Positions 1 to 64,000 of a DNA stretch of 64,000 nt are shown piece after piece (positions within the stretch are counted from its first letter, which is position 1; every line of letters starts with the position of its first letter). The notes beneath the pieces are model-generated. The model saw nothing but the letters and a program-made list of their open reading frames with translations. It was not told the origin of the DNA and made no database searches. The translations under genes and the position numbers were made by a program. The stretch is from NCBI RefSeq assembly GCF_002215495.1, contig NZ_CP021378.1, forward strand, positions 3,100,764 to 3,164,763, written 5' to 3'. The stretch is from Porphyrobacter sp. CACIAM 03H1. GTDB lineage: Bacteria; Pseudomonadota; Alphaproteobacteria; Sphingomonadales; Sphingomonadaceae.

Positions 1-760
1 CAAGCTGCCGGGCGCCGGCGGCGTCGAGTTCGAAGCCGTGGGGATCGCTCAGCGGCCAGCCGCGCGCGGCCATCGCGAAGACCGCCATCGCCCGCCAGGT
101 GCCGCCCACAAGATAGAGCGCCCCGTTCACCTCGGGCGGGTTTGCGGCGAGGTCCCAACCGGCCTTGCGGATCGCCTTGTCGAGCGACTTCCTCATCTCG
201 CCCCGGTTCTTGCCGCGGTGTTCGGGCAGGCGCAGCGTGCCGAGCGGCAGCGTGCTCGCCCCCTCGGTCGTGCCGCCCGCGACCCGCACCAGTTCGAGGC
301 TCCCGCCGCCGAGGTCGGCGACGATCCCGCGCGCCTCGGGGAAGGCACCGATGACGCCGTGGGCGCTGAGCAGCGCCTCCTCCTCGCCGGAGATGACCCG
401 CGGAGACAGGCCGATCGCGCGCAGCTCGGCGACGAAGTCCGGTCCGTTCGCGGCATCGCGCACCGCCGCAGTGGCGACCACCTCGACATCCCTGATCCCG
501 AGATCGCCGAGCAGCAGCGCAAAGCGTCTGAGGCCCCGCAGCGCCAGCCCCATCGCCTCGTCGGCGAGGCGCCCCGTGCTCGCGATCTCGCGCCCGAGCT
601 TGGCCGTCACCTTCTCGTTGAGCAGTACCGTGGGCGCGCGCATCGTGCCGCCGTAGACGACGAGACGCACGGTGTTCGAACCGATGTCGATGATCGCGCG
701 TTCCGGCGTCCCGCCGCTCACGGCGCTCTCGCGGTTTTCCCGCCGCCTGTTCCAGATCAT
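1..760 (-). CDS. ppx: Exopolyphosphatase / guanosine pentaphosphatase (Ppx/GppA), 3' end cut by window edge
   Basis: Cytosolic enzyme that hydrolyses inorganic polyphosphate from the chain end (and/or pppGpp). The translated minus strand shows the sugar-kinase/Hsp70-type ATPase fold signatures of the family: the N-terminal phosphate loop IIDIGSNTVRLVVY near residue 25 and a second loop VADLGGGSLELVR around residue 140. The start ATG at 760 overlaps the ppk stop (ATGA), so translation is coupled to ppk, giving a kinase/phosphatase pair on one messenger. About 253 codons are visible; the family is usually 300-500 residues, so the C-terminal part lies outside the window. Ppx and GppA cannot be separated from this fragment; the linkage to ppk favours Ppx. 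Confidence 0.9.
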   Translation of the reverse strand, partial: MIWNRRRENRESAVSGGTPERAIIDIGSNTVRLVVYGGTMRAPTVLLNEKVTAKLGREIASTGRLADEAMGLALRGLRRFALLLGDLGIRDVEVVATAAVRDAANGPDFVAELRAIGLSPRVISGEEEALLSAHGVIGAFPEARGIVADLGGGSLELVRVAGGTTEGASTLPLGTLRLPEHRGKNRGEMRKSLDKAIRKAGWDLAANPPEVNGALYLVGGTWRAMAVFAMAARGWPLSDPHGFELDAAGARQL

Positions 761-2958
761 GCCGCGGCGCCCCGTCTGAGGGAGAGCTTGGGCACGGCCC
801 CCGCCTCGAGCGCGCCACCCCGGCCCGAAAGCGAGGGGTTGGTCATGAAATAGCGGTGGCAGTTGAAGGGCTTGACCCCCGGCTCCGCCTCGACCCGCGA
901 ATAGTGCCCGTCGGGGTGGAGCCACCAGCTCTGCTCGCTGTCGAGCATGTTGGCGAGCAGCACCTGCTGGAGCACCTGGTCGTGGACCGTGCGGTTGAGG
1001 ATCGGGATCAGCGTCTCCACGCGGCGGTCGAGATTGCGGCTCATCATGTCGGCCGACGCGATGAACACCGCCGCATGGGCGCTCGGCATCGGGTGGCCGT
1101 TGGCGAAGGCATAGATGCGGCTGTGCTCGAGGAAACGGCCGATGATCGACTTGACGCGGATGTTCTCCGACAGGCCGACGATGCCGGGCCTGAGGCAGCA
1201 GATGCCGCGCACCACCAGTTCGACCTGCACGCCCGCCTGGCTGGCGGCATAGAGCCGGTCGATCATGGCCTCGTCGGTGATCTGGTTGCACTTCATCCAG
1301 ATCGCGGCGGGCCTGCCCTTCTGGGCATTGGCGATCTCGATATCGATGCGGCGGCAGATTTCCTGGCGCAGGTCGATCGGGGCGATGTGGATGCGCTCCA
1401 GTTCGTGCGGTTCGACATAGCCGGTGACGAAATTGAACATCTTGGCCGCATCGCGCCCGAGCTTGGGATCGGCGGTGAAGAAGCTGAGGTCGGTGTAAAC
1501 CTTGGCCGTGACGGGATGGTAGTTGCCGGTGCCGAAGTGGCAGTAGGTGCGGAAGCTCTCGCCCTCGCGCCGCACCACCATCGCGACCTTGGCGTGGGTC
1601 TTCCAGTCGGTGAAGCCGTAGATCACCTGCACCCCGGCGCGTTCCAGCTTGCTCGCCCACTTGAGGTTCTGTTCCTCGTCGAAGCGGGCCTTCAACTCGA
1701 CCACGGCGGTCACCGATTTGCCCGCCTCGGCCGCCTCGATCAGCGCGTTGATGACCGCCGACTGCGAGCCTGCGCGGTAGAGCGTCTGCTTGATCGCCAC
1801 CACTTCGGGATCGGCGGCGGCCTGACGGATGAAATCGACCACCACCTCGAAGCTTTCGTAGGGGTGGTGGATGACGATGTCCTTCTCGCGGATCGCCGAG
1901 AAGGCATCCCCGTCATGCTCGCGGATGCGCTCGGGAAAGCGCGGGGAATAGGCGTCGAACTTGAGGTCCGGGCGATCCTCGCGGACGATCTCGGCAAGGC
2001 CGTCGATCCCGATCATCCCGTCGGTCTTGATCAGCGCTGCCTCGTTGATGCCGAGCTGTTCGAGCAGCAGGCCTTCTGCCGCCGGATCGAAATCCTCCTC
2101 GATCTCTAGCTGGATCACCTGCCCCCGCCGGCGGCGCTGGATCGCGCTGCGGAAGGTGCGCACGAGATCCTCGGCCTCTTCCTCGATCTCGATGTCGCTG
2201 TCGCGCAGCACGCGGAACAGCCCGTCGCCCTCGATGGTGAAGCCCGGGAACAGCGCCTCGGCATAGCGCTGGATCAGGCGTGCGATCGAGATGTAGAGCG
2301 CCCCGCCCGTCCCGGTCACCTCGTCGGGCACGCGCACGAAGCGGGGGAGCGCGCTCGGGATCAGCACCATCTCGATCAGCTGTTCGCGCGTGGCATCGCG
2401 CGTCAGGGTGAAGAGCAGGCCCATCCCCTCGTTCTGGACGAAGGGGAACGGGTGGGCCGGATCGAGCGCCTGCGGCGTGATGATCGGCAGGATCTCGTTG
2501 AGGAAGAAGCTCTTGAGCCACTTGTGGGCGGCCGGGCTGACCCGCTCCTCGTCGGCGACGTGGATATCCGCTTCGGCCAGCCCTGCCCGCAAGCCGCGCC
2601 AGATCGACTGCTGCATCGCGCTCAGTTCGACCAGCTTGGCGCGGATCGCGGCGAGCTGCTGCGAGGGGCTGCGCCCGTCGATCGAGGGGGTCGCAAGGCC
2701 GCGCTGCACCTGCCCGACGAGACCGGCGACGCGGATCATCATGAACTCGTCGAGGTTGCTGCCCGAGATCGACAGGAACCTGAGGCGCTCGAGCAGCGGA
2801 TAGGCCTCGTTGCAGGCCTCGGCCAGCACGCGCTGGTTGAACTGGAGCCACGAAAGCTCGCGGTTGAAATAGGGGGATTCGTCCGGTCCCAGCTCCACCA
2901 TCTGGGCGGCGCCTGCGCTGGCAGCACGGTGCTTCTTGCCGGTCGGTGACGTGCTCAT
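757..2958 (-). CDS. ppk: Polyphosphate kinase 1
   Basis: Synthesises polyphosphate from ATP through a phosphohistidine intermediate. The 733-residue product starts MSTSPTGKK; this ATG was chosen over an upstream one at 3042 because AACAGGAAATCG gives a ribosome site directly before it. The N domain carries the family signature ELSWLQFNQRVLAEA, and the catalytic core shows both conserved histidine segments, KTHAKVAMVVRREG (phosphorylated His) and CHFGTGNYHPVTAKVYTDLS. Length fits PPK1 (about 690-730). It overlaps ppx by 4 nt downstream. Upstream, after a 158-nt gap, is the virB gene run on the same strand; whether the two are co-transcribed is inference. Confidence 0.97.
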   Translation of the reverse strand: MSTSPTGKKHRAASAGAAQMVELGPDESPYFNRELSWLQFNQRVLAEACNEAYPLLERLRFLSISGSNLDEFMMIRVAGLVGQVQRGLATPSIDGRSPSQQLAAIRAKLVELSAMQQSIWRGLRAGLAEADIHVADEERVSPAAHKWLKSFFLNEILPIITPQALDPAHPFPFVQNEGMGLLFTLTRDATREQLIEMVLIPSALPRFVRVPDEVTGTGGALYISIARLIQRYAEALFPGFTIEGDGLFRVLRDSDIEIEEEAEDLVRTFRSAIQRRRRGQVIQLEIEEDFDPAAEGLLLEQLGINEAALIKTDGMIGIDGLAEIVREDRPDLKFDAYSPRFPERIREHDGDAFSAIREKDIVIHHPYESFEVVVDFIRQAAADPEVVAIKQTLYRAGSQSAVINALIEAAEAGKSVTAVVELKARFDEEQNLKWASKLERAGVQVIYGFTDWKTHAKVAMVVRREGESFRTYCHFGTGNYHPVTAKVYTDLSFFTADPKLGRDAAKMFNFVTGYVEPHELERIHIAPIDLRQEICRRIDIEIANAQKGRPAAIWMKCNQITDEAMIDRLYAASQAGVQVELVVRGICCLRPGIVGLSENIRVKSIIGRFLEHSRIYAFANGHPMPSAHAAVFIASADMMSRNLDRRVETLIPILNRTVHDQVLQQVLLANMLDSEQSWWLHPDGHYSRVEAEPGVKPFNCHRYFMTNPSLSGRGGALEAGAVPKLSLRRGAAA

Positions 2959-3013
2959 CGATTTCCTGTTCCACCCGCCCGCCGCGCACTGGGCGCAAAG
3001 GGCGAGGCCTGAC

Positions 3014-3035
3014 CCCGGCGCATGGATGCGCCGGG
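3014..3035 (-). promoter_or_regulatory. Perfect inverted repeat in the virB11-ppk gap
   Basis: The arms CCCGGCGCAT and ATGCGCCGGG flank a 2-nt centre. As RNA it would form a stem of about 8-9 bp with a small loop in the ppk leader. No T-run follows on the minus strand, so it is not a clear intrinsic terminator; it could act as a transcript-end stabiliser or attenuator between virB11 and ppk. Function is inference. Confidence 0.4.
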
Positions 3036-3082
3036 CCGCCATGTGTTACCAGACGGGGCCGGTGTAAATCAGGATGAGGGGC

Positions 3083-3100
3083 TTGTCACACAAATGTCAA
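3083..3100 (+). promoter_or_regulatory. Pho-box-like direct repeat, reversed relative to ppk
   Basis: TTGTCAC-acaa-ATGTCAA: two TGTCA-containing heptamers with a 4-nt linker (11-nt period), the geometry of a PhoB site (consensus CTGTCAT-N4-CTGTCAT). It lies in the virB11-ppk gap but reads on the plus strand, away from ppk; PhoB sites are normally oriented with the promoter. On the minus strand the same bases contain TTGACA, a possible -35 for ppk. Weak candidate. Confidence 0.35.
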
Positions 3101-3116
3101 TCGCGCGCCCGCGCGC

Positions 3117-4130
3117 TCAGAGGAGCGAGCGGCTGTCGGCGATGCTGGTGATCCCGCGCCTGCCGTTGGCATCGCGGCCAAGCTGCACGATCACGTCGAT
3201 CACGCTCGCGGCATAGGCGATGGTGTCGGAGCGGGTGAGGCCGATGCCGGTCTGCATCACCATCAGCGACAGCTGTTCGAGCGCGCCGCGCAAGCTGTTG
3301 GCGTGGATCGTCGAGAAGCTGCCCGGGTGCCCGGTGTTGATTGCGCGCAGGAAGCTCACGCTCTCCGCGCCGCGCAACTCGCCCAGCACGATACGGTCGG
3401 GGCGCAGGCGCAACGCGGCCTGGAGCAGCTCGTTGGCGGTGACCTTGGCCTCGCCCAGCTCGCCCTTGACCGCGACCAGCCCCACCGCGTTCTCGCCCGG
3501 GAACTTCAGCTCCGGCGTATCCTCGACCAGGACCACGCGCTCGGCCTTGGGGATCTCGCCCAGCATGGCGTTGAGGAAGGTGGTCTTGCCGGTGCTGGTG
3601 CCGCCCGAGATCAGGATCGTGCGCCGCGCCCGGATCGCCGCGCGCAGGAAGGCGATCGGCTGGGTCTGCGGGTCGGGCAGGTCGAACTGCATCTCCCCCG
3701 CGAGCGGGCCCGTGTCATAGGCGTCGAGCGGCAGGTCGAGCCGGCGGTGCCGGCGGATCGCCATCGTCCAGTGCTTGCGGCTGGCGGGCGGTCCGCAGAA
3801 CTGAACGCGCGCGCCGTCGGGCAGCGTCGCGCCGAGCAGCGGGTGTTCGCGGTTGATGCCCTGGTGCGAGACGCGCGCGACCTGTTCGGCGAGGCGCTGC
3901 ACCAGCCGGTCGTCGATCTCCGGGGTCTCGATGCGCTGCATCCCCGGCTGCGCGGCATCCTCGATCCACACCTCACCCGGGCGATTGACCATGATCTCGG
4001 TCACGGTGTCGCGGTCGAGCCAGCGGCGGAACGGCGCGAGATAGGCGTCGAGATAGACGCTGCGCTCCGCCGGGAGCGGCGCGGGTGCCCCGCCCTCCCC
4101 TGAGTCCAGCCGGTGGATGTCCGCGCCCAT
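3117..4130 (-). CDS. virB11: VirB11-type secretion ATPase
   Basis: Hexameric cytoplasmic ATPase that powers type IV secretion pilus assembly and substrate transfer. The 337-residue product has the VirB11 layout: N-terminal domain up to about residue 150, then a RecA-like domain with Walker A GGTSTGKT at 176-183, an Asp box VVLVEDTPELKF, Walker B-like RIVLGELRGAESVSF and the His box GHPGSFSTIHANS. It begins 5 nt after the virB10 stop and is the last vir gene before ppk. Length and all ATPase motifs are intact. Confidence 0.95.
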   Translation of the reverse strand: MGADIHRLDSGEGGAPAPLPAERSVYLDAYLAPFRRWLDRDTVTEIMVNRPGEVWIEDAAQPGMQRIETPEIDDRLVQRLAEQVARVSHQGINREHPLLGATLPDGARVQFCGPPASRKHWTMAIRRHRRLDLPLDAYDTGPLAGEMQFDLPDPQTQPIAFLRAAIRARRTILISGGTSTGKTTFLNAMLGEIPKAERVVLVEDTPELKFPGENAVGLVAVKGELGEAKVTANELLQAALRLRPDRIVLGELRGAESVSFLRAINTGHPGSFSTIHANSLRGALEQLSLMVMQTGIGLTRSDTIAYAASVIDVIVQLGRDANGRRGITSIADSRSLL

Positions 4131-4135
4131 AGCTC

Positions 4136-5272
4136 TCAGCCGCCGACCGCGCTGAAATCGAGATCGCGGGCGGTGAAGACCCGGATCGGCTCGCCCATGC
4201 GCACGCGGATCGTCGGGCTGATCTGGCCCTGCGACTGCACCGCCGAATTGGCCGCGCCCTGCGCGCCCCCGGCGACGATCACGCCGCCGATGCCGCCCGT
4301 CGCCACCGCGCCGAGGCCGCCCACCACCGAGAGCAGCAGGCCCGAGCCGAAGCGCTTGAAGAAGTGGCTGTTGACGTCGCCCTCCAGCCCCGTCGCCCCG
4401 TCGAAGCCGACTGCGGGCGAGCCGAGATTGACCGACACCCCGTCGGGCCGGATCAGGCGGGTCCAGATCACGTAGGCGCGGCGCTGGCCCTGCTGGACGC
4501 CGGCCTGATACTGGCCGATCAGGCGCGAGGAGCGCGGGATCAGCACGCGGCGGCCGTCGAAGCTCTTGACGTCCTGGCTCACCACGGCGCGGACATAGCC
4601 GGGCACGTCGGTGTTGATCGCGGTCTCGAGAATCGCGGGGATCAGCGTGCCTTCGGTCACGGTGGTCGAGGGGTTGGTCATGGCGCGGGCTTGGGCGGGC
4701 GCGCCGCCGACCCCGCCGACGCGGCTGGCGAACTCCGCCGCGCCGCCCGCACCGCCGACCGCCGCGCCCGGCGTGCCCGGGGCCGGCACGGCAGCACCCT
4801 CGGCAACGCGCACGCTGCGCGCCGAGCTTGCGTCGAAGACCAGCTGCGGGCTGGCATAGGGATTGACTGCCGCCTCGGGCATCAACCCCGGATTGTTGAC
4901 CAGCACCGGCGCGGGCGCGGGATCGCCCTGCGGGACGACCGGCACGGCACCGGGCTGCTGCGCCGGATCGACCGGCTGAACCACCACGGGCGCGGCGGCA
5001 GCCTGCGGCGGTGCCACGGCGGGGTTGCCGATGCCCTGCGGTTCGGGGGTGCGCGCGGCGTTCATCGCCCAGAAGGTCACCGCCCCGAGCAGCCCGACCA
5101 CCGCCACCCCGGCGGCGAGCTGCAGCCCGTCGCCCTTGGCCTTGCGGTCGGTCACCGCCGGGAAGGCGGCGCGGCTCGCGAGGTCGATGATCTCGGCGCT
5201 TTCCCGCTCGCGCGGGTCGGCGGCGTCGCCGCCCTCGCCCTTCTTCGGCGGCAGTCGCATGGCCAGACGCAT
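4136..5272 (-). CDS. virB10: VirB10/TrbI-type secretion channel protein
   Basis: Bridges inner and outer membranes in the type IV secretion core. The 378-residue product has a short cytoplasmic N-terminus, one membrane segment at about residues 50-70 (LAAGVAVVGLLGAVTFWAM), a Pro/Ala/Val-rich periplasmic linker, and a C-terminal TrbI domain with the typical stretch VTEGTLIPAILETAINTDVPG, and later RAYVIWTRLIRPDGVSV. The start at 5272 follows an AAGGAGA ribosome site; an alternative ATG lies four codons in. The C-terminal half contains the glycine-rich helices expected to form the outer-membrane pore. Confidence 0.93.
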   Translation of the reverse strand: MRLAMRLPPKKGEGGDAADPRERESAEIIDLASRAAFPAVTDRKAKGDGLQLAAGVAVVGLLGAVTFWAMNAARTPEPQGIGNPAVAPPQAAAAPVVVQPVDPAQQPGAVPVVPQGDPAPAPVLVNNPGLMPEAAVNPYASPQLVFDASSARSVRVAEGAAVPAPGTPGAAVGGAGGAAEFASRVGGVGGAPAQARAMTNPSTTVTEGTLIPAILETAINTDVPGYVRAVVSQDVKSFDGRRVLIPRSSRLIGQYQAGVQQGQRRAYVIWTRLIRPDGVSVNLGSPAVGFDGATGLEGDVNSHFFKRFGSGLLLSVVGGLGAVATGGIGGVIVAGGAQGAANSAVQSQGQISPTIRVRMGEPIRVFTARDLDFSAVGG

Positions 5273-5309
5273 CAGACGGTCTCCTTGGCGGAATGGATCA
5301 TGGTTGCGG

Positions 5310-6110
5310 TCACTTCTTCTTGCCCCGCGGCGCGGAGAGCCCCGCCTGCCGTGCCGAGGGCGGCATGGGGCCGGTGTTGGTGAGGGTCGCGGTGTCGCGG
5401 CCCGAGCGAAGGATGATCTGCGGCGGCACGCCCTCGACCACGACGGTGGCTCCGCGCACGGTGTAGTTGACCGGCCCCTCGTCGCCATCCTCGTTGGTGA
5501 CGAGAATGGCGGGGATGGCGATGCCCTGCGGCCAGGTGAGGAACACCGCGTCGCCATCGTCATAGGTGCGGGTGGGGATCAGTTCCGCCGCCCCCGCGCT
5601 CGCCCAGGCGAAGTTGAGCTTCGTCGGATCGGCGGCTTGCCCCGGGTCTCCCCCCATCGCGGCCGGTTCCGCCGCCGCGCGCAGGGCCTGCGCCTCGGCC
5701 TCGGCGATCGCGGCGAGGCGCGCTTCCTCGGCGGCTTTCTCGAGCTCGGGATAGCGGAACTGCAGCACATAAAGCGCCGAATTCCGGGGGCTGGCGACGA
5801 GGTCGAAGAGGTAGGTGCGCTTGTCCGTCACCACCGTCATGTTGGTGCGCGCGGCGGGCTCCAGCGGCTTCACGAAGAGGATCGTCTGCGCCTTGTTGGG
5901 CTGCACCTGCCAGGCGGCGCTGTCACCGATGGCGACGTTCTCGATCACCTCGTCGGGGGCGAACTTGATGGTGGTCTGGACCTTCACCTTGCCGTCGATC
6001 CGCACCACGGCGTTCTCGTCGAAGACGAGCGTCTGGAGGCGGTCATCCTGCGCCGCCAGGGGCGCGGCAAGCGTGAGGGCGAGGCTCGCGAGGAGCACGG
6101 CGCGGGTCAT
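5310..6110 (-). CDS. virB9: VirB9/TrbG-type secretion core protein
   Basis: Periplasmic component of the type IV secretion core, normally bound to the VirB7 lipoprotein and VirB10. The 266-residue product has a signal peptide (MTRAVLLASLALTLAAPLAAQ), the N-terminal VirB9 domain with TTIKFAPDEVIENVAIGDSAAWQV, a central Glu/Ala-rich linker (about residues 125-160), and the C-terminal domain PTRTYDDGDAVFLTW ... PAILVTNEDGDEGPVNYTV. Its ATG overlaps the virB6 stop (ATGA), with a GGAG ribosome site upstream. This overlap leaves no room for virB8, which usually sits between virB6 and virB9. Confidence 0.93.
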   Translation of the reverse strand: MTRAVLLASLALTLAAPLAAQDDRLQTLVFDENAVVRIDGKVKVQTTIKFAPDEVIENVAIGDSAAWQVQPNKAQTILFVKPLEPAARTNMTVVTDKRTYLFDLVASPRNSALYVLQFRYPELEKAAEEARLAAIAEAEAQALRAAAEPAAMGGDPGQAADPTKLNFAWASAGAAELIPTRTYDDGDAVFLTWPQGIAIPAILVTNEDGDEGPVNYTVRGATVVVEGVPPQIILRSGRDTATLTNTGPMPPSARQAGLSAPRGKKK

Positions 6111-7309
6111 CGATAGGTCTCCGGAGGGGGGGCTTTGGGCGCCGGCGCGGGGGCGGCGGACGAGGCCGTGCGGAAGCGGTTGCCGATCCCGCGGGTGCGC
6201 GAGGCGGCGGGGCCTGCAGGGCCAGTCTGTCCGCTGCCGCCGCCGGTCGCATAGACGCGGGTTTCGCGCGAAACGGTGCCCGCCGGCCCCGCGTCGTTGG
6301 CGGCAAGGCCGGGCTGGAGTGGGGCGACATCGACCCGGCGGGGGGCCAGCGACGCGCTCGCAGGGGTCAGGGCGGGGCCGCGCGGCGCGGTGCCGACAAC
6401 GGGGCCGGCGACCGGCACGGCTCGCGGCGCTTCCGGCCCGCGCTCGCGCTCCTTCGAAGGCACGAGGCCGAACACCTGCCAGCCCGACACCATCGTGCCC
6501 GCGACCTTCAGCGAAAGCAGCATCAGCGCCATGTGCACCGCGCCGACGAGGAAGAACGCCATCGCCGCCTGCTGGTCGATCTGGCCCGGCACGGCGACCA
6601 GCGCGGCCAGCACCGGCACCGCCATCTCGAGCATGATCGATCCGCCCAGCAACGCGAAGAGCGGCGCCAGCGCCATCATCGTCAGCCCCTTGAGCCAGCC
6701 GGTGAACAGCCCGCGCGTGCCCTCGAATAGGGCCAGCACCACGAAGATCGGCCCGACCGCCAGCAGCAGCGCCAGCGCGATCCGCGCTGTCACCAGCAGG
6801 CCGACCGTGCCGAGCAGGAGCAGCATCGCCCCGATCCACATCATCCCGGGCGGCGAGAAGGCGCTGATGTCCTTGGTGTCCCCGCTCGCCTGCTGGACGG
6901 CGAGGAAGACCACGTCGAGCTTCTGGGCGAAGACGCCCGTGGCGCTCTCTCCGCGCACGCCGGTCAGGATTCCGGCGATCTGGTCCGGCCCGCCGATGAA
7001 GATGTTGTAGAACACGCTCGAGAAGGCGACGAAGCTGGTGGCGAAGGTCAGCACCAGCCCCAGCGTCATCATCTTGGGCACCAGCGCGCGAACCGACAGG
7101 TTCGACCGGCCGAGCATCAGCGAGATGCCGAAGAAGCCGACGTAAAGCCCGAGCAGGATCGTCAGCGCGAGCGCCAGCTGGCCCTCGGTCCCGAAAAGGC
7201 GGTTGAAGGCCTGTTCGGAAACGCCGCTGGCGATGCAGTCGACCGCGGTCAGCGCGGCCGAGACGCCGGTGCCCATCGACTGGGAGGCAGAATCGCAGAT
7301 CGCGCTCAT
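6107..7309 (-). CDS. virB6: VirB6/TrbL-type polytopic inner-membrane protein
   Basis: Inner-membrane channel component of type IV secretion. The 400-residue product (start MSAICDSASQSMGTG chosen because its ATG overlaps the virB4 stop, ATGA) has about six hydrophobic segments between residues 40 and 280, including LALALTILLGLYVGFFGISLML and ALLLAVGPIFVVLALF, the latter typical of the TrbL/VirB6 family. The last roughly 120 residues form an Ala/Pro/Arg-rich, low-complexity soluble tail ending PKAPPPETYR. No NTF2-like VirB8 domain is recognisable in that tail. Confidence 0.88.
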   Translation of the reverse strand: MSAICDSASQSMGTGVSAALTAVDCIASGVSEQAFNRLFGTEGQLALALTILLGLYVGFFGISLMLGRSNLSVRALVPKMMTLGLVLTFATSFVAFSSVFYNIFIGGPDQIAGILTGVRGESATGVFAQKLDVVFLAVQQASGDTKDISAFSPPGMMWIGAMLLLLGTVGLLVTARIALALLLAVGPIFVVLALFEGTRGLFTGWLKGLTMMALAPLFALLGGSIMLEMAVPVLAALVAVPGQIDQQAAMAFFLVGAVHMALMLLSLKVAGTMVSGWQVFGLVPSKERERGPEAPRAVPVAGPVVGTAPRGPALTPASASLAPRRVDVAPLQPGLAANDAGPAGTVSRETRVYATGGGSGQTGPAGPAASRTRGIGNRFRTASSAAPAPAPKAPPPETYR

Positions 7310-9747
7310 TCGGCGGCCTGCCACAGGGTATCGGGATCGGGGTCGCCGGGGCCATCGGGCCACGCCCTGCCGGTGAGCGGCGGATACCAGGCCGAGGGCG
7401 CATCGCCCACAGCCTCGCGCAGCAGATCGAGCCGCCGCACCGCGCTCTCGCGGCCCGAGAGGATCGTCAGCACCTCCGGCGCGCCCGACAGGTCGAGCCG
7501 CACCACCACGCTCGCGTCCGGCTGGCGCACCAGGAAGGCGCGGCTGTGCGCGGGCAGCGAGCGGATCAGGGCGAATTCGTGATCGGTGAGACCGAAGCCG
7601 TCGATATAGTCCTCGGGCCGCGCGCGGCTGTTGGGCATGAACACCATCGTCGCGGTCTGCTCGACCAGCGCGGTGGAGATGCGGCTGTCGAGCGCGTCGC
7701 GCGCCGATTGCGTGGCGAAGCCGACAAGCGCGTTGCGCTTTCTGAGGGTCTTGAGCCAGTCGCGGATGCGCGCGGCGAAGACCTCGTCGTCCAATGCCTT
7801 CCAGCCCTCGTCGATCAAGATCATGGTCGGCTGCCCGTCCAGCCGCTCGTCGATGCGGTGGAACAGGTACATCATCGTCGGCGTGCGCAGGCGCGGGTTC
7901 TCGAGCAGCGCGGTCATGTCGAAGCCGAGCACGCGCTCGGCGAGGTCGAGCCGGTCGCGCTCGTTGTCGAACAGCCAGGCGTGCTCCCCGCCGTCACCGC
8001 CCGGCGAGCCGATCCATGCCGCCAGCCGGTCGGCCAGATCGCCCGGTTCGGGACGCCGCGCGCCCGCGAGCAGTTCCTTGAAGTGCCGCAGGCGCCGCAG
8101 CGAGGGATCATTGGCATAGGTCGCATCGACCGCCGCGCTGATCGTGGCGAATTCCTCGGGCCCTTCCGCCTTGAGCAGCACGGCGAGCCAGTCGCGCAGG
8201 AAGGCACGGTTCGCCGGCGAGTCGGGCAGCGAGAGCGGGTTGAAACCGGTCGGCATCCCCGGCGCGATGCGGTCATAGCGCCCGCCGATACCGCGGATGA
8301 ACAGCTCCGCCCCGCGGTCCTTGTCGAACAGGATGGTGCGGGGTTTGAACTTCTGCGCCTGCGCGGCGAGGAAGTTCATCACCACGGTCTTGCCCGAACC
8401 GCTCGGCCCGATGACCGAGAAATTGCCGAGATCGCCGTGGTGGAAGTTGAAGAAGAACGGCGTGGCGCTGGTGGTCTCCAGCAGCGTCACGGCATCGCCC
8501 CAGTGGTTGCCGCTCGCCTGCCCCAGCGCGAAGCCGTGGAAGCTGCCGAAGCCCGCCATGTTGGCGGACGAGATCAGCGCGCGGCGCACGATGTATTCCT
8601 CGTTGCCGGGGAACTGCGCCCAGAAGGCGGGTTCGAGATTGGTGTCCTCGCGCACAGCGATCGCGCCGGTGTCGGCGAGCGCTGCGGCGCAAGCGGCCAT
8701 CGCGTCGTCGAGGCGGGGGAGCGTCGTCTCGCGCACCAGCACGGTCAGGTGATGATCGCCGAAGCCGACCGCCCCGTTCCCCAGCGCATCGCGCGCGGCG
8801 AGCATCTCCGCCCGCTCAGCAGCAGCCTCCTCGTCGACCGAGCGCGAACGCCTGAGCGCGAGGTCGATCCGCTCCTTGGCGGTGGTGCGCTCGTTGGGGG
8901 CGTAGCTTTCGGTTACGACCATCTCGAAGGGCAGGCGCAGCAGGTTGTCGAGCAGGCCCGGTGAGGTCGCCTCGGGATAGTCCTTGAGGCCGAGGATCGC
9001 GGCGAAATCCGGGGCGGCGCTGCCGCGCAGCTCCATCGCATCGAGCCCGAAGGAAGCGCGGCGATAGGGGAGCATGTGCCCGATGTCGGTTTCGGGCGAA
9101 GGGCGGCGCACCGGGCGCATCTCGCCGTTGTAGAGCGCGCTGAGCAGCTCCAGCATTTCCGAATTGGTGCCGCCCGATCCGGGGGCCTGATAGTCCCCCA
9201 GCACCGCCGCGCCATAGTTCTGCAGGCTGGCGACCAGACCGGTGATCGCCGCCTTGAGGCTGCGGATGTCCTTGGGATCGGCCTCAAGCTCCTCGGCGCC
9301 GGCGCGGCTGAACATCTTCGACAGGCGTTCGGGCAGGCCGGTCTTGCCGCGCGCGGGGCGGCGGATGAGGGTCACGAACTGGTCGTTGATGAACAGCGAT
9401 CCGCCCGCCAGCCGCTGCTTCCATCGCGCATCGATGTGGCGCGAGAGGGGATCGGGGAACTCGGCGTCCAGCTCCACCTCCACCCGGCGGCGGATGACGT
9501 GGTGATACATCACGAAGCGCGCATCGAGCGTGCTCCGCAGCATCACCTCGCGGGTGGCGGCATGGGCGTTCAATGCGTCCGAATCCTCGGTCTCGAACAG
9601 CAGGCCCGGCACCTGGATCGCGCTCATGACCGAGCCGTCGCGCAGGAGCACGGTGTTCTCGTCGATCAGGCGGGCATAGGGCAGGCGGTCGCCGACCCTG
9701 GCTTCCTTGGCGCTCCAGGCGGCGGCGCCGATCCACTTACGGGGCAT
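7306..9747 (-). CDS. virB4: VirB4-type secretion ATPase
   Basis: Large ATPase of the type IV secretion inner-membrane complex. The 813-residue product has the CagE/TrbE/VirB N domain (residues about 150-400) and a C-terminal P-loop domain with Walker A GPSGSGKT near residue 450, Walker B MILIDEGWKAL, and the downstream RKRNALVGFATQSARDAL segment. Length is usual for VirB4 (about 780-830). The start overlaps the end of virB3 by 11 nt; the stop overlaps virB6. The catalytic motifs are intact, so the machine is probably functional. Confidence 0.96.
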   Translation of the reverse strand: MPRKWIGAAAWSAKEARVGDRLPYARLIDENTVLLRDGSVMSAIQVPGLLFETEDSDALNAHAATREVMLRSTLDARFVMYHHVIRRRVEVELDAEFPDPLSRHIDARWKQRLAGGSLFINDQFVTLIRRPARGKTGLPERLSKMFSRAGAEELEADPKDIRSLKAAITGLVASLQNYGAAVLGDYQAPGSGGTNSEMLELLSALYNGEMRPVRRPSPETDIGHMLPYRRASFGLDAMELRGSAAPDFAAILGLKDYPEATSPGLLDNLLRLPFEMVVTESYAPNERTTAKERIDLALRRSRSVDEEAAAERAEMLAARDALGNGAVGFGDHHLTVLVRETTLPRLDDAMAACAAALADTGAIAVREDTNLEPAFWAQFPGNEEYIVRRALISSANMAGFGSFHGFALGQASGNHWGDAVTLLETTSATPFFFNFHHGDLGNFSVIGPSGSGKTVVMNFLAAQAQKFKPRTILFDKDRGAELFIRGIGGRYDRIAPGMPTGFNPLSLPDSPANRAFLRDWLAVLLKAEGPEEFATISAAVDATYANDPSLRRLRHFKELLAGARRPEPGDLADRLAAWIGSPGGDGGEHAWLFDNERDRLDLAERVLGFDMTALLENPRLRTPTMMYLFHRIDERLDGQPTMILIDEGWKALDDEVFAARIRDWLKTLRKRNALVGFATQSARDALDSRISTALVEQTATMVFMPNSRARPEDYIDGFGLTDHEFALIRSLPAHSRAFLVRQPDASVVVRLDLSGAPEVLTILSGRESAVRRLDLLREAVGDAPSAWYPPLTGRAWPDGPGDPDPDTLWQAAE

Positions 9748-10021
9748 AGGAGTTGCACCCCCAACGCTTGAAATTGGGCACGCGCGGGCACTTGCTGACC
9801 TTGGTGATCCACAGGTCGAAGATCCGTGGTTCGCGCAGGGAAGCGAAATAGCCGATCACGTGCATCACCACCGGAACGGGCAGGATCCACCAGCTCTTGA
9901 GGATCAGGAAGGCGATCGTCGTCACCATCAGGTTGATGATGAAGAAGTTCATCGTCACGCCGGCGAACATCTGCGGGCGGGTGAGCGCGCGGTGCACCGG
10001 ATGGCGGAGGAGATCGCTCAC
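9737..10021 (-). CDS. virB3: VirB3-type inner-membrane protein
   Basis: Short inner-membrane partner of VirB4. The 94-residue product starts MSDLLRHPVHRALTRPQMFAGV, which matches the family N-terminal pattern (L..P...ALTRP....GV), followed by two hydrophobic segments around residues 20-40 and 43-60, and a C-terminal tail with RIFDLWITK. It sits 4 nt after virB2 and overlaps virB4 by 11 nt. Confidence 0.92.
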   Translation of the reverse strand: MSDLLRHPVHRALTRPQMFAGVTMNFFIINLMVTTIAFLILKSWWILPVPVVMHVIGYFASLREPRIFDLWITKVSKCPRVPNFKRWGCNSYAP

Positions 10022-10025
10022 GGGT

Positions 10026-10349
10026 CTAACCGGCCGCCGACTGGATGCCGGCGACGATGGTGGTCGCGCCGAACAGGATGAACACGCCGACGATCACGGT
10101 CGCGCCGAAGCGCCAGTTCATGCGGCCGGTGAGCATCATGAAGCCGATCGCAGCGACCGCCATGACGGCGACGGTCGTGGCGACCGTGCCGAGCAGCGTG
10201 CCCTGGAGCCAGAGCAGCGCGTTGTTGATCGGGCCGGAGCCGGCCGGGTCGGCGCCTTGCGCGAAGGCGGCGGTGTGGGCCGAGACCAGCGCGAGGGCGG
10301 CCATGATGCGGGCGGGAAGGCGGAACGGGGCGTTCATTGGTCGTGTCAT
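10026..10349 (-). CDS. virB2: VirB2/TrbC-type pilin
   Basis: Major pilus subunit precursor. The product (107 residues from the ATG at 10349; a second ATG lies at 10337) has a long signal peptide ending near TAAFAQG and a mature part with two hydrophobic helices, LLGTVATTVAVMAVAAIGF and ATVIVGVFILFGATTIVA, separated by the short polar turn GRMNWRFG. This is the classic VirB2 hairpin. The gene lies between virB1 and virB3, as in canonical virB operons. Confidence 0.9.
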   Translation of the reverse strand: MTRPMNAPFRLPARIMAALALVSAHTAAFAQGADPAGSGPINNALLWLQGTLLGTVATTVAVMAVAAIGFMMLTGRMNWRFGATVIVGVFILFGATTIVAGIQSAAG

Positions 10350-10378
10350 TCTTTCACTTGTGGCTGGCCGCGCGTGGG

Positions 10379-11026
10379 TCACTGACCTGCGGGGCGCGAA
10401 TGGCTGGCGAGCCGCCCCATGATGGCGGCGACATAGTGGCGGGTCTCGCGTATGTTCGGGATGCCCCCGGCACGCTCGACGCGGCCCGGGCCGGCATTGT
10501 AGGCGGCGAGCGCTTTCTCGAGATCCCCGTCGAAGCGGTCGAGCTGTTCGCGCAGGTAGCGCGCCCCGCCCTCGAGATTGGCGAAGGGATCGTTGGGATT
10601 GACGCCAAGATAGCGCGCCGTTCCCGGCATGAGCTGGGCGAGGCCCTGCGCGCCGACGGGCGAGCGCGCGTTCTCGTTCCAGCGGCTCTCCTGCCACACC
10701 ACGGCTTCCATCAGCGCCGGCGAGAGATCGAAGCGGGCGGCCAGTTCGGCGATCTTTGCGGCATAGCGCGTCGGGATGCCCGCGGCGTGGCGCGCGGGAT
10801 CGGCGATGGCAATCGCAGGGAGCGACGGCGCATCGTCAAGGCCTGCATCGGCGGGCGGCGCGAGGGCGGCCACGGCGGTGCCCGGCACGGCCGGCTGGCC
10901 CGCGAGCGGCCCCGCGACCCAGCGCGCACCGTCGGACCCGAGCTCCAGCACATCGGCTCGCGCCTCGACCGCCAGCCCGATCGCGGCAGCTACAATCATG
11001 ACGCGGCAAGCCGCGGCGAGAATCAT
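10379..11026 (-). CDS. virB1: VirB1-like lytic transglycosylase
   Basis: Periplasmic peptidoglycan-cleaving enzyme that opens the wall for the secretion apparatus. The 215-residue product has a signal peptide (about residues 1-24), a spacer, and an SLT domain from about 85 to 205 with the catalytic Glu113 in VVWQESRWN, followed by SPVGAQGLAQLMPGTA and the closing AYNAGPGRV. It is the first gene of the vir run, 29 nt before virB2, with a Pho-box about 40 nt upstream of its start. Confidence 0.92.
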   Translation of the reverse strand: MILAAACRVMIVAAAIGLAVEARADVLELGSDGARWVAGPLAGQPAVPGTAVAALAPPADAGLDDAPSLPAIAIADPARHAAGIPTRYAAKIAELAARFDLSPALMEAVVWQESRWNENARSPVGAQGLAQLMPGTARYLGVNPNDPFANLEGGARYLREQLDRFDGDLEKALAAYNAGPGRVERAGGIPNIRETRHYVAAIMGRLASHSRPAGQ

Positions 11027-11066
11027 GTCTCGGCCCTCCAGAATGTCCCCCTTTGTCTATCCTAAA

Positions 11067-11084
11067 TGACAGACAGGTGACAGC
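11067..11084 (-). promoter_or_regulatory. Pho-box (PhoB operator) upstream of virB1
   Basis: On the minus strand: CTGTCAC-ctgt-CTGTCAT. Both heptamers match the PhoB half-site CTGTCA(C/T), spaced by exactly 4 nt, and the site points toward virB1, whose start is 41 nt away. A clear -10 hexamer was not identified. This suggests PhoB-dependent expression of the virB genes under phosphate limitation; regulation itself is inference. Confidence 0.7.
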
Positions 11085-11123
11085 CTCGTGCGCGTCCGAT
11101 GCGGCAGGCCGAGTGCAGATGGC

Positions 11124-11162
11124 AAAACGGGCGGGCCGCATCTGCGCGCGGCACCGCCCGTT
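11124..11162 (-). terminator. Intrinsic terminator after the TPR gene
   Basis: Minus-strand stem with outer arms AACGGGCGG and CCGCCCGTT, an inner GCCGC/GCGGC pairing, then TTTTGCC. It lies between the TPR gene stop (11199) and the virB1 promoter, separating the two transcription units. Confidence 0.65.
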
Positions 11163-11198
11163 CTCTCCCCGGGGCACGACCCGCAGGGCCGTGAGCGC

Positions 11199-11606
11199 CT
11201 AGTCGCGCAGGGTCAGCTGTCCGGCGCGGGTGGGCGCGGGACGGAACTCGCCGCGCTCGAGCATTTTGATCGCCTTGCGCGCGAGGCGGCGCGAATCGGT
11301 GGCGCTGCCGTCGGCGGTGTCGAGCTCGACCACCTCGTGACACGCCAGCGCCTGTTCGAAGGCGGCGCGCGCCTTCGCCTCGTCGCCCGCGTGGGCATAG
11401 GCGATGCCGAGATTGATCAGGACCGCCGGATCGTGCGGATCGGCCGCGCTCGCCTTTTCGAGGGTCGCGAGCGCCTGCTCGGCCTTCCCGGCGACAAGCG
11501 GCCGGACCGCGAGTTCGGGGGCGTCGGCAAGTGCCGCCGACGGGACACCTGCGAGCGGGGTCGCGGCGAACAGCGCGACGGCAAGGGCGGTGACGGACAT
11601 GGGCAT
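11199..11606 (-). CDS. Small exported TPR-repeat protein
   Basis: The 135-residue product has a signal peptide (MPMSVTALAVALFAATPLAG...ALA) and a tetratricopeptide-like segment (residues about 40-85, ATLEKASAADPHDPAVLINLGIAYAHAGDEAKARAAFEQAL), so it is probably a periplasmic protein-interaction module. The C-terminal third, DSRRLARKAIKMLERGEF, resembles tails of other short sphingomonad TPR proteins. The start at 11606 is supported by an AAGAGGAG ribosome site. It is bounded by its own terminator and does not form an obvious operon. No specific partner can be named. Confidence 0.75.
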   Translation of the reverse strand: MPMSVTALAVALFAATPLAGVPSAALADAPELAVRPLVAGKAEQALATLEKASAADPHDPAVLINLGIAYAHAGDEAKARAAFEQALACHEVVELDTADGSATDSRRLARKAIKMLERGEFRPAPTRAGQLTLRD

Positions 11607-11920
11607 GGCTCCTCTTCTACAAGCGGGCATGATGCCTTTGCGCGGAACCGAATGCAACAAAACTGAAACAATGTCTTTCTATTGTAATTTTTCAGCCCAA
11701 CTAATTGTTTCTGCTCGCTCTATTTGTGACATTTCGCCGAACGGCGTGCATCACGCCTCGCGGAAATCGCGGTCACATTTGTCTTTCTTCGGTCATATTC
11801 GCGAATATGACACACGCCTGTAATCCTGCAAGAATTCTGTCACGCAGCCCTCCTAGCGAGCCCCCAGCGCATCAACACAAGCGCCGTTATGATTCTCGGC
11901 TCAAGAGGGGACCGCTCGCT
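11607..11920. promoter_or_regulatory. AT-richer divergent promoter region
   Basis: This 314-nt gap separates the TPR gene (minus) from the lipoprotein gene (plus). It is clearly richer in A/T than its surroundings (especially 11640-11730). It holds an inverted repeat GGCGTG-cat-CACGCC at 11743-11757 and the 20-bp palindrome listed separately. No small ORF with convincing coding character was seen. Confidence 0.6.
11792..11811. promoter_or_regulatory. 20-bp perfect palindrome, candidate operator
   Basis: GTCATATTCGCGAATATGAC reads identically on both strands. It lies about 110 nt upstream of the lipoprotein/TonB receptor pair. A perfect 20-bp dyad in an A/T-rich promoter region is what a dimeric repressor or activator site looks like; the cognate regulator is not identified. 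Confidence 0.55.
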
Positions 11921-13486
11921 GTGAAAAACATCCAACGCACTCTGATCCTGGGTTGCAGCCTGGTCGCTCTGGCCGGTTGCGGCGCTGACGAAATCGTTTC
12001 GCCGGGCACCGGTGGGAACATCATCATCAACAACCCGCCGCCCTCGCCCACCCCGACCCCGACCCCGACGCCGACCCAGACGCTGGTGACCCCGGCCGCA
12101 GGCTGCCCGACCATCGCCACCCCCGGCGGCCTCGTCGACGGCGGCACCCTCACCGGCCCAACCGGCACCTATCGCGTGTGCCGCCTGCCGGCGCGCTTCA
12201 CCACCACCGACAGCCTGCCCTACATCCGCGGCCTCGTTTACGAGATCCCGGGCCGCGTCGAAGTCGGCGCCGACCGCGGCTTCTCGAGCACCGGCAGCAC
12301 CGTGACCCTCACGATCGAGCCGGGCGTGATCCTCTTCGCGCAGCAGGATTCCTACCTGGTGGTCAACCGCGGCAACCAGATCCAGTCGAACGGCACCGCC
12401 GATCGCCCGATCGTGTGGACCAGCCGCGACAACATCATCGGCCTCGCCAACGACAACAGCCAGCAGCAGTGGGGCGGCGTCGTGCTGCTCGGCCGCGCGC
12501 CGATCTCCGACTGCTCGACCGGCGTGTTCAACACCACCGCCAGCCCGAATGCCAACCCGACCTGCGAAGGCCGCCTCGAAGGCGCGGCGATCGCGACCCC
12601 GTTCGGCGGCGCCAACGCGGCCGACAACTCGGGCTCGTTCCGATTCAACCAGATCCGCTTCTCGGGCTTCGAGCTGGCGCCGAACAACGAGCTCCAGTCG
12701 CTGACCACCGGCGGCGCGGGCTCGGGCACGGTGATCGAGAACCTCGTCTCGTTCAACAGCTCGGATGACGGCGTCGAGTTCTTCGGTGGCGGTTTCAATG
12801 CCCGCAACTTCGCCATTATCGGCGCCTCGGACGACTCGCTCGATGTGGACACCGGCGCGATCGTCAATCTCGACACCGTGATCGCGGTGCAGCGTTCCTC
12901 GACCGGCGACCGCCTGATCGAGCTCGACTCGCCCAACGTCGCCGACCGCACCCCCTCCAACGCGATCCCGCAGACGCGCTTGCAGGTGAACAACTTCACC
13001 TTCGTGACCCGCGCGGGCGCGCCGCAGGTCGTGCAGGCCCGCGGCGGCGCGGCGCTCGGCCTCACCAACGGCGTGATCGATGCCGGCACCAACCACTGCT
13101 TCCAGATCGACGAGCCCGCGACCCTCGCGGCGATCATCGGCGTGGACTCGGTGGTCGGCGACTGCCCGGCGACCGACCCGATCCGCGGCGGTGCGGGCGT
13201 GACAAACGCCGACGCAGCGGCGCGCATCAATGGCGGCACCAATAACAACTTCGCCTTCACAATCACGCTGACCAACGGCGTGGTCAACGGCGCGGGCGAG
13301 ACGGCGCGCACCGCGTTCAACGCCAACACCCGGTCGACCTTCTTCCCGACCCGCACTTTCGTGGGTGCGATCCAGAACGCCGGGGCGCTGACCAGCATCT
13401 TCGGCAACTGGACCTGCAACTCGTCGATCCAGAACTTCAGCAGCGCGACCGGCGCCTGCACCTCGCTGCCGGTCTACCCGGCCTAA
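11921..13486 (+). CDS. Surface lipoprotein, partner of the following TonB receptor
   Basis: The 521-residue product starts at GTG (AAGAGGGG upstream) and has a lipoprotein signal, LILGCSLVALAGC, with the lipobox Cys at residue 20. A Pro/Thr hinge (PTPTPTPTPTQT, residues about 43-55) leads to a long Gly/Asn/Thr-rich domain with repeated short beta-strand motifs and the run IVWTSRDNIIG ... QQQWGGVVLLGRAPISDC, suggestive of a parallel beta-helix. It lies 100 nt before a TonB-dependent receptor gene, so a surface substrate-binding role is likely, but the family was not firmly recognised and the substrate is unknown. Confidence 0.7.
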   Translation: MKNIQRTLILGCSLVALAGCGADEIVSPGTGGNIIINNPPPSPTPTPTPTPTQTLVTPAAGCPTIATPGGLVDGGTLTGPTGTYRVCRLPARFTTTDSLPYIRGLVYEIPGRVEVGADRGFSSTGSTVTLTIEPGVILFAQQDSYLVVNRGNQIQSNGTADRPIVWTSRDNIIGLANDNSQQQWGGVVLLGRAPISDCSTGVFNTTASPNANPTCEGRLEGAAIATPFGGANAADNSGSFRFNQIRFSGFELAPNNELQSLTTGGAGSGTVIENLVSFNSSDDGVEFFGGGFNARNFAIIGASDDSLDVDTGAIVNLDTVIAVQRSSTGDRLIELDSPNVADRTPSNAIPQTRLQVNNFTFVTRAGAPQVVQARGGAALGLTNGVIDAGTNHCFQIDEPATLAAIIGVDSVVGDCPATDPIRGGAGVTNADAAARINGGTNNNFAFTITLTNGVVNGAGETARTAFNANTRSTFFPTRTFVGAIQNAGALTSIFGNWTCNSSIQNFSSATGACTSLPVYPA

Positions 13487-13508
13487 GGTTCGCCGAAACC
13501 GGCTTTCG

Positions 13509-13539
13509 GGGGAGGCGCCGCATTCCGCAGCGCCTCCCC
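13509..13539 (+). terminator. GC-rich hairpin between lipoprotein and receptor genes
   Basis: Arms GGGGAGGCG and CGCCTCCCC with a 13-nt loop, directly after the lipoprotein gene. No T-run follows, so it is more likely a partial terminator or mRNA-stabilising element that lowers receptor expression relative to the lipoprotein. Confidence 0.5.
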
Positions 13540-13587
13540 TCATTCGCATCAAGACTCAGTGATCCATTCATGAGGGGGTCCTCACCA

Positions 13588-16332
13588 ATGCTCAAAGGCA
13601 CGCGCCTTGCAGGCCTGCTGCTTCTCACCACGGCGCTGACCATGCCGTCGGTTCTCCACGCGCAGGAAACGCCGCCCGAGGAGACGTCCACCGAGCAGGC
13701 CGGTGATCCGCTGGCCGACGCTGTCGAAGGCGAGCCCCCGGCCCAGGACCTTCAGGATACCGACATCTCCCTGCCCGGCGGCGGGATCATCGTCACCGGC
13801 CGCCGCAACCGCGATCCCGCACGCACCTCGGGCCAGGTGCTGAGCGTGCTGTCGGAAGCCGACATCGCCCGCAGCGGCGAAGGCGACATCGCCGGCGCGC
13901 TGACCCGCGTCAGCGGCCTCTCGCTCGTCGGCAACGGCCGCGTCTTCGTGCGCGGTTTGGGCGACCGCTATTCGCTCGCGCTGCTCAACGGCCTCCCGCT
14001 GCCGAGCCCCGAGCCCCTCAGCCGCGTCGTTCCGCTGGACATCTTCCCGACCAGCGTGATCTCCTCCAGCCTCGTGCAGAAGACCTATTCGGCCAACTTC
14101 CCGGGCGAATTCGGTGGCGGGGTGATCAACCTCACCACCAAGGCGATCCCGACCGAGACCTTCCTCACCGTCGGCTTCTCGGGCAGCGGGGACACCGAGA
14201 CGACCTTCCAGAACGGCCTCACCTATTTCGGCAGCCGCTGGGACACCTTCGGCTTCGACAATGGCAACCGCGACTTCCCGAGCGCGCTGCAGGACGCAAT
14301 CGCGAGCAACACCCGCATCAACGACCTGCCGATCGCCCAGCAGCGCCAGCTCGCCGGGCAGATCATGCCGCTCAACCTCGTCACGCTGCAGAAGAACAAC
14401 GAGCTGCCGATCAACTTCAGCGCCAATGTGACCGGCGGCACCTCCTTCGAGATCGGTGACGGCAACTACCTCGGCCTGATTGCGACCGCCGGGATCACCA
14501 ACACCTGGCGCAACCGCAACGTCACCAGCCAGCAGTTCGGCGACGCGGAGGCGGGCCAGCTCCTGTTCGATTCGCGCAACTTCATCACCGACAACAAGGT
14601 GCTGGTGAACGGCCTGATCGGCCTCGGGCTCGACATCGGCGAGCACACGATCCGCTGGACCAACCTCTACATCCGCGACACCCTCAAGACCGCGCGCCTC
14701 GCGACCGGCACCGACAGCTTCACCGACGTCGCGCGCCCGTTCGAGTTCCAGACCCAGCAGACCGGCTGGTTCGAGCGCCAGCTGATGGACTCGCAGCTCG
14801 TCGCCGAATTCAACTTCGACCGCTTCGAGCTCGACCTGCGCGGCGGCTATGCCCGCACCGACCGTGAGGCGCCCTACAACGCGATCGTCCCCTACATCCG
14901 CACCAACATCCCCAACGATCCCTTCGGCGACAAGTTCGTGGTCGATGTGGGCGCCCTGATCGGCGGGACCGAGCGCATCCAGGTCGGCTTCGAGGATCTG
15001 CGCGAGGAACTCTGGTTCGGCGGTGCGGACGTGACCTTCGAGGTCACCGACACGCTCTCGCTGACCGCGGGCTACGCCTATTCGGACACCTCGCGCCGCT
15101 CGCTGTCCTTCATCATCCGCCCCCTGATCGGCTCCACCGCCGAATTCACCACCGCCCTGCGCGCGCTGGGCCTGCGGCGGCCGGGCGAGATCTTCAACGG
15201 CGCGACGCTCGCCTCCGGGGTCATCCCCCCGGCGACCACCGCGCAGCCCTTCTTCAACATCACGGTCTCCGACCCCACCCCCTTTCCCGTATTCGACGCC
15301 GCGCTGACAGTGCACGCGGGCTACGGCCTCGCGCGCTACCGGCCGACCGACCGGCTCAGCCTCGAGGCGGGCGTGCGCTACGAGGACGGGTTGCAGGTGG
15401 CGGCGCCCGATCCCGCTTTCGGCGGCGGCAACCTCGCCAACCCGACGCGGATCGCCAACGACTACTTCCTGCCCTCGGCCACGGTCACCTGGGAGGCGAT
15501 CGACGATCTCCAGCTGCGCCTCTCGGCCTCGCAGACCATCGCCCGCCCGCAGTTCCGCGAGCTGGTCGAGCAGACCTATTTCGATCCGGAATCGAACCGC
15601 CGTTTCCGCGGCAACCCCTTCCTGATCGACAGCGAGCTGATCAACGTCGAGGCCCGCGCCGAGTATTACTTCGGCGGCCCGCGCCGGGTGAGCCTCGCGG
15701 GCTTCTTCAAGAAGATCGACAACCCGATCGAGAACTTCCTGATCACCGCCCCGGGCATCATCGAGACCAGCTACGCCAACGCGCCCGAGGCCGAGCTCTA
15801 CGGCGCCGAGTTCGATTTCGCCTACGGGATCGACCTCGCCAACTGGGGCGGGTTCTTCGAGACCAAGCAATTCCTGATCCTCGCCAACTACACCTACACC
15901 CAGTCGAGCATCGCGGTCGGGCCGAACGATCTGGCCCCGATCCCGGGGGCGATCGGCCAGGCGGCGAGCCAGCTGTTCGACGACGGCGCGCCGCTGGTGG
16001 GCCAGTCGGACCATGTCGCCAACCTCTCGCTCGGCATCGAGGACGACGACAAGGTCCAGCAGTTCACCGTGCTGTTCAACTACGCCAGCGAGCGCGTGAC
16101 CCTGCGCGGCGGCGCCCTGCCCGACGTGGTCGAGGACCCGGGCCTGACGGTCGACGTGGTGGCGCGTTCGGAAGTGAAGCTCGGCGGCTTGCCGCTCGAA
16201 GTGAGCCTCGAGGCGCGCAACATCTTCGGCCGCGACAACTTCGAGTTCCAGCAGATCAACGGCAACCGCGCCGAGATCAACACCTTCGACGTGGGCACGA
16301 GCTTCTCGATCGGGATCAAGGCGGAGTTCTGA
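13588..16332 (+). CDS. TonB-dependent outer-membrane receptor
   Basis: High-affinity active importer in the outer membrane, driven by TonB. The product (914 residues from the ATG at 13588, preceded by GAGGGGG; an upstream ATG is at 13570) has a signal peptide (MLKGTRLAGLLLLTTALTMPSVLHA), a plug domain (about residues 60-190) with SEADIARSGEGDIAGALTRV, VRGLGDRYSLALLNG and NFPGEFGGGVINLTTK, and a long beta-barrel ending in the aromatic C-terminus GIKAEF. It forms a pair with the upstream lipoprotein. No substrate can be read from the sequence. Confidence 0.95.
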   Translation: MLKGTRLAGLLLLTTALTMPSVLHAQETPPEETSTEQAGDPLADAVEGEPPAQDLQDTDISLPGGGIIVTGRRNRDPARTSGQVLSVLSEADIARSGEGDIAGALTRVSGLSLVGNGRVFVRGLGDRYSLALLNGLPLPSPEPLSRVVPLDIFPTSVISSSLVQKTYSANFPGEFGGGVINLTTKAIPTETFLTVGFSGSGDTETTFQNGLTYFGSRWDTFGFDNGNRDFPSALQDAIASNTRINDLPIAQQRQLAGQIMPLNLVTLQKNNELPINFSANVTGGTSFEIGDGNYLGLIATAGITNTWRNRNVTSQQFGDAEAGQLLFDSRNFITDNKVLVNGLIGLGLDIGEHTIRWTNLYIRDTLKTARLATGTDSFTDVARPFEFQTQQTGWFERQLMDSQLVAEFNFDRFELDLRGGYARTDREAPYNAIVPYIRTNIPNDPFGDKFVVDVGALIGGTERIQVGFEDLREELWFGGADVTFEVTDTLSLTAGYAYSDTSRRSLSFIIRPLIGSTAEFTTALRALGLRRPGEIFNGATLASGVIPPATTAQPFFNITVSDPTPFPVFDAALTVHAGYGLARYRPTDRLSLEAGVRYEDGLQVAAPDPAFGGGNLANPTRIANDYFLPSATVTWEAIDDLQLRLSASQTIARPQFRELVEQTYFDPESNRRFRGNPFLIDSELINVEARAEYYFGGPRRVSLAGFFKKIDNPIENFLITAPGIIETSYANAPEAELYGAEFDFAYGIDLANWGGFFETKQFLILANYTYTQSSIAVGPNDLAPIPGAIGQAASQLFDDGAPLVGQSDHVANLSLGIEDDDKVQQFTVLFNYASERVTLRGGALPDVVEDPGLTVDVVARSEVKLGGLPLEVSLEARNIFGRDNFEFQQINGNRAEINTFDVGTSFSIGIKAEF

Positions 16333-16356
16333 GGCATACCGCGAGGCATATGAAAG

Positions 16357-16385
16357 GGCCGCTCCCTGACCGGGGCGGCCTTTTT
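16357..16385 (+). terminator. Intrinsic terminator after the TonB receptor
   Basis: Stem GGCCGC.CC / GG.GCGGCC around loop CTGAC, followed by five T residues, 20 nt after the receptor stop. Confidence 0.85.
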
Positions 16386-16466
16386 GCTTGGCAAGCCGCA
16401 ACGCTCAAGCAGCGCAAATCCCGATCAACGAGGGTCCGCTTTCAGGATCGGCGCGGCGCTGGGTGG

Positions 16467-17114
16467 ATGACCGGAGATGGGTGGATTGCTGCCATTGACC
16501 CATTCGATGCAGGCGGGAAGTATGTGCCGATGCTCGAAGCCAATCCGAAGGCCCGTGCCGACCTGAAGCCGGGCACCCTTTATGCCCTCCTCGGTGAACA
16601 GGAGTGGGTCTACTACGGCCAAGTCACGACGGACAAAGCCGTAGGCTTCTTCCGGCGCAGGGATCGTGAAGTCGCTGTCATTGAAACGATTGTCACCTCA
16701 CCGATTATGTCGATCGTGTCAGTGCTTTATCCATCGATCACCCGAGCTCTTCGCTCCGGTCGATGGCAGAAGCTTGGACGTTGTGAGCTTGTGCCCGATC
16801 TCCAGAGAGGTCGGCGTGTGGTGCAATGGCCTGTAGGAACACTTACGGTTACGATCTGGGATCAGGGGGGCACGGGCACCGAAACCCGCGTAGATGATCC
16901 TGCTATTCAGGACCTGGAAGTCATGGCTGGCTGGGACGCCGAACAGCACATCCCTTCCCGACTAACAGCTGACTTCGGGCAAGAGGTGGCGGAATGGCAC
17001 GTAGGCGGTCCCGTCTGGAGAGAGCGAAAGGTAAAGGAGGAACTGGCGAGGCGGAACCCTGAAGCGCCTTGGCATCAGCTACCAACGGGTTGGGTGCCGA
17101 CTGTCGCCTCCTAA
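16467..17114 (+). CDS. Hypothetical protein, composition unlike neighbours
   Basis: About 215 residues from the ATG at 16467 (the frame is open further upstream into the receptor terminator; the start is uncertain and the ribosome site is weak). The translation looks like a real globular protein: GTLYALLGEQEWVYYGQVTTDKAVGFF near the start, RSGRWQKLGRCELVPDL in the middle and a Trp-rich end. No signal peptide or membrane segment is visible. The layout faintly recalls small immunity-type proteins (Imm26-like), but this is not strong enough to name it. GC content and codon choice are noticeably lower than in flanking genes, and it stands alone, suggesting horizontal acquisition. Confidence 0.55.
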   Translation: MTGDGWIAAIDPFDAGGKYVPMLEANPKARADLKPGTLYALLGEQEWVYYGQVTTDKAVGFFRRRDREVAVIETIVTSPIMSIVSVLYPSITRALRSGRWQKLGRCELVPDLQRGRRVVQWPVGTLTVTIWDQGGTGTETRVDDPAIQDLEVMAGWDAEQHIPSRLTADFGQEVAEWHVGGPVWRERKVKEELARRNPEAPWHQLPTGWVPTVAS

Positions 17115-17198
17115 GGGTTCGTGATCTGTCCACAATGGGGTCGATTACTGAATGTCGGCATTAGGCGGCGAGATAGAGGAAGCTGCCATCCTCAGAAC

Positions 17199-17290
17199 CG
17201 TCGCCCCGTGCTTGACACGGGGTCAGGCTTCTCTCTTCTTCGCCGCCCGCAGCAAAGCAGCCAAGCCCCGTGTCAGGAAACGCGGCGACG
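17199..17290. repeat. Interspersed palindromic (REP/MITE-like) element, copy 1
   Basis: The left arm CGTCGCCCCGTGCTTGACAC continues with GGGGTCAGGCTT; the right arm, read in reverse complement, begins CGTCGCC and again contains CCTGACACGGGGCTTGGCT. The element is therefore about 92 nt with imperfect terminal inverted repeats. Related sequence in inverse orientation occurs at 20828-20911. No ORF inside. Confidence 0.75.
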
Positions 17291-17482
17291 AACGGTCAGT
17301 CGCTTCGTTTTCCTACTTCCCTGTCAGCAGCTACGATCTGCCCGGCTCTTTCACATCGTTCTGTCCAGCCTGCGACGCCGTTTGCCATTGAAGGCGCGTT
17401 TTCTTTCGCTGCCCCCGTGTCCGTCCGCTCGCGCAACCGCAATCAAGCAATTGCGTTATCGAGAAAAAATCGGGGACGGTAA

Positions 17483-17501
17483 AGCGGACACGGTGTCCGC
17501 T
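17483..17501 (-). terminator. Dyad downstream of the response-regulator gene
   Basis: AGCGGACAC-g-GTGTCCGCT, a perfect dyad 19 nt after the regulator stop; on the minus strand it is followed by TTTACC and later a run of six T. It probably folds with a smaller stem (AGCGGA/TCCGCT) and ends the regulator transcript. Confidence 0.5.
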
Positions 17502-17519
17502 TTGTCCGCTTGCGCCCAC

Positions 17520-18194
17520 TCACCCCAAATCGAAGACGTAGCCCAGCGAACGCACCGTGCGCAGCGGGTTGCCGCCGCCCGCAGCCTTGATCGCGCGGCG
17601 CAGGCGGCCGATCCACACGTCCACCGTGCGCTCGTCGATCGGGGGTTCGCGCTTGCCGAGGCCGTTGATGAGGTCCTCGCGGGTCAGCACGCGGTTGGGG
17701 TTCTCGGCGAGGAAGCGCAGCAGCCGGAACTCGTTGGGCCTGAGCACGATCGGAGTGTCGTTCCAGCGCGCCTGGAGCGCGGCCATGTCGATCACCAGCG
17801 CGCCAAGCTCGAAGCGCCGCGTCGCCTGCCGCTCGGCCCCGCGCGATTGCAGCGCCAGCACCCGGTCGAGCACCGCGGTGCGGGTCAGCGGGCCGACGAG
17901 ATAATCATCCGCCCCGGCCCGCAGCGCGCGGCGGCGGTCCTCGGCGTCGTCCTCCTCCAGCACGATGGTGATATGCGCATCCTCGGTGCGCGGGTCGGCG
18001 CGCAGCCGGCGGCACATCTCCAGCCCCGCGAGTTCGGGCATGACCCAGTCTACGAAGGCCCACATCGGCCCCTCGACCAGCCGCCGCGGCCCGTCCGGCC
18101 CGAGCCGGTCGAAGGTGAAGCGGCGCTGGTCGTGCACGAAATCCTCGAGGCTTTCGCCCAGTTCGCTCGTCAGGAAGATATTGACGACATCCAT
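17520..18194 (-). CDS. OmpR/PhoB-type DNA-binding regulator with degenerate receiver
   Basis: The 224-residue product has an N-terminal receiver-like domain (1-115) and a C-terminal winged helix (125-224) with the usual signature FRLLRFLAENPNRVLTREDLI ... ERTVDVWIGRLRRAI ... RTVRSLGYVF. The receiver keeps Asp49 in FVDWVMPELAG, but the acidic pair near the N-terminus is replaced by uncharged residues (NIFLTSE), the switch Thr/Ser region reads IVLEEDD, and the Lys before the final loop is missing (DYLVGPLT). Classical phosphorylation is therefore doubtful. No sensor kinase is adjacent. Targets are unknown. Confidence 0.85.
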   Translation of the reverse strand: MDVVNIFLTSELGESLEDFVHDQRRFTFDRLGPDGPRRLVEGPMWAFVDWVMPELAGLEMCRRLRADPRTEDAHITIVLEEDDAEDRRRALRAGADDYLVGPLTRTAVLDRVLALQSRGAERQATRRFELGALVIDMAALQARWNDTPIVLRPNEFRLLRFLAENPNRVLTREDLINGLGKREPPIDERTVDVWIGRLRRAIKAAGGGNPLRTVRSLGYVFDLG

Positions 18195-18321
18195 GTTTGC
18201 CAGCCCCGGTTTGGTGCCGGAGTGGCGCAGCGGTGTGACGCGTTTGTGACTGGATTGCAGCGATGTGTAACAATTGGCGCAACGGCGGGGCAGGACCGCG
18301 ATGCAGCTGGCGCCGTGCGCG

Positions 18322-19062
18322 TCAGGACAGCGTCAAGCCCCCGTCCACCACCAGCGTCTGGCCGGTGATGTAGGCGCTAAGCGGCGAGGCGAGGAACAGC
18401 GCGGCGCCGGCCATGTCCTCAGGCGTGCCCATGCGGCGCAGGGGGATTTTCCTGAGGCTGGCTTCGAGCCGCTCGGGGTGGTCGGTGGTGACCGAGGTGA
18501 GCTTGGTCGGCACCAGCCCCGGCGCGATGCCGTTGACCCTCATGCCGTCGCGCGCCCAGGCCTCGCCCAGCGTCTTGGTGAGGCTCGCCGCGCCCGCTTT
18601 CGAGGCGGCATAGGCGGGCGTGCCGATGGTCGATTTGAACGCGGCGACCGACGAGACGATGATGATCGTGCCCTTGCTATCCGCCAGTGCGGGGTGGAAG
18701 GCGCGCGCGGCGTCCATCACCGAATTGAGGTTGATGTCGACGACCTGGTCCCAGCCCTCGCGGGTGAACTCCTGCCGGCCATAGCGGACGGTGCCCTGGC
18801 AGAGCACCAGCACGTCGACCGGGCCGAAATCCGCCGCGAGCCGCCCCGCCGCCTCGCGGTCGGTAAGGTCGAGCTGGCGGTAGTCGAGGCCGGTGAAGTC
18901 CGAATCCTCGGCCTCGAGGTAGTCCCCGAAATCCGGCCGGGTGCCGGTGACAGTGACGCTGGCGCCCCGCTGCCGGAAGCCGTGGGCGATGCCATTGCCG
19001 ATCCCGCTCGACCCGCCGATGACGAGGACGCGTTTGCCGGTGAAGTCGAGCGGTTCGGTCAT
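18322..19062 (-). CDS. Short-chain dehydrogenase/reductase
   Basis: NAD(P)-dependent oxidoreductase of the classical SDR family, 246 residues. Seen: the cofactor motif VLVIGGSSGIGNG near residue 12, the NAG-like position replaced by VLCQG, catalytic Ser in IIIVSSVAA, and the Y-x3-K pair in PAYAASKAG, with the C-terminal VDGG segment. The start MTEPLDFTGKR was chosen because it lies 2 nt after the upstream acyl-CoA dehydrogenase stop on the same strand, so the pair is an operon. A role in fatty or branched acyl-CoA metabolism is likely; the substrate is unknown. Confidence 0.92.
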   Translation of the reverse strand: MTEPLDFTGKRVLVIGGSSGIGNGIAHGFRQRGASVTVTGTRPDFGDYLEAEDSDFTGLDYRQLDLTDREAAGRLAADFGPVDVLVLCQGTVRYGRQEFTREGWDQVVDINLNSVMDAARAFHPALADSKGTIIIVSSVAAFKSTIGTPAYAASKAGAASLTKTLGEAWARDGMRVNGIAPGLVPTKLTSVTTDHPERLEASLRKIPLRRMGTPEDMAGAALFLASPLSAYITGQTLVVDGGLTLS

Positions 19063-19064
19063 GG

Positions 19065-20207
19065 TCAGATGCTCCGCGAGATCACTTCCTTCATGATCTC
19101 GTTGGTGCCGCCGAAGATCCGCGTCACGCGCGCGTCGCGCCACAGGCGGGCGATGGCATACTCGTTCATGTAGCCCGCCCCGCCGTGGAGTTGCAGCGAA
19201 ACGTCGCAGGTTTCCCACTGGAGATCGGTGTGCCACAGCTTGGCCGCGCTCGCCTCGTCGGTGGTGAGCTCACCCGCAAGGTGCTTTCGGATCGCCCAGT
19301 CGAGGTGCGCCCAGCCCACCTGCAGCTTGGCCTTGAGGTCCGCGAGGGTGAACTTGGTGTTCTGGAACTCGAACACGGTCTTGCCAAAGGCCGCGCGTTC
19401 CTTGGTGAACTTCACCGCCTCGTCGAAGGCCCGCTGCGCCGACGCCTGCGCGCCGACCGCGATGCTGAGGCGTTCCTGCGGCAGCTCCTCCATCAGGTGC
19501 ACGAAGCCCATGCCCTCGGCGCCGAGGATATTGGTCATCGGCACGCGGCAATCGTTGAAGAACAGCTCCGAGGTGTCGGCAGAGTGCTGCCCGATCTTGT
19601 CGAGGTTGCGCCCGCGCTCGAAGCCGGGGGTGTCGGCGTCCACCAGCACCAGCGAAATGCCTTTGGCGCCCTTCTCGGGATCGGTCTTGGCAACCACGAT
19701 CACGCAGTCGGCATTCTGGCCGTTGGTGATGTAGGTCTTCGAGCCGTTGATGACGAGGTGATTGCCTTCCTTCCTTGCCGTGGTGCGGATGCCCTGAAGG
19801 TCGGAGCCTGCGCCCGGCTCGGTCATGGCGATGGCGGTGATGATGTCGCCGCTGACCATGCCGGGGAGGTATTTCTGACGCTGTTCGGGGGTGCCGAGGC
19901 GCTCGAAATAGTTCGCCGTGATGTCCGATTGCAGCGTGAAGCCCGCCGCCGAGCCGAGGTAGGACAGTTCCTCGGCGACAATGCAGTTGAACCCGAAATC
20001 GAGGCCGAGCCCCCCGTTCTCCTCCTTGACGGTGGGGCACAAGAGACCCGCCTCGCCCACCGCCTTCCACACCGAGCGCGGAACGATCCCGTCGGCTTCG
20101 TGCTGGTCGAGATTGGGCGTGAGGTGCTCGGCAAAGACCTTGCGAACGGTGTTGCGGAAGGCCTCGTGGTCTTCATTATAGGCGGTGCGGTGGGCGGTCG
20201 CGAGCAT
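19065..20207 (-). CDS. Acyl-CoA dehydrogenase
   Basis: FAD enzyme that introduces the alpha-beta double bond in acyl-CoA. The 380-residue product has all family features: N-terminal helical domain, the FAD/substrate signature AIAMTEPGAGSDLQGI, the middle beta-domain KTYITNGQNADCVIVVAKTD, and the C-terminal segment LHGGAGYMNEYAIARLWRDARVTRIFGGTNEIMKEVI, where the Glu after GGTN is the likely catalytic base. It is immediately followed by the SDR gene. Chain-length preference cannot be told. Confidence 0.95.
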   Translation of the reverse strand: MLATAHRTAYNEDHEAFRNTVRKVFAEHLTPNLDQHEADGIVPRSVWKAVGEAGLLCPTVKEENGGLGLDFGFNCIVAEELSYLGSAAGFTLQSDITANYFERLGTPEQRQKYLPGMVSGDIITAIAMTEPGAGSDLQGIRTTARKEGNHLVINGSKTYITNGQNADCVIVVAKTDPEKGAKGISLVLVDADTPGFERGRNLDKIGQHSADTSELFFNDCRVPMTNILGAEGMGFVHLMEELPQERLSIAVGAQASAQRAFDEAVKFTKERAAFGKTVFEFQNTKFTLADLKAKLQVGWAHLDWAIRKHLAGELTTDEASAAKLWHTDLQWETCDVSLQLHGGAGYMNEYAIARLWRDARVTRIFGGTNEIMKEVISRSI

Positions 20208-20345
20208 GGGGGTTCTCTCCGGGCAATGGGTTTTGATTTGCCACGATAGAAGCCCGCACGCCCGCTAGGGTCAAGCGCGAAAGTGGGGGTGGCGAGTGCC
20301 CCTCCGACTATTGCCTCCGATCCCCGCCTGCGCCATCATCCTGTG

Positions 20346-20810
20346 ATGAAGTTAGCTTATACAATTCTGATGCTTGTCAGCGGTGCGGCATGCCGGGCGC
20401 ACACCGCAGAGCAGACTGCAGTCATGCAGGCGATAGAGGCGGCTGTCGTGCTGCCTGAGGGTGCGGGCGCGCTCGATGAGTATTCCCGGAATTACGCTGT
20501 GGGGCCCGACGGCAAGGTCTTGGCCCGCTATGTCATTCCGAGTGAATCCTCGGTTGCCGATGAAGACCATGGTTGCGAGGTAATGCTCGCGAACTTCGAC
20601 TCGCGCCCCTGCACCGACGAGGAAGTGGCAGAGATGGTCCGCGACGATCAGGCTCGCGCTGAAAGAATTGGCAAGGCCGGCCAGTCCCGCTGGCTTGAAA
20701 GCTACAGCGAATTGCCGTTCGTCCTCGATGCCGGCTGTGGCCTCATCGAGATTGTCTACAATCCGCACTCAAAGCAGATCGAGCGCGCGGAATGCAACGG
20801 AGAAGCCTGA
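20346..20810 (+). CDS. Hypothetical exported or lipid-anchored protein
   Basis: About 154 residues from ATG 20346 (another start at 20283 would add a non-hydrophobic leader). The N-terminus MKLAYTILMLVSGAACRA is a signal sequence; the Cys at residue 16 could be a lipobox but the -3 residue is Gly, so this is uncertain. The rest is acidic with DEDHGCEVMLANFDSRPCTDEEVAEMV and later DAGCGLIEI, i.e. three Cys that could form disulfides. It is lower in GC than its neighbours and isolated between two units. No family recognised. Confidence 0.55.
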   Translation: MKLAYTILMLVSGAACRAHTAEQTAVMQAIEAAVVLPEGAGALDEYSRNYAVGPDGKVLARYVIPSESSVADEDHGCEVMLANFDSRPCTDEEVAEMVRDDQARAERIGKAGQSRWLESYSELPFVLDAGCGLIEIVYNPHSKQIERAECNGEA

Positions 20811-20827
20811 GGGACATCTTCTCAACA

Positions 20828-20911
20828 CCCGGACTTGATCCGGGCCCAGGCTTCCTATTGGCAACGTCAACTCGAAGCCAGCCAAACTCCGTGTCAAGCA
20901 CGGGGCGACGG
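20828..20911. repeat. Interspersed palindromic (REP/MITE-like) element, copy 2
   Basis: Left arm CCCGGACTTGATCCGGG plus CCCAGGCTTCC; right arm, in reverse complement, reads CGTCGCCCCGTGCTTGACAC, identical to the left arm of the element at 17199. The copy is inverted relative to that one and sits between two convergent genes. Confidence 0.75.
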
Positions 20912-20919
20912 GAGGGGGC

Positions 20920-21735
20920 TCACCCCACAAACGCCCGTTCGATCACGAACTGGCCCGGCTTGTTGTTCGCGCCCTCCTCGAACCCGCGCCGTTCCAAGTC
21001 AGCGGCGTGGTCCTTGATCATCGCCATCGAGCCACACAGCATCACCCGGTCTTCTTCCGGCACGAAGCGCTGCGGGCCCTTGGACTGTTCGAACAGACGC
21101 CCGTCGTCGATCAGCTGCTGGATGCGGCCCTGGGTGCGGAAGCTCTCGCGGGTCACGGTCGGCACGTAGATCATCCGCGCGCGGTCTTCGTCTTCGAGCA
21201 GCGGGTCCCCTTCGAGCTTGCTCTCCAGCAGCTCGCGATATGCCAGTTCGGCAACGTGGCGCACCGAATGGACGACGATCACTTCCTCGAACATCTGGTA
21301 GACCTCGGGATCGCGCACGAGGCTCATGAAGGGCGCAAGGCCGGTGCCTGTCGAGAGCATGAACAGCCGCTTGCCCGGCAGCAGCGCGTCGGTGACGAGC
21401 GTGCCGGTCGGCTTCTTGCCGAGGTAGATGGGGTCACCCACCTGGATGTGCTGGAGGCGCGAGGTCAGGGGGCCGTCCTGCACCTTGATCGACAGGAACT
21501 CCAGCTCCTCGGCATAGGACGGCGAGGCGACCGAATAGGCGCGCAGCAAGGGCTTGCCGTTGTCGCCGGGCAGACCGATCATCACGAACTCGCCCGAACG
21601 GAAGCGGAAGCTCGCGGGCCGCGTCATCTTCAGCGTGAACAGCCCTTCGGTCCAGTGATGGACGTAGGTGATCGTTTCCACGGAGAGCGCCGCGCTCTCG
21701 GTGAACTGGTCGCGGTCGATGATGGGCTGGTTCAA
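20920..21735 (-). CDS. fpr: Ferredoxin-NADP(+) reductase
   Basis: FAD enzyme exchanging electrons between NADPH and ferredoxin/flavodoxin. The product (271 residues from TTG 21735, with GAGG upstream; an ATG at 21822 would add 29 residues) shows the FAD motif LLRAYSVASPSYAEELEF, the Gly-rich NADP loop MLSTGTGLAPFMSLVRD, and the C-terminal CGSMAMIKD segment ending AFVG, typical of the bacterial subclass I/II Fpr. The start codon is uncertain. It lies between the repeat copy and the iron transporter and may supply reductant for iron or FeS metabolism. Confidence 0.93.
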   Translation of the reverse strand: MNQPIIDRDQFTESAALSVETITYVHHWTEGLFTLKMTRPASFRFRSGEFVMIGLPGDNGKPLLRAYSVASPSYAEELEFLSIKVQDGPLTSRLQHIQVGDPIYLGKKPTGTLVTDALLPGKRLFMLSTGTGLAPFMSLVRDPEVYQMFEEVIVVHSVRHVAELAYRELLESKLEGDPLLEDEDRARMIYVPTVTRESFRTQGRIQQLIDDGRLFEQSKGPQRFVPEEDRVMLCGSMAMIKDHAADLERRGFEEGANNKPGQFVIERAFVG

Positions 21736-21869
21736 AGCGGGCCTCGGATACAGGTCTGCGCCGCGGGGGATGCCGCAGCCGGAAATGGGGGCGCAAATGG
21801 ACGACAAGCGCGCGCCCTTCAAGACAGATTAGCGTTAGGGCGTGAAAGCGGGCCTTGAATTGCGCCAGA

Positions 21870-22919
21870 TCAATTCCAGCCGGCGCGGTCGAAGATCCGC
21901 ACCGCCTCGGCCTGCCCCTTGCCGATGTCGGCGACGCTCAGCGTGTCCGACTTGAAGCTGCCGAGCCGCTCCACGGCCGAATTGGCCTTGAGGCCGATGG
22001 CCGCGGGGTATTCGTTGTTGCCGTCGGCGAAGTAGCGCTGGGCGCTCTCGGAGGTCAGGTACTCGAGGAACTTGACGGCATTCTCACGGTTGGGCGCGGT
22101 CTTGATCAGCCCTGCGCCGCTGACGTTGACGTGCGTCCCGGTGCCCGCCTGGTCGGGGAAGATCACCCCGACCTTGTCGAAGATCGCCTTTGCCCCGGCA
22201 TCGCCCCCAGCATAGCGCGCGAGGTAATAGGTGTTGACCACGGAGATGCGGCACTGCCCCGCCGCGACCGCCTCGATCATCGCGGTGTCGTTGCCCTGCG
22301 GCGGCTGCTTGAAGTTGGCCACGACGCCCTTTGTCCATTGCTCCGCCGCGTCCGCGCCCTTGTGGGCGATGATGCTGGAGAGCAGCGAGATGTTGTAGAT
22401 GTTCGAGGACGACCTCATGCAGATCTGGCCCTTGAACTTCGGATCGGCGAGATCGGCGTAGTTGGCGAGGCCCTCGGGCGCGCCCTTGGCCTTGTCGTAG
22501 ATGATGATCCGCGCGCGGGTGGAGAGGCCGAACCACAGGCCCTGCGGGTGGCGCAGGTTGGCGGGCAGGCGCTCCTTGAGCACCGCCGACTCGACCGGCG
22601 CGAGGATGCCCGCCTCCTCGGCGCGCCACAGCCGGCCGGCATCCACGGTGATCAGCAGGTCCGCCGGGCTGAACTCGCCCTCGGCCCCGATCCGCTCGAT
22701 CAGCGCGTCGGCATCGGCCTCGATGCGGTTGACCTTGATGCCGGTTTCGCGGGTGAAGTCCTCGTAGAGCGCCAGATCGGTGTCGTAGTGGCGCGAGGAG
22801 TAGATGTTGACTTCGCCGGTGATCGGCACCGCCTCGCCCGCGTCCCCACCCTCGCCGGCACAGGCGGCGAGCGTGCCGAAGCTGATACTGGCAAGGGCGG
22901 CGAGGAAGATCGGTTTCAT
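21870..22919 (-). CDS. fbpA: Ferric iron ABC transporter, periplasmic binding protein (FbpA/FutA type)
   Basis: Captures Fe(III) in the periplasm. The 349-residue product starts MKPIFLAALASISFGTLAACAGE, a lipoprotein-type signal peptide, and has the family motif VNIYSSRHYDTD at the mature N-terminus, the hinge WFGLSTRARIIIYDK, and the Tyr pair in VNTYYLARYAG expected to bind iron. No good ribosome site is visible before the ATG (a TTG 14 codons upstream is the alternative). A Fur box lies 26 nt upstream. It is on the same strand as, and downstream of, fbpC. Confidence 0.93.
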   Translation of the reverse strand: MKPIFLAALASISFGTLAACAGEGGDAGEAVPITGEVNIYSSRHYDTDLALYEDFTRETGIKVNRIEADADALIERIGAEGEFSPADLLITVDAGRLWRAEEAGILAPVESAVLKERLPANLRHPQGLWFGLSTRARIIIYDKAKGAPEGLANYADLADPKFKGQICMRSSSNIYNISLLSSIIAHKGADAAEQWTKGVVANFKQPPQGNDTAMIEAVAAGQCRISVVNTYYLARYAGGDAGAKAIFDKVGVIFPDQAGTGTHVNVSGAGLIKTAPNRENAVKFLEYLTSESAQRYFADGNNEYPAAIGLKANSAVERLGSFKSDTLSVADIGKGQAEAVRIFDRAGWN

Positions 22920-22944
22920 GGGAGAGAGGCTTTCGGCTGATTTG

Positions 22945-22961
22945 TTGCGAATGACTTGCAA
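22945..22961. promoter_or_regulatory. Fur box upstream of fbpA
   Basis: TTGCGAATGACTTGCAA is a near-perfect dyad (TTGC arms with matched internal bases) and strongly resembles the alphaproteobacterial Fur site TTGCGAAT-ATTCGCAA. It is placed between the fbpC stop and the fbpA start, indicating iron repression of fbpA. Regulation is inference from the match. Confidence 0.65.
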
Positions 22962-22984
22962 TATTATTCAATGCCGCGCAAGGC

Positions 22985-24004
22985 CTAATGCCGCGCAAAG
23001 GCGCGCACGCTGCCGGGATCGGGGACCACGCTGTAGGTCTTCGCGGGATCGACCGGCAGCGCGGTCTCGACCGTCACGCCCGCGCCCTCGGCACCTTCGA
23101 GCAGCACCCGCGACCGCGCGCCGAGGGGGTGGACGTCGCGCACCCGGCAGCCGCGCACATCGGCAACCGGCACCAGCCGGTCGGCCTGCACCAGTAGATC
23201 GAGCGCGCCTTCATCGGGCACCTCGCCCGCGAGGCTTGCCAGCGGCCACAGGCCGAAGGGGGTGTCGAGCCCTTCGCCTGCGCGTCGCCCTGCGATCACC
23301 TGCGCGCCCCCGAAGATCGCGCCGACGGCGGCGGTGGCGGGGGCATCGTGCAGTTCGGGCGGGGTGCCGAACTGGACGATGCGGCCTGCCTCCATCACCG
23401 CGATCCGGTCCGCGATGTCGAGCGCCTCGGCCGGGTCGTGGGTGACCAGCACCACCGTCGTCCCCGCCTCGCGCAGCAGGATGCGGCACTCGCGGCGCAG
23501 GGCCCGGCGCAGCACGATGTCGACGCTGGCGAAAGGCTCGTCCATCAGCAGCACCTGCGGGCCCGGCGCCATCGCCCTTGCGAGCGCGGCGCGCTGCTGC
23601 TGGCCGCCCGACAGCTCGTGCGGATAGCGTGCGCCCATGCCGGCAAGGCCGACCCGCGCCAGCCACGCATCGGCCTCGCCCGCCCGTGCGCGGGGCAGGC
23701 CGAAGGCGACATTGGCGGCCAGCGTCATGTGCGGGAACAGCGCGCCGTCCTGAAACACCAGCCCCACGGGCCGCGCCTCGGGCGGCGGGCTGCGGCGCGC
23801 ATCGGCCATCACCGCGCCATCCACCGCGACCTCGCCCTGCTGCACCCGCAGGAGGCCCGCAGCGAGCCCCAAAAGCGTTGACTTCCCGCAACCCGACGCG
23901 CCAAGCAGGCAGGTGATCTCTCCCGTCGGAGCGGTGAAGGAGATGTCCTCCAACGCCCGCACCGCACCGTAGGCATGGGCAATATGGCGAAATTCGAGGC
24001 TCAA
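22985..24004 (-). CDS. fbpC: Ferric iron ABC transporter, ATPase (FbpC/FutC type)
   Basis: Energises iron import. The 339-residue product has Walker A GASGCGKST near residue 35, Q-loop FQDGALF, signature LSGGQQQR, Walker B VLLMDEPFAS and switch His in VTHDPAEAL, followed by a C-terminal TOBE-like regulatory domain (from about 240). It starts at TTG 24004, which shares its first base with the ATG at 24004 on the opposite strand. It is transcribed divergently from fbpB and in line with fbpA. Confidence 0.93.
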   Translation of the reverse strand: MSLEFRHIAHAYGAVRALEDISFTAPTGEITCLLGASGCGKSTLLGLAAGLLRVQQGEVAVDGAVMADARRSPPPEARPVGLVFQDGALFPHMTLAANVAFGLPRARAGEADAWLARVGLAGMGARYPHELSGGQQQRAALARAMAPGPQVLLMDEPFASVDIVLRRALRRECRILLREAGTTVVLVTHDPAEALDIADRIAVMEAGRIVQFGTPPELHDAPATAAVGAIFGGAQVIAGRRAGEGLDTPFGLWPLASLAGEVPDEGALDLLVQADRLVPVADVRGCRVRDVHPLGARSRVLLEGAEGAGVTVETALPVDPAKTYSVVPDPGSVRAFARH

Positions 24005-24027
24005 TGGCGCTGTCCGCAGGAAACGAG

Positions 24028-25710
24028 GTGAGCCGCCTTAGGCAAATTGCGCCCGACTCCGCAAGCAGGGCTGCGGATGGGACCGGCTGGACGCTCGCCG
24101 CACTGGCAATCGCGGGGCTCGCGGGTCTGCCGATCGCGGCGGTGCTGTGGACGGCGCTGGCGGGCGGCGGCGGCGCCGGATCGGGCGAGACGGTCGGCGA
24201 TCTCGCGGCGACAGTCCTTCCAACCTACATCGCCAACACCGCCCTGCTGATGCTGCTGGCGGGCGGGATCGCGGCGGTGACCGGGACGGGCTGCGCCTGG
24301 CTGATCGCCGCGACGCGCTTTCCGGGGCGCCGGGTGCTGGGCTGGGCGCTGGTCCTGCCGCTGGCGCTGCCCGCCTATCTCGCCGCCTATGTCTATGCCG
24401 ACATCCTCGATTACGCCGGGCCAGTGCAGAGCGCGCTGCGCGCCGCGACCGGCTGGGGGGTGGAAGACTATGCCTTCCCCGACATCCGCTCGCTGGGCGG
24501 GGGGGCGCTGGTGCTGGGGCTGGTGCTCTACCCCTATGTCTACCTGCTGGCGCGCACCGCCTTCGCCACCCAGAGCCTCACCCAGTTCCGCGCCGCGCGC
24601 AGCCTCGGCGCGGGCCCCTCGCGCGCCTTCTGGCGGGTCGCCCTGCCCGCCGCGCGACCCGCCATCGCGGGCGGCCTTGCGCTGGTGCTGATGGAGGTGC
24701 TCGCCGACTTCGGGGTGGCCGAGTATTTCGCCATTCCCACCTTCTCTACCGGCATCTTCAGGAGCTGGCTGGCGATGGGCGACAAGGCGGCTGCGCTGAA
24801 ACTCGCGGCGGTGATGCTGCTTTTCGTGATCGCACTGGTCGCCTGGGAGGCCCGCACCCGGCGCGGGCGTAGCGACAGCCGCGACGGGCTCGCTGCGCGG
24901 GGCGTGGATGCGGAGCCGCTGGTCGTGCTGTCGCCGCTCGGCAAGGGGCTGGCGCTCGCCGCCTGCGCTCTGCCGGTGCTGCTCGGCTTCGTGGTGCCCG
25001 CCGCCTGGCTCGCCAGCCTCGCCATGAGCGAGACGGCGCGCGCCGCCGCCGGGGATCTCCCGACTTACCTCAGGGGGAGCCTGTGGCTGGGGCTCGCTAC
25101 TGCGCTGCTGTGCCTTGCCTGCGCGCTCCTGCTCGCCTTCGCCCGCGCCCGCTCGGCATCGCGCGCAGCGGCGGGGGCGATCCGGCTGGCGACGCTCGGC
25201 TATGCTCTCCCCGGCGCGCTGCTCGCGGTCGGCCTGCTCGCGCCGCTGGGCGGGTTCGACGTGAGCATGGCCCGGTTCGCGCGGGACAGCCTGGGCTGGA
25301 GCGGAGGACTGCTGCTGACGGGCACAAGCGCCGTGCTGGTCTATGCCCTCTCGGTGCGGTTCCTGACGGTCGCCTACAATACCGTCAGCGGCGGCCTCGC
25401 CCGCATTCCCCCCAGCCTCGATGCCGCCGCAAGGAGCCTCGGCGCGGGCCCTTCGCGGGTGCTGGCGCGCATCTATGCCCCGCTCCTCGCCCCCAGCCTC
25501 GCGGGCGCTGCGGCGCTGGTGTTCATCGACACCCTGCGCGAGCTGCCCGCGACGCTGATCTTGCGCCCCTTCAATCTCGAGACCCTCGCCACCCGCACCT
25601 ACCGCCTCGCCAGCGACGAGCGGCTGGTCGAGGCAGCGATCCCGGCTCTGATCCTGCTCGCGGCGGGCCTTCTGCCGGTTCTGGTGCTGAACCGGCTGGG
25701 GAAGCGGTAA
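24028..25710 (+). CDS. fbpB: Ferric iron ABC transporter, fused permease (FbpB type)
   Basis: Inner-membrane channel of the iron transporter; two permease domains are fused in one 560-residue chain with about twelve hydrophobic segments. Each half carries an EAA-type loop: ARSLGAGPSRAFWRVALP in the first half and ARSLGAGPSRVLARIYAP in the second, the sites that dock on FbpC. GTG 24028 is preferred because CAGGAAACGAG precedes it; ATG 24004 would overlap the fbpC start. It ends 156 nt before bchI. Confidence 0.92.
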   Translation: MSRLRQIAPDSASRAADGTGWTLAALAIAGLAGLPIAAVLWTALAGGGGAGSGETVGDLAATVLPTYIANTALLMLLAGGIAAVTGTGCAWLIAATRFPGRRVLGWALVLPLALPAYLAAYVYADILDYAGPVQSALRAATGWGVEDYAFPDIRSLGGGALVLGLVLYPYVYLLARTAFATQSLTQFRAARSLGAGPSRAFWRVALPAARPAIAGGLALVLMEVLADFGVAEYFAIPTFSTGIFRSWLAMGDKAAALKLAAVMLLFVIALVAWEARTRRGRSDSRDGLAARGVDAEPLVVLSPLGKGLALAACALPVLLGFVVPAAWLASLAMSETARAAAGDLPTYLRGSLWLGLATALLCLACALLLAFARARSASRAAAGAIRLATLGYALPGALLAVGLLAPLGGFDVSMARFARDSLGWSGGLLLTGTSAVLVYALSVRFLTVAYNTVSGGLARIPPSLDAAARSLGAGPSRVLARIYAPLLAPSLAGAAALVFIDTLRELPATLILRPFNLETLATRTYRLASDERLVEAAIPALILLAAGLLPVLVLNRLGKR

Positions 25711-25720
25711 GACTCCTCCT

Positions 25721-25790
25721 CCTTTCGTGTCGAGCGAAGTCGAGACACCCTACCTTGCAACCGGCCTCTCGACTTCGCTCGAGGCGAACG
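25721..25790. repeat. Intergenic inverted repeat (REP-like)
   Basis: TCGAGCGAAGTCGAGA (25730-25745) recurs as its exact reverse complement TCTCGACTTCGCTCGA (25767-25782) with a 21-nt loop. This 16-bp arm type is a common dispersed palindrome in sphingomonads. As RNA it forms a strong stem after fbpB and may end or protect that transcript. Confidence 0.7.
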
Positions 25791-25835
25791 GAGACTGAGA
25801 AAACTGTCTAGCCAGCTTGTCACTGGACTTGTCCA

Positions 25836-25851
25836 AACCTTCGCGAAGGTT
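25836..25851. promoter_or_regulatory. 16-bp perfect palindrome in the bchI leader
   Basis: AACCTTCGCGAAGGTT, 15 nt before the bchI ATG. It is either a hairpin occluding or framing the ribosome site (AAGGTGAG lies just downstream) or an operator. No perfect PpsR site is present before bchI; the nearest is TGT-N12-TCA at 25805-25822. Confidence 0.45.
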
Positions 25852-25866
25852 CACAAGGTGAGCCGC

Positions 25867-26868
25867 ATGGCACGCTTTCCTTTCTCCGCAATCGTCGGTC
25901 AGGACGAGATGAAACAGGCGCTGCTGATCGCGGCGGTGGATCCGAGCATCGGCGGGGTGATGGTGTTCGGCGACCGCGGCACCGGCAAGAGCACCGCCGC
26001 CCGCGCCCTCGCCGGCCTGCTGCCGCCGATCATGGCGGCGGAGGGCTGCCCCTATGGCTGCTCGAAGGAAGACCAGGCGCGCTATTCCGATGTCTGCGGC
26101 ACCGGCAGGATGGTCAAGCGTCCCGTCCCCTTCGTCGACATGCCGCTGGGGGCGACCGAGGACCGGGTGATCGGCAGCCTCGATCTCGAAAGGGCGCTGC
26201 GGTCGGGCGAGAAGGCGTTCGAGCCGGGGCTGTTGGCGAAGGCCCACCGCGGGTTCCTCTACATCGACGAGATCAACCTGCTCGAAGACCATCTGGTCGA
26301 CCTGCTGCTCGACGTGGCGGCCTCGGGCGAGAACGTGGTCGAGCGCGAGGGGCTGTCGGTGCGCCACCCGGCCAAGTTCGTGCTGATCGGCAGCGGCAAC
26401 CCGGAAGAGGGCGAACTGCGCCCGCAGCTGCTCGACCGCTTCGGCCTCTCGGTCGAGGTGCGCACCCCCAAGGACATCGAGACCCGCATCGCGATCATGA
26501 AGCTGGTCGCCGAGAACGAGGCCGACCCGCAAGGCTTCGCCGCGCGCTGGGCGGAGGCGGACGAGGCCATCCTCAAGCGCGTCGCCAAGGGCAAGGCGCG
26601 GCTTCCCAAGCTCACCCCCGGCGAGGACGTGCTGCGCGATGCTGCGAACCTGTGCCTTGCGGTGGGCGCGGACGGCTTGCGCGGCGAGCTTACCCTGATG
26701 CGCGCCGCCCGTGCGCTGGCAGCGTTGGAAGGCGCGAAGAGCGTCACCCGCAAGCACCTCGTCGCCATCGCGCCCTCTGCGCTCAGGCACCGGCTGCGCC
26801 GCGACGTGCTCGACGAGACCGGCTCCACCGTGCGCATCACCCGGGCGATTGCCGAGCTGTTCGGATGA
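25867..26868 (+). CDS. bchI: Magnesium chelatase subunit I
   Basis: AAA+ ATPase of the Mg-chelatase that inserts Mg into protoporphyrin IX, the first committed step to bacteriochlorophyll. The 333-residue product starts MARFPFSAIVGQDEMKQ (ATG chosen over GTG 25858 because AAGGTGAG precedes it), with Walker A GDRGTGKST, Walker B GFLYIDEINLLEDH, sensor-1 LIGSGNPEEGELRPQLLDRFGL with the arginine finger, all as in BchI/ChlI. Its stop overlaps the bchD start (ATGA). First photosynthesis gene of the cluster. Confidence 0.98.
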   Translation: MARFPFSAIVGQDEMKQALLIAAVDPSIGGVMVFGDRGTGKSTAARALAGLLPPIMAAEGCPYGCSKEDQARYSDVCGTGRMVKRPVPFVDMPLGATEDRVIGSLDLERALRSGEKAFEPGLLAKAHRGFLYIDEINLLEDHLVDLLLDVAASGENVVEREGLSVRHPAKFVLIGSGNPEEGELRPQLLDRFGLSVEVRTPKDIETRIAIMKLVAENEADPQGFAARWAEADEAILKRVAKGKARLPKLTPGEDVLRDAANLCLAVGADGLRGELTLMRAARALAALEGAKSVTRKHLVAIAPSALRHRLRRDVLDETGSTVRITRAIAELFG

Positions 26869-28550
26869 TCGCGGAACCCGCCGATCCGCTCGACGATGCG
26901 GTGCTGGCGGCGCGGCTCTTCGCTCTGGCCCCCGCGACCTTCAAGGGCCTTGTCCTGCGCGGCCCCGGCCCGGCACGCGAGGCGCTGGTCGCCGCCCTCG
27001 CCGAGGCCGTGCCCCTGCGCCGCCTGCCCGGCCATGTCGACGACGAGCGGCTGCTGGGGGGGATCGATCTTGCCGCCAGCCTCGCGGCCGGAAAGCCGGT
27101 CCGCCAGACCGGCCTGATCGAGGAAGCGCGCGGCAGGGCGCTTATCGCCGGAATGGCCGAGCGGATGGACACAGGCGTTGCCGGCCGGCTCGCCCAGGCG
27201 CTCGACGAAGGCGGGACGGCGCTGGTCCTGCTCGACGATGCCGCCGAGCCCGACGAGGCGCCCCCGGCGAGCCTCACCGAACGGCTCGCCTTCCCCTGCG
27301 ACCTTGCCGCCTCGCGCCGCTGGCAGGGGGTGACGCTGGAGCCTGCCCGGGGGAGCCTCGCGGCGGTAAGGCCGCTCGATGAGGCCGACCTCAGGGCGCT
27401 GGCGGCGACCGCCGAGGCGCTGGGGGTCGACAGCCTGCGCGCCCTTGTGTTCGTTGCCGAGACGGCGCGGGGGCTGGCAGCGCTGGCGGGGCGCTCGGTT
27501 ACGAACACATCCGATCATGCGGGGGCGGTGCGGCTTGTTCTTGCCCCGCGCGCCACCCGCCTCCCCCCGCAGGAGGCCCCCGAGGCCCCGCCCGAGGAGC
27601 CCCCGCCCCCTGATGGATCGCCCGATACGGAATCCGACAACGACCGCCAGCAGCCCGAGCCCGACCTCTCCGAAATCCTCGTCGAGGCCGCCCGCGCGGC
27701 GATCCCTGCCGGGCTGCTCGAGCAACTCGCGCAAGGCAAAGCCCCGCGCCGCGCCTCATCGAGCGGGACCGGGCAGAAGCGCAAGGCGGCGACGCGCGGC
27801 AAGCCGCTCGGCGCGCGGGCCGGGATGCCGCGCGGGGGCGCGAAGCTGGCGCTGATCGACAGCTTGCGCGCCGCCGTCCCGTGGCAGGCCGTCAGGCGGC
27901 GCGAGACCGGCGCGGACACCGCCGGCCCGATCATCATGCGCAAGGAAGACCTGCGCATCCGCCGCTTCGAGGAGCGCGCGGCCCGCGTGACGATCTTCGC
28001 GGTCGACGCCAGCGGCTCGGCGGCGGCGGCGCGGCTGGCCGAGGCCAAGGGCGCGGTCGAGCTGATGCTGGCGCAGGCCTATGTAACCCGCTCGGAGGTC
28101 GCACTCGTGGCCTTCCGGGGCACGAGTGCCGAGCTGCTCCTGCCCCCCACACGCTCGCTCACCCGCGCCCGGCGCACGCTGGCGGAACTGCCAGGCGGGG
28201 GCGGAACGCCGCTCGCGCTGGGCCTGAACGCCGCGCGCGAGGTGGCCGAAGCGGTGATCGCCCGCGGGCGCAGCGCCGCCCTGGTGATCCTGACCGACGG
28301 CCGCGCCAACATCGCCGCCGACGGCTCGCCCGGTCGCGTGCAGGCTGCCGCCGATGCCGAGACCGCCGCCAAGGCCATCGCGGCGCGCGGGATCGACGCG
28401 CTGGTGGTCGACATCTCCGCCCGCCCCGGCCCGGAAGGCGCGACCCTCGCCAGGGCGCTCGGCGGCCGCTTCCTCGCCCTGCCCCGCGCCGATGCGCGGA
28501 TGCTGCAGGCGGCGATCAACGCCGTCCAGCCGGTCGGCAAGGCGGCATGA
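26865..28550 (+). CDS. bchD: Magnesium chelatase subunit D
   Basis: Platform subunit of Mg-chelatase. The 561-residue product has an N-terminal AAA-like domain whose P-loop is degenerate (LRGPGPAREAL), an acidic/proline-rich linker around 225-260, an Arg/Lys-rich stretch, and a C-terminal von Willebrand A domain from about 360 with the MIDAS motif DASGSAAAARL and ILTDGRANI. This is the normal BchD arrangement, in which BchI does the ATP hydrolysis. ATGA overlaps on both sides tie it to bchI and bchO. Confidence 0.97.
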   Translation: MIAEPADPLDDAVLAARLFALAPATFKGLVLRGPGPAREALVAALAEAVPLRRLPGHVDDERLLGGIDLAASLAAGKPVRQTGLIEEARGRALIAGMAERMDTGVAGRLAQALDEGGTALVLLDDAAEPDEAPPASLTERLAFPCDLAASRRWQGVTLEPARGSLAAVRPLDEADLRALAATAEALGVDSLRALVFVAETARGLAALAGRSVTNTSDHAGAVRLVLAPRATRLPPQEAPEAPPEEPPPPDGSPDTESDNDRQQPEPDLSEILVEAARAAIPAGLLEQLAQGKAPRRASSSGTGQKRKAATRGKPLGARAGMPRGGAKLALIDSLRAAVPWQAVRRRETGADTAGPIIMRKEDLRIRRFEERAARVTIFAVDASGSAAAARLAEAKGAVELMLAQAYVTRSEVALVAFRGTSAELLLPPTRSLTRARRTLAELPGGGGTPLALGLNAAREVAEAVIARGRSAALVILTDGRANIAADGSPGRVQAAADAETAAKAIAARGIDALVVDISARPGPEGATLARALGGRFLALPRADARMLQAAINAVQPVGKAA

Positions 28551-29419
28551 GCGCGCTCGACTGGAATGCCGAGGGCCTGATCTGGCCGCACCGCGAGGCG
28601 AGTTCCTTCGTCGAGGTGGGGCGCACCCGCTGGCACGTGCAGCGCATGGGATCCGGCCCGCCGCTGCTGTTGCTCCACGGCACGGGCGCATCGGTGCATT
28701 CGTGGCGCGGGCTGATGCCGCTGCTGGCGTCGGATTACACCGTGATCGCCCCCGATCTGCCCCGCCACGCCTTCACCACCGGCCACGATGCCTATGCCAT
28801 GAGCCTGCCCGCGATGGCGCGCGAGGTCGCGGGGCTGCTGAAGGCGCTGGAGATCGCGCCCGAGGCCATCGTCGGCCATTCGGCGGGGACGGCGATCGCG
28901 CTCCAGCTCGGGCTCGATCACGGCTATGGCGGGCCGATCGTCGGCCTCAGCGCGGCGCTGCGGCCCTTCCCCGGACCCTTCGCCCAGATCTTCCCCGCCG
29001 TCGCCAAGGCGCTGTTCATCAACCCGCTGGTGCCGCGCATCTTTGCCGGCACGGTCGATCTGACCGGCGGCGCGGGGCGGTTCCTGTGGCGCTCGACCCA
29101 TTCGCGGATCGATCCGGCGGGGCTGGCCTGTTACCGCACCCTGCTCAAGCACCCCGGCCATGCTGGCGGGGCGCTGGCGATGATGGCGAACTGGGACCTG
29201 CCCGCCCTGCGCGAACGGATGGGAGACGTCCGCAATCCCGTGCTGCTGGTGCACGGCGCCAACGACCCTGCGATCCCGCCCGACTGGGCGCGCGATGCCG
29301 CCGGCTGGCTGCCCGATGCCCGGCTGGAACTTCTCCCCGGCCTCGGCCATTTGGCTCACGAGGAAGCCCCCGGCGAGGCCGCAGCCCGGATCGCCGCCTT
29401 CCTCGCGGAGCAAGGTTAG
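28547..29419 (+). CDS. bchO: Magnesium-chelatase-associated alpha/beta hydrolase BchO
   Basis: The 290-residue product is an alpha/beta-hydrolase of the BchO type, always found after bchID. Seen: oxyanion segment LLLLHGTGASVHSW, nucleophile elbow IVGHSAGTA (Ser), acid in LLVHGANDPAIP and His in LPGLGHLAHEE. It starts with an ATGA overlap on bchD. The biochemical role is not established for the family; a role around Mg-protoporphyrin formation is assumed from context. Confidence 0.94.
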   Translation: MSALDWNAEGLIWPHREASSFVEVGRTRWHVQRMGSGPPLLLLHGTGASVHSWRGLMPLLASDYTVIAPDLPRHAFTTGHDAYAMSLPAMAREVAGLLKALEIAPEAIVGHSAGTAIALQLGLDHGYGGPIVGLSAALRPFPGPFAQIFPAVAKALFINPLVPRIFAGTVDLTGGAGRFLWRSTHSRIDPAGLACYRTLLKHPGHAGGALAMMANWDLPALRERMGDVRNPVLLVHGANDPAIPPDWARDAAGWLPDARLELLPGLGHLAHEEAPGEAAARIAAFLAEQG

Positions 29420-29435
29420 GAACGGGAACGGCGCG

Positions 29436-29597
29436 ATGGGCAATTTCGGCTGGATCGAGATCGTGCTGTTCTACGGCCTCGCGATCGGCTTCGGCGCGTG
29501 GCAGTGGATCGCGATGGACCGCAAGCTCAAGCGCACCCGCGCCGAAAAGGCCGCGCGCGAGGCGACCGAGCAGGACACAGCCCCGCCTCCTGCCTGA
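29436..29597 (+). CDS. Small single-span membrane protein after bchO
   Basis: 53 residues, MGNFGWIEIVLFYGLAIGFGAWQWIAMDRKLKRTRAEK...: one N-terminal membrane helix (about residues 5-26) and a basic then Ala/Pro-rich cytoplasmic tail. It begins 16 nt after bchO on the same strand, so it is probably the last gene of the bchIDO messenger. Comparable very small membrane proteins occur at this place in other sphingomonad clusters; function unknown. The ribosome site is weak (AGGAACGGGAACG). Confidence 0.6.
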   Translation: MGNFGWIEIVLFYGLAIGFGAWQWIAMDRKLKRTRAEKAAREATEQDTAPPPA

Positions 29598-29627
29598 TGC
29601 CCGGCCACGGCTTTCGTGGCGGCGCGA

Positions 29628-30743
29628 TCACTCGGCCGGGATCTGCTCCAGCTGCTCGGCTGCCTTGGGCAGCACCGTGAGGGGCGGGAAATTCAGCAGA
29701 TCGCCGAAGGTCAGGGGCTGCGCGATCAGCGAGGGATGCGGCGAATAGCCGTCGAACAGGTATTCGGGATCGATGATGTCGCGCGAAATGCTCATGCCGT
29801 AGAGACGCCGCGGGTTCGGCGAGCGGTTGTCGGGTCCGGCATGGATCGTGTCGCTGCGGAACACGATCACCGTGCCCTTGCGCGGCGCGGTCCGCACGAT
29901 GTGGAAATTGTCCCTGATGGCCGCGCGGTGGCGATAGAGATCGCGCAAGGTGCGTGGTCCGAAGGTATTGAGGCTCAGATGCGTGTTCCGGTTCGTCAGG
30001 AAACGCAGGATATTGGGCTGGTATTCGTCCCACTTGGTCGAGAACACCCGGTCGCGGAATTCGCCCGGCGCCAGGGACGCGCCCCGGCCCTTGCGCATGT
30101 CCCACAACTTCCGGAAATTGTGGCGGAAGACGTGGATGTTCGACCAGACCATGAACAGGTCCATCAGCTCGAGGCCCAAGCCGCCATGCCGTTTCTCGAC
30201 GCCGGCATACTTGTGGGTGCCCGGCACGAACACGGTCCCGCCCTGGTCCTCGGAGACATCCTCGAAGGCCGCGAAGAAGCTGAGCACGTTGGGCGGATCG
30301 CGGTGGAAATACTGGTGCGACGAGCCCAGATAGCTGGTCAGGGTGACCGCTTCGAGCAGCCGGTGGGACGGGCGGCAATATTCCGAGATCACGCCTTCGA
30401 GCCGCTGGCACAGGGTGCCGGCGAAGCTGTTGAGAAACGGCGTGGAGGGAAGCGAGCAGAAATCCCGGCGCTTGTAGCGGTTGTCGGTTTCGCTGGCGAA
30501 GGTGCACAGGTTGCGCTCGGGATCGTCGGCGGCCTGGCGGACCATGTCGAGCGCGGCATCGGCTTCCTCGTGCGACAGCAGATCGGTGAAGATGACGAAG
30601 CCGTATGTGTCGATCTTGTCGACAGCTTCCCGGGCGCAGTGATCCGTCAGCTTGCCGCCTGCGTTGAGCACGGCAGGCACTTCGAAAAGCGACGTGTCGT
30701 TGGAGATGTTCAATCCGTTCATGCCCGTCTGCCCCGTAAACAT
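29628..30743 (-). CDS. Phytanoyl-CoA dioxygenase (PhyH)-like Fe(II)/2-oxoglutarate oxygenase
   Basis: The 371-residue product has the cupin-type iron site of the PhyH superfamily: H-x-D in QYFHRDPPN (His147, Asp149), the distal His in SDTIHAGPDNRS, and a following Arg for 2-oxoglutarate. Start ATG 30743 is preferred to 30722 (GGGAAA upstream) but is uncertain. It is convergent with the bchO unit and lies inside the photosynthesis cluster, where such a gene is not standard. Substrate unknown; hydroxylation of a small or lipid substrate is the family norm. Confidence 0.8.
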   Translation of the reverse strand: MFTGQTGMNGLNISNDTSLFEVPAVLNAGGKLTDHCAREAVDKIDTYGFVIFTDLLSHEEADAALDMVRQAADDPERNLCTFASETDNRYKRRDFCSLPSTPFLNSFAGTLCQRLEGVISEYCRPSHRLLEAVTLTSYLGSSHQYFHRDPPNVLSFFAAFEDVSEDQGGTVFVPGTHKYAGVEKRHGGLGLELMDLFMVWSNIHVFRHNFRKLWDMRKGRGASLAPGEFRDRVFSTKWDEYQPNILRFLTNRNTHLSLNTFGPRTLRDLYRHRAAIRDNFHIVRTAPRKGTVIVFRSDTIHAGPDNRSPNPRRLYGMSISRDIIDPEYLFDGYSPHPSLIAQPLTFGDLLNFPPLTVLPKAAEQLEQIPAE

Positions 30744-30870
30744 CCGGCATTTCCCGCAAGTGGTCTGCCGATTGTCGTCAGGTCCTCGGGTGGCAGAGCA
30801 TGAGGGGACGAAGCCGCGCAGCATAATTGGCGCGGAAACTTCACCATCGGGTTAACTACAAGACTTGGGG

Positions 30871-30904
30871 GGCGCGGCGGCCTCGATGCCGGGGCCGCCG
30901 CGCC
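30871..30904. terminator. 12-bp perfect-stem hairpin between PhyH-like gene and autotransporter
   Basis: GGCGCGGCGGCC and GGCCGCCGCGCC flank a 10-nt loop. On the minus strand it is 65 nt past the autotransporter stop. A second, longer stem (30905-30970, GCAGCCGA/TCGGCTGC around inner GGGCAGGGCGG/GCCTTGCCC) directly follows the stop. Together they look like a strong transcript end, though without a T-run. Confidence 0.55.
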
Positions 30905-30969
30905 TGATCCTTCCTCCGCGGCAGCCGACAGGGCAAGGCGGAACCCGCCCTGCCCCTCAATCGGCTGCT

Positions 30970-33900
30970 TCAGAACCTGACCTGCACCGTCGCGCGTGCA
31001 CCGTGGTCGGTGATGGTGCTGCCGATCAGACCGTTGTAGCCGGCCGAAATCTCGAGGTTGTCCTCGAGCTTCAGCCTCGCCTCGAGCCGCGCGGCAAGCG
31101 CGAACTTGTCGAGCTGCACGCCCTCGATCGCGAAGCCCTGCTGCGGGGCCGCGGCGAGAGCGAGCTGTGCCCGGGGATCGCGGTCGCCCAGCTGTGCACG
31201 GCCCGCCAGCGTGCCGAGCACGTCCAGCCGCTTGCCGACCGGCACCATCGCATCGACCCCGGCCGTGACCGAGCCGGTCGAATAACGCTGCCGGGTCATG
31301 GCCAGCGCGGCCGCTCCGCCCCTTTCGGTCAGCGCATCCAGCCGGAACGATCCGATCGCCCCGCCCACGAAGGGACGGAACTGGCTCTTGCCGGCGGTCA
31401 GCGTGTAGGACAGCTCGGCGAAGGCCTGACGGCCCCTGCCTTCGGTGGTCCCGACATTGTCCTCGGCAAATCCGGGCAGGGCGATGCTGCGGAACGCCCT
31501 GAGATCGACCTCGGCAAGATAGCCGCCGACCGTCGCGGTCAGGCCGCCGGTGCTGATCGCGGCGTAGGCCCCGCCGCCCGACTGCTGGACCTCGGCGCTC
31601 GATCCGCGCGCGTCGATGGTGACATCGCTCTGGATCCGCAGCCCGAACAGGCCCGCGCGCCAGCTGCCGTTCTCGTTGGCATTGCCGAAGTCGATGCCGG
31701 TGGCAAAGCCCATCCGGTCGGCTTCGAAGCGGGCGGCGTTGCCGTCGCCATCGCCGTCGCCCCAGCCGCCGAACAGCTGCGCCCAGGCGCCCGCGCCCTG
31801 CCCGGCTTCCGGCGCGCCGCGGGCGGCCATGGCAAGCGTATTGACGCGCCCCAGCACCGCTTCGCGCACGAGCCGCTCCTGCTCCATCCCCACCCCGGCG
31901 GCGGTCGCATAGATCTCGCCGGAAAGCTGGTCGAAGGCGCCCGGCAGTTGGGCCGTCGGCAAGGCATAGACGTTGAACAGCGGCTGCGGGTTGTAGCCCG
32001 CGGTCACCGCGCCATCGATGCGGTTCACGACCGAACGCTGGTTGGCGGTGAGCGGCGTGCTGCCGACGATGTTCGCCAGCAGGTTGGGCGCCATGCGGAG
32101 CCGCGCCTGGGTGGCGGTGTAGACCAGTTCGGGACGGTAGAGGATCCCGAAGCCGGCAAACCCGGTGGCGGCGTTGAAGGTGCCGGTGCGCCCGCCATCG
32201 GCCTGGAGCAGCACGATCTCGGAGTTGAAGGCATAGACCCCGCCGAGATTGGTGAAGGCCGCCGTCCCGCCGAGGCTCGCCGCGCCGTTGCTCACGATCG
32301 CGTCGGACAGCCCGTTCGCACGGATCTGGAGCTGGAGGGTGCTGCCCGCCTGCAGGTTGACCGCGCCGTTCACCCCGAGCACGCCCGGCCCGTCCGCGCC
32401 GTGGGCGATGATGCTGCCGCTGTTCGCGGTGAGCCCGCCGATGGTGCCGCTGCCCGACAGGGTCGCACCCGAGAGCACGGTGACGCGCGAGCCGGCAAGC
32501 CCGCCTGTCACGCGCAGCTCGCCCGCGCGCACGAAGGTGCCGCCGGTGAAGCCGTTGCTGTTCCCGGTGAGGGTCAGCAGGCCCGCCCCTGTCTTGTCGA
32601 ACACGCCGGTCCCGACCAGCGAACCGGCGAAGGTTCCGGCCGAGGTCTGGGCGAATTCGAGGGCAGCGTTGTTCTCGATCAGGCCCTGGAGCGAGACGGT
32701 GTTGCCGACCAGCCGGCCCCGGCTGACCAGCGTGCCGCCGCGGTAGGTGTTGGCACCCGTCAGCGTGGTGGTGCCGGTGCCGTCCTGGACGAAGATCCCC
32801 GTGCCGCTGATCACGTTGGCGAAGGTGAAGGCGTCGCTCCGGTTGATGACCAGCGCCCCGTTGTTGACGACCGGTCCGGCAATCGCACCGGTCGTTCCGC
32901 CATTCCCCAGTTGCAGCACGCCGCCGCTGATGGTCGTTCCGCCGGTGTAGGTGTTGGTCCCGGTCAGGACGAGCCGTCCGGTGCCGACCTTGGTCAGCCC
33001 GCCGGTGCCGCTGATCACCCCGCCGAACAGCGTTGCGATCCCGTCGGTCCCGGTGGTCAGCCTCGCATTGCCGAGGATGATCGCCCCCGCGCCGCTGATC
33101 GCGCCGACGCGGGTGTCGAACCCGGCGAGGTTGAAGCTGCCGCCCGCGGCCTGCTCGAGGATGGCGATGCCGGTGGTCGCGCCGGTCAGATCGATGCGGC
33201 CCGCGTTGACGACATCGCCGTTGAGCACGCCGGCGATCTGCGCGGTGCCGTTGTTGACCAGTCCTCTGCCCAGCGTACCCGTGGACACAAGGCTGCCGTC
33301 ATTGAAGACGGTGCCGGCAATCACGCCCTGGTTGCGCGCCGATGCGCCCGCCGCGTTGCTCACCTGGCCGAGGATCGTGCCGTTGTTGACCAGAACGGCG
33401 TTGTTGACGACGCTGCCGGCGATCACTGCCGCCGACAGGGTGGTGCTGGCGGGCACGGCTGCGCCTGCGGCCGGAGCCGTCAGCACGTCGATGGCCGGAG
33501 CGGACAGATCGACGGTCGCCAGAGCGCTCGTCGTCATGGCGCCGTCCCTGCCGAGCGTGACGAGGGCAGGCCCGCCGGACAGCTCGCTCGCACCGGCCGA
33601 CAGGGCCGGGCGCAAGGCAGCAGCCGCGACCGCAGGGACAACATCCCCGCTGGCGGCTCCGCTCGCCGCGGCAGCCGGAGCCGCAGCCGGGACCGGCACA
33701 ACCGCCGCTCCGCTGCCGACCACCAGCGTGCCCGCGTTGACGAAGTTCGTGCCGGTATAGGTGTTCACGCCGTCGAGCGTGAAGGTGCCGCTGCCGGTCT
33801 TGACCAGCCCGCCGCTCCCCGAGATCACCCCCGCGAAGGTCGAGGAGCTGTTGTCGCCGCCGACGAACAGCGTAGCCGACCCGAGCGCAATCGTGCCGCC

Positions 33901-36900
33901 CCCTGCGAGGCTGCCGAGGGAACTGCTGAACCCGGACAGGTTCAGACTACCGCCCGCAGCCTGGGTGAAGCGGCCGAGCAGCATGGCACCGCCGATATTG
34001 GTGATCCGGCCATTGTTGGTCACCGCCCCGTCGATCTGGCCTGCGAGCTGGACCGAGCCATTGTTGACCAGCCCGCCGATCACCCGCCCTGCGGTGAGGA
34101 ACGTCCCGTTGTTGGTCACCAGCCCGGCAATCGTCCCGCCATTCGCGAGATCGGCGTTGTTGAGCACCGCGCTCGCCAGCGATCCGCCCGTCTCCACCAG
34201 CAGCGTGCCTCCGCTGACGGTGACGAGGCCGGTGAAGGTGTTCGCGCCTGCGAGCGCAAGGGTCTGCGCACCGCGCTTGGTCAAGCCACCGCTGCCCGAG
34301 ATCACCCCGGCAAAGCGCGTGCTGCCCGCACCGGTATCGACGGTCAGATCGCCGCTGCCGAGCAGAACGGCACCTTCGCCCGACAGCCCGCCCAGAGTCG
34401 TGGCGAAGCCGGCCAGATCGAAGCGGCCACCTGCAACCTGCACCAGCCCGGTGATCCCGGTGGTCGTGCCGGTCAGGGTGATGGTGCCGCCGTTGCTCAC
34501 CGCGCCGCTCACGACGCCGCTGATCTGCGCCGTCGCCCCGCCCGCGTTGACGAGGCCGCCGCCGAGCGTGCCGGTCGAGACCAGCGTGCCGCCGTTGGTC
34601 ACGAGGCCGCCGATGGTGCCGGTGTTGCTCAGGCTGCCGGTGTTGCCCACGGCTCCCGCGATGGTCCCGGCGTTGGTGAGGGTCGCAGCGTTGCTCGCCC
34701 CGCCCGCCAGCGCCGCGCCCGCGCCGATCGCCAGCGTCCCCGCGCTGACCGTGGTGAGGCCGGTGAAGGTGTTCACCCCGCTCAGCGTGAAGATGCCGCT
34801 GCCGGTCTTGACCAGCCCGCCGCTGCCCGAGATCACCCCCGCGAAGGTGGTGGAGCTGTCGTCGCCGCCCGTGGTGAGCGTCCCGCTGCCCAGCCGCACC
34901 GAACCGTCGCCCGCAAGGCTGCCGATGGTGGTGCTGAAGCCGGCAAGGTCGAACACCCCGCCCGCCACCTGGGTCACGGCCCCGATCCCGGTGGTCGTGC
35001 CGGTCAGGGTGATGGTGCCGCCATTGCTCACTGTGCCGGTCACGACGCCGGCGATCTGCGCCGTCGCCCCGCCCGCGTTGACGAGCCCGCCACCGAGCGT
35101 GCCGGTCGAGGCGAGGGTGCCGTTGTTGGTCACCAGCCCGCCGATGGTGCCGCTGTTGGCAAGGGTGCCCGCATTGGTCACGCCGCCTGCGATGCTGCCG
35201 GTGTTGCTGGCGTTGCCGCCCACGAGGTTGGCCAGCCCGCCGCCGAGCGTGCCGCCGTTGGTCAGCGTGCCGCTGCTGGTCACCAGCCCGGCCACGCTGC
35301 CGGTGTTCGAGAACACCGCCGTGTTGGTCACCGCGCCCGCGATGCTGCCCGCGTTGGCGAGGGTCGCGTTGTTGAGGACCGCGCCCGCCAGCGCCCCGCT
35401 CGCGCCGATGGCCAGCGTCCCCGCGCTGACCGTGGTGAGGCCGGTGAAGCTGTTCGCCCCGACCAGCGTGAAGGTGCCGCTGCCGGTCTTTACCAGTCCG
35501 CCGTTGCCGGAGATCACTCCCGCGAAGGTGGTGGAGCTGTCGTCGCCGCCCGTGGTCAGCGTCCCGCTGCCCAGCCGCACCGATCCTTCGCCCGCAAGGC
35601 TGCCGATGGTGGTGCTGAAGCCGGCAAGGTCGAACACCCCTCCGGCCAGTTGTGTCACGGCCCCGATCCCGGTGGTCGTGCCGGTCAGGGTGATGGTGCC
35701 GCCATTGCTCACCGCGCCGCTCACGACGCCGGCGATCTGCGCCGTCGCCCCGCCCGCGTTGACGAGGCCGCCGCCGAGCGTGCCGGTCGAGACCAGCGTG
35801 CCGCCGTTGGTCACAAGGCCGCCGATGGTGCCGGTGTTGGTCAGGCTGCCGGTGTTGCTCACGGCTCCCGCGATGGTCCCGGCATTGGTCAGGGTCGCAG
35901 CGTTGCTCGCCCCGCCCGCCAGCGCTGCGCCCGCGCCGATGGCCAGCGTCCCTGCGCTGACCGTGGTGAGGCCGGTGAAGGTGTTCACCCCGCTCAGCGT
36001 GAAGATGCCGCTGCCGGTCTTGACCAGCCCGCCGCTGCCCGAGATCACCCCCGCGAAGGTGGTGGAGCTGTCGTCGCCGCCCGTGGTCAGCGTCCCGCTG
36101 CCCAGCCGCACCGAACCCTCGCCCGCAAGGCTGCCCAGTTCGAGGCTGTTGCCCGCAAGGTCGAGCGTGCCGGTGACACTCTGCGTCAGCGCCGCACCGC
36201 CCGAGGTCGCGCCCGTGAGCGCGATTGTCCCGCTGTTGTCGACTGCGCCCGCAAGCACGCCGCTGATCCGCGCCGTGGCCCCGCCCGCGTTGACCAGACC
36301 GCCGCCCAGCGTGCCGGTCGAGACCAGCGTGCCGTTGTTGGTCACAAGGCCGCCGATGGTGCCGGTGTTCTCCAGCGTAGCACCTCCGATCAGCACGTCG
36401 GACGCGAGCGAACCCGTCACCCGCAGGGTTCCGCCCAGCACGCTGGTGAGCCCCGTGAAGGTGCTGGCGCCGGACAGGGTGGTGACGCCTGCCAGCTGGC
36501 GCAGCGTCCCCGTGCCGGAGATCGCGGCGGCGAGTTCGAAATCGGCCGCGGCGTGGTTGAAGATGATGCTCGCCGCGCCCGGCCCCATCGCGATGGTGGG
36601 CGTGGTCAGCGTGCCCGCTGCGACCGCCGCGCTGCCTTCGGCGGCGCCGAAGATCAGCGTGCCGGTGCCGCGCGCATCGCTGGCGATGGTCATGCTTGCG
36701 CCGGACACCGCCCCGCGATCCGAGATCGTCAGCGTCCCGGTGCCGATGTTGCCGAGGGAAATCGAGCCCGAAGCGTCCCATCGGCTTCCAATGCCGGAAA
36801 CCCGCGCCGTGCCATTCGCCCCAGCGGGCACGCCGATCACGGCGCTGGAAGATGCCACCTGGCCACCGTCGACAATGTCGAGTGTGCCTTCGCCGAAACC

Positions 36901-39900
36901 GCCGACAAAGAAGGTTGCGGAGGTTGTCCAGCGGCTGCCCGCCCCGCTCACCAGTGCGGAGCCCCGTCCGCCGGCGAGCCGGCCTATGGAGCTGTTGACG
37001 GACAAGATCTCGCCGCCGTCCGTCAGCTCCAATCGGCCATTGCCGGCGTCCCCGACGCTGAGGAGTCCCGGCGAGGAGATGCTCTGGATCACCAGGCGGC
37101 TTCCGGCGCCCGAAACCGATAGCGTGCCATCCGATCCTGCGTTCAGGCCTGCGACGCCGCCAGCTGCCGTGACGATGCCGCCATCGGAAATCCTCAGGAC
37201 ACCGGTGCCCGAGAAGCCGACTATCAGTGAGCTGCTGTTGTCCCAGCGGCTGCCTGCGCCTGCGACATTCACCGTGCCGACCGAGCCGGCGCTTTCTCCG
37301 ATCCAGCCCTGCGCATTGCCGACGATGCCGCCGCCGGTGATGTTCAGGGTGCCGGTGCCGGTAGTGCCGACATTGAGATTGCCGGCGAGCGCCATGCCTC
37401 CGGTCACGAGCACGCTGCCGCCGTTGACGATCCCCGCACCGACCCCGGCGCGGGCGCCATTGAGCGTGCCCGCAATCGTCCCGCCCGACAGGCGGATCAC
37501 GCCGCTGGCGCTGGTGCCGACATTGACGGTCGCGCCGGTCGCCAGCGTGCCGCCCGACTGCACGTAATCACCCGTAACCCCGAGCGCGCTGCCGGGGCCG
37601 CCGGTGATGCTGCCCGCGGAGAGGTCGACGCTCGCGACGGTGTCGGCGAAGGTGCCCAGCGCCAGCGTGCCGCCGGCGATCTGCACCGCCGAGCCATTGG
37701 CGATCACATTGTTCGCGCCAAGCGCCAGCGTGCCGCCCTCGATGCGGGTTGCGCCCGTGTAGGTGTTCGCGCCCGACAGGGTGAGCGTGCCGGTGCCGAC
37801 CTTGGTCAGACCACCACTGCCGGTGATCGTTCCGCCGAAGGTGCTCGAACTGCTTGTGCCTCCAACCGTAAGGATCGCGCTGCCTAACGTCACCGTCCCG
37901 CCGCCGCTCAGGGCGTCGACAGCGGTGTTGAAGCCGAACAGGTTGGTTACGCCGGTCGCACTCTGCGAGAGCGTGGTGATGCCGGTTGTCACACACATGA
38001 GCGACACCGTGCCGGCATTGGTGATGACGCCGTTGACGCTCCCGCGCACGTTCGCCCTCGCACCTGCCGTATTGGTCAGTCCGGCGGCTAGCGTTCCCGT
38101 CGAGCTCAGCGTGCCCGCGTTGGTGACCAGACCCGCGATGGTGCCGGCATTGCCGAAGCCGGCGTTGTTCTGGACCGCGCCGGCGAGCGACTCTGCTGCA
38201 CCGATGATCAGGGAACCGCCGTTGATCGTGGTCAGGCCGGTGTAGCTCTGCGCGCCCGAAAGCGAGAAGGCCGAGGGGCCGTTCTTTATGAGGCTTCCCG
38301 TGCCGGTGATTGTGCCATCGAAGGTGTTGCTGGGAAAACCGGTGCCGGTAATGGTCAGCGTCGCGCTCCCCAGCGCCAGCGTTCCGCCTGAGCCTGCGAG
38401 GCTCTGGATCGTCGTGTCAAAACCGTTGAGGTTGAAGGTTCCCCCATTCTGGCTGACATCGGCGATGCCGGTGGTGGTGCCGGTCAGGGTGATGCTGCCC
38501 GCGTTGATGACAGTCCCGATCAGCTGGCCCGACACAAAGGCGCTGCCCGTGGCATTGTTGGCCAGGCCTCGGCCCAGCACGCCGGTAGAGCCCAGCACGC
38601 CGGAGTTGACGACGAAGCCCGAAATCGTGCCGGCGTTGGTCAGGTTGGCACTGTTGATCACACCCGATGCGAGCGATCCCCCCGCGAGGATCTGCAAGGT
38701 ACCGGCCGCGACCGTGGTCGATCCGGTGTAGGTGTTCGCGCCCGACAGCGTCAGCGTGCCCGCGCCCAGCTTCGTCAGCGTGCCGCTGCCGCTGATGACG
38801 TTCGCAACGGTGATGTCGTTTGCACGGTTGAACACCAGCGCGCCGTCGTTCAGCACATTCCCGCCGCCCAGCGTTCCGCTCGTCCCGCCATTGCCGATCT
38901 GCAGCGTGCCGCCGACGACGCTGGTGTTGCCCGCATAGGTGTTGGCACCCGTCAGCGTGAGGGTCCCCGGACCGGTCTTGGTCAGCGATCCCGCGCCCGA
39001 GATCCCGACGGCGATCGTCGCACCGCTGCCGGCGGTCGTCTCGATCCCGGTCGGCCCGGCAAGGGCCAGGCCCGAGCCCGCGCTGGCTCCGGCGATGACG
39101 TAGCCATTGGTCTGGAAGCGAAGACCCGAAGGGGACAGCACGGTGTCGGCTGCGATGGTGACGGTGCCGCCGGTGGCGCCGCCGAAAATCGCCAGCGCGC
39201 CATTGCCCGCCCACGGTCCGCTGACCGTGCCGGTGGCATTGCTGAAATTGCTGCTCGTGAGGTCCCACGTCCCGCTGCCGCCGACGATCGCGCCGGTCGG
39301 GGCGAGGGTCGAGCCGTTCCAGTGCACCTGATCGGCAGCGCCTGCGACATTCATCAGCACCGTGTTGGCACCGAGCGCGAGGCTTCCGGCGAACCCGCCG
39401 CCGAGCGGGTTGAGGGTCAGATTGCCGAGCAGCCCGCTCTGGGAACCGAACTCGAACAGGGTATATTGCCCGGCACCGAAACCGACGCCGCGCACGATGC
39501 TGATGCTGCCGCCGTTCAGCGCCAGATTGCCCGTCACGCGGATGAGATCGTTGTTCGGCCCTCCGGCAACGCCCGCCTGCGCCAGTTCGAAGATCGTGTT
39601 CGATCCCGCATTCAGCGTCAGCGTGCCGATGGTGATGGTGCCCGGGCTCTGCCCGGCGGCGAGCGTGCCGCCGCTGTTCACATTCACGCTGCCGGCGATG
39701 GTGCCGGTGCCTCCGAGCGTCCCGCCGCTGCCGACGACCACGGCCGCGCCCGCATTGCCCATCGTGCCGTTGACCAGCACCGTGCCGCCGTTGATGATCA
39801 GCCCGCCGACGAAATCGTTGACGTCGCCGTTGATCGACAGCGTGCCGCCCTGCACCTTGCTCAGCACGCCATTGCCGGAAAGGTTGCCGAGCAGGGTAAG

Positions 39901-42087
39901 ATCGGCCGTGCCGCCGATGGTGTTGCCGATGCCGGTGGCGGCGATGTTGTTGCCGATCGTCAGCGCGCCGCCGCTGGTGTTGCGCAGCCCGGCGGTGCTC
40001 TCCAGAACGACCGAACCGGTGCCGAAGGCGTTGGCATGGCCGATCTGGACCAGCGCCTGACCAAAGCTCATACCGCCGCTCAGGGTGTTGTTGCCGTTGA
40101 GGGTGAGCGTGCCTGCGCCCACGAATGTCATTCTGCCGGTGCCGGAGATCACCCCGTTCAGCGTGGCACTGGTGCCCGCACTGTCGTATAGTCCGGTAAA
40201 GGCGTTCACCCCTGCCGTGTCGCCCACCAGATCGACAATGGTGTTGCCCAGCAGCTCGATCCGGTTGCCCAGCGTGATCGGCCCTGCACTGACACCCGGG
40301 GTGGTTTCGATGCCGAGCTGCAGCGTGCCGCCCAGCGTGGTGAGCAGCCCGGTTCCCAGCGCGGTGTTGCTGCCGACGACGAGGTTGCCCGCGCTCAGCA
40401 GCGTTCCGAGGGCGTAGCTGTTGTCGCCGGTCAGCGTCAGCGTGCCGCTGCCGGTCTGGAACACCCGGCCGGTGCCGCTGATCGTGTTGGCGACCGTGAT
40501 GGCGTCTGCACTGTTGAAGGTGAGCAGGCTGTTGTTCACCACATTGCCGCTGCCCAGCCTGCCGCCGGTGCCGATGACGAGGGTGCCGTCGTTGATCGTG
40601 GTAGTGCCGGTGTAGGTGTTGGCGCCGGTCAGCGTCAGAACGCCCGCGCCCTGCTTCGTCAGCGTCCCTGTGCCGCTGATGATGTTGCCGACCGTCAGGT
40701 CGTTCGAGCGGTTGAACACCAGCGCAGCGTTATTGACGACGTTGCCCGTGCACAGCGAGCCGGTGGTTCCCCCGTTGCCGATCTGAAGCGTGCCGCCGCT
40801 GATCGTGGTGGTGCCCACCGCGCTGTTCGCGCCGGTCAGCGTGAAGGTGCCGGTCCCGACCTTGGTGATGCTGCCGTTGCCGCTGACATTTCCGGACAGC
40901 GTCGTCGATGCGTTGTTGCCCCCGGTCGTGAGCGTGCCGTTCGAGCTCAATCGGAGCGCGCCCGCACCGGAGAGTGATCCGATCGTTTCCGATCCGACGA
41001 CAAACAGGCGGGTGCCAGCAGCCATGCTGATAGCCACCGAGTCCGCCACGGCCGCCCCGAACTCGAGGAGCAGGTCGCCCCCGTTGACCGTGACCGGACC
41101 GGTGAAGGTGTTGTTGCCGATCAGCTCGAGAAGGCCGTTACCCTCTTGGATTATTCCGCCGGTGCCCGAGATCGCACCGGTCATGCGGATCGTGGAATTA
41201 CCGGCTCCCTCGCTGACGACTGTCAGCGTGGAACTGCCCAGCTGGAAACCGCCGATGCTGTTGAGGAAGGTGCGATCGGTAAAGGTGATGGTGGCGTTTG
41301 CTGCCAGCGAAACCACGTTATTGAAAACCGCGGTGTCGAACGTGGGAGAGCCGCTGTAGGTGAAGCGCAGCGCACCGATCCCGCCGTTTCCGGTACCGCT
41401 GATGGTCAGCGCGTCCCCGATGCCCACTCCCGCGCCGTTGAACTCCAGCGTCGCGCCGCTGTTGACCGTCGTGCCGCCCGCCGCAGTCCCGAGCGCGCCG
41501 GAATTCGTGATCGTCAACGTGCCCGCCGACACGGTGGTCAGGCCCGAGTAGGTGTTGGCCGCTGTCAGCCGCAGGTTGCCCGCGCCGATCTTCTCCAGCG
41601 GCCGCGCCCCCCCGATTTCCGAGATCACGCCCGATTGGGTCGCGCTTCCCGAGAGAACCTGGAGCTGCGTGGTGCTGGAGTTGAGGACGATCGGCGTCGC
41701 CATGTTCACGCCGTTGGCATAGTCGATCACCGAACCCGTGGTGCGGATCACCCCGGTCGCGCCGCCCGCCGCGCCGTTGCTCGCCAGACGCAGCGTGCCG
41801 CCGGCGACCGTGATGCCGCCGGTGAAGGTGTTGGTTCCCGACAGGGCCAGGGTCCCGCCATCGATCTGGACCGACCCTTGCGAGAGGTTGCCGGTGAGGG
41901 TGAGCGTGCCGCCCCCGCGCTTCGTCAGGCTGCCCGAGCCGGAGATGAGGTTGCCGAACGTCGCGTCGTTCGAGCGGTTGAACACCAGTGCAGCGTTGTT
42001 GACGATGTTGCCCGTGCCCAGCGAGCCGGTGGTTCCCCCGTTGCCGATCTGGAGCGTGTTAGAGGAAGTAGGGATATCCCAACTCAC
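30970..42087 (-). pseudogene. Giant autotransporter adhesin, 5' end missing
   Basis: A single open frame of 3705 codons. The passenger consists of dozens of autotransporter-associated beta-strand repeats (motif like LTKxGxGTLTLTGANTYTGxTT), four T5SS/PEP-CTERM-type repeats (about residues 1570-1800, GTVNVAGAGSRWDNSSSLIVG) and an Ala/Pro-rich insert near residue 2800. The last 280 residues (from GAGAWAQLFGGWG) form a type V beta-barrel ending in QVRF. The frame starts at GTG 42087 with MSWDIPTSSNTLQIGNGG, inside a repeat, with no signal peptide; homology to a sister repeat stops abruptly at about 42058. The gene has therefore lost its 5' end and is probably not secreted, although the rest is undamaged. 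It could also be a contig-join artefact. Confidence 0.8.
34441..36120 (-). repeat. Near-identical internal direct repeats of the autotransporter gene
   Basis: Blocks starting at 34501 and 35713 are almost base-for-base the same for roughly 380 nt (offset 1212 nt = 404 codons), and a shorter copy of the same block starts around 35032. They encode the unit GSVRLGSGTLTTGGDDSSTT followed by FAGVISG. The high identity implies recent duplication or gene conversion. Confidence 0.8.
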
Positions 42088-42209
42088 TCCAGTTGTGCCC
42101 TGCCGGCTTTACTTCCAACCTGCCATTCTATGAAGAATTGAAGGCCGGTATCTTCGACCAGAGTTGACCGACACTGCCTCGCGTCGGACTTTGCATTGGG
42201 CGCTCCCGC
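42088..42209. other. Junction between autotransporter remnant and crtC
   Basis: 122 nt that belong neither to the repeat protein nor to CrtC. On the plus strand a short open stretch ending in SNLPFYEELKAGIFDQS could be the tail of a lost gene, possibly of a mobile element, but it is too short to identify. No terminal inverted repeats were recognised. Confidence 0.4.
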
Positions 42210-43136
42210 CTAACCCTTGCGCCGCGGCATCCGGTAGGGGAGCATGAACTGCACCAGCGGCGAGGCGAAGCGGCGCATGTCGAGGCTTTCCTGCACCGCC
42301 ACCACCTCCTCGCCCAGAAAGCGCGAGGCGAGCTCGCTGCGGGCGTAGAAGGGGGTGTCCTCCCAGGTCCGGCGCACCTCGGCGACGCCGATGTCGGAGC
42401 GGGTGCGACGGGCGATGCCCCACTTGCTGTCGGGGAGCGCCGCGATGGGCGGCAACTCGACCGGCTCGGGCACGCCCCTGGCATCGAACCGCAGCGCGCT
42501 CGCGAACAGCGAACCGTCTCCGCGTTCGCCCTCGTAGCATACCAGCGCGCCTTCCGTCAGATGCGCGCGCGACCAGTGCCACGTGTTGAAGCCGGTCTCG
42601 AGCGGCTCGGCCCCCCGGTTGTGGTCGAGATAGGCGCGGCCCTGCCACCTGAGCGCCGGGGCGGTCATCTCGACCTCGATCCGCGCGCAGGGGGCAAGGC
42701 AGTGCCAGATGTGGCTCTCCGCCCCGTCGAGCGCGAAGGCGGTGCGGTTGAGCATCTCGGGCCACACCCGCACCGTGCCGCGCACCGGACGCTGCCACGG
42801 CACGAACAGCCGCGTGTCGCCTTCGACGATGTCGATGGTCAGCGCCCCGCCCTCCCAGCGCACGTTGCTGGGGCCGATGGCGAGGGTGCTGGCATCGCGC
42901 GCAACCGTATCGCGCCGCCGCTCGGTCATCGCCCAACGCGCCTGCGGGCCGTAGAGCGCGACGTTGAGCGAACAGTGATCCAGCGGGTCGCTCCGACCGC
43001 TCTTCTTGTAATAGGGCGAGAAGACGCTGCCCAGGAAGGCGATGATCGTCAGCCCGTGCTGCCCGTCGTCGCTGATCGCGTCGACATACCACCAGCTGTA
43101 GCCGCCCGCGGGGATGTCCTCGTCGAAGCGAGGTCC
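42210..43136 (-). CDS. crtC: Carotenoid 1,2-hydratase (hydroxyneurosporene synthase), start codon not found
   Basis: Adds water to the psi end of acyclic carotenoids in the spheroidene/spirilloxanthin route. About 308 residues with the family features [63 protein letters not shown] and [27 protein letters not shown]. The conserved N-terminus [13 protein letters not shown] follows without any ATG, GTG or TTG in frame for more than 40 codons upstream. It overlaps the 3' end of crtD in the -1 frame, the relation expected of an ATGA overlap, but the ATGA is absent. The left boundary 43136 is where CrtC similarity begins. Confidence 0.85.
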
Positions 43137-44611
43137 TTCGCGATCACCCGCGCGGCCAGCTGCCCGGACAAGGCTGCCATGGGCACCCCAGCCGCCGGAT
43201 GGGTCGCCCCGCCCGTGCAGTACAGCCCGGGAAGGCGCGTCTTCGGCCCCTGCCGCTGGAAGGAGGCCGCCCAGCCGTGCGACGCTCTGCCATAGAGGGC
43301 GCCGCCCGTGGCCGGGAAGAGGTGCTCCCAGTCCTGCGGGGTCATGAGCCGATGCGGCAGCGGGTCTTCCAGTTGCAGGCCGCAGCGTTTCAGCGTGGCG
43401 ATCATGGCCCGTGTGCATCGCTCTCTCTCCTCGGGTGTGTAGGTGTGGACGTCTCCGTCGGCAGGGGCGTTGACGATGATCTGGAGCCGCTCGCGGCCCT
43501 GCGGCGCGGGCGCGCCAAGCTGGGCGTCGCGGTCGATGGCGCAGACATAGACCGTGGGCTCGGACGGCGTGCCGCCCGCGGCGATCTCGCGGAACTCGCG
43601 CGGGTAGTCGCGCGAGAAGAAGACGTTGTGGTGGGTCAGCTCGAAGCCGCGCGTCTCGGCATGGGCATACCACACCAGCGCCGAGAGCGAGCGCTTGGCC
43701 TGCGGGATCGCGGGCACCGCGCGCGCCGCCGCCTCGCCGAAGCGCCCGGTGGCGAGCGCGCCGGGATCGCCGTTGCAGATGACGATGTCGGCGGGGATCA
43801 CCTCGCCCGATGCAAGGCGCACCCCGCTGGCGCGTCCTTGCGCCGTGAGGATCTCGGCCACCGGCGCGCCGGTGCGCACCCGCGCGCCCTGCCGCTCGGC
43901 AAGGCCCGCGAGCGCCTTTGCCAGCGCATGGATGCCGCCCTCGATCAGCCACACCCCGCGCGCCTCGAGATGGGCGATGAGCATCAGCGTCGCGGGCGCG
44001 GCGAAGGGCGAGGAGCCGCAATAGGTTGCATAGCGCCCGAACAATTGCCGAAGGCGCGGGTCGGCGAAGTGCTCTCCGAGCGCGGTCCACATCCCGTCGA
44101 AGGGGCGCATCGCCAGCGCGTCGCCGATCCGCCACGGCCCGATCCGCCACATCATCGGCAAGGGCGTCGAGGCCTTGTCTCCGCGCAGGAAGGGTTCCTC
44201 CAGCACGCCGAAGATCCGGGCGGCCTCGGCGGCGAAGGCGCGGTAGCCCCGCGCGGCATCCTCCCCGGCGAAGGCGGCCACGGCCGCGGCGCTCGCTTCG
44301 GGGTCGGCGAAAAGATCGAGATGGCCGCCATCGTCCCACGCATGGCGGGCGATCACCTCGGCGCGGCGGGCGGTGACATGGTCATCAAGCTGCGCCCCGC
44401 AGGCGGCGAAGACCTCGTCGAACACGGCGCGGTAGGTGAAGACCGTCGGCCCGCCGTCGATTGCGGCGCCATCGACCTCGACCCGGCGTGCCTTGCCGCC
44501 GACCCAGGCTTCCTTCTCGAGCACGATGACATCGGCGCCGCGCGCGGCGAGCAGGGCGGCGCTGGTGAGGCCGCCGATCCCGGCTCCGATCACGGCGACT
44601 CGCGCGTGCAC
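43049..44611 (-). CDS. crtD: Methoxyneurosporene/hydroxycarotenoid 3,4-desaturase
   Basis: FAD-dependent phytoene-desaturase-family enzyme that introduces the 3,4 double bond. The 520-residue product starts with GTG at 44611 ([32 protein letters not shown], the dinucleotide fold), has the substrate-domain features [21 protein letters not shown] and [20 protein letters not shown], and the C-terminal FAD motif [30 protein letters not shown]. Normal CrtD proteins end just after this; here about 26 extra residues ([14 protein letters not shown]...) are read through the beginning of crtC. A TTG at 44632 is another possible start. The promoter carries a PpsR site. Confidence 0.92.
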
Positions 44612-44640
44612 CTGTCCTCGCTCCGTCAACAACCGCGATT

Positions 44641-44681
44641 ATCATTGACCTTACGCGCCTACATGTCCAATCTTTTAGACA
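44641..44681 (-). promoter_or_regulatory. PpsR operator and promoter of crtDC (shared with crtF)
   Basis: A perfect PpsR/CrtJ palindrome TGT-N12-ACA lies at 44664-44681 (plus: TGTCCAATCTTTTAGACA). On the minus strand its right half is the end of a -35 TGGACA (44669-44664), followed by a 17-nt spacer and -10 AATGAT (44646-44641), 30 nt before crtD. The site lies between divergent crtD and crtF, so both can be repressed from it; no clear -10 toward crtF was found. Confidence 0.85.
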
Positions 44682-44705
44682 TATGGCCCGTGAAGCACCC
44701 CGACA

Positions 44706-45830
44706 GTGAGCCGCTGGGCCGCCTTCAAGCTCGGTTACGTGGCCCGCCGCAACCGGCTGTTCTCGAGCGCCGGATTCCAGCACTGGGCCGCCCGCTTGCC
44801 GCTGATCCGGTGGATCGCGCGCAGCCGCGCCAATGGCGCCTTCGACCTGCTGGCAGGCTTTGCCTACTCGCAAGTCCTGCGCGCCTATGTCGAAGGCGGG
44901 CTGTTCGACGTGCTGACGGACGGCCCGCTGTCCGCCGCCGATGTCGCCGCAAGGATGGACCTGTCGGAGAGCGCCGCGCTCACCCTACTGCGCGCGGGCC
45001 GCCCGCTGATGCTGTCCGAGGAGCCGGTGCCGGACCACTGGATGCTGGGAGAGCAAGGCGCTGTTTTCGCGACCAATCCCGGCGTGCAGGCGATGGTGCG
45101 CCATCACCGCCTGCTCTATGCCGACCTTGCCGATCCGCTCGCCCTGCTGCGCGCGGACAGGGCCGAGCCCACGGCGCTCTCGCGCTTCTGGACCTATGCC
45201 GGGGCGCTTCAGGGCGTGACCGAAAGGGGCGAGGACACGGCGGAATATTCGGCATTGATGGCCGCCTCGCAGCACTTCGTGGCCGAGGAGGTGCTGGCTG
45301 CGGTCACCTTCCGCGACGTCGAGCGGCTGCTCGATGTCGGCGGCGGACACGGCGCCTTCCTCCGGCAGATCGGCGCGGCCTGGCCGCAGCTGAAGCTCGG
45401 CCTGTTCGATCTTCCGGAGGTCGCCGCGACCGGGGCCGCGGTGCTGGGCGAGGCGCTCGGCCCACACCGCGTCACCGCGCACCCCGGGAATTTCTTCAGC
45501 GATTCCATACCGCAAGGCTACGACATGGTGTCGCTCATCCGGATCCTCCACGATCACGACGATGCGCCCGCGCAGAGCCTGCTTGCCAATATCCGCGCCA
45601 GCCTCGCCTCCGGCGCGCGGCTGCTGATCGCCGAGCCGATGGCGCGCATCCCCGGCGCCGAACCGATGGGCGAGGCCTTTTTCGGCCTCTACCTCTGGGC
45701 GATGGGCTCGGGGCGCCCGCGCAGCCCGGCCGAGATCATCGCCATGTGCCGCCAGGCCGGCTTTGCCCGCGCTCGCCTCGTCGCGACCGCGCAACCGGTC
45801 AACGCAAGCGTGATCATCGCCACCGCCTGA
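44706..45830 (+). CDS. crtF: Hydroxyneurosporene O-methyltransferase
   Basis: SAM-dependent methylation of the tertiary hydroxyl of carotenoids made by CrtC. The 374-residue product from GTG 44706 has an N-terminal dimerisation domain and a C-terminal methyltransferase fold with the SAM loop [15 protein letters not shown], the catalytic-region [10 protein letters not shown] (His for substrate deprotonation) and [15 protein letters not shown]. Length matches CrtF. First gene of the plus-strand crtF-bchCXYZ-puf unit; a second PpsR promoter follows it. Confidence 0.94.
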
Positions 45831-45838
45831 GCATAATT

Positions 45839-45879
45839 TGTCCAAGTTGTTTGACAGTCGGGAACGTAAGGCGTAGCAC
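45839..45879 (+). promoter_or_regulatory. PpsR operator and promoter of bchC
   Basis: TGTCCAAGTTGTTTGACA (45839-45856) is a perfect TGT-N12-ACA. Its right half coincides with the -35 TTGACA (45851-45856); after a 17-nt spacer comes TAGCAC (45874-45879). The bchC ATG is 80 nt farther. Repressor binding would block RNA polymerase directly. Confidence 0.88.
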
Positions 45880-45958
45880 ACAGTTGGGAGAACGTAGCTG
45901 CGGGGTTTTCGACTCGGCGTTCGCGCCTCGAATTGACCCCTCAGGGAGGACCGAGGAC

Positions 45959-46906
45959 ATGAACACGCTGGCCGTCATTCTCGAAGCACCGGAGCGCCTC
46001 GCTCTCCGGTCGCTCGAAATGAAGCCGGTGGAAGCCTCGGACGTTCTCGTCGAGATCGCCTGGAGCGGCATCAGCACCGGCACCGAAAAGCTCCTCTTCA
46101 CCGGACGCATGCCGCCCTTCCCGGGGCTCGGCTATCCGCTGGTGCCGGGCTATGAATCGGTCGGCCGCATCGTCGAGACCGGGCCCGATGCCCGCTCACG
46201 GCTGGGCGACTGGGTCTTCGTGCCCGGGGCCAATTGCTACACCGATGCGCGCGGCCTCTTCGGCGGCACGGCGCGGCGGGTGATCGTGCCCTCGGCCCGG
46301 GCGCTGCCCATTCCCGAACACCTCGGCGAGGCCGGCGTGCTCTGCGCGCTCGCCGCGACCGCGCTCCACGCGATCAAGGGCGGCTTTGCCCGGCGCGAGT
46401 CGTTGCCCGACCTGATCGTCGGGCACGGCGTGCTCGGCCGCCTGCTCGCCCGTCTGACGCTCGCCCTGGGCGGCGCGGCGCCGACGGTGTGGGAAACCAA
46501 TCCCGCCCGCCGCAATGGCGCGGCCGGCTACACCGTCATCGACCCCGCCGCCGACGAGCGGCGCGATTATCACGCGATCTACGACGCCAGCGGGGATGCC
46601 GGCCTGATCGACGATCTCGTCATGCGCCTTTCCAAGGGCGGAGAGATCGTGCTCGCGGGCTTCTATTCCGAACGCGTCAGCTTCGCCTTCCCGGCCGCCT
46701 TCATGCGCGAGGCGCATTTCCGTGTCGCCGCCGAATGGCAGCCGGGCGACCTCGCCGAAACGCGGGCGCTGATCGAATGCGGCAGGCTCGACCTCAAGGG
46801 TCTCGTCACCAACCGGCGCCCTGCCGGAGAGGCGCTCGACGCCTACCCCCAAGCCTTCAGCGATCCCGATTGCCTGAAGATGGTCCTCGATTGGAGCGAA
46901 TGCTGA
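45959..46906 (+). CDS. bchC: Bacteriochlorophyllide a 3-hydroxyethyl dehydrogenase
   Basis: Oxidises the 3-hydroxyethyl group to 3-acetyl late in bacteriochlorophyll a synthesis. The 315-residue product is a medium-chain dehydrogenase relative: [37 protein letters not shown] near the start is diagnostic for BchC, and the cofactor region [15 protein letters not shown] follows. Ribosome site GGGAGGACCGAGG precedes the ATG. Its TGA shares bases with the bchX ATG (TGATG). Confidence 0.96.
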
Positions 46907-47895
46907 TGTCCGTGCTTGATACCCAGGCCGCCCACCTTCGCGAAGAGGCAAGCCACGAGCCCGATCCGGTCCACACCGGCGAGGTGAAGAGCGAGACGCA
47001 GATCATCGCGATCTACGGCAAGGGCGGCTCGGGCAAGAGCTTCGCGCTCGCCAATCTCAGCTACATGATGGCCCAGCAGGGCAAGCGCGTGCTGCTGATC
47101 GGCTGCGATCCCAAGTCCGACACCACCAGCCTGCTGTTCGGCGGCAAGGCCACCCCTTCGATCATCGAGACCTCCTCGAAGAAGAAGCTCGCGGGCGAGG
47201 AAGTGCGCATCGAGGATGTGTGCTTCCAGCGCGACGGCGTCTTCGCGATGGAGCTCGGCGGCCCCGAGGTCGGCCGCGGCTGCGGCGGGCGCGGCATCAT
47301 CCACGGCTTCGAAACGCTCGAAAAGCTGGGCTTCCACGACTGGGGCTTCGATTACGTCCTGCTCGACTTTCTGGGTGACGTGGTGTGCGGCGGCTTCGGC
47401 CTGCCGATCGCGCGCGACATGTGCCAGAAGGTGATCGTGGTCGGATCGAACGACCTGCAATCGCTCTACGTGGCGAACAACGTATGCCAGGCGGTCGAAT
47501 ACTTCCGCAAGATGGGCGGCAACGTCGGCGTGGCGGGCATGATCGTCAACAAGGACGACGGTACGGGCGAGGCCCATGCCTTCGCCAAGACCGTGGGCAT
47601 CCCGGTGCTCACTGCGATCCCCGCCAACGAGGACATCCGCCGCAAGAGCGCCAATTACCAGATCATCGGCTATCCCGGCGGCGAATGGGGCAGCCTGTTC
47701 GAGGAGCTGGCGGAAAATGTCGCCAGCGCTCCGCCGCTGCGCCCCACCCCGCTCGATCAGGACGGCCTTCTGGGCCTGTTCAGCGCCGATGTCGTCGGCG
47801 GCAATGTCGAACTCGTCCCCGCCACCCAGGCCGACATGCGCGGCGGGGTGTTCGAAACCCGCCCCAGCCTCGAAGTGATCTACGACGAGGCATGA
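46906..47895 (+). CDS. bchX: Chlorophyllide reductase iron protein subunit X
   Basis: NifH-like ATP-dependent electron donor of chlorophyllide a reductase (COR), which reduces ring B. The 329-residue product has P-loop IYGKGGSGKSF, the switch LIGCDPKSDTTSLL, the [4Fe-4S] Cys in GRGCGGRGIIHGF and in LGDVVCGGFGLPI. Start MSVLDT (TGATG overlap, GGAG 9 nt upstream) is preferred to the ATG two codons earlier. It is joined by overlaps to bchC and bchY. Confidence 0.97.
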   Translation: MSVLDTQAAHLREEASHEPDPVHTGEVKSETQIIAIYGKGGSGKSFALANLSYMMAQQGKRVLLIGCDPKSDTTSLLFGGKATPSIIETSSKKKLAGEEVRIEDVCFQRDGVFAMELGGPEVGRGCGGRGIIHGFETLEKLGFHDWGFDYVLLDFLGDVVCGGFGLPIARDMCQKVIVVGSNDLQSLYVANNVCQAVEYFRKMGGNVGVAGMIVNKDDGTGEAHAFAKTVGIPVLTAIPANEDIRRKSANYQIIGYPGGEWGSLFEELAENVASAPPLRPTPLDQDGLLGLFSADVVGGNVELVPATQADMRGGVFETRPSLEVIYDEA

Positions 47896-49424
47896 GCGAC
47901 CACAGCGCCTTTGACGCGGAACGCACCCCTGACCGGATCGCCCTGGATCCCGGCGCGGAGGCGGGCGGCTGCGCCTCGAAGGACACAATGCGCGAGGCCG
48001 CGCGCGCCGCGGGCAAGAGCGAGATCCTCGATCAATATGCCGCCGACTATCCGGTCGGCCCCCACGACCAACCCCAATCCATGTGCCCCGCGTTCGGGTC
48101 ACTCCGGGTGGGCCTGAGAATGCGGCGCACTGCGACCGTGCTCTCGGGCTCGGCCTGCTGCGTCTATGGCCTGACCTTCACCTCGCACTTCTACGGCGCG
48201 CGGCGGACGGTCGGCTATGTGCCCTTCTCCTCGGAAACGCTCGTCACCGGCAAGCTGTTCGAGGACATCAAGGAAGCCGTCGAAGGGATGGCCGATCCCG
48301 ATCTCTACGATGCGATCGTGGTCACCAACCTGTGCGTGCCGACCGCGAGCGGCGTGCCCTTGAGGCTGCTGAAGAAGCAGATCAAGGGGGTGCGGATCAT
48401 CGGCATCGACGTGCCCGGCTTCGGCATCCCCACTCACGCCGAGGCGAAGGACGTCCTCGCCGGCGCGATGCTCCAATATGCGCGCGAGGAAGTCATGGCC
48501 GGCCCCGTCGCGGCCCCGCGCGAGCGTGCCGACCGGCCGAGCGTGGCGCTGCTGGGCGAGATGTTCCCGGCCGATCCGGTGGTGATCGGGCAGATGCTCG
48601 CGCCCCTCGGCCTTGCCGCCGGCCCCGTGGTCCCGACCCGCGAATGGCGCGAGCTCTATGCCGCATTGGATTGCGCGGTCGTCGCCGCGATCCACCCCTT
48701 CTACACCGCCTCGATCCGCGAATTCGAAGCCGCGGGTCGCCCGGTGATCGGCTCGGCCCCGGTCGGCGCGGACGGCACCGCCGCCTGGCTGCAATCGCTG
48801 GGCGATGTCATGGGCCTGCCGCAAGCGCAGGTCGACGGCGTCAAGAACGCGATGATCGGCGCCTGCAAGGGCGCTCTTGCGAACATGCCGATCAAGGGCC
48901 GCATCACGGTATCGGGCTATGAGGGCTCGGAGCTGCTGGTCGCCCGCCTGCTGGTCGAGAGTGGCGCGGATGTGCGCTATGTCGGCTCCGCCTGCCCGCG
49001 CACGAAGTGGTCGGATGCCGACCGCGAATGGCTCGAAGCGCGCGGCGTGCAGGTGCAGTTCCGCGCAAGCCTCGAACAGGATATCGCGGCGGTCGAGGAA
49101 TATCGCCCCGACCTCGCCATCGGCACCACCCCGGTGGTGCAGCACGCCAAGGCGAAGGCCATCCCGGCGCTCTACTTCACCAACCTCATCTCGGCGCGTC
49201 CGCTGATGGGCCCGGCTGGGGCAGGCAGCCTCGCCACGGTGATCAACGCCGCGATGGGCAACAAGGCGCGTTTCGACGCGATGCGCGACTTCTTCGAGGG
49301 CGTCGGCACCGAGCACGCCGCGGGTGTGTGGGAAGACGTGCCGGTCGACCGGCCCAAGTTCCGCAAGAAGTATGCCGCCCTCAACGAGGCCGCGCGCAAG
49401 GCATCGGAGGCGATCGGCACATGA
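47892..49424 (+). CDS. bchY: Chlorophyllide reductase subunit Y
   Basis: NifD-like catalytic subunit of COR; with BchZ it holds the second [4Fe-4S] cluster. The 510-residue product has the family Cys positions [30 protein letters not shown] and [12 protein letters not shown], and the closing [35 protein letters not shown] region. ATGA overlap with bchX and with bchZ gives equal translation of the three subunits. Confidence 0.97.
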
Positions 49425-50866
49425 CGCTCGTCCTCGACCATGACCGCGCCGGCGGCTACTGGGGCGCCACCTACGTCTTCACCGCGGTGAAGGGGCTGCA
49501 GGTCATCATCGACGGCCCGGTGGGCTGCGAGAACCTGCCCGTCACCTCGGTGCTGCACTACACCGATGCCCTGCCGCCGCACGAGCTGCCGATCGTCGTC
49601 ACCGGCCTCGCCGAGGAGGAGCTCGGCAAGACCGGCACAGAAGGCGCGATGAAGCGGGCGTGGAAGACGCTCGATCCGGAGCTGCCCTGCGTGGTCGTCA
49701 CCGGCTCGATCGCCGAGATGATCGGCGGCGGCGTCACGCCCGAGGGCACCAACATCAAGCGCTTCCTGCCGCGCACCATCGACGAGGACCAGTGGCAGTC
49801 GGCCGACCGCGCGCTGACCTGGCTGTGGACGGAGTTCGGCCCCAAGAAGATGCCCGCCCGGCGCGAGCGGCGCGAGGGCGAGAAGCCGGTCGTCAACATC
49901 ATCGGCCCGTCCTACGGCATGTTCAACATGCCCTCCGATCTTGCCGAAATCCGGCGTCTGGTCGAAGGCATCGGCGCGGAAGTCGGCGTGGTCTTCCCGC
50001 TCGGCACCCATCTGGCCGACATCGCCAAGCTCGCCGCGGCGGACGCGAATGTCTGCATGTACCGCGAGTTCGGCCGCAACCTGTGCGAGACGCTCGAGCG
50101 GCCCTATTTCCAGGCGCCGGTCGGCCTGTCGCAGACCACCAAGTTCCTGCGGGCGCTCGCCGCCGAGCTCGGCCTCGACCCCGAGCCCTTCATCGAGCGC
50201 GAGAAGCACACCACCATCAAGCCGCTGTGGGACCTGTGGCGCTCGGTCACGCAGGATTTCTTCGGCACCGCGAGCTTCGGCATCGTCGCCAACGAGACCT
50301 ACGCGCGCGGCATCCGCCACTTCCTCGAGGACGACATGGGCCTGCCCTGCGCCTTCGCCTTCTCCCGCTGTGCGGGCGTGAAGCCGAAGAACGAGGACGT
50401 GCGCGCCGCGATCCGCGCCAACCCGCCGCTGGTGGTGTTCGGCAGCTACAACGAGCGGATGTACATGGCCGAGTGCGGGGCGCGCGGGATGTACATCCCG
50501 GCGAGCTTCCCCGGCGCCGCGATCCGCCGCCACACCGGCACGCCCTTCATGGGCTATTCCGGCGCGACATACCTGGTGCAGGAAGTGTGCAATGCGCTGT
50601 TCGACGCGCTGTTCCACATCCTCCCGCTCGGGACCGAGATGGACAAGGTCGACGCGACGCCCGCCCGGGTGGAAGCTCCCTTGATCTGGGACAAGGCCGC
50701 CAAGGCGCGGCTCGATACACTCGTCGAAGCCCAGCCGGTGCTGATCCGCATTTCCGCCGCCAAGCGCCTGCGCGATGCGGCGGAGCGGACCGCGCGCCAG
50801 CGGGGAACCGAAACGGTCACGGCAGACTGCCTCGAAGAGGCGCTGCTGGAAGGAGCGGGAGCATGA
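49421..50866 (+). CDS. bchZ: Chlorophyllide reductase subunit Z
   Basis: NifK-like subunit of COR. The 481-residue product starts [21 protein letters not shown], has the cluster-ligand Cys in [26 protein letters not shown], the P-cluster-like [13 protein letters not shown], and the C-terminal segment [29 protein letters not shown]. Joined to bchY by an ATGA overlap; followed by the puf genes after 171 nt. Confidence 0.97.
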
Positions 50867-51045
50867 TGACGATGCACGCCCGCCACACGCCTTTGTCGCT
50901 GCTGCGGAGCATCACCGCCGCAGCGCCAGCCCATGCCCCCCTTACGGGGGCTCTCCAATCCACGTGGGGGATCACGCGGGGATGCCGACGGGGGCCTTCG
51001 GGCTTCCATTCACACCCAACTGAACGGAGACAACCCAATGAATGA
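50863..51045 (+). CDS. Possible 60-residue peptide in the bchZ-pufB gap
   Basis: A frame with ATGA overlap on bchZ encodes [20 protein letters not shown]... and runs into pufB. It is where pufQ lies in Rhodobacter, but there is no membrane helix and no PufQ similarity. The stretch also holds a hairpin CCCCC-ttac-GGGGG (50937-50950). It may be only leader RNA of pufBA. Low confidence as a gene. Confidence 0.2.
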
Positions 51046-51184
51046 ACGCATCGGGACTCACCTGACCCCTGAAGAGGCTCAGGAAATCCACAAGGGCTTC
51101 ATGGGCACTTTCACCATCTACGTGGTGATCGCGCTTGTCGCCCATGCGCTGCTCTGGGCCAACAAGCCCTGGCTGCCGCTCTGA
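51038..51184 (+). CDS. pufB: Light-harvesting 1 beta polypeptide
   Basis: Core-antenna beta subunit in the inner membrane. 48 residues: an acidic N-terminal part (THLTPEEAQEIHKGF) and one helix FTIYVVIALVAHALLW, in which the His binds bacteriochlorophyll, then NKPWLPL. Ribosome site ACGGAGA lies 8 nt before the ATG. First of pufBALM. Confidence 0.97.
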   Translation: MNERIGTHLTPEEAQEIHKGFMGTFTIYVVIALVAHALLWANKPWLPL

Positions 51185-51275
51185 TCCAAGACCGGCTGTT
51201 CGGCTGAACGCCACCGGCTTGCCGGTCCGCTTTCGGTCGGAACCGTGATCCGAAAAATCTGAAAGGAACTTCACC

Positions 51276-51464
51276 ATGTGGAGACTCTGGTTCTACTTCG
51301 ACATCCGCCGCACCCTCGTGGCGCTGCACGTTGGTCTCGCCGTCCTGGCGTTCACCATCCACTTCATCCTGCTCAGCACCGAACGCTACAACTGGCTCGA
51401 AGACGCCAGCGCTGCGCCGGCCCAGGCGGCTATCGAATCGTCGGAAGCTCCGGCGGCGGGATAG
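51276..51464 (+). CDS. pufA: Light-harvesting 1 alpha polypeptide
   Basis: Core-antenna alpha subunit. 62 residues: MWRLWFYFDIRRTLVALHVGLAVLAFTIHFILLSTERYNW is the classical LH1-alpha pattern, with the ligand His in FTIHFILL and the following aromatic RYNW; an Ala/Pro tail ends the protein. Ribosome site GAAAGGAAC precedes the ATG. No processing site or pufX is evident. Confidence 0.97.
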   Translation: MWRLWFYFDIRRTLVALHVGLAVLAFTIHFILLSTERYNWLEDASAAPAQAAIESSEAPAAG

Positions 51465-51480
51465 TTCGTCTCGAAAATGT

Positions 51481-51508
51481 GAGGGGGCAGGTTCGCCTGC
51501 CTGCCTCC
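51481..51508 (+). promoter_or_regulatory. mRNA-stabilising hairpin between pufA and pufL
   Basis: GGCAGG-TTCG-CCTGCC, a UUCG tetraloop stem at 51486-51501, extended by GAGGG/GCCTC. Such a pufA-pufL stem protects the pufBA message and sets the excess of antenna over reaction-centre subunits in purple bacteria; the role here is inferred. Confidence 0.7.
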
Positions 51509-51562
51509 TAACACTCGTCGACAACCTATAGCACCCGCCCCAGTGGCGGGGAGGATGGACCT

Positions 51563-52387
51563 ATGGCGCTCCTTAGTTTCGAGCGGAAATACCGCGTCCG
51601 CGGTGGCACATTGATCGGCGGCGACCTTTTCGACTTCTGGGTCGGGCCGTTTTATGTCGGATTCTTTGGAGTGACGACGGCAATCAGCGCCCTTCTGGGC
51701 ACCATGCTGATCTTTGCCGCAGCCACACAAGGTCCGACCCTCAACCCCTGGCTCATTTCGATCAACCCGCCGCCGATCGAATACGGCCTCAGCCTCGCTC
51801 CGCTCCAGGAGGGCGGATACTGGCAGATCATCACCTGCTGCGCGGTCATCGCGTTCAGCTCGTGGGTGCTCAGGCAGGCGGAAATCTCCCGCAAGCTCGG
51901 CATGAGCTACCACGTGCCGATCGCCTTCAGCGTGGCGGTGTTCGCCTATGTCTCGCTCAACGTCATCCGTCCGCTGTGGATGGGCGCGTGGGGCAACGGC
52001 TTCCCCTACGGGATCTGGACCCACCTCGAGTGGGTCTCGAACGTCGGCTACGCCTTCGGCAACTTCCACTACAACCCCGTGCACATGCTCGCGATCACGT
52101 TCTTCTTCACGAACTGTCTCGCGCTCGCGCTGCACGGCGGCCTGGTGCTGTCGGCGGTCAATCCGAGCGGGGGCACCGACGTCAAGTCGCCCGAATACGA
52201 AGACACCTACTTCCGTGACTTCATCGGCTATTCGGTCGGCACGCTCGGCATCCACCGGGTGGGGCTCTTCCTGGCGCTCAACGCCGGGTTCTGGAGCGCC
52301 ATCTGCATCGTCATCTCCGGCACTCTGTATGTCGGCAGCTGGATCGAATTCTGGGATTTCTGGACGAAGATCCCGATCTGGTCGTAA
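51563..52387 (+). CDS. pufL: Photosynthetic reaction centre L subunit
   Basis: Transmembrane subunit holding half of the special pair, Bpheo and QA/QB sites. The 274-residue product has five membrane helices and the ligand histidines [29 protein letters not shown] (accessory/special-pair Mg and non-heme Fe) and GIHRVGLFL (Fe). Start [36 protein letters not shown] is canonical, with GGGGAGGA upstream. Confidence 0.98.
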
Positions 52388-52401
52388 GGAGCACCTGAAC
52401 C

Positions 52402-53376
52402 ATGGCGACTTATCAGAACATCTTCACGCAGGTGCAGGTCAAGGGGCCACCCGAAATGGGTATCCCGCTTGCGCCCGAGGAAGACATCCGCATCCCGGCC
52501 ACGGGCTACTCCTACTGGTTCGGCAAGATCGGCCAGGCGCAGTGGGGGCCGATCTATCTCGGCTGGACCGGTACGCTCAGCCTCGTCTGCGGCACGCTGG
52601 CGATCCTGATCATCGGCTTCAACTTCTGGGCGCAGGTGAACTGGAGCCCGCAAGGCTTCATGCGCGAGTTCTTCTGGCTCTCGCTCAACCCCCCGGGGCC
52701 CGAATACGGCTTCAGCCCGTTCGTGCCGCTGAAGGAAGGCGGCTGGTGGATCCTCGCCGGCTTCTTCCTGACGGTCTCGATCCTGCTGTGGTGGGTGCGC
52801 ACCTACCGCCGCGCCAAGGCGCTGGGCATGGGGATGCACATCCCCTGGGCCTTCGCCTCGGCGATCTGGCTCTACCTGGTGCTGGGCTTCATCCGCCCGA
52901 TGCTGCTGGGCCAGTGGTCGGAAGCCGTGCCCTTCGGCATCTTCGAGCACCTCAACTGGACCAACAACTTCTCGCTGGTCTACGGGAACCTGTTCTACAA
53001 TCCGTTCCACGCGCTCTCGATCGTCTTCCTCTACGGGTCGGCGGTGCTGTTCGCGATGCACGGGGCGACGATCCTGGCCCTCGGCCGCTACGGCGGCGAG
53101 CGCGAGATCGAGCAGATCACCGACCGCGGGACGGCCGCCGAACGCGGCGCGCTGTTCTGGCGCTGGGTGATGGGGTTCAACGCGACCTTCGAATCCATCC
53201 ACCGCTGGGCCTGGTGGTTCGCGGTGCTGACCACCCTCACGGGCGGCATCGGCATCCTGCTCACCGGCACCGTGGTCGACAACTGGTACCTGTGGGCCCA
53301 GGAACACTACTATGCTCCGGACACGATCCACTACGATCCGACCGGTGCGGCGCAGGCTTCGGCCGGCCAGAAGTGA
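52402..53376 (+). CDS. pufM: Photosynthetic reaction centre M subunit
   Basis: Partner of PufL. The 324-residue product shows [32 protein letters not shown] (special-pair and Fe ligands), Glu-rich loop with the Fe-ligand Glu, and [33 protein letters not shown]. It starts 14 nt after pufL with AAGGAGCACC and is the last gene of the operon: no pufC (cytochrome subunit) follows. Confidence 0.98.
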
Positions 53377-53381
53377 GGGAC

Positions 53382-53397
53382 GGGGCCGAAAGGCCCC
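53382..53397 (+). terminator. Hairpin just after pufM
   Basis: GGGGCC-GAAA-GGCCCC, a GNRA-type tetraloop stem 5 nt past the pufM stop. It is probably a 3'-end mRNA stabiliser placed before the true terminator. Confidence 0.6.
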
Positions 53398-53427
53398 TCC
53401 CCCGCCCCCATAAGGCAGGAACATGGA

Positions 53428-53459
53428 CCCGGTCCGGCACAGCGCCGGGCCGGGTTTTT
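53428..53459 (+). terminator. Intrinsic terminator of the puf operon
   Basis: CCCGG.CCGGC and GCCGG.CCGGG arms with a 5-nt loop, followed by TTTTT. Confidence 0.88.
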
Positions 53460-53493
53460 CCTTGCCTGTGATGGGAAGCGAAAGGAGGCGCGG

Positions 53494-53778
53494 TCAGGGC
53501 GGCGGCGGTGCCGAGCCCAGCCGGGCGCGCAGATCGAGGAGGTGGAGCGGCAGCGAGGCGCCGAGCGGCAGCGCGATCCACCACCATGCCGCCCCCGTCA
53601 TCGCCGCGCGCAGGCCCAGCACGATCAGCGCGGCAGGCCCCAGCAGCCCGAGCACCGCGCTCCACCGCCAGCCGCGCGCGGCGCGCAGCCAGACCGCCTC
53701 GGCCGCGAGCACGGCAAGGATCACGTCGGCCGCATGGCCGCCTTCGAACAGCAATTCGACGAGGCCCTGGCCTGCCAT
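53494..53778 (-). CDS. Small hydrophobic membrane protein downstream of tspO
   Basis: 94 residues with three likely membrane segments (around 15-30, 40-58 and 62-80) and a Pro-rich end RLGSAPPPP. It follows tspO by 16 nt on the same strand, so it is the last gene of the bchG-bch2-bchP-tspO block. No family recognised; a pigment- or lipid-related membrane role is only suggested by position. Confidence 0.6.
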   Translation of the reverse strand: MAGQGLVELLFEGGHAADVILAVLAAEAVWLRAARGWRWSAVLGLLGPAALIVLGLRAAMTGAAWWWIALPLGASLPLHLLDLRARLGSAPPPP

Positions 53779-53794
53779 GCGCGCCGCGCCTGCC

Positions 53795-54277
53795 TCAGCC
53801 GAAGGGCGCGTTGAGCTCGACCACCGCGCGGTTGAGCGCGGCGGCGAAGGTCACCCATGCCAGATAGGGCACCAGCAGCACCGCCGCCTTCTTAGAGAAG
53901 CGCCCGCAATAGAGGATCATCGCGAGGATCGAGAGCCACAGCAGGACGACCTCGTAGAACGCCCAGTCGGGACGCTGGAAGCGGAAGAACAGGATCGACC
54001 AGCTGATGTTGAGAAAGCCGTTCAATGCGAACAGGCCGATCACCCATTCCGCCGCCGCCGTGTTCGGCGCCGCGCGCCAGGCGGTGATCCCGGCGACGGT
54101 GATCAGCGCGTAGATCACCGTCCAGCCCATCGGGAAGACCACGTCCGGCGGGTTCCACGCGGGCTTGGCGAGCGCCTGGTACCACGGCCCGAGATCGGTG
54201 ACGGTCGCGCCCAGCGCCGCCACGCACAGCGCGGCGACCGTGGCGACGGTCACCGGAATGATCATCATCCGGTTCAT
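53795..54277 (-). CDS. tspO: TspO/MBR-family tryptophan-rich sensory protein
   Basis: Five-helix membrane protein that binds porphyrins and modulates pigment gene expression or porphyrin traffic in purple bacteria. The 160-residue product has the typical motifs GPWYQALAKPAWNPPDVVFPMGWTVIYAL, LNGFLNISWSILFFRFQRPDWAF and VPYLAWVTFAAALN. Start MNRMMIIPV at 54277. It lies 55 nt after bchP, an expected position in these clusters. Confidence 0.95.
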   Translation of the reverse strand: MNRMMIIPVTVATVAALCVAALGATVTDLGPWYQALAKPAWNPPDVVFPMGWTVIYALITVAGITAWRAAPNTAAAEWVIGLFALNGFLNISWSILFFRFQRPDWAFYEVVLLWLSILAMILYCGRFSKKAAVLLVPYLAWVTFAAALNRAVVELNAPFG

Positions 54278-54332
54278 GAACCAGAGCCTAGGTCGCGCCG
54301 TCCTCACCTGCAATCCCTCGCGCGCTCTCGCC

Positions 54333-55526
54333 TCAGGTGGCGGGCCTCAGGCCGAGCAGGTGCGCGGTGTCCTTGAGAAAGATCTTGATGTGCGCCAGCG
54401 GCTTTGCGCGCACCAGCTTCTTGTGCATGTAGGCCTGCCAGGTCAGCTCCTGCACGTCCTTGTCGTCGCACATGGTGACAAAGCGCTCGCGGCGCTTGTC
54501 GGACGAATACCAGAAATACTGCATCACCCCGAGCACCCAGAACACCTTGCCGTGCTCCTTCATGAAGGCCTTGCGGGCCGAGCGCAGGTGCTTCGCCTCG
54601 CCGGTCCTGAGGAAGGCGGCGCTGGCCTCGGCCACCATCCGGCCGCCGACCATGGCGTAGTAGATCCCTTCGCCCGAGGCCGGCGCGACGATCCCTGCGG
54701 CATCGCCCGCGACGATCACATCGGCGCCGTTGTCCCAGCGCTTCAGCGGCTTCAGCGGGATCGGCGCGCCTTCGCGGCGCACCGTCTCGCAGCGGTCGAG
54801 CCCGAGATCGTCGCGCATCGTGGCGATCGCGCCGCGCAGGGAAAAGCCCTTGTTGGCGCTGCCCACCCCGATGCTCGCGGTCTCGCCATGGGGGAAGACC
54901 CAGGCGTAGAAATCGGGCGAGAGGCGGCCCTGGTAGAAGACATCGCAGCGCGAGGCGTCGAACTGGTCGGTGTTCTTGGGCGGCGACTTGATGATCTCGT
55001 GATAGGCGAAGACGCAAGGCACGCGCTCCGCCCCCGGAAGGCACTGCTTGGCGACCGCCGATCGCGCCCCGTCGGCGCCGATCACCACGCGGGCGCGCAC
55101 GCTCTCGAGCGGGCCGCCCCGTGTGCGGCGGAAGGTGACGATGGGGTGGGCCTTGTCGTCGCGCTCGATCTTCTCGAAGGTCGCGGTGAGGCGCTCGGCA
55201 CCGGAATGGCGGGCCCGCTCGCGCAGCCATTCGTCGAATTCCTCGCGGTCGACCATGCCGACATAGCCGATCTCGCCCACCGGCATGTCGACCGCGCGGC
55301 CCGAGGGGGCGATCATCCGGGCCGAGCGCGCCTTGGCGACCAGCAGCGACTGGGGAATGTCGAAATCGGCGAGCAGCCGCGGCGGCACCGCGCCGCCGCA
55401 GGGCTTGATCCGCCCCCCGCGCTCGATCAGCAGCACCGAATGGCCCGCCAGCGCAAGGTCGGTCGCGGCGGTGGAACCCGAGGGCCCGCCGCCGATCACC
55501 ACGGCATCGTAGATCGTCTGGTTCAT
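54333..55526 (-). CDS. bchP: Geranylgeranyl-(bacterio)chlorophyll reductase
   Basis: FAD enzyme that saturates the geranylgeranyl tail to phytyl. The 397-residue product has the dinucleotide motif YDAVVIGGGPSGSTAATDLALAGHSVLLIER, GGRIKPCGGAVPPRLL, VIGADGARSAVAKQ and DVIVAGDAAGIVAPASGEGIYYAM, all diagnostic of BchP/ChlP. Its ATG overlaps the stop of the PucC-like gene (ATGA). Confidence 0.97.
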   Translation of the reverse strand: MNQTIYDAVVIGGGPSGSTAATDLALAGHSVLLIERGGRIKPCGGAVPPRLLADFDIPQSLLVAKARSARMIAPSGRAVDMPVGEIGYVGMVDREEFDEWLRERARHSGAERLTATFEKIERDDKAHPIVTFRRTRGGPLESVRARVVIGADGARSAVAKQCLPGAERVPCVFAYHEIIKSPPKNTDQFDASRCDVFYQGRLSPDFYAWVFPHGETASIGVGSANKGFSLRGAIATMRDDLGLDRCETVRREGAPIPLKPLKRWDNGADVIVAGDAAGIVAPASGEGIYYAMVGGRMVAEASAAFLRTGEAKHLRSARKAFMKEHGKVFWVLGVMQYFWYSSDKRRERFVTMCDDKDVQELTWQAYMHKKLVRAKPLAHIKIFLKDTAHLLGLRPAT

Positions 55527-56881
55527 GCGTAGACCCCTTCCCTTTGTTCCGTGCGTGCCTCGCGCAAGGCTGCGCCCCCCGTCGCCCTGACCGCCAGCAG
55601 CGCCGCGAGCACGAAGGCGGCCGCCTCGATGGCGAAGACCAGCTGGAAGGCCGGCCCGTCGGCGCCCAGCGCGTGACGGGCATAGTCCACGCCCCCCGCC
55701 CCGAGCAGGTTCCCGAGCCCGAAGGCGATCGCCTGGCTCGCGCCCCACACGCCCATGCGCACGCCCTCGCGGGTAGTCTCGCCGGCACCGGCCAGCCCCA
55801 TCATCGCGCCGATGGCGGCAACCGCGAAGACGCCGTTGCCGAAGCCGAGCACGAAGACATTGATCCCGAGCGGCCAGGGCGGCCCGCTCACCGCCGCAAC
55901 TCCCAGCGCCGCGAGCCCCGCGGCCGAGAGGACGCAACCGCCGATCACCCAGGCGCGCAGGCCATCGGGCCGCTTGCCGGTGAAGGCGCTGCCGCCCACG
56001 CCGGTCAGGATCATGCCGGCGAGGATGCCGCCCTGATGCTGCCCGCCCAGCTGGGTCGATTCTCCCGGCGAGAGGCCGAAGATCAGCCCCGCGAAGGGCT
56101 CGAGGATCAGGTCCTGCATCGAGAAGGCGATCATCGAGACGAAGATGAACACCGTGAAGCGCCGCGCCGCAGGCTCGTGCCAGATTTCGGAGAGTGCCGC
56201 GCGGAAATCGGGCACCTCGCCCTCGCGCGCGGCATGGCCGAAGCGGCCCGCCTGTCGCTCGAGCCGCCATGTCGCCAGCACCGTCAGCGCCACCATCGCC
56301 AGCGCCAGCCCGCCCGCCACCAGCAGCAGCCGGTCGAAACTGAAGGGCTTGAGGAGCTGGCCCACGGTGATCGCCGAGGCGACGATCCCTGCGACCATCA
56401 TCGTCCAGGTCACCGCCGCGGCGGCCGCGCGCCGTTCGGGCGCGACCCCGCTCGCGAGCAGCGCCAGCGCCGAGGTTCCGCCCGCGCCCACGCCTGCGCC
56501 GATCAGCGCATAGGCGAAGACCGCCAGCGCGAAGGCCGCGCCGAAGGACTCCCGCATCATCAGCGTCGCCTGCGTCGCCAGCACCACCCCCGCCGCCAGC
56601 ACGGCAAGCCCGCCGACGATCCAGACGGTGCGATTATTCCCCTTGTCCGAGGCATGACCCCACAGGGGGCGGCCCAGCTGCACCGCATAATGCCACGCCA
56701 CCAGCCCGGCGGGGATCGTCGCCAGCAGCTTCAGCTCCACCACCATCACCCGGTTGAGCACGGTCGAGGCGAGCATCACCAGCGCGCCGATCGCAGCCTG
56801 CACCAGCCCGATACGGATGATCGCCAGCCAGCCGAAGCCCTTCTCGGTATTGATTTCGGGCGAGGCCAGCGGGGCGTGCAT
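55523..56881 (-). CDS. BCH2/PucC-family major-facilitator protein
   Basis: Polytopic membrane protein (452 residues, about 12 helices) of the PucC/LhaA/BCH2 family, which always lies between bchG and bchP. Seen: GWLAIIRIGLVQAAIGALVMLASTVLNRVMVVEL, LGRPLWGHASDKGNNRT, and FVFVSMIAFSMQDLILEPFAGLIFGLSPGESTQL-type pattern. Probably delivers pigment to antenna or reaction-centre assembly. Starts by TGATG overlap with bchG. Confidence 0.93.
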   Translation of the reverse strand: MHAPLASPEINTEKGFGWLAIIRIGLVQAAIGALVMLASTVLNRVMVVELKLLATIPAGLVAWHYAVQLGRPLWGHASDKGNNRTVWIVGGLAVLAAGVVLATQATLMMRESFGAAFALAVFAYALIGAGVGAGGTSALALLASGVAPERRAAAAAVTWTMMVAGIVASAITVGQLLKPFSFDRLLLVAGGLALAMVALTVLATWRLERQAGRFGHAAREGEVPDFRAALSEIWHEPAARRFTVFIFVSMIAFSMQDLILEPFAGLIFGLSPGESTQLGGQHQGGILAGMILTGVGGSAFTGKRPDGLRAWVIGGCVLSAAGLAALGVAAVSGPPWPLGINVFVLGFGNGVFAVAAIGAMMGLAGAGETTREGVRMGVWGASQAIAFGLGNLLGAGGVDYARHALGADGPAFQLVFAIEAAAFVLAALLAVRATGGAALREARTEQREGVYA

Positions 56882-57807
56882 CAGATCTGCCCCCCGAGGC
56901 CGAGCGCCGCCGCCAGCATCCCCAGCACGTAGAGCGTCACGCCTACCCCGTTGTACCACGGCGCATACTTCGCCGGATCGCGCAGCAGGCGCGGCATGGC
57001 GGCGATCTGCGCGGCGAGCACGCCGGTCACCACCACGGCGGAGATCGTGTAGCCCCACGCCGCCAGCAGCGCGATCACCACCACCTGCGCGGCGGCCATC
57101 GTCACGCAGGCGAGCCGCGCCGCCGCGCTCACGCCCAGCACCACCGGCAGAGAGGTGAGGCCGGTCTGGCGGTCGCCCTCGACCGCCTTGAAGTCGTTGA
57201 GGACCATGATGCCGTGCGCACCCAGCGAATAGAGCACCAGCACTGCGATCACTTCCGCCGAGGGCATCGCGCCCAGCATCACGGTGGCGCCGGTGAACCA
57301 CGAGAGGCCCTCGTAGGTCAGCCCGCACACCAGCGGGCCGAGCCAGCCGTTCGCCTTGAAGCGCAGCGGCGGGGCGGAATAGGCCCAGGCGAAGGCGAGG
57401 CCGACCAGCGAGGCGACGAAGACGATGGGGCCGAGCAGCCAGCCGACGCTCGCCGAGACGAGGCTGGCGATGATGGCGATATAAAGCCCCCAGCGGCCCG
57501 GAATGCGGCCCGAGGGGATCGGGCGGTGCGGTTCGTTAATGGCATCGACATGGCGGTCGAACCAGTCGTTCACGGCCTGCGAGGTGCCGCACACCAGCGG
57601 CCCTGCCAGCACCACGCCGCCCGCGACGAACCACCAGCGCCCCTCCAGCCCCGCGCCCGAGGACACGGCCCCGCACATGAAGGCCCACATCGGCGGGAAC
57701 CAGGTGATCGGCTTGAGGAGTTCGAGCACATCGCGCGGTCGCGGGGCGCCTCCGGGACGCCGGGCCGGGTTGGGCACGGTGCGAGTCGAGGGTACCGAGT
57801 GCTCCAT
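56881..57807 (-). CDS. bchG: Bacteriochlorophyll synthase
   Basis: UbiA-type membrane prenyltransferase that esterifies bacteriochlorophyllide with geranylgeranyl-PP. The 308-residue product has LELLKPITWFPPMWAFMCGAVSSG, the first Asp motif VNDWFDRHVDAINEPHRPIPSG, and the second, IMVLNDFKAVEGDRQTGLTSLPVVLG, with eight to nine helices. The ATG at 57807 is almost at the predicted transcription start (see the promoter); a GTG a few codons in is an alternative. Confidence 0.96.
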   Translation of the reverse strand: MEHSVPSTRTVPNPARRPGGAPRPRDVLELLKPITWFPPMWAFMCGAVSSGAGLEGRWWFVAGGVVLAGPLVCGTSQAVNDWFDRHVDAINEPHRPIPSGRIPGRWGLYIAIIASLVSASVGWLLGPIVFVASLVGLAFAWAYSAPPLRFKANGWLGPLVCGLTYEGLSWFTGATVMLGAMPSAEVIAVLVLYSLGAHGIMVLNDFKAVEGDRQTGLTSLPVVLGVSAAARLACVTMAAAQVVVIALLAAWGYTISAVVVTGVLAAQIAAMPRLLRDPAKYAPWYNGVGVTLYVLGMLAAALGLGGQI

Positions 57808-58114
57808 ATCGCGAGGCTATGCCTGACAGGCATAAGCGTCAACTTATTTGGACACTACATTTCCGCCAAACCCCGATTTTCGCATTCAGATTCGTAAACG
57901 CGCAGAAATCATGTCACATCGGGACAAGCAGGCCGTGTTGACAGTCGAAATACAAAGGATTGCGCGGGGTCCATCGCCCGAGTCCCGGCAGGTGCCTGCA
58001 TGGGAAGTCCGCCATGCCTTTGCCATGGGCCGCGCATACCGCTGTCGTCGGCGCGTCTTTGCGCTGTCGTGCGGTGGTCTTCGCGGTTGGGAACGGCCCC
58101 TAGGCCCGCACGCC
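57808..58114. other. 307-nt gap between ppsR and bchG with the bchG promoter
   Basis: Between the 3' end of ppsR and the 5' end of bchG. It contains the bchG promoter/PpsR-like site and a TTGACA at 57938 without a matching -10. No convincing ORF. A terminator for ppsR was not recognised. Confidence 0.6.
57814..57854 (-). promoter_or_regulatory. PpsR-like site, promoter and spacer palindrome before bchG
   Basis: On the minus strand TGTCCAAATAAGTTGACG (57854-57837) is TGT-N12-ACG, one base off the PpsR consensus; its right half is -35 TTGACG, with a 17-nt spacer and -10 TAGCCT (57819-57814). The spacer contains most of a perfect 17-bp palindrome TATGCCTGACAGGCATA (57818-57834), whose binding factor is unknown. 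Confidence 0.75.
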
Positions 58115-59536
58115 CTACTCGCCGTCGCCAGCGAGATTACCGAGGCCGTAGCGGTGGAGCTTGGAATAGAGGCTCTGGCGCGAAAGGCCGAGGATCTCGG
58201 CGGCCGAGGCGCGGTTGTCCGAGGTGTAGCTCAGCGCCGCCTCGATGCAGAGCCGCTCGATCAGGTCGGTGCTCTCGCGCACGATGTCCTTGAGGCTCAT
58301 GCGGCCGACAAGGTCGGTGAGCTGCTCGACCGAGCGCGGCAGATCCTGCGCACCGGGCGGCAGGTCGCGGAGGCGGCGACCGATCGGGCGGATCACGAAG
58401 GCATAGTAGCCATCCTCGCCCGAGGTGCGGACCGCCGACAATTCAATCGGTTCGCCGTCGACATCATGGCCGACCCGCAGCACCGTGGCGACATTGCGCG
58501 CCGCGCCATGCTGGTCGATCTGGCCTTCGATCAGGTCGAGATCGATGCCCGGCCGGCCGATGGATTCCGACAGGTGCCGGCCGCGCAGCTGGTCGACGCT
58601 GGCGGCCTGGAGCATCTCGACGAAGGCGGCATTGGCGGTGACGATCTCGAGGTTGCTGTCGGCGACGACGAAGGCGTCGGGCATCTGGTCGACGAGCGCC
58701 AGAACGGGGGAGAATTCGCCTGTGGCCCGGTCGCTCGCGGGCACCAGCCGGACCAGCAGGAACTGCCCGCGATCCTGGGTGAAGCCGTTGACCGAGGCCA
58801 TCACCTCGCGCGATCCGCGAGCGATGCGAATGCGCCCCGGGCTGACCGTGTCCGACACCAGCGCGGCGCCGACCAGCGCCTGCACCGCATCGTGCGAGTT
58901 CTTGTCGATGAAGGTCAGCAGCTTCTTGCCCGGCAGCCCCGCGGGACGGGCGCCCATCAGCGCGTGAGCGGCCGGATTGGCCTCGCGGATACGGAGCGTA
59001 CCGGCCTCGACGATCAGCACCGGCTCGGTCGACCGCTCGAACAGCATCCGGTAGCGTGCCTCGAGCTGGCGCATCCGCAGATAGTCGCGTTCGAGCGACT
59101 GCTGGACCTGCAGCAGGCGCTGCTGGAGCTTGCCCGCCTCGCGCAGGTCACGACCGAAGGCGATGCGGTGCTCGCCGCGATTGACGCTGAGCACGGCATA
59201 GCGGATCGGCACGTCGCCGTCGCGCGAGGGGTGGTTGACCTGCCGCCAGTGCTGCACCTCACCGCGCCGGGCAGCGGCGAGCATCTCCATGATTTTCGGA
59301 CGGGATTCGTCGGTGACGGTCTCAATCCAGTTGGTCCCGACCATGTTGGCGAAGCCCGGGAACTCGCGCGGGTCGAAGGCCGCATCGAGGATCGTGCCGG
59401 TGTCGTCGAGCACGAGGGTGACGTCGCCCGCCACCATCGCCAGCTTCATCGCCGCATCGGCATCGAGCGTGTTGAACAGCTCCGCCGCCTTCCCGAAAGG
59501 GTGCTTGCCTTCGATCGAGTGCTTGCGGGTGAGCAT
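58115..59536 (-). CDS. ppsR: Photosynthesis repressor PpsR/CrtJ
   Basis: Transcription factor that represses bch, crt and puc genes by binding TGT-N12-ACA sites in response to redox or light. The 473-residue product has an N-terminal domain with PAS-like folds (residues about 20-380, including RYRMLFERSTEPVLIVEAG and LALVDQMPDAFVVADSNLEIVTANAAF) and a Fis-type helix-turn-helix at the C-terminus (RASAAEILGLSRQSLYSKLHRYGL). It has one visible Cys (IERLCIEAAL), just before the HTH, equivalent to the regulatory Cys of CrtJ. Starts 14 nt after ppaA. Confidence 0.96.
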   Translation of the reverse strand: MLTRKHSIEGKHPFGKAAELFNTLDADAAMKLAMVAGDVTLVLDDTGTILDAAFDPREFPGFANMVGTNWIETVTDESRPKIMEMLAAARRGEVQHWRQVNHPSRDGDVPIRYAVLSVNRGEHRIAFGRDLREAGKLQQRLLQVQQSLERDYLRMRQLEARYRMLFERSTEPVLIVEAGTLRIREANPAAHALMGARPAGLPGKKLLTFIDKNSHDAVQALVGAALVSDTVSPGRIRIARGSREVMASVNGFTQDRGQFLLVRLVPASDRATGEFSPVLALVDQMPDAFVVADSNLEIVTANAAFVEMLQAASVDQLRGRHLSESIGRPGIDLDLIEGQIDQHGAARNVATVLRVGHDVDGEPIELSAVRTSGEDGYYAFVIRPIGRRLRDLPPGAQDLPRSVEQLTDLVGRMSLKDIVRESTDLIERLCIEAALSYTSDNRASAAEILGLSRQSLYSKLHRYGLGNLAGDGE

Positions 59537-59550
59537 GGCCGTTCTCGAAC

Positions 59551-60444
59551 CTACCGGAGGTTCAGATCACGGGCAGCAGCAGTATTCACCAGCGCGTTCG
59601 CGAGTTCGAGCGCGGCGAGCGCGTCCGCGCCCGTGCCGTCTGCCCCCACTTCCATCGCCATTCCGGGATTCTCGTTGATCATTCGTCCGCCGACCAGCAC
59701 GATGATGTGAGGATTGGCGGACACGTTGCGTACCGCCTTGATGAGATTGCTCAGCGCGGCGCTAGGACAATCGCGGGCAAGCGTCAATCCTACGAGGTCG
59801 AAGGGCTGGTGGGCCAGCCGGTCGAGCAGCTCGCGCCGTTCGGGCTTGACCAGCGCCTCGCTGCGCCAGCCGCCGCGGGCGAAGACCTCCTCGATCATCA
59901 GCGTGCCGAAATTGTGGTGATCGCCCGGCATCGGCGAGAACAGCGCGCAACGGGGCGTGGCAAGGCCCGCCAGATCGACCGGCGCCCGCGCAGCGACCTC
60001 GCGCATGACTTCCTGCAGACGCCACAAACCCATTGTCACGTCGAGAAAATCGCACTCGTCGTTGTCCCACAGCTCGCCGAGACGGCGGGCAGCGGGGGCG
60101 AGCAGATCGAGGCAGATGGTCTCGACGCTGGCGCCCTTGGCGATGAAGGCGTCGACCTCCTCCAGAAGGGCCGCGGCCTCGAGCCGCAGCGGCAGGACGG
60201 CAAAGCGCGAAGCCTCGTCAGGGGTGATGGTGCGCAGCAGACGGGACCGCTTGCGGTTCTCCCCGGAAGAATGCGCCATCAGCAGGCGCGGGATGATCTC
60301 GCTTTCGATGATGGTGTTGACCGAGTCGGGCTGGTCCGCAGCTGCGGAAGATCGTCGTCTGACCCGTTCCAGCGGTGCCGAAATCACACCCCGCAGCACC
60401 GCCGATCCTGCGCCGAACATCCCCGAAGCCTTGGACTCTCCCAT
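59551..60444 (-). CDS. ppaA: Cobalamin-binding antirepressor PpaA/AerR
   Basis: B12-dependent light-sensing partner of PpsR. The 297-residue product has an N-terminal helical region (residues about 50-160) and a Rossmann-like B12-binding domain with PMPGDHHNFGTLMIEEVFARGGW, where the His of the DHHxFG motif would ligate cobalt, and VGLTLARDCP and VLVGGRMINENPG. It is upstream of ppsR in one operon (14-nt gap) and divergent from bchF. Confidence 0.93.
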   Translation of the reverse strand: MGESKASGMFGAGSAVLRGVISAPLERVRRRSSAAADQPDSVNTIIESEIIPRLLMAHSSGENRKRSRLLRTITPDEASRFAVLPLRLEAAALLEEVDAFIAKGASVETICLDLLAPAARRLGELWDNDECDFLDVTMGLWRLQEVMREVAARAPVDLAGLATPRCALFSPMPGDHHNFGTLMIEEVFARGGWRSEALVKPERRELLDRLAHQPFDLVGLTLARDCPSAALSNLIKAVRNVSANPHIIVLVGGRMINENPGMAMEVGADGTGADALAALELANALVNTAAARDLNLR

Positions 60445-60617
60445 TCGTCAGACCCTCCCCAGGTCGTGCGGACGAACCTTCCGCAGGAGGTAGTGACCGT
60501 CCCCTAGGAAACGGCCTTGGCTCTGATCCCGAAAAGCCAGCGACTCCTACCTACGCCTTTTTCGCTTGGCACGCAAACGGCCTTACCCATGTTGGATCAG
60601 TCGTCAACAAAACTGAA

Positions 60618-62539
<1,922 letters not shown>

Positions 62540-62542
62540 ACC

Positions 62543-64000
62543 ATGCAGCTCGCCGTCTGGACCTATGAAGGACCGCCCCACGTGGGAGCCATGCGGGTCG
62601 CGACGGCGATGGAGAAGCTGCACTACGTCCTCCACGCGCCCCAGGGCGATACCTATGCGGACCTGCTGTTCACGATGATCGAGCGGCGCGGCAAGCGCCC
62701 GCCGGTCACCTACACCACCTTCGAGGCGCGCGATCTCGGCAAGGACACCGCGCAGATTTTCCAGGATGCCGCGCGCGAGGCGGTGACGCGGTTCAACCCG
62801 CAGGCGATTATCGTCGGCGCGTCCTGCACCGCCGAGCTGATCCAGGACGATCCGGCCGGCCTTGCCGAAGCGATGGGCCTGCCCTGCCCCGCGATCCCGC
62901 TCGAGCTCCCCAGCTACCAGCGCAAGGAGAACTGGGGCGCGGCCGAAACCTTCTACCAGATCGTGCGCACCCTCGCCGACAGGTCGGTGACGCGCGAACC
63001 CCGTGAGGGCCGCCCCGCGCGCGCCAACATTCTGGGCCCGACGGCGCTCGGCTTCCGCCACCGCGACGATCTGGTCGAGATCCGCAAGATCCTTGTCCAG
63101 CTGGGGGTCGAGGTGAACCTCGTCGCCCCGCTGGGCGCCACCCCGGAGGACATCAGGAACATCGGCGCCGCCGACTTCAACATCGTCCTCTACCCCGAAA
63201 TCGCAGATGAGGCCGCCCGCTGGCTCGAGCGCACTTTCGCTCAACCCTGTGTGCGGACCGTCCCTATCGGCGTGGGAGCAACCCGCTCCTTCATCGCCGA
63301 CGTCGCCGAGCTGGCAGGTGCAGATCCCACGCCTGCCCTCGGCGACACCTCTTCCCGGATGCCCTGGTGGTCCCGGTCGGTCGATTCGACCTACCTGACC
63401 GGCAAGCGCGTCTTCATCTTCGGCGACGCCACCCACGCCGTCGCCGCCGCCCGCATAGCGCGCGAGGAACTGGGCTTCGAGGTCTGCGGCCTCGGCTGCT
63501 ACGCCCGCGAATTCGCCCGCGACGTGCGCGCCGAGGCGGCGCGGTGCGGGGTCGAGGCGCTGATCACCGACGATCACCTCGCGGTCGAGGATGCGATCGC
63601 GGCGGCTGCGCCCGAACTGGTGCTCGGCACGCAGATGGAGCGCCACATCGCCAAGCGCCTTGGCATCCCCTGCGCCGTGATCAGCGCGCCGGTGCACGTG
63701 CAGGATTTCCCCGCGCGCCACTCGCCCCAGATGGGGTTCGAGGGCGCCAACGTGATCTTCGACACCTGGGTGCACCCGCTGGTGATGGGGCTGGAGGAGC
63801 ACCTGCTCACCATGTTCCGCGAGGACTTCGAATTCTCGGACGAGGCAGGCGCATCGCACCACGCGGCGCACAGCCCGCGCAGGGCGCCGGTGGCCGACGC
63901 GGTCTCCGAAGCCCCGGTCGAGGATATCCCCGCCCCCGCCATGGCCGAGGAAGTCGGCACGCTCTGGACCGCCGAGGCCGAGCGGGAACTGAAGAAGATC
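62543..64000 (+). CDS. bchB: Light-independent protochlorophyllide reductase subunit B, 3' end cut by window edge
   Basis: NifK-like subunit of DPOR. Starts [23 protein letters not shown] with GGAGGT upstream. 486 codons are visible, including [40 protein letters not shown], the FeS-adjacent Asp expected near residue 36, and [26 protein letters not shown]. The C-terminal PCP_red domain begins at the edge ([14 protein letters not shown]); roughly 40 residues are outside. Confidence 0.97.

Follow-up and report, generated by a model that had tools for sequence, protein, structure and literature searches.

A reduced virB operon with the same gene set as the one analysed here was reported in Citromicrobium in 2012 (PMC3338782). 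For Erythrobacter, the type IV secretion system (T4SS), its genome-linked evolution and its neighbours have already been described, with one copy in all 14 genomes (PMC4919336). The published neighbourhood, with the T4SS genes, a TonB transporter and an iron ABC transporter upstream of photosynthesis clusters, is shared by the locus studied here (PMC4919336, PMC3338782). The accessible parts of these papers discuss the operon in terms of gene exchange or DNA import, without a shown role (PMC3338782), and make no link to phosphate (PMC4919336, PMC3338782); the word 'phosphate' occurs 0 times in PMC4919336. In the locus studied here, a Pho box lies before virB1. The locus belongs to a 64,000-nucleotide stretch of Porphyrobacter sp. 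CACIAM 03H1, hereafter the window, which covers positions 3,100,764-3,164,763 of a single-contig genome of 3,525,023 bases.

In Caulobacter crescentus, elpS, the TonB receptor gene cc0171 and the type II secretion system (T2SS) genes gspC-N stand together (PMC2996285). This T2SS is described as part of the PhoB regulon (PMC11208175), unlike in PMC2996285, where its genes are expressed alike in rich and poor media. The window locus resembles this phosphate-starvation locus in that genes for a lipoprotein and a TonB receptor adjoin those of a secretion machine, and a similar order occurs in relatives without virB. It differs in that the machine is a T4SS instead of a T2SS, and its lipoprotein is likened to ElpS by gene placement. 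By this analogy, Erythrobacter-type bacteria seem to carry the phosphate device of Caulobacter fitted with another machine.

Some T4SSs do without VirD4 and export proteins that have already reached the periplasm (PMC12857230). Bordetella Ptl, which exports from the periplasm in two steps, has no VirD4, like the window operon, and no VirB5, for which the window operon shows no free gene slot, but it has VirB7 and one known substrate (PMC12857230). Helicobacter ComB also has no VirD4 and no VirB5; it contains VirB7 and VirB8 and no VirB11, whereas in the window operon VirB11 is present and VirB7 and VirB8 were not found (PMC12857230). The Ptl-like absence of VirD4 was seen at the window locus, the ComB gene set (VirB2-4 plus VirB6-10, without VirB11) was not matched, and the VirB/D4-type (P-type) core of VirB2, B3, B4, B6, B9, B10 and B11 was present in full. 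Ptl also has VirB8, and we know of no link between Ptl and phosphate. In Agrobacterium, Winans is said to have described in 1990 a phosphate-responsive promoter of virG, by which phosphate starvation feeds the control of a virB system; that control is indirect, via a regulatory gene, whereas the box in the window lies directly on the virB operon.

Two candidate precedents were set aside, namely Coxiella, where phoBR is induced in the host with no T4SS link in the available part of the source (PMC4647677), and the nutrient control of conjugation in Acinetobacter, where the available part makes no phosphate link (PMC10746170). A multi-omics study of a phosphate-limited biofilm with Erythrobacteraceae gives PhoD peptides for one of them (PMC5468372). 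Among the matches listed from the open-licence literature, we found neither a Pho box on the virB operon of the Erythrobacter-type group, nor the box conservation, the likeness of layout to pstC and gspC, or the near-exclusion of T2SS described below. The sequence-only reading of the window had called a phosphate-controlled T4SS unusual. This holds insofar as no Pho box on virB was found in print, and is tempered by the phosphate-responsive secretion known from the Caulobacter T2SS (PMC11208175).

Gene content of the virB operon

The operon lies on the minus strand and consists of virB1, 2, 3, 4, 6, 9, 10 and 11. virB1 encodes a lytic transglycosylase with an SLT domain (10379..11026; PF01464), virB2 a pilin of the TrbC/VirB2 type (10026..10337; PF04956), and virB3 (9737..10021; PF05101) is followed by the virB4 ATPase gene (7306..9747; PF03135, Walker A GPSGSGKT). 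virB6 (TrbL/VirB6; 6107..7309) matched PF04610 on a longer frame, virB9 (5310..6110) matched PF03524 and reached 187 bits against TIGR02781, below the cut-off of 217.7, and virB10 (TrbI; 4136..5272) matched PF03743. The virB11 ATPase (3117..4130; Walker A GGTSTGKT) scored 298 bits against TIGR02788 (cut-off 250). The earlier assignment of the operon to type IV secretion is borne out by the identification of VirB1 (SLT), B2, B3, B4, B6, B9, B10 and B11. Across the loci surveyed, the Walker A motif was found in 43 of 45 VirB4 picks and in all 38 VirB11 picks.

A search for virB1 in 199 genomes of the window's GTDB family gave 75 clear orthologues including the window's own; the cut of E below 1e-50 was our own choice from the result table, and weaker matches were dropped. 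A broad distribution over the class was rejected: in a sample of 289 of its genomes, there were 3 true orthologues, all from the window's family and one of them the window's own genome, and 6 further genomes showed weak partial matches. VirB8 (PF04335) was absent from the virB locus in the 75 genomes and had no match genome-wide in 46 of them; VirD4 (PF02534) was likewise absent from the locus in all 75 and had no match genome-wide in 35. At the sensitivity of the search, neither protein was found anywhere in 28/75 genomes. Match positions relative to the virB locus were judged by eye, and some drafts are fragmentary. For VirB7, a simple pattern scan of the window between 3000 and 11100 gave no lipobox match on the operon strand, and by coordinates alone there is no free gene slot for VirB5 among the eight virB genes.

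Working T4SSs rarely lack VirB8, which speaks against the reading proposed below. A second T4SS region, probably a mobile element, was observed at 1.940-1.956 Mb of the same genome. Its VirB8 and VirD4-like protein may assist the virB machine in the window genome. The export of DNA or effectors in the usual way, which had been suggested for this operon, is unlikely, because VirD4 and VirB8 are missing from the locus and both are missing genome-wide in 28 of the 75 genomes.

The Pho box and the virB1 promoter

The Pho box (CTGTCACctgtCTGTCAT) occupies 11066-11083 on the minus strand, upstream of virB1. Its half-sites, CTGTCAC and CTGTCAT, form a direct repeat around the 4-nt linker ctgt and match at 14/14 positions. 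These heptamers, their linker and their place on the coding strand had been read correctly from the sequence; the coordinates first given, 11067..11084, exceed the true ones by one base, and the virB1 ATG at 11026 lies 39 nt from the box, where 41 nt had been stated. When both strands were scanned, this was the sole perfect match in the genome. With up to 2 mismatches there were 46 genome sites vs 22 for the reversed pattern, and with up to 3 the 13 sites in the window were not above chance (mean 9.88), so weak Pho-box matches alone mean little. Regions around 22 other genome sites were examined, and some of these sites precede genes for a PhoD-like phosphatase, phoU, a GDPD phosphodiesterase or a TonB receptor, as is expected of a Pho regulon. 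Many of the remaining matches lie inside genes and are probably due to chance.

Conservation of the box was assessed on the coding strand from 300 nt upstream of virB1 to 60 nt inside it, with distances counted from the start of the virB1 match. A box of at least 12/14 (scores 12-14) was present in 61 of the 75 orthologues and lacking in 14, compared with 1/75 on the opposite strand and 45/2320 random windows. Random windows, here and below, came from the loci under study and so include real promoters. In a second set, collected by title from Porphyrobacter, Erythrobacter, Qipengyuania, Pontixanthobacter and other Erythrobacteraceae/Sphingomonadales, such a box preceded virB1 in 41 of 44 loci. 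The two sets are not independent trials, because some loci belong to both and the genomes behind them are kin; the titled set also includes, twice, two contigs or contig ends from the same assembly. We aligned 68 virB1 promoters on their box (at least 11/14; 7/75 omitted). The half-sites were near-invariant, as selection at 11/14 favours, and upstream information was almost nil; downstream of the box, T, CA and GG positions were conserved, which that selection does not favour. A chance box is ruled out by this sharp footprint within diverged flanks together with the conservation (61/75, 41/44). The sequence-only reading had named loss of the box in close relatives as what would count against it, and the box is kept there.

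At positions 11-12 after the box in the window stands CA (11054..11055, minus strand), the probable first two bases of the -10 element. The promoters examined numbered 75 for virB1, 30 for pstC, 20 for the orphan regulator described below and 13 for gspC. Among those with a box of at least 11/14, YA occurred at 11-12 nt in 63/68, 12/12, 15/15 and 11/11, respectively, whereas random windows had it at that spacing in 73/232, a control that was drawn from the same loci and hence contains real promoters. CA itself was found there in 55/61 virB1, 12/12 pstC and 18/19 regulator promoters. For pstC the layout concerns 12 of the 30 promoters, as 18 had no box of 11/14 within 250 nt. The YA position is, we take it, where the -10 element begins at E. 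coli-like Pho spacing, and pst is the classic PhoB-activated operon. Since virB1 has its layout in common with the boxed pstC, PhoB-like-regulator and gspC promoters, PhoB activation is likely, and it is the simplest reading of the virB1 promoter.

Box and spacing together, used as one pattern, gave 1 exact match in the genome, at virB1. A further 11 matches have one mismatch, and pstC, phoD and the regulator gene belong to these; the total of 12 compares with 2 for the reversed control. The genome encodes PhoB, PhoR, PhoU and PstC at 2.076-2.084 Mb. The canonical PhoB reached 341 bits against TIGR02154 (cut-off 296), and PhoR 273 bits against its best family, TIGR02966, below the cut-off of 334. 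The regions upstream of virB2, virB3, virB4, virB6, virB11, ppk, the TPR gene and the TonB receptor gene showed no enrichment of boxes with the right spacing; for TPR, 3/16 had a box of at least 11/14 and none of these had YA. We also rejected ppx as a boxed gene: 13/24 of its regions scored at least 11, and these boxes were not counted because none had YA at 11-12. Taken together, the virB1 box is a conserved promoter element positioned to drive the virB operon. Phosphate control of the T4SS operon, as first proposed from the sequence, is thus very likely in view of the box conservation and the boxed-pstC-like layout, and judged from the promoter a PhoB-activated virB operon is highly probable.

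The surrounding island and type II secretion

The neighbourhood of virB was surveyed over up to 19 kb at the window and at 45 of the remaining 74 orthologues, which makes 46 loci. The commonest order was PhoB-like regulator, TonB receptor, lipoprotein, TPR, virB1-11, ppk and ppx; it varied in several loci, for example with ppk-ppx upstream of virB (L086, L087). The receptor was picked in at least 33 of the loci, ppk in at least 31 and ppx in at least 24, and these counts are lower bounds, with some picks antisense, because a GC3-based ORF script picked the genes. In the window, ppk for polyphosphate kinase 1 follows virB11 (757..2958, minus strand; NF003919/TIGR03705). It had no conserved Pho box (5/31 regions scored at least 11/14, 3 of them with YA), and a promoter of its own is possible. 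The TPR protein gene upstream of virB1 (11199..11630, minus strand) was assigned by PF14559 and synteny.

On the plus strand lie the genes for a predicted secreted lipoprotein with an N-terminal LAGC lipobox (11921..13486), placed like Caulobacter ElpS and without a Pfam or NCBIfam match, and for the TonB-dependent receptor (13570..16332; PF00593, PF07715). Degenerate Pho-type half-sites, CTGCAAG-aatt-CTGTCAC, precede them (11826..11843, plus strand), with TA 11-12 nt downstream. Half-site arrays of the Pho type were found in lipoprotein promoters, reaching at least 12/14 in 12/25 and in 3/25 on the opposite strand. The best-scoring half-site pair was followed by YA in 2/19 lipoprotein promoters from T4SS loci and 2/10 from T2SS loci; the arrays in lipoprotein promoters are longer. 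In the window, several TGTCA-like half-sites are arrayed before the lipoprotein gene at 11779-11854, and arrays of 11-bp repeats resembling this one precede the gene in many relatives. Among the 66 virB genomes with the lipoprotein gene, 55 carry it no farther than 10 kb from virB1. The virB box was kept in 52 of these 55 vs 9 of the 20 genomes where the gene is elsewhere or absent (p = 8e-6, Fisher, kinship uncorrected), so the virB box and the island tend to occur together.

The orphan PhoB-like response regulator (17520..18194, minus strand; PF00486/PF00072) scored 143 bits against TIGR02154, below the cut-off of 296, and a Pho-type box, CAGTCAC-aaac-GCGTCAC, stands before it (18235..18252, minus strand). 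The pattern GTCAY-N6-GTCAY was present in 19/20 orthologous regulator promoters and in 64/4600 random windows. The regulator itself (E<1e-45) was observed in 56/75 virB genomes and 7/124 others.

GspK served to trace the T2SS in the same 199 genomes. At E<=1e-6 it was found in 0/75 virB genomes vs 72/124 genomes without a virB1 orthologue, and 52/199 had neither system; the Fisher test on this contrast leaves kinship uncorrected, too. At E<=1e-3 the counts were 7/75 vs 81/124; the 7 matches in virB genomes were weak, 6 of them above the Pfam cut-off, and fell in frames of 174-202 aa in 6 cases and of 1176 aa in one, so a few GspK-like proteins may exist there. The 21 genomes behind the titled T4SS loci gave 1 match above the cut-off, itself weak (E 3e-5), and 2 more below it. 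T2SS and T4SS have been described as overrepresented in Qipengyuania (PMC9241875). Our results stand against the available part of that report, as 5 Qipengyuania genomes had no GspK match above the cut-off and 2 of them had matches below it.

In T2SS genomes that have the lipoprotein, its gene lay within 20 kb of gspK in 26/60 and not near it in 34/60. We fetched 20 non-virB loci, 17 of which were picked for lipoprotein-gspK proximity, and these same 17 are the loci whose T2SS genes adjoin a TonB receptor. GspC, D, E, F, J, K, M, N and the prepilin peptidase were confirmed at the T2SS loci, and GspL at one locus below the Pfam cut-off. Of 13 gspC picks from 12 loci, 11 had a box of at least 11/14 with YA at 11-12. 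One virB-less genome (G119) retains all other members of the island, from the regulator, receptor, lipoprotein and TPR genes to ppk and ppx, and has a T2SS elsewhere; no box of at least 11/14 was found at its virB-less position. Another locus (L228) was seen with regulator, TonB receptor and lipoprotein, no virB, no ppk nearby, and only a weak GspK match in its genome.

The exclusion of T2SS and T4SS is phylogenetically clumped. A tree of 53 receptors requires 5 changes of the T4SS label and 4 of the T2SS label, one change being added by L230, which was labelled 'none' despite T2SS genes beside its receptor. Independent pairs on this tree stood 4 to 0 against co-occurrence, with one uninformative, which is non-significant (p = 0.125). 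The TonB receptor of one T4SS locus (L064) fell within the T2SS-linked receptors, which points to exchange of the receptor/lipoprotein pair.

Proposed role and alternatives

Our overall reading, which we regard as evenly poised, is that a PhoB-activated, coupling-protein-free reduced T4SS does the phosphate-starvation export that is done elsewhere by a T2SS. At low phosphate, PhoB~P would bind both direct repeats before virB1 and recruit RNA polymerase to the -10 element 11 nt downstream, and virB1-B2-B3-B4-B6-B9-B10-B11 would be transcribed. The products would assemble a reduced T4SS without VirD4, B5, B7 and B8. With no coupling protein to supply it with cytoplasmic substrates, such a machine would most likely work in two steps like a T2SS: substrates, presumably scavenging proteins, would cross the inner membrane by Sec or Tat, and the T4SS would then carry them outward; alternatively, a VirB2 pseudopilus might push them out. 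The released phosphate-scavenging proteins could cooperate with the neighbouring lipoprotein and TonB receptor, and the neighbouring ppk and ppx could store and mobilise the phosphate gained. We place this function, a two-step exporter for phosphate starvation, just under even chances.

Uptake of nucleic-acid phosphate, which the sequence-only reading had also suggested, is possible, but the near-exclusion of T2SS and a neighbourhood in common with Pho-boxed T2SS genes point more to the export of scavenging proteins. The conserved Pho box of the T4SS and its position, which in many relatives is taken by a T2SS, suggest a role in phosphate scavenging and not in gene trade. It is conceivable, though we hold it only tentatively, that in the Erythrobacter lineage a conjugation-derived T4SS displaced the T2SS as the PhoB-controlled machine of phosphate starvation, scavenging without a coupling protein or VirB8. 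If so, one secretion machine can replace another under the same type of promoter and beside the same partners, and the locus would show how little of the VirB system suffices. The conserved Pho box and the location in a phosphate island give the reduced virB operon a testable job.

The main rival, though unlikely, is that the T4SS is a starvation-induced, ComB-like importer that takes extracellular DNA to the periplasm, where it would supply phosphorus or serve transformation. The lack of a coupling protein is shared with ComB (PMC12857230), the same reduced virB2-4/6/9-11 set was suggested to import DNA in the Citromicrobium study (PMC3338782), and a Pho box would suit nutritional use of DNA. 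However, the operon is the reverse of ComB in B7, B8 and B11, no competence or nuclease gene is among the named conserved island families, and import leaves the near-exclusion of T2SS unexplained.

It is distinctly unlikely that the orphan regulator of the island, and not PhoB, is the main reader of the box, in which case the signal may differ from phosphate. A box of at least 12/14 was found in 51/56 genomes with the regulator vs 10/19 without it (p 0.0007, Fisher, kinship uncorrected), the regulator's own promoter has the same box and spacing, and PhoB is its best NCBIfam model, if below cut-off. Yet those 10 genomes, about half of those without the regulator, retain a good box, and boxed pstC promoters show the same layout. 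The match of the regulator to the PhoB model starts only at residue 43, which makes normal phosphorylation doubtful.

A T4SS that makes only a surface pilus, attaching the cell to phosphate-rich particles or cells as in Bartonella Trw, seems improbable. VirB2 pilin and both ATPases are encoded, and the VirD4-less Trw has been proposed mainly as a pilus maker (PMC12857230), but judged by gene content the operon has no slot for the VirB5 tip protein, and a pilus, too, would leave the near-exclusion of T2SS unexplained. Repression of virB by PhoB is very improbable: a TANNNT-like hexamer lies 1 nt beyond the box, with T conserved at positions 2 and 7, and were it the -10 element, the box would lie in the spacer, but we set that hexamer aside in favour of YA at 11-12, and pstC, which is expected to be activated, has the same layout with YA in 12/12 boxed promoters.

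Two minor observations concern other phosphate and transport genes. At locus L088 (7598-9862), phoU occurs a second time, preceded by a Pho-type box and beside a phosphate-selective porin O/P gene, separate from the phoU-phoB-pstC locus. Beyond the island in the window, at 21870-26868, lie an ABC transporter set with a solute-binding protein, which going by the available part of PMC4919336 is probably for iron, and a gene for a magnesium chelatase subunit. The latter marks the edge of a photosynthesis gene cluster, an arrangement known from phototrophic Erythrobacter.
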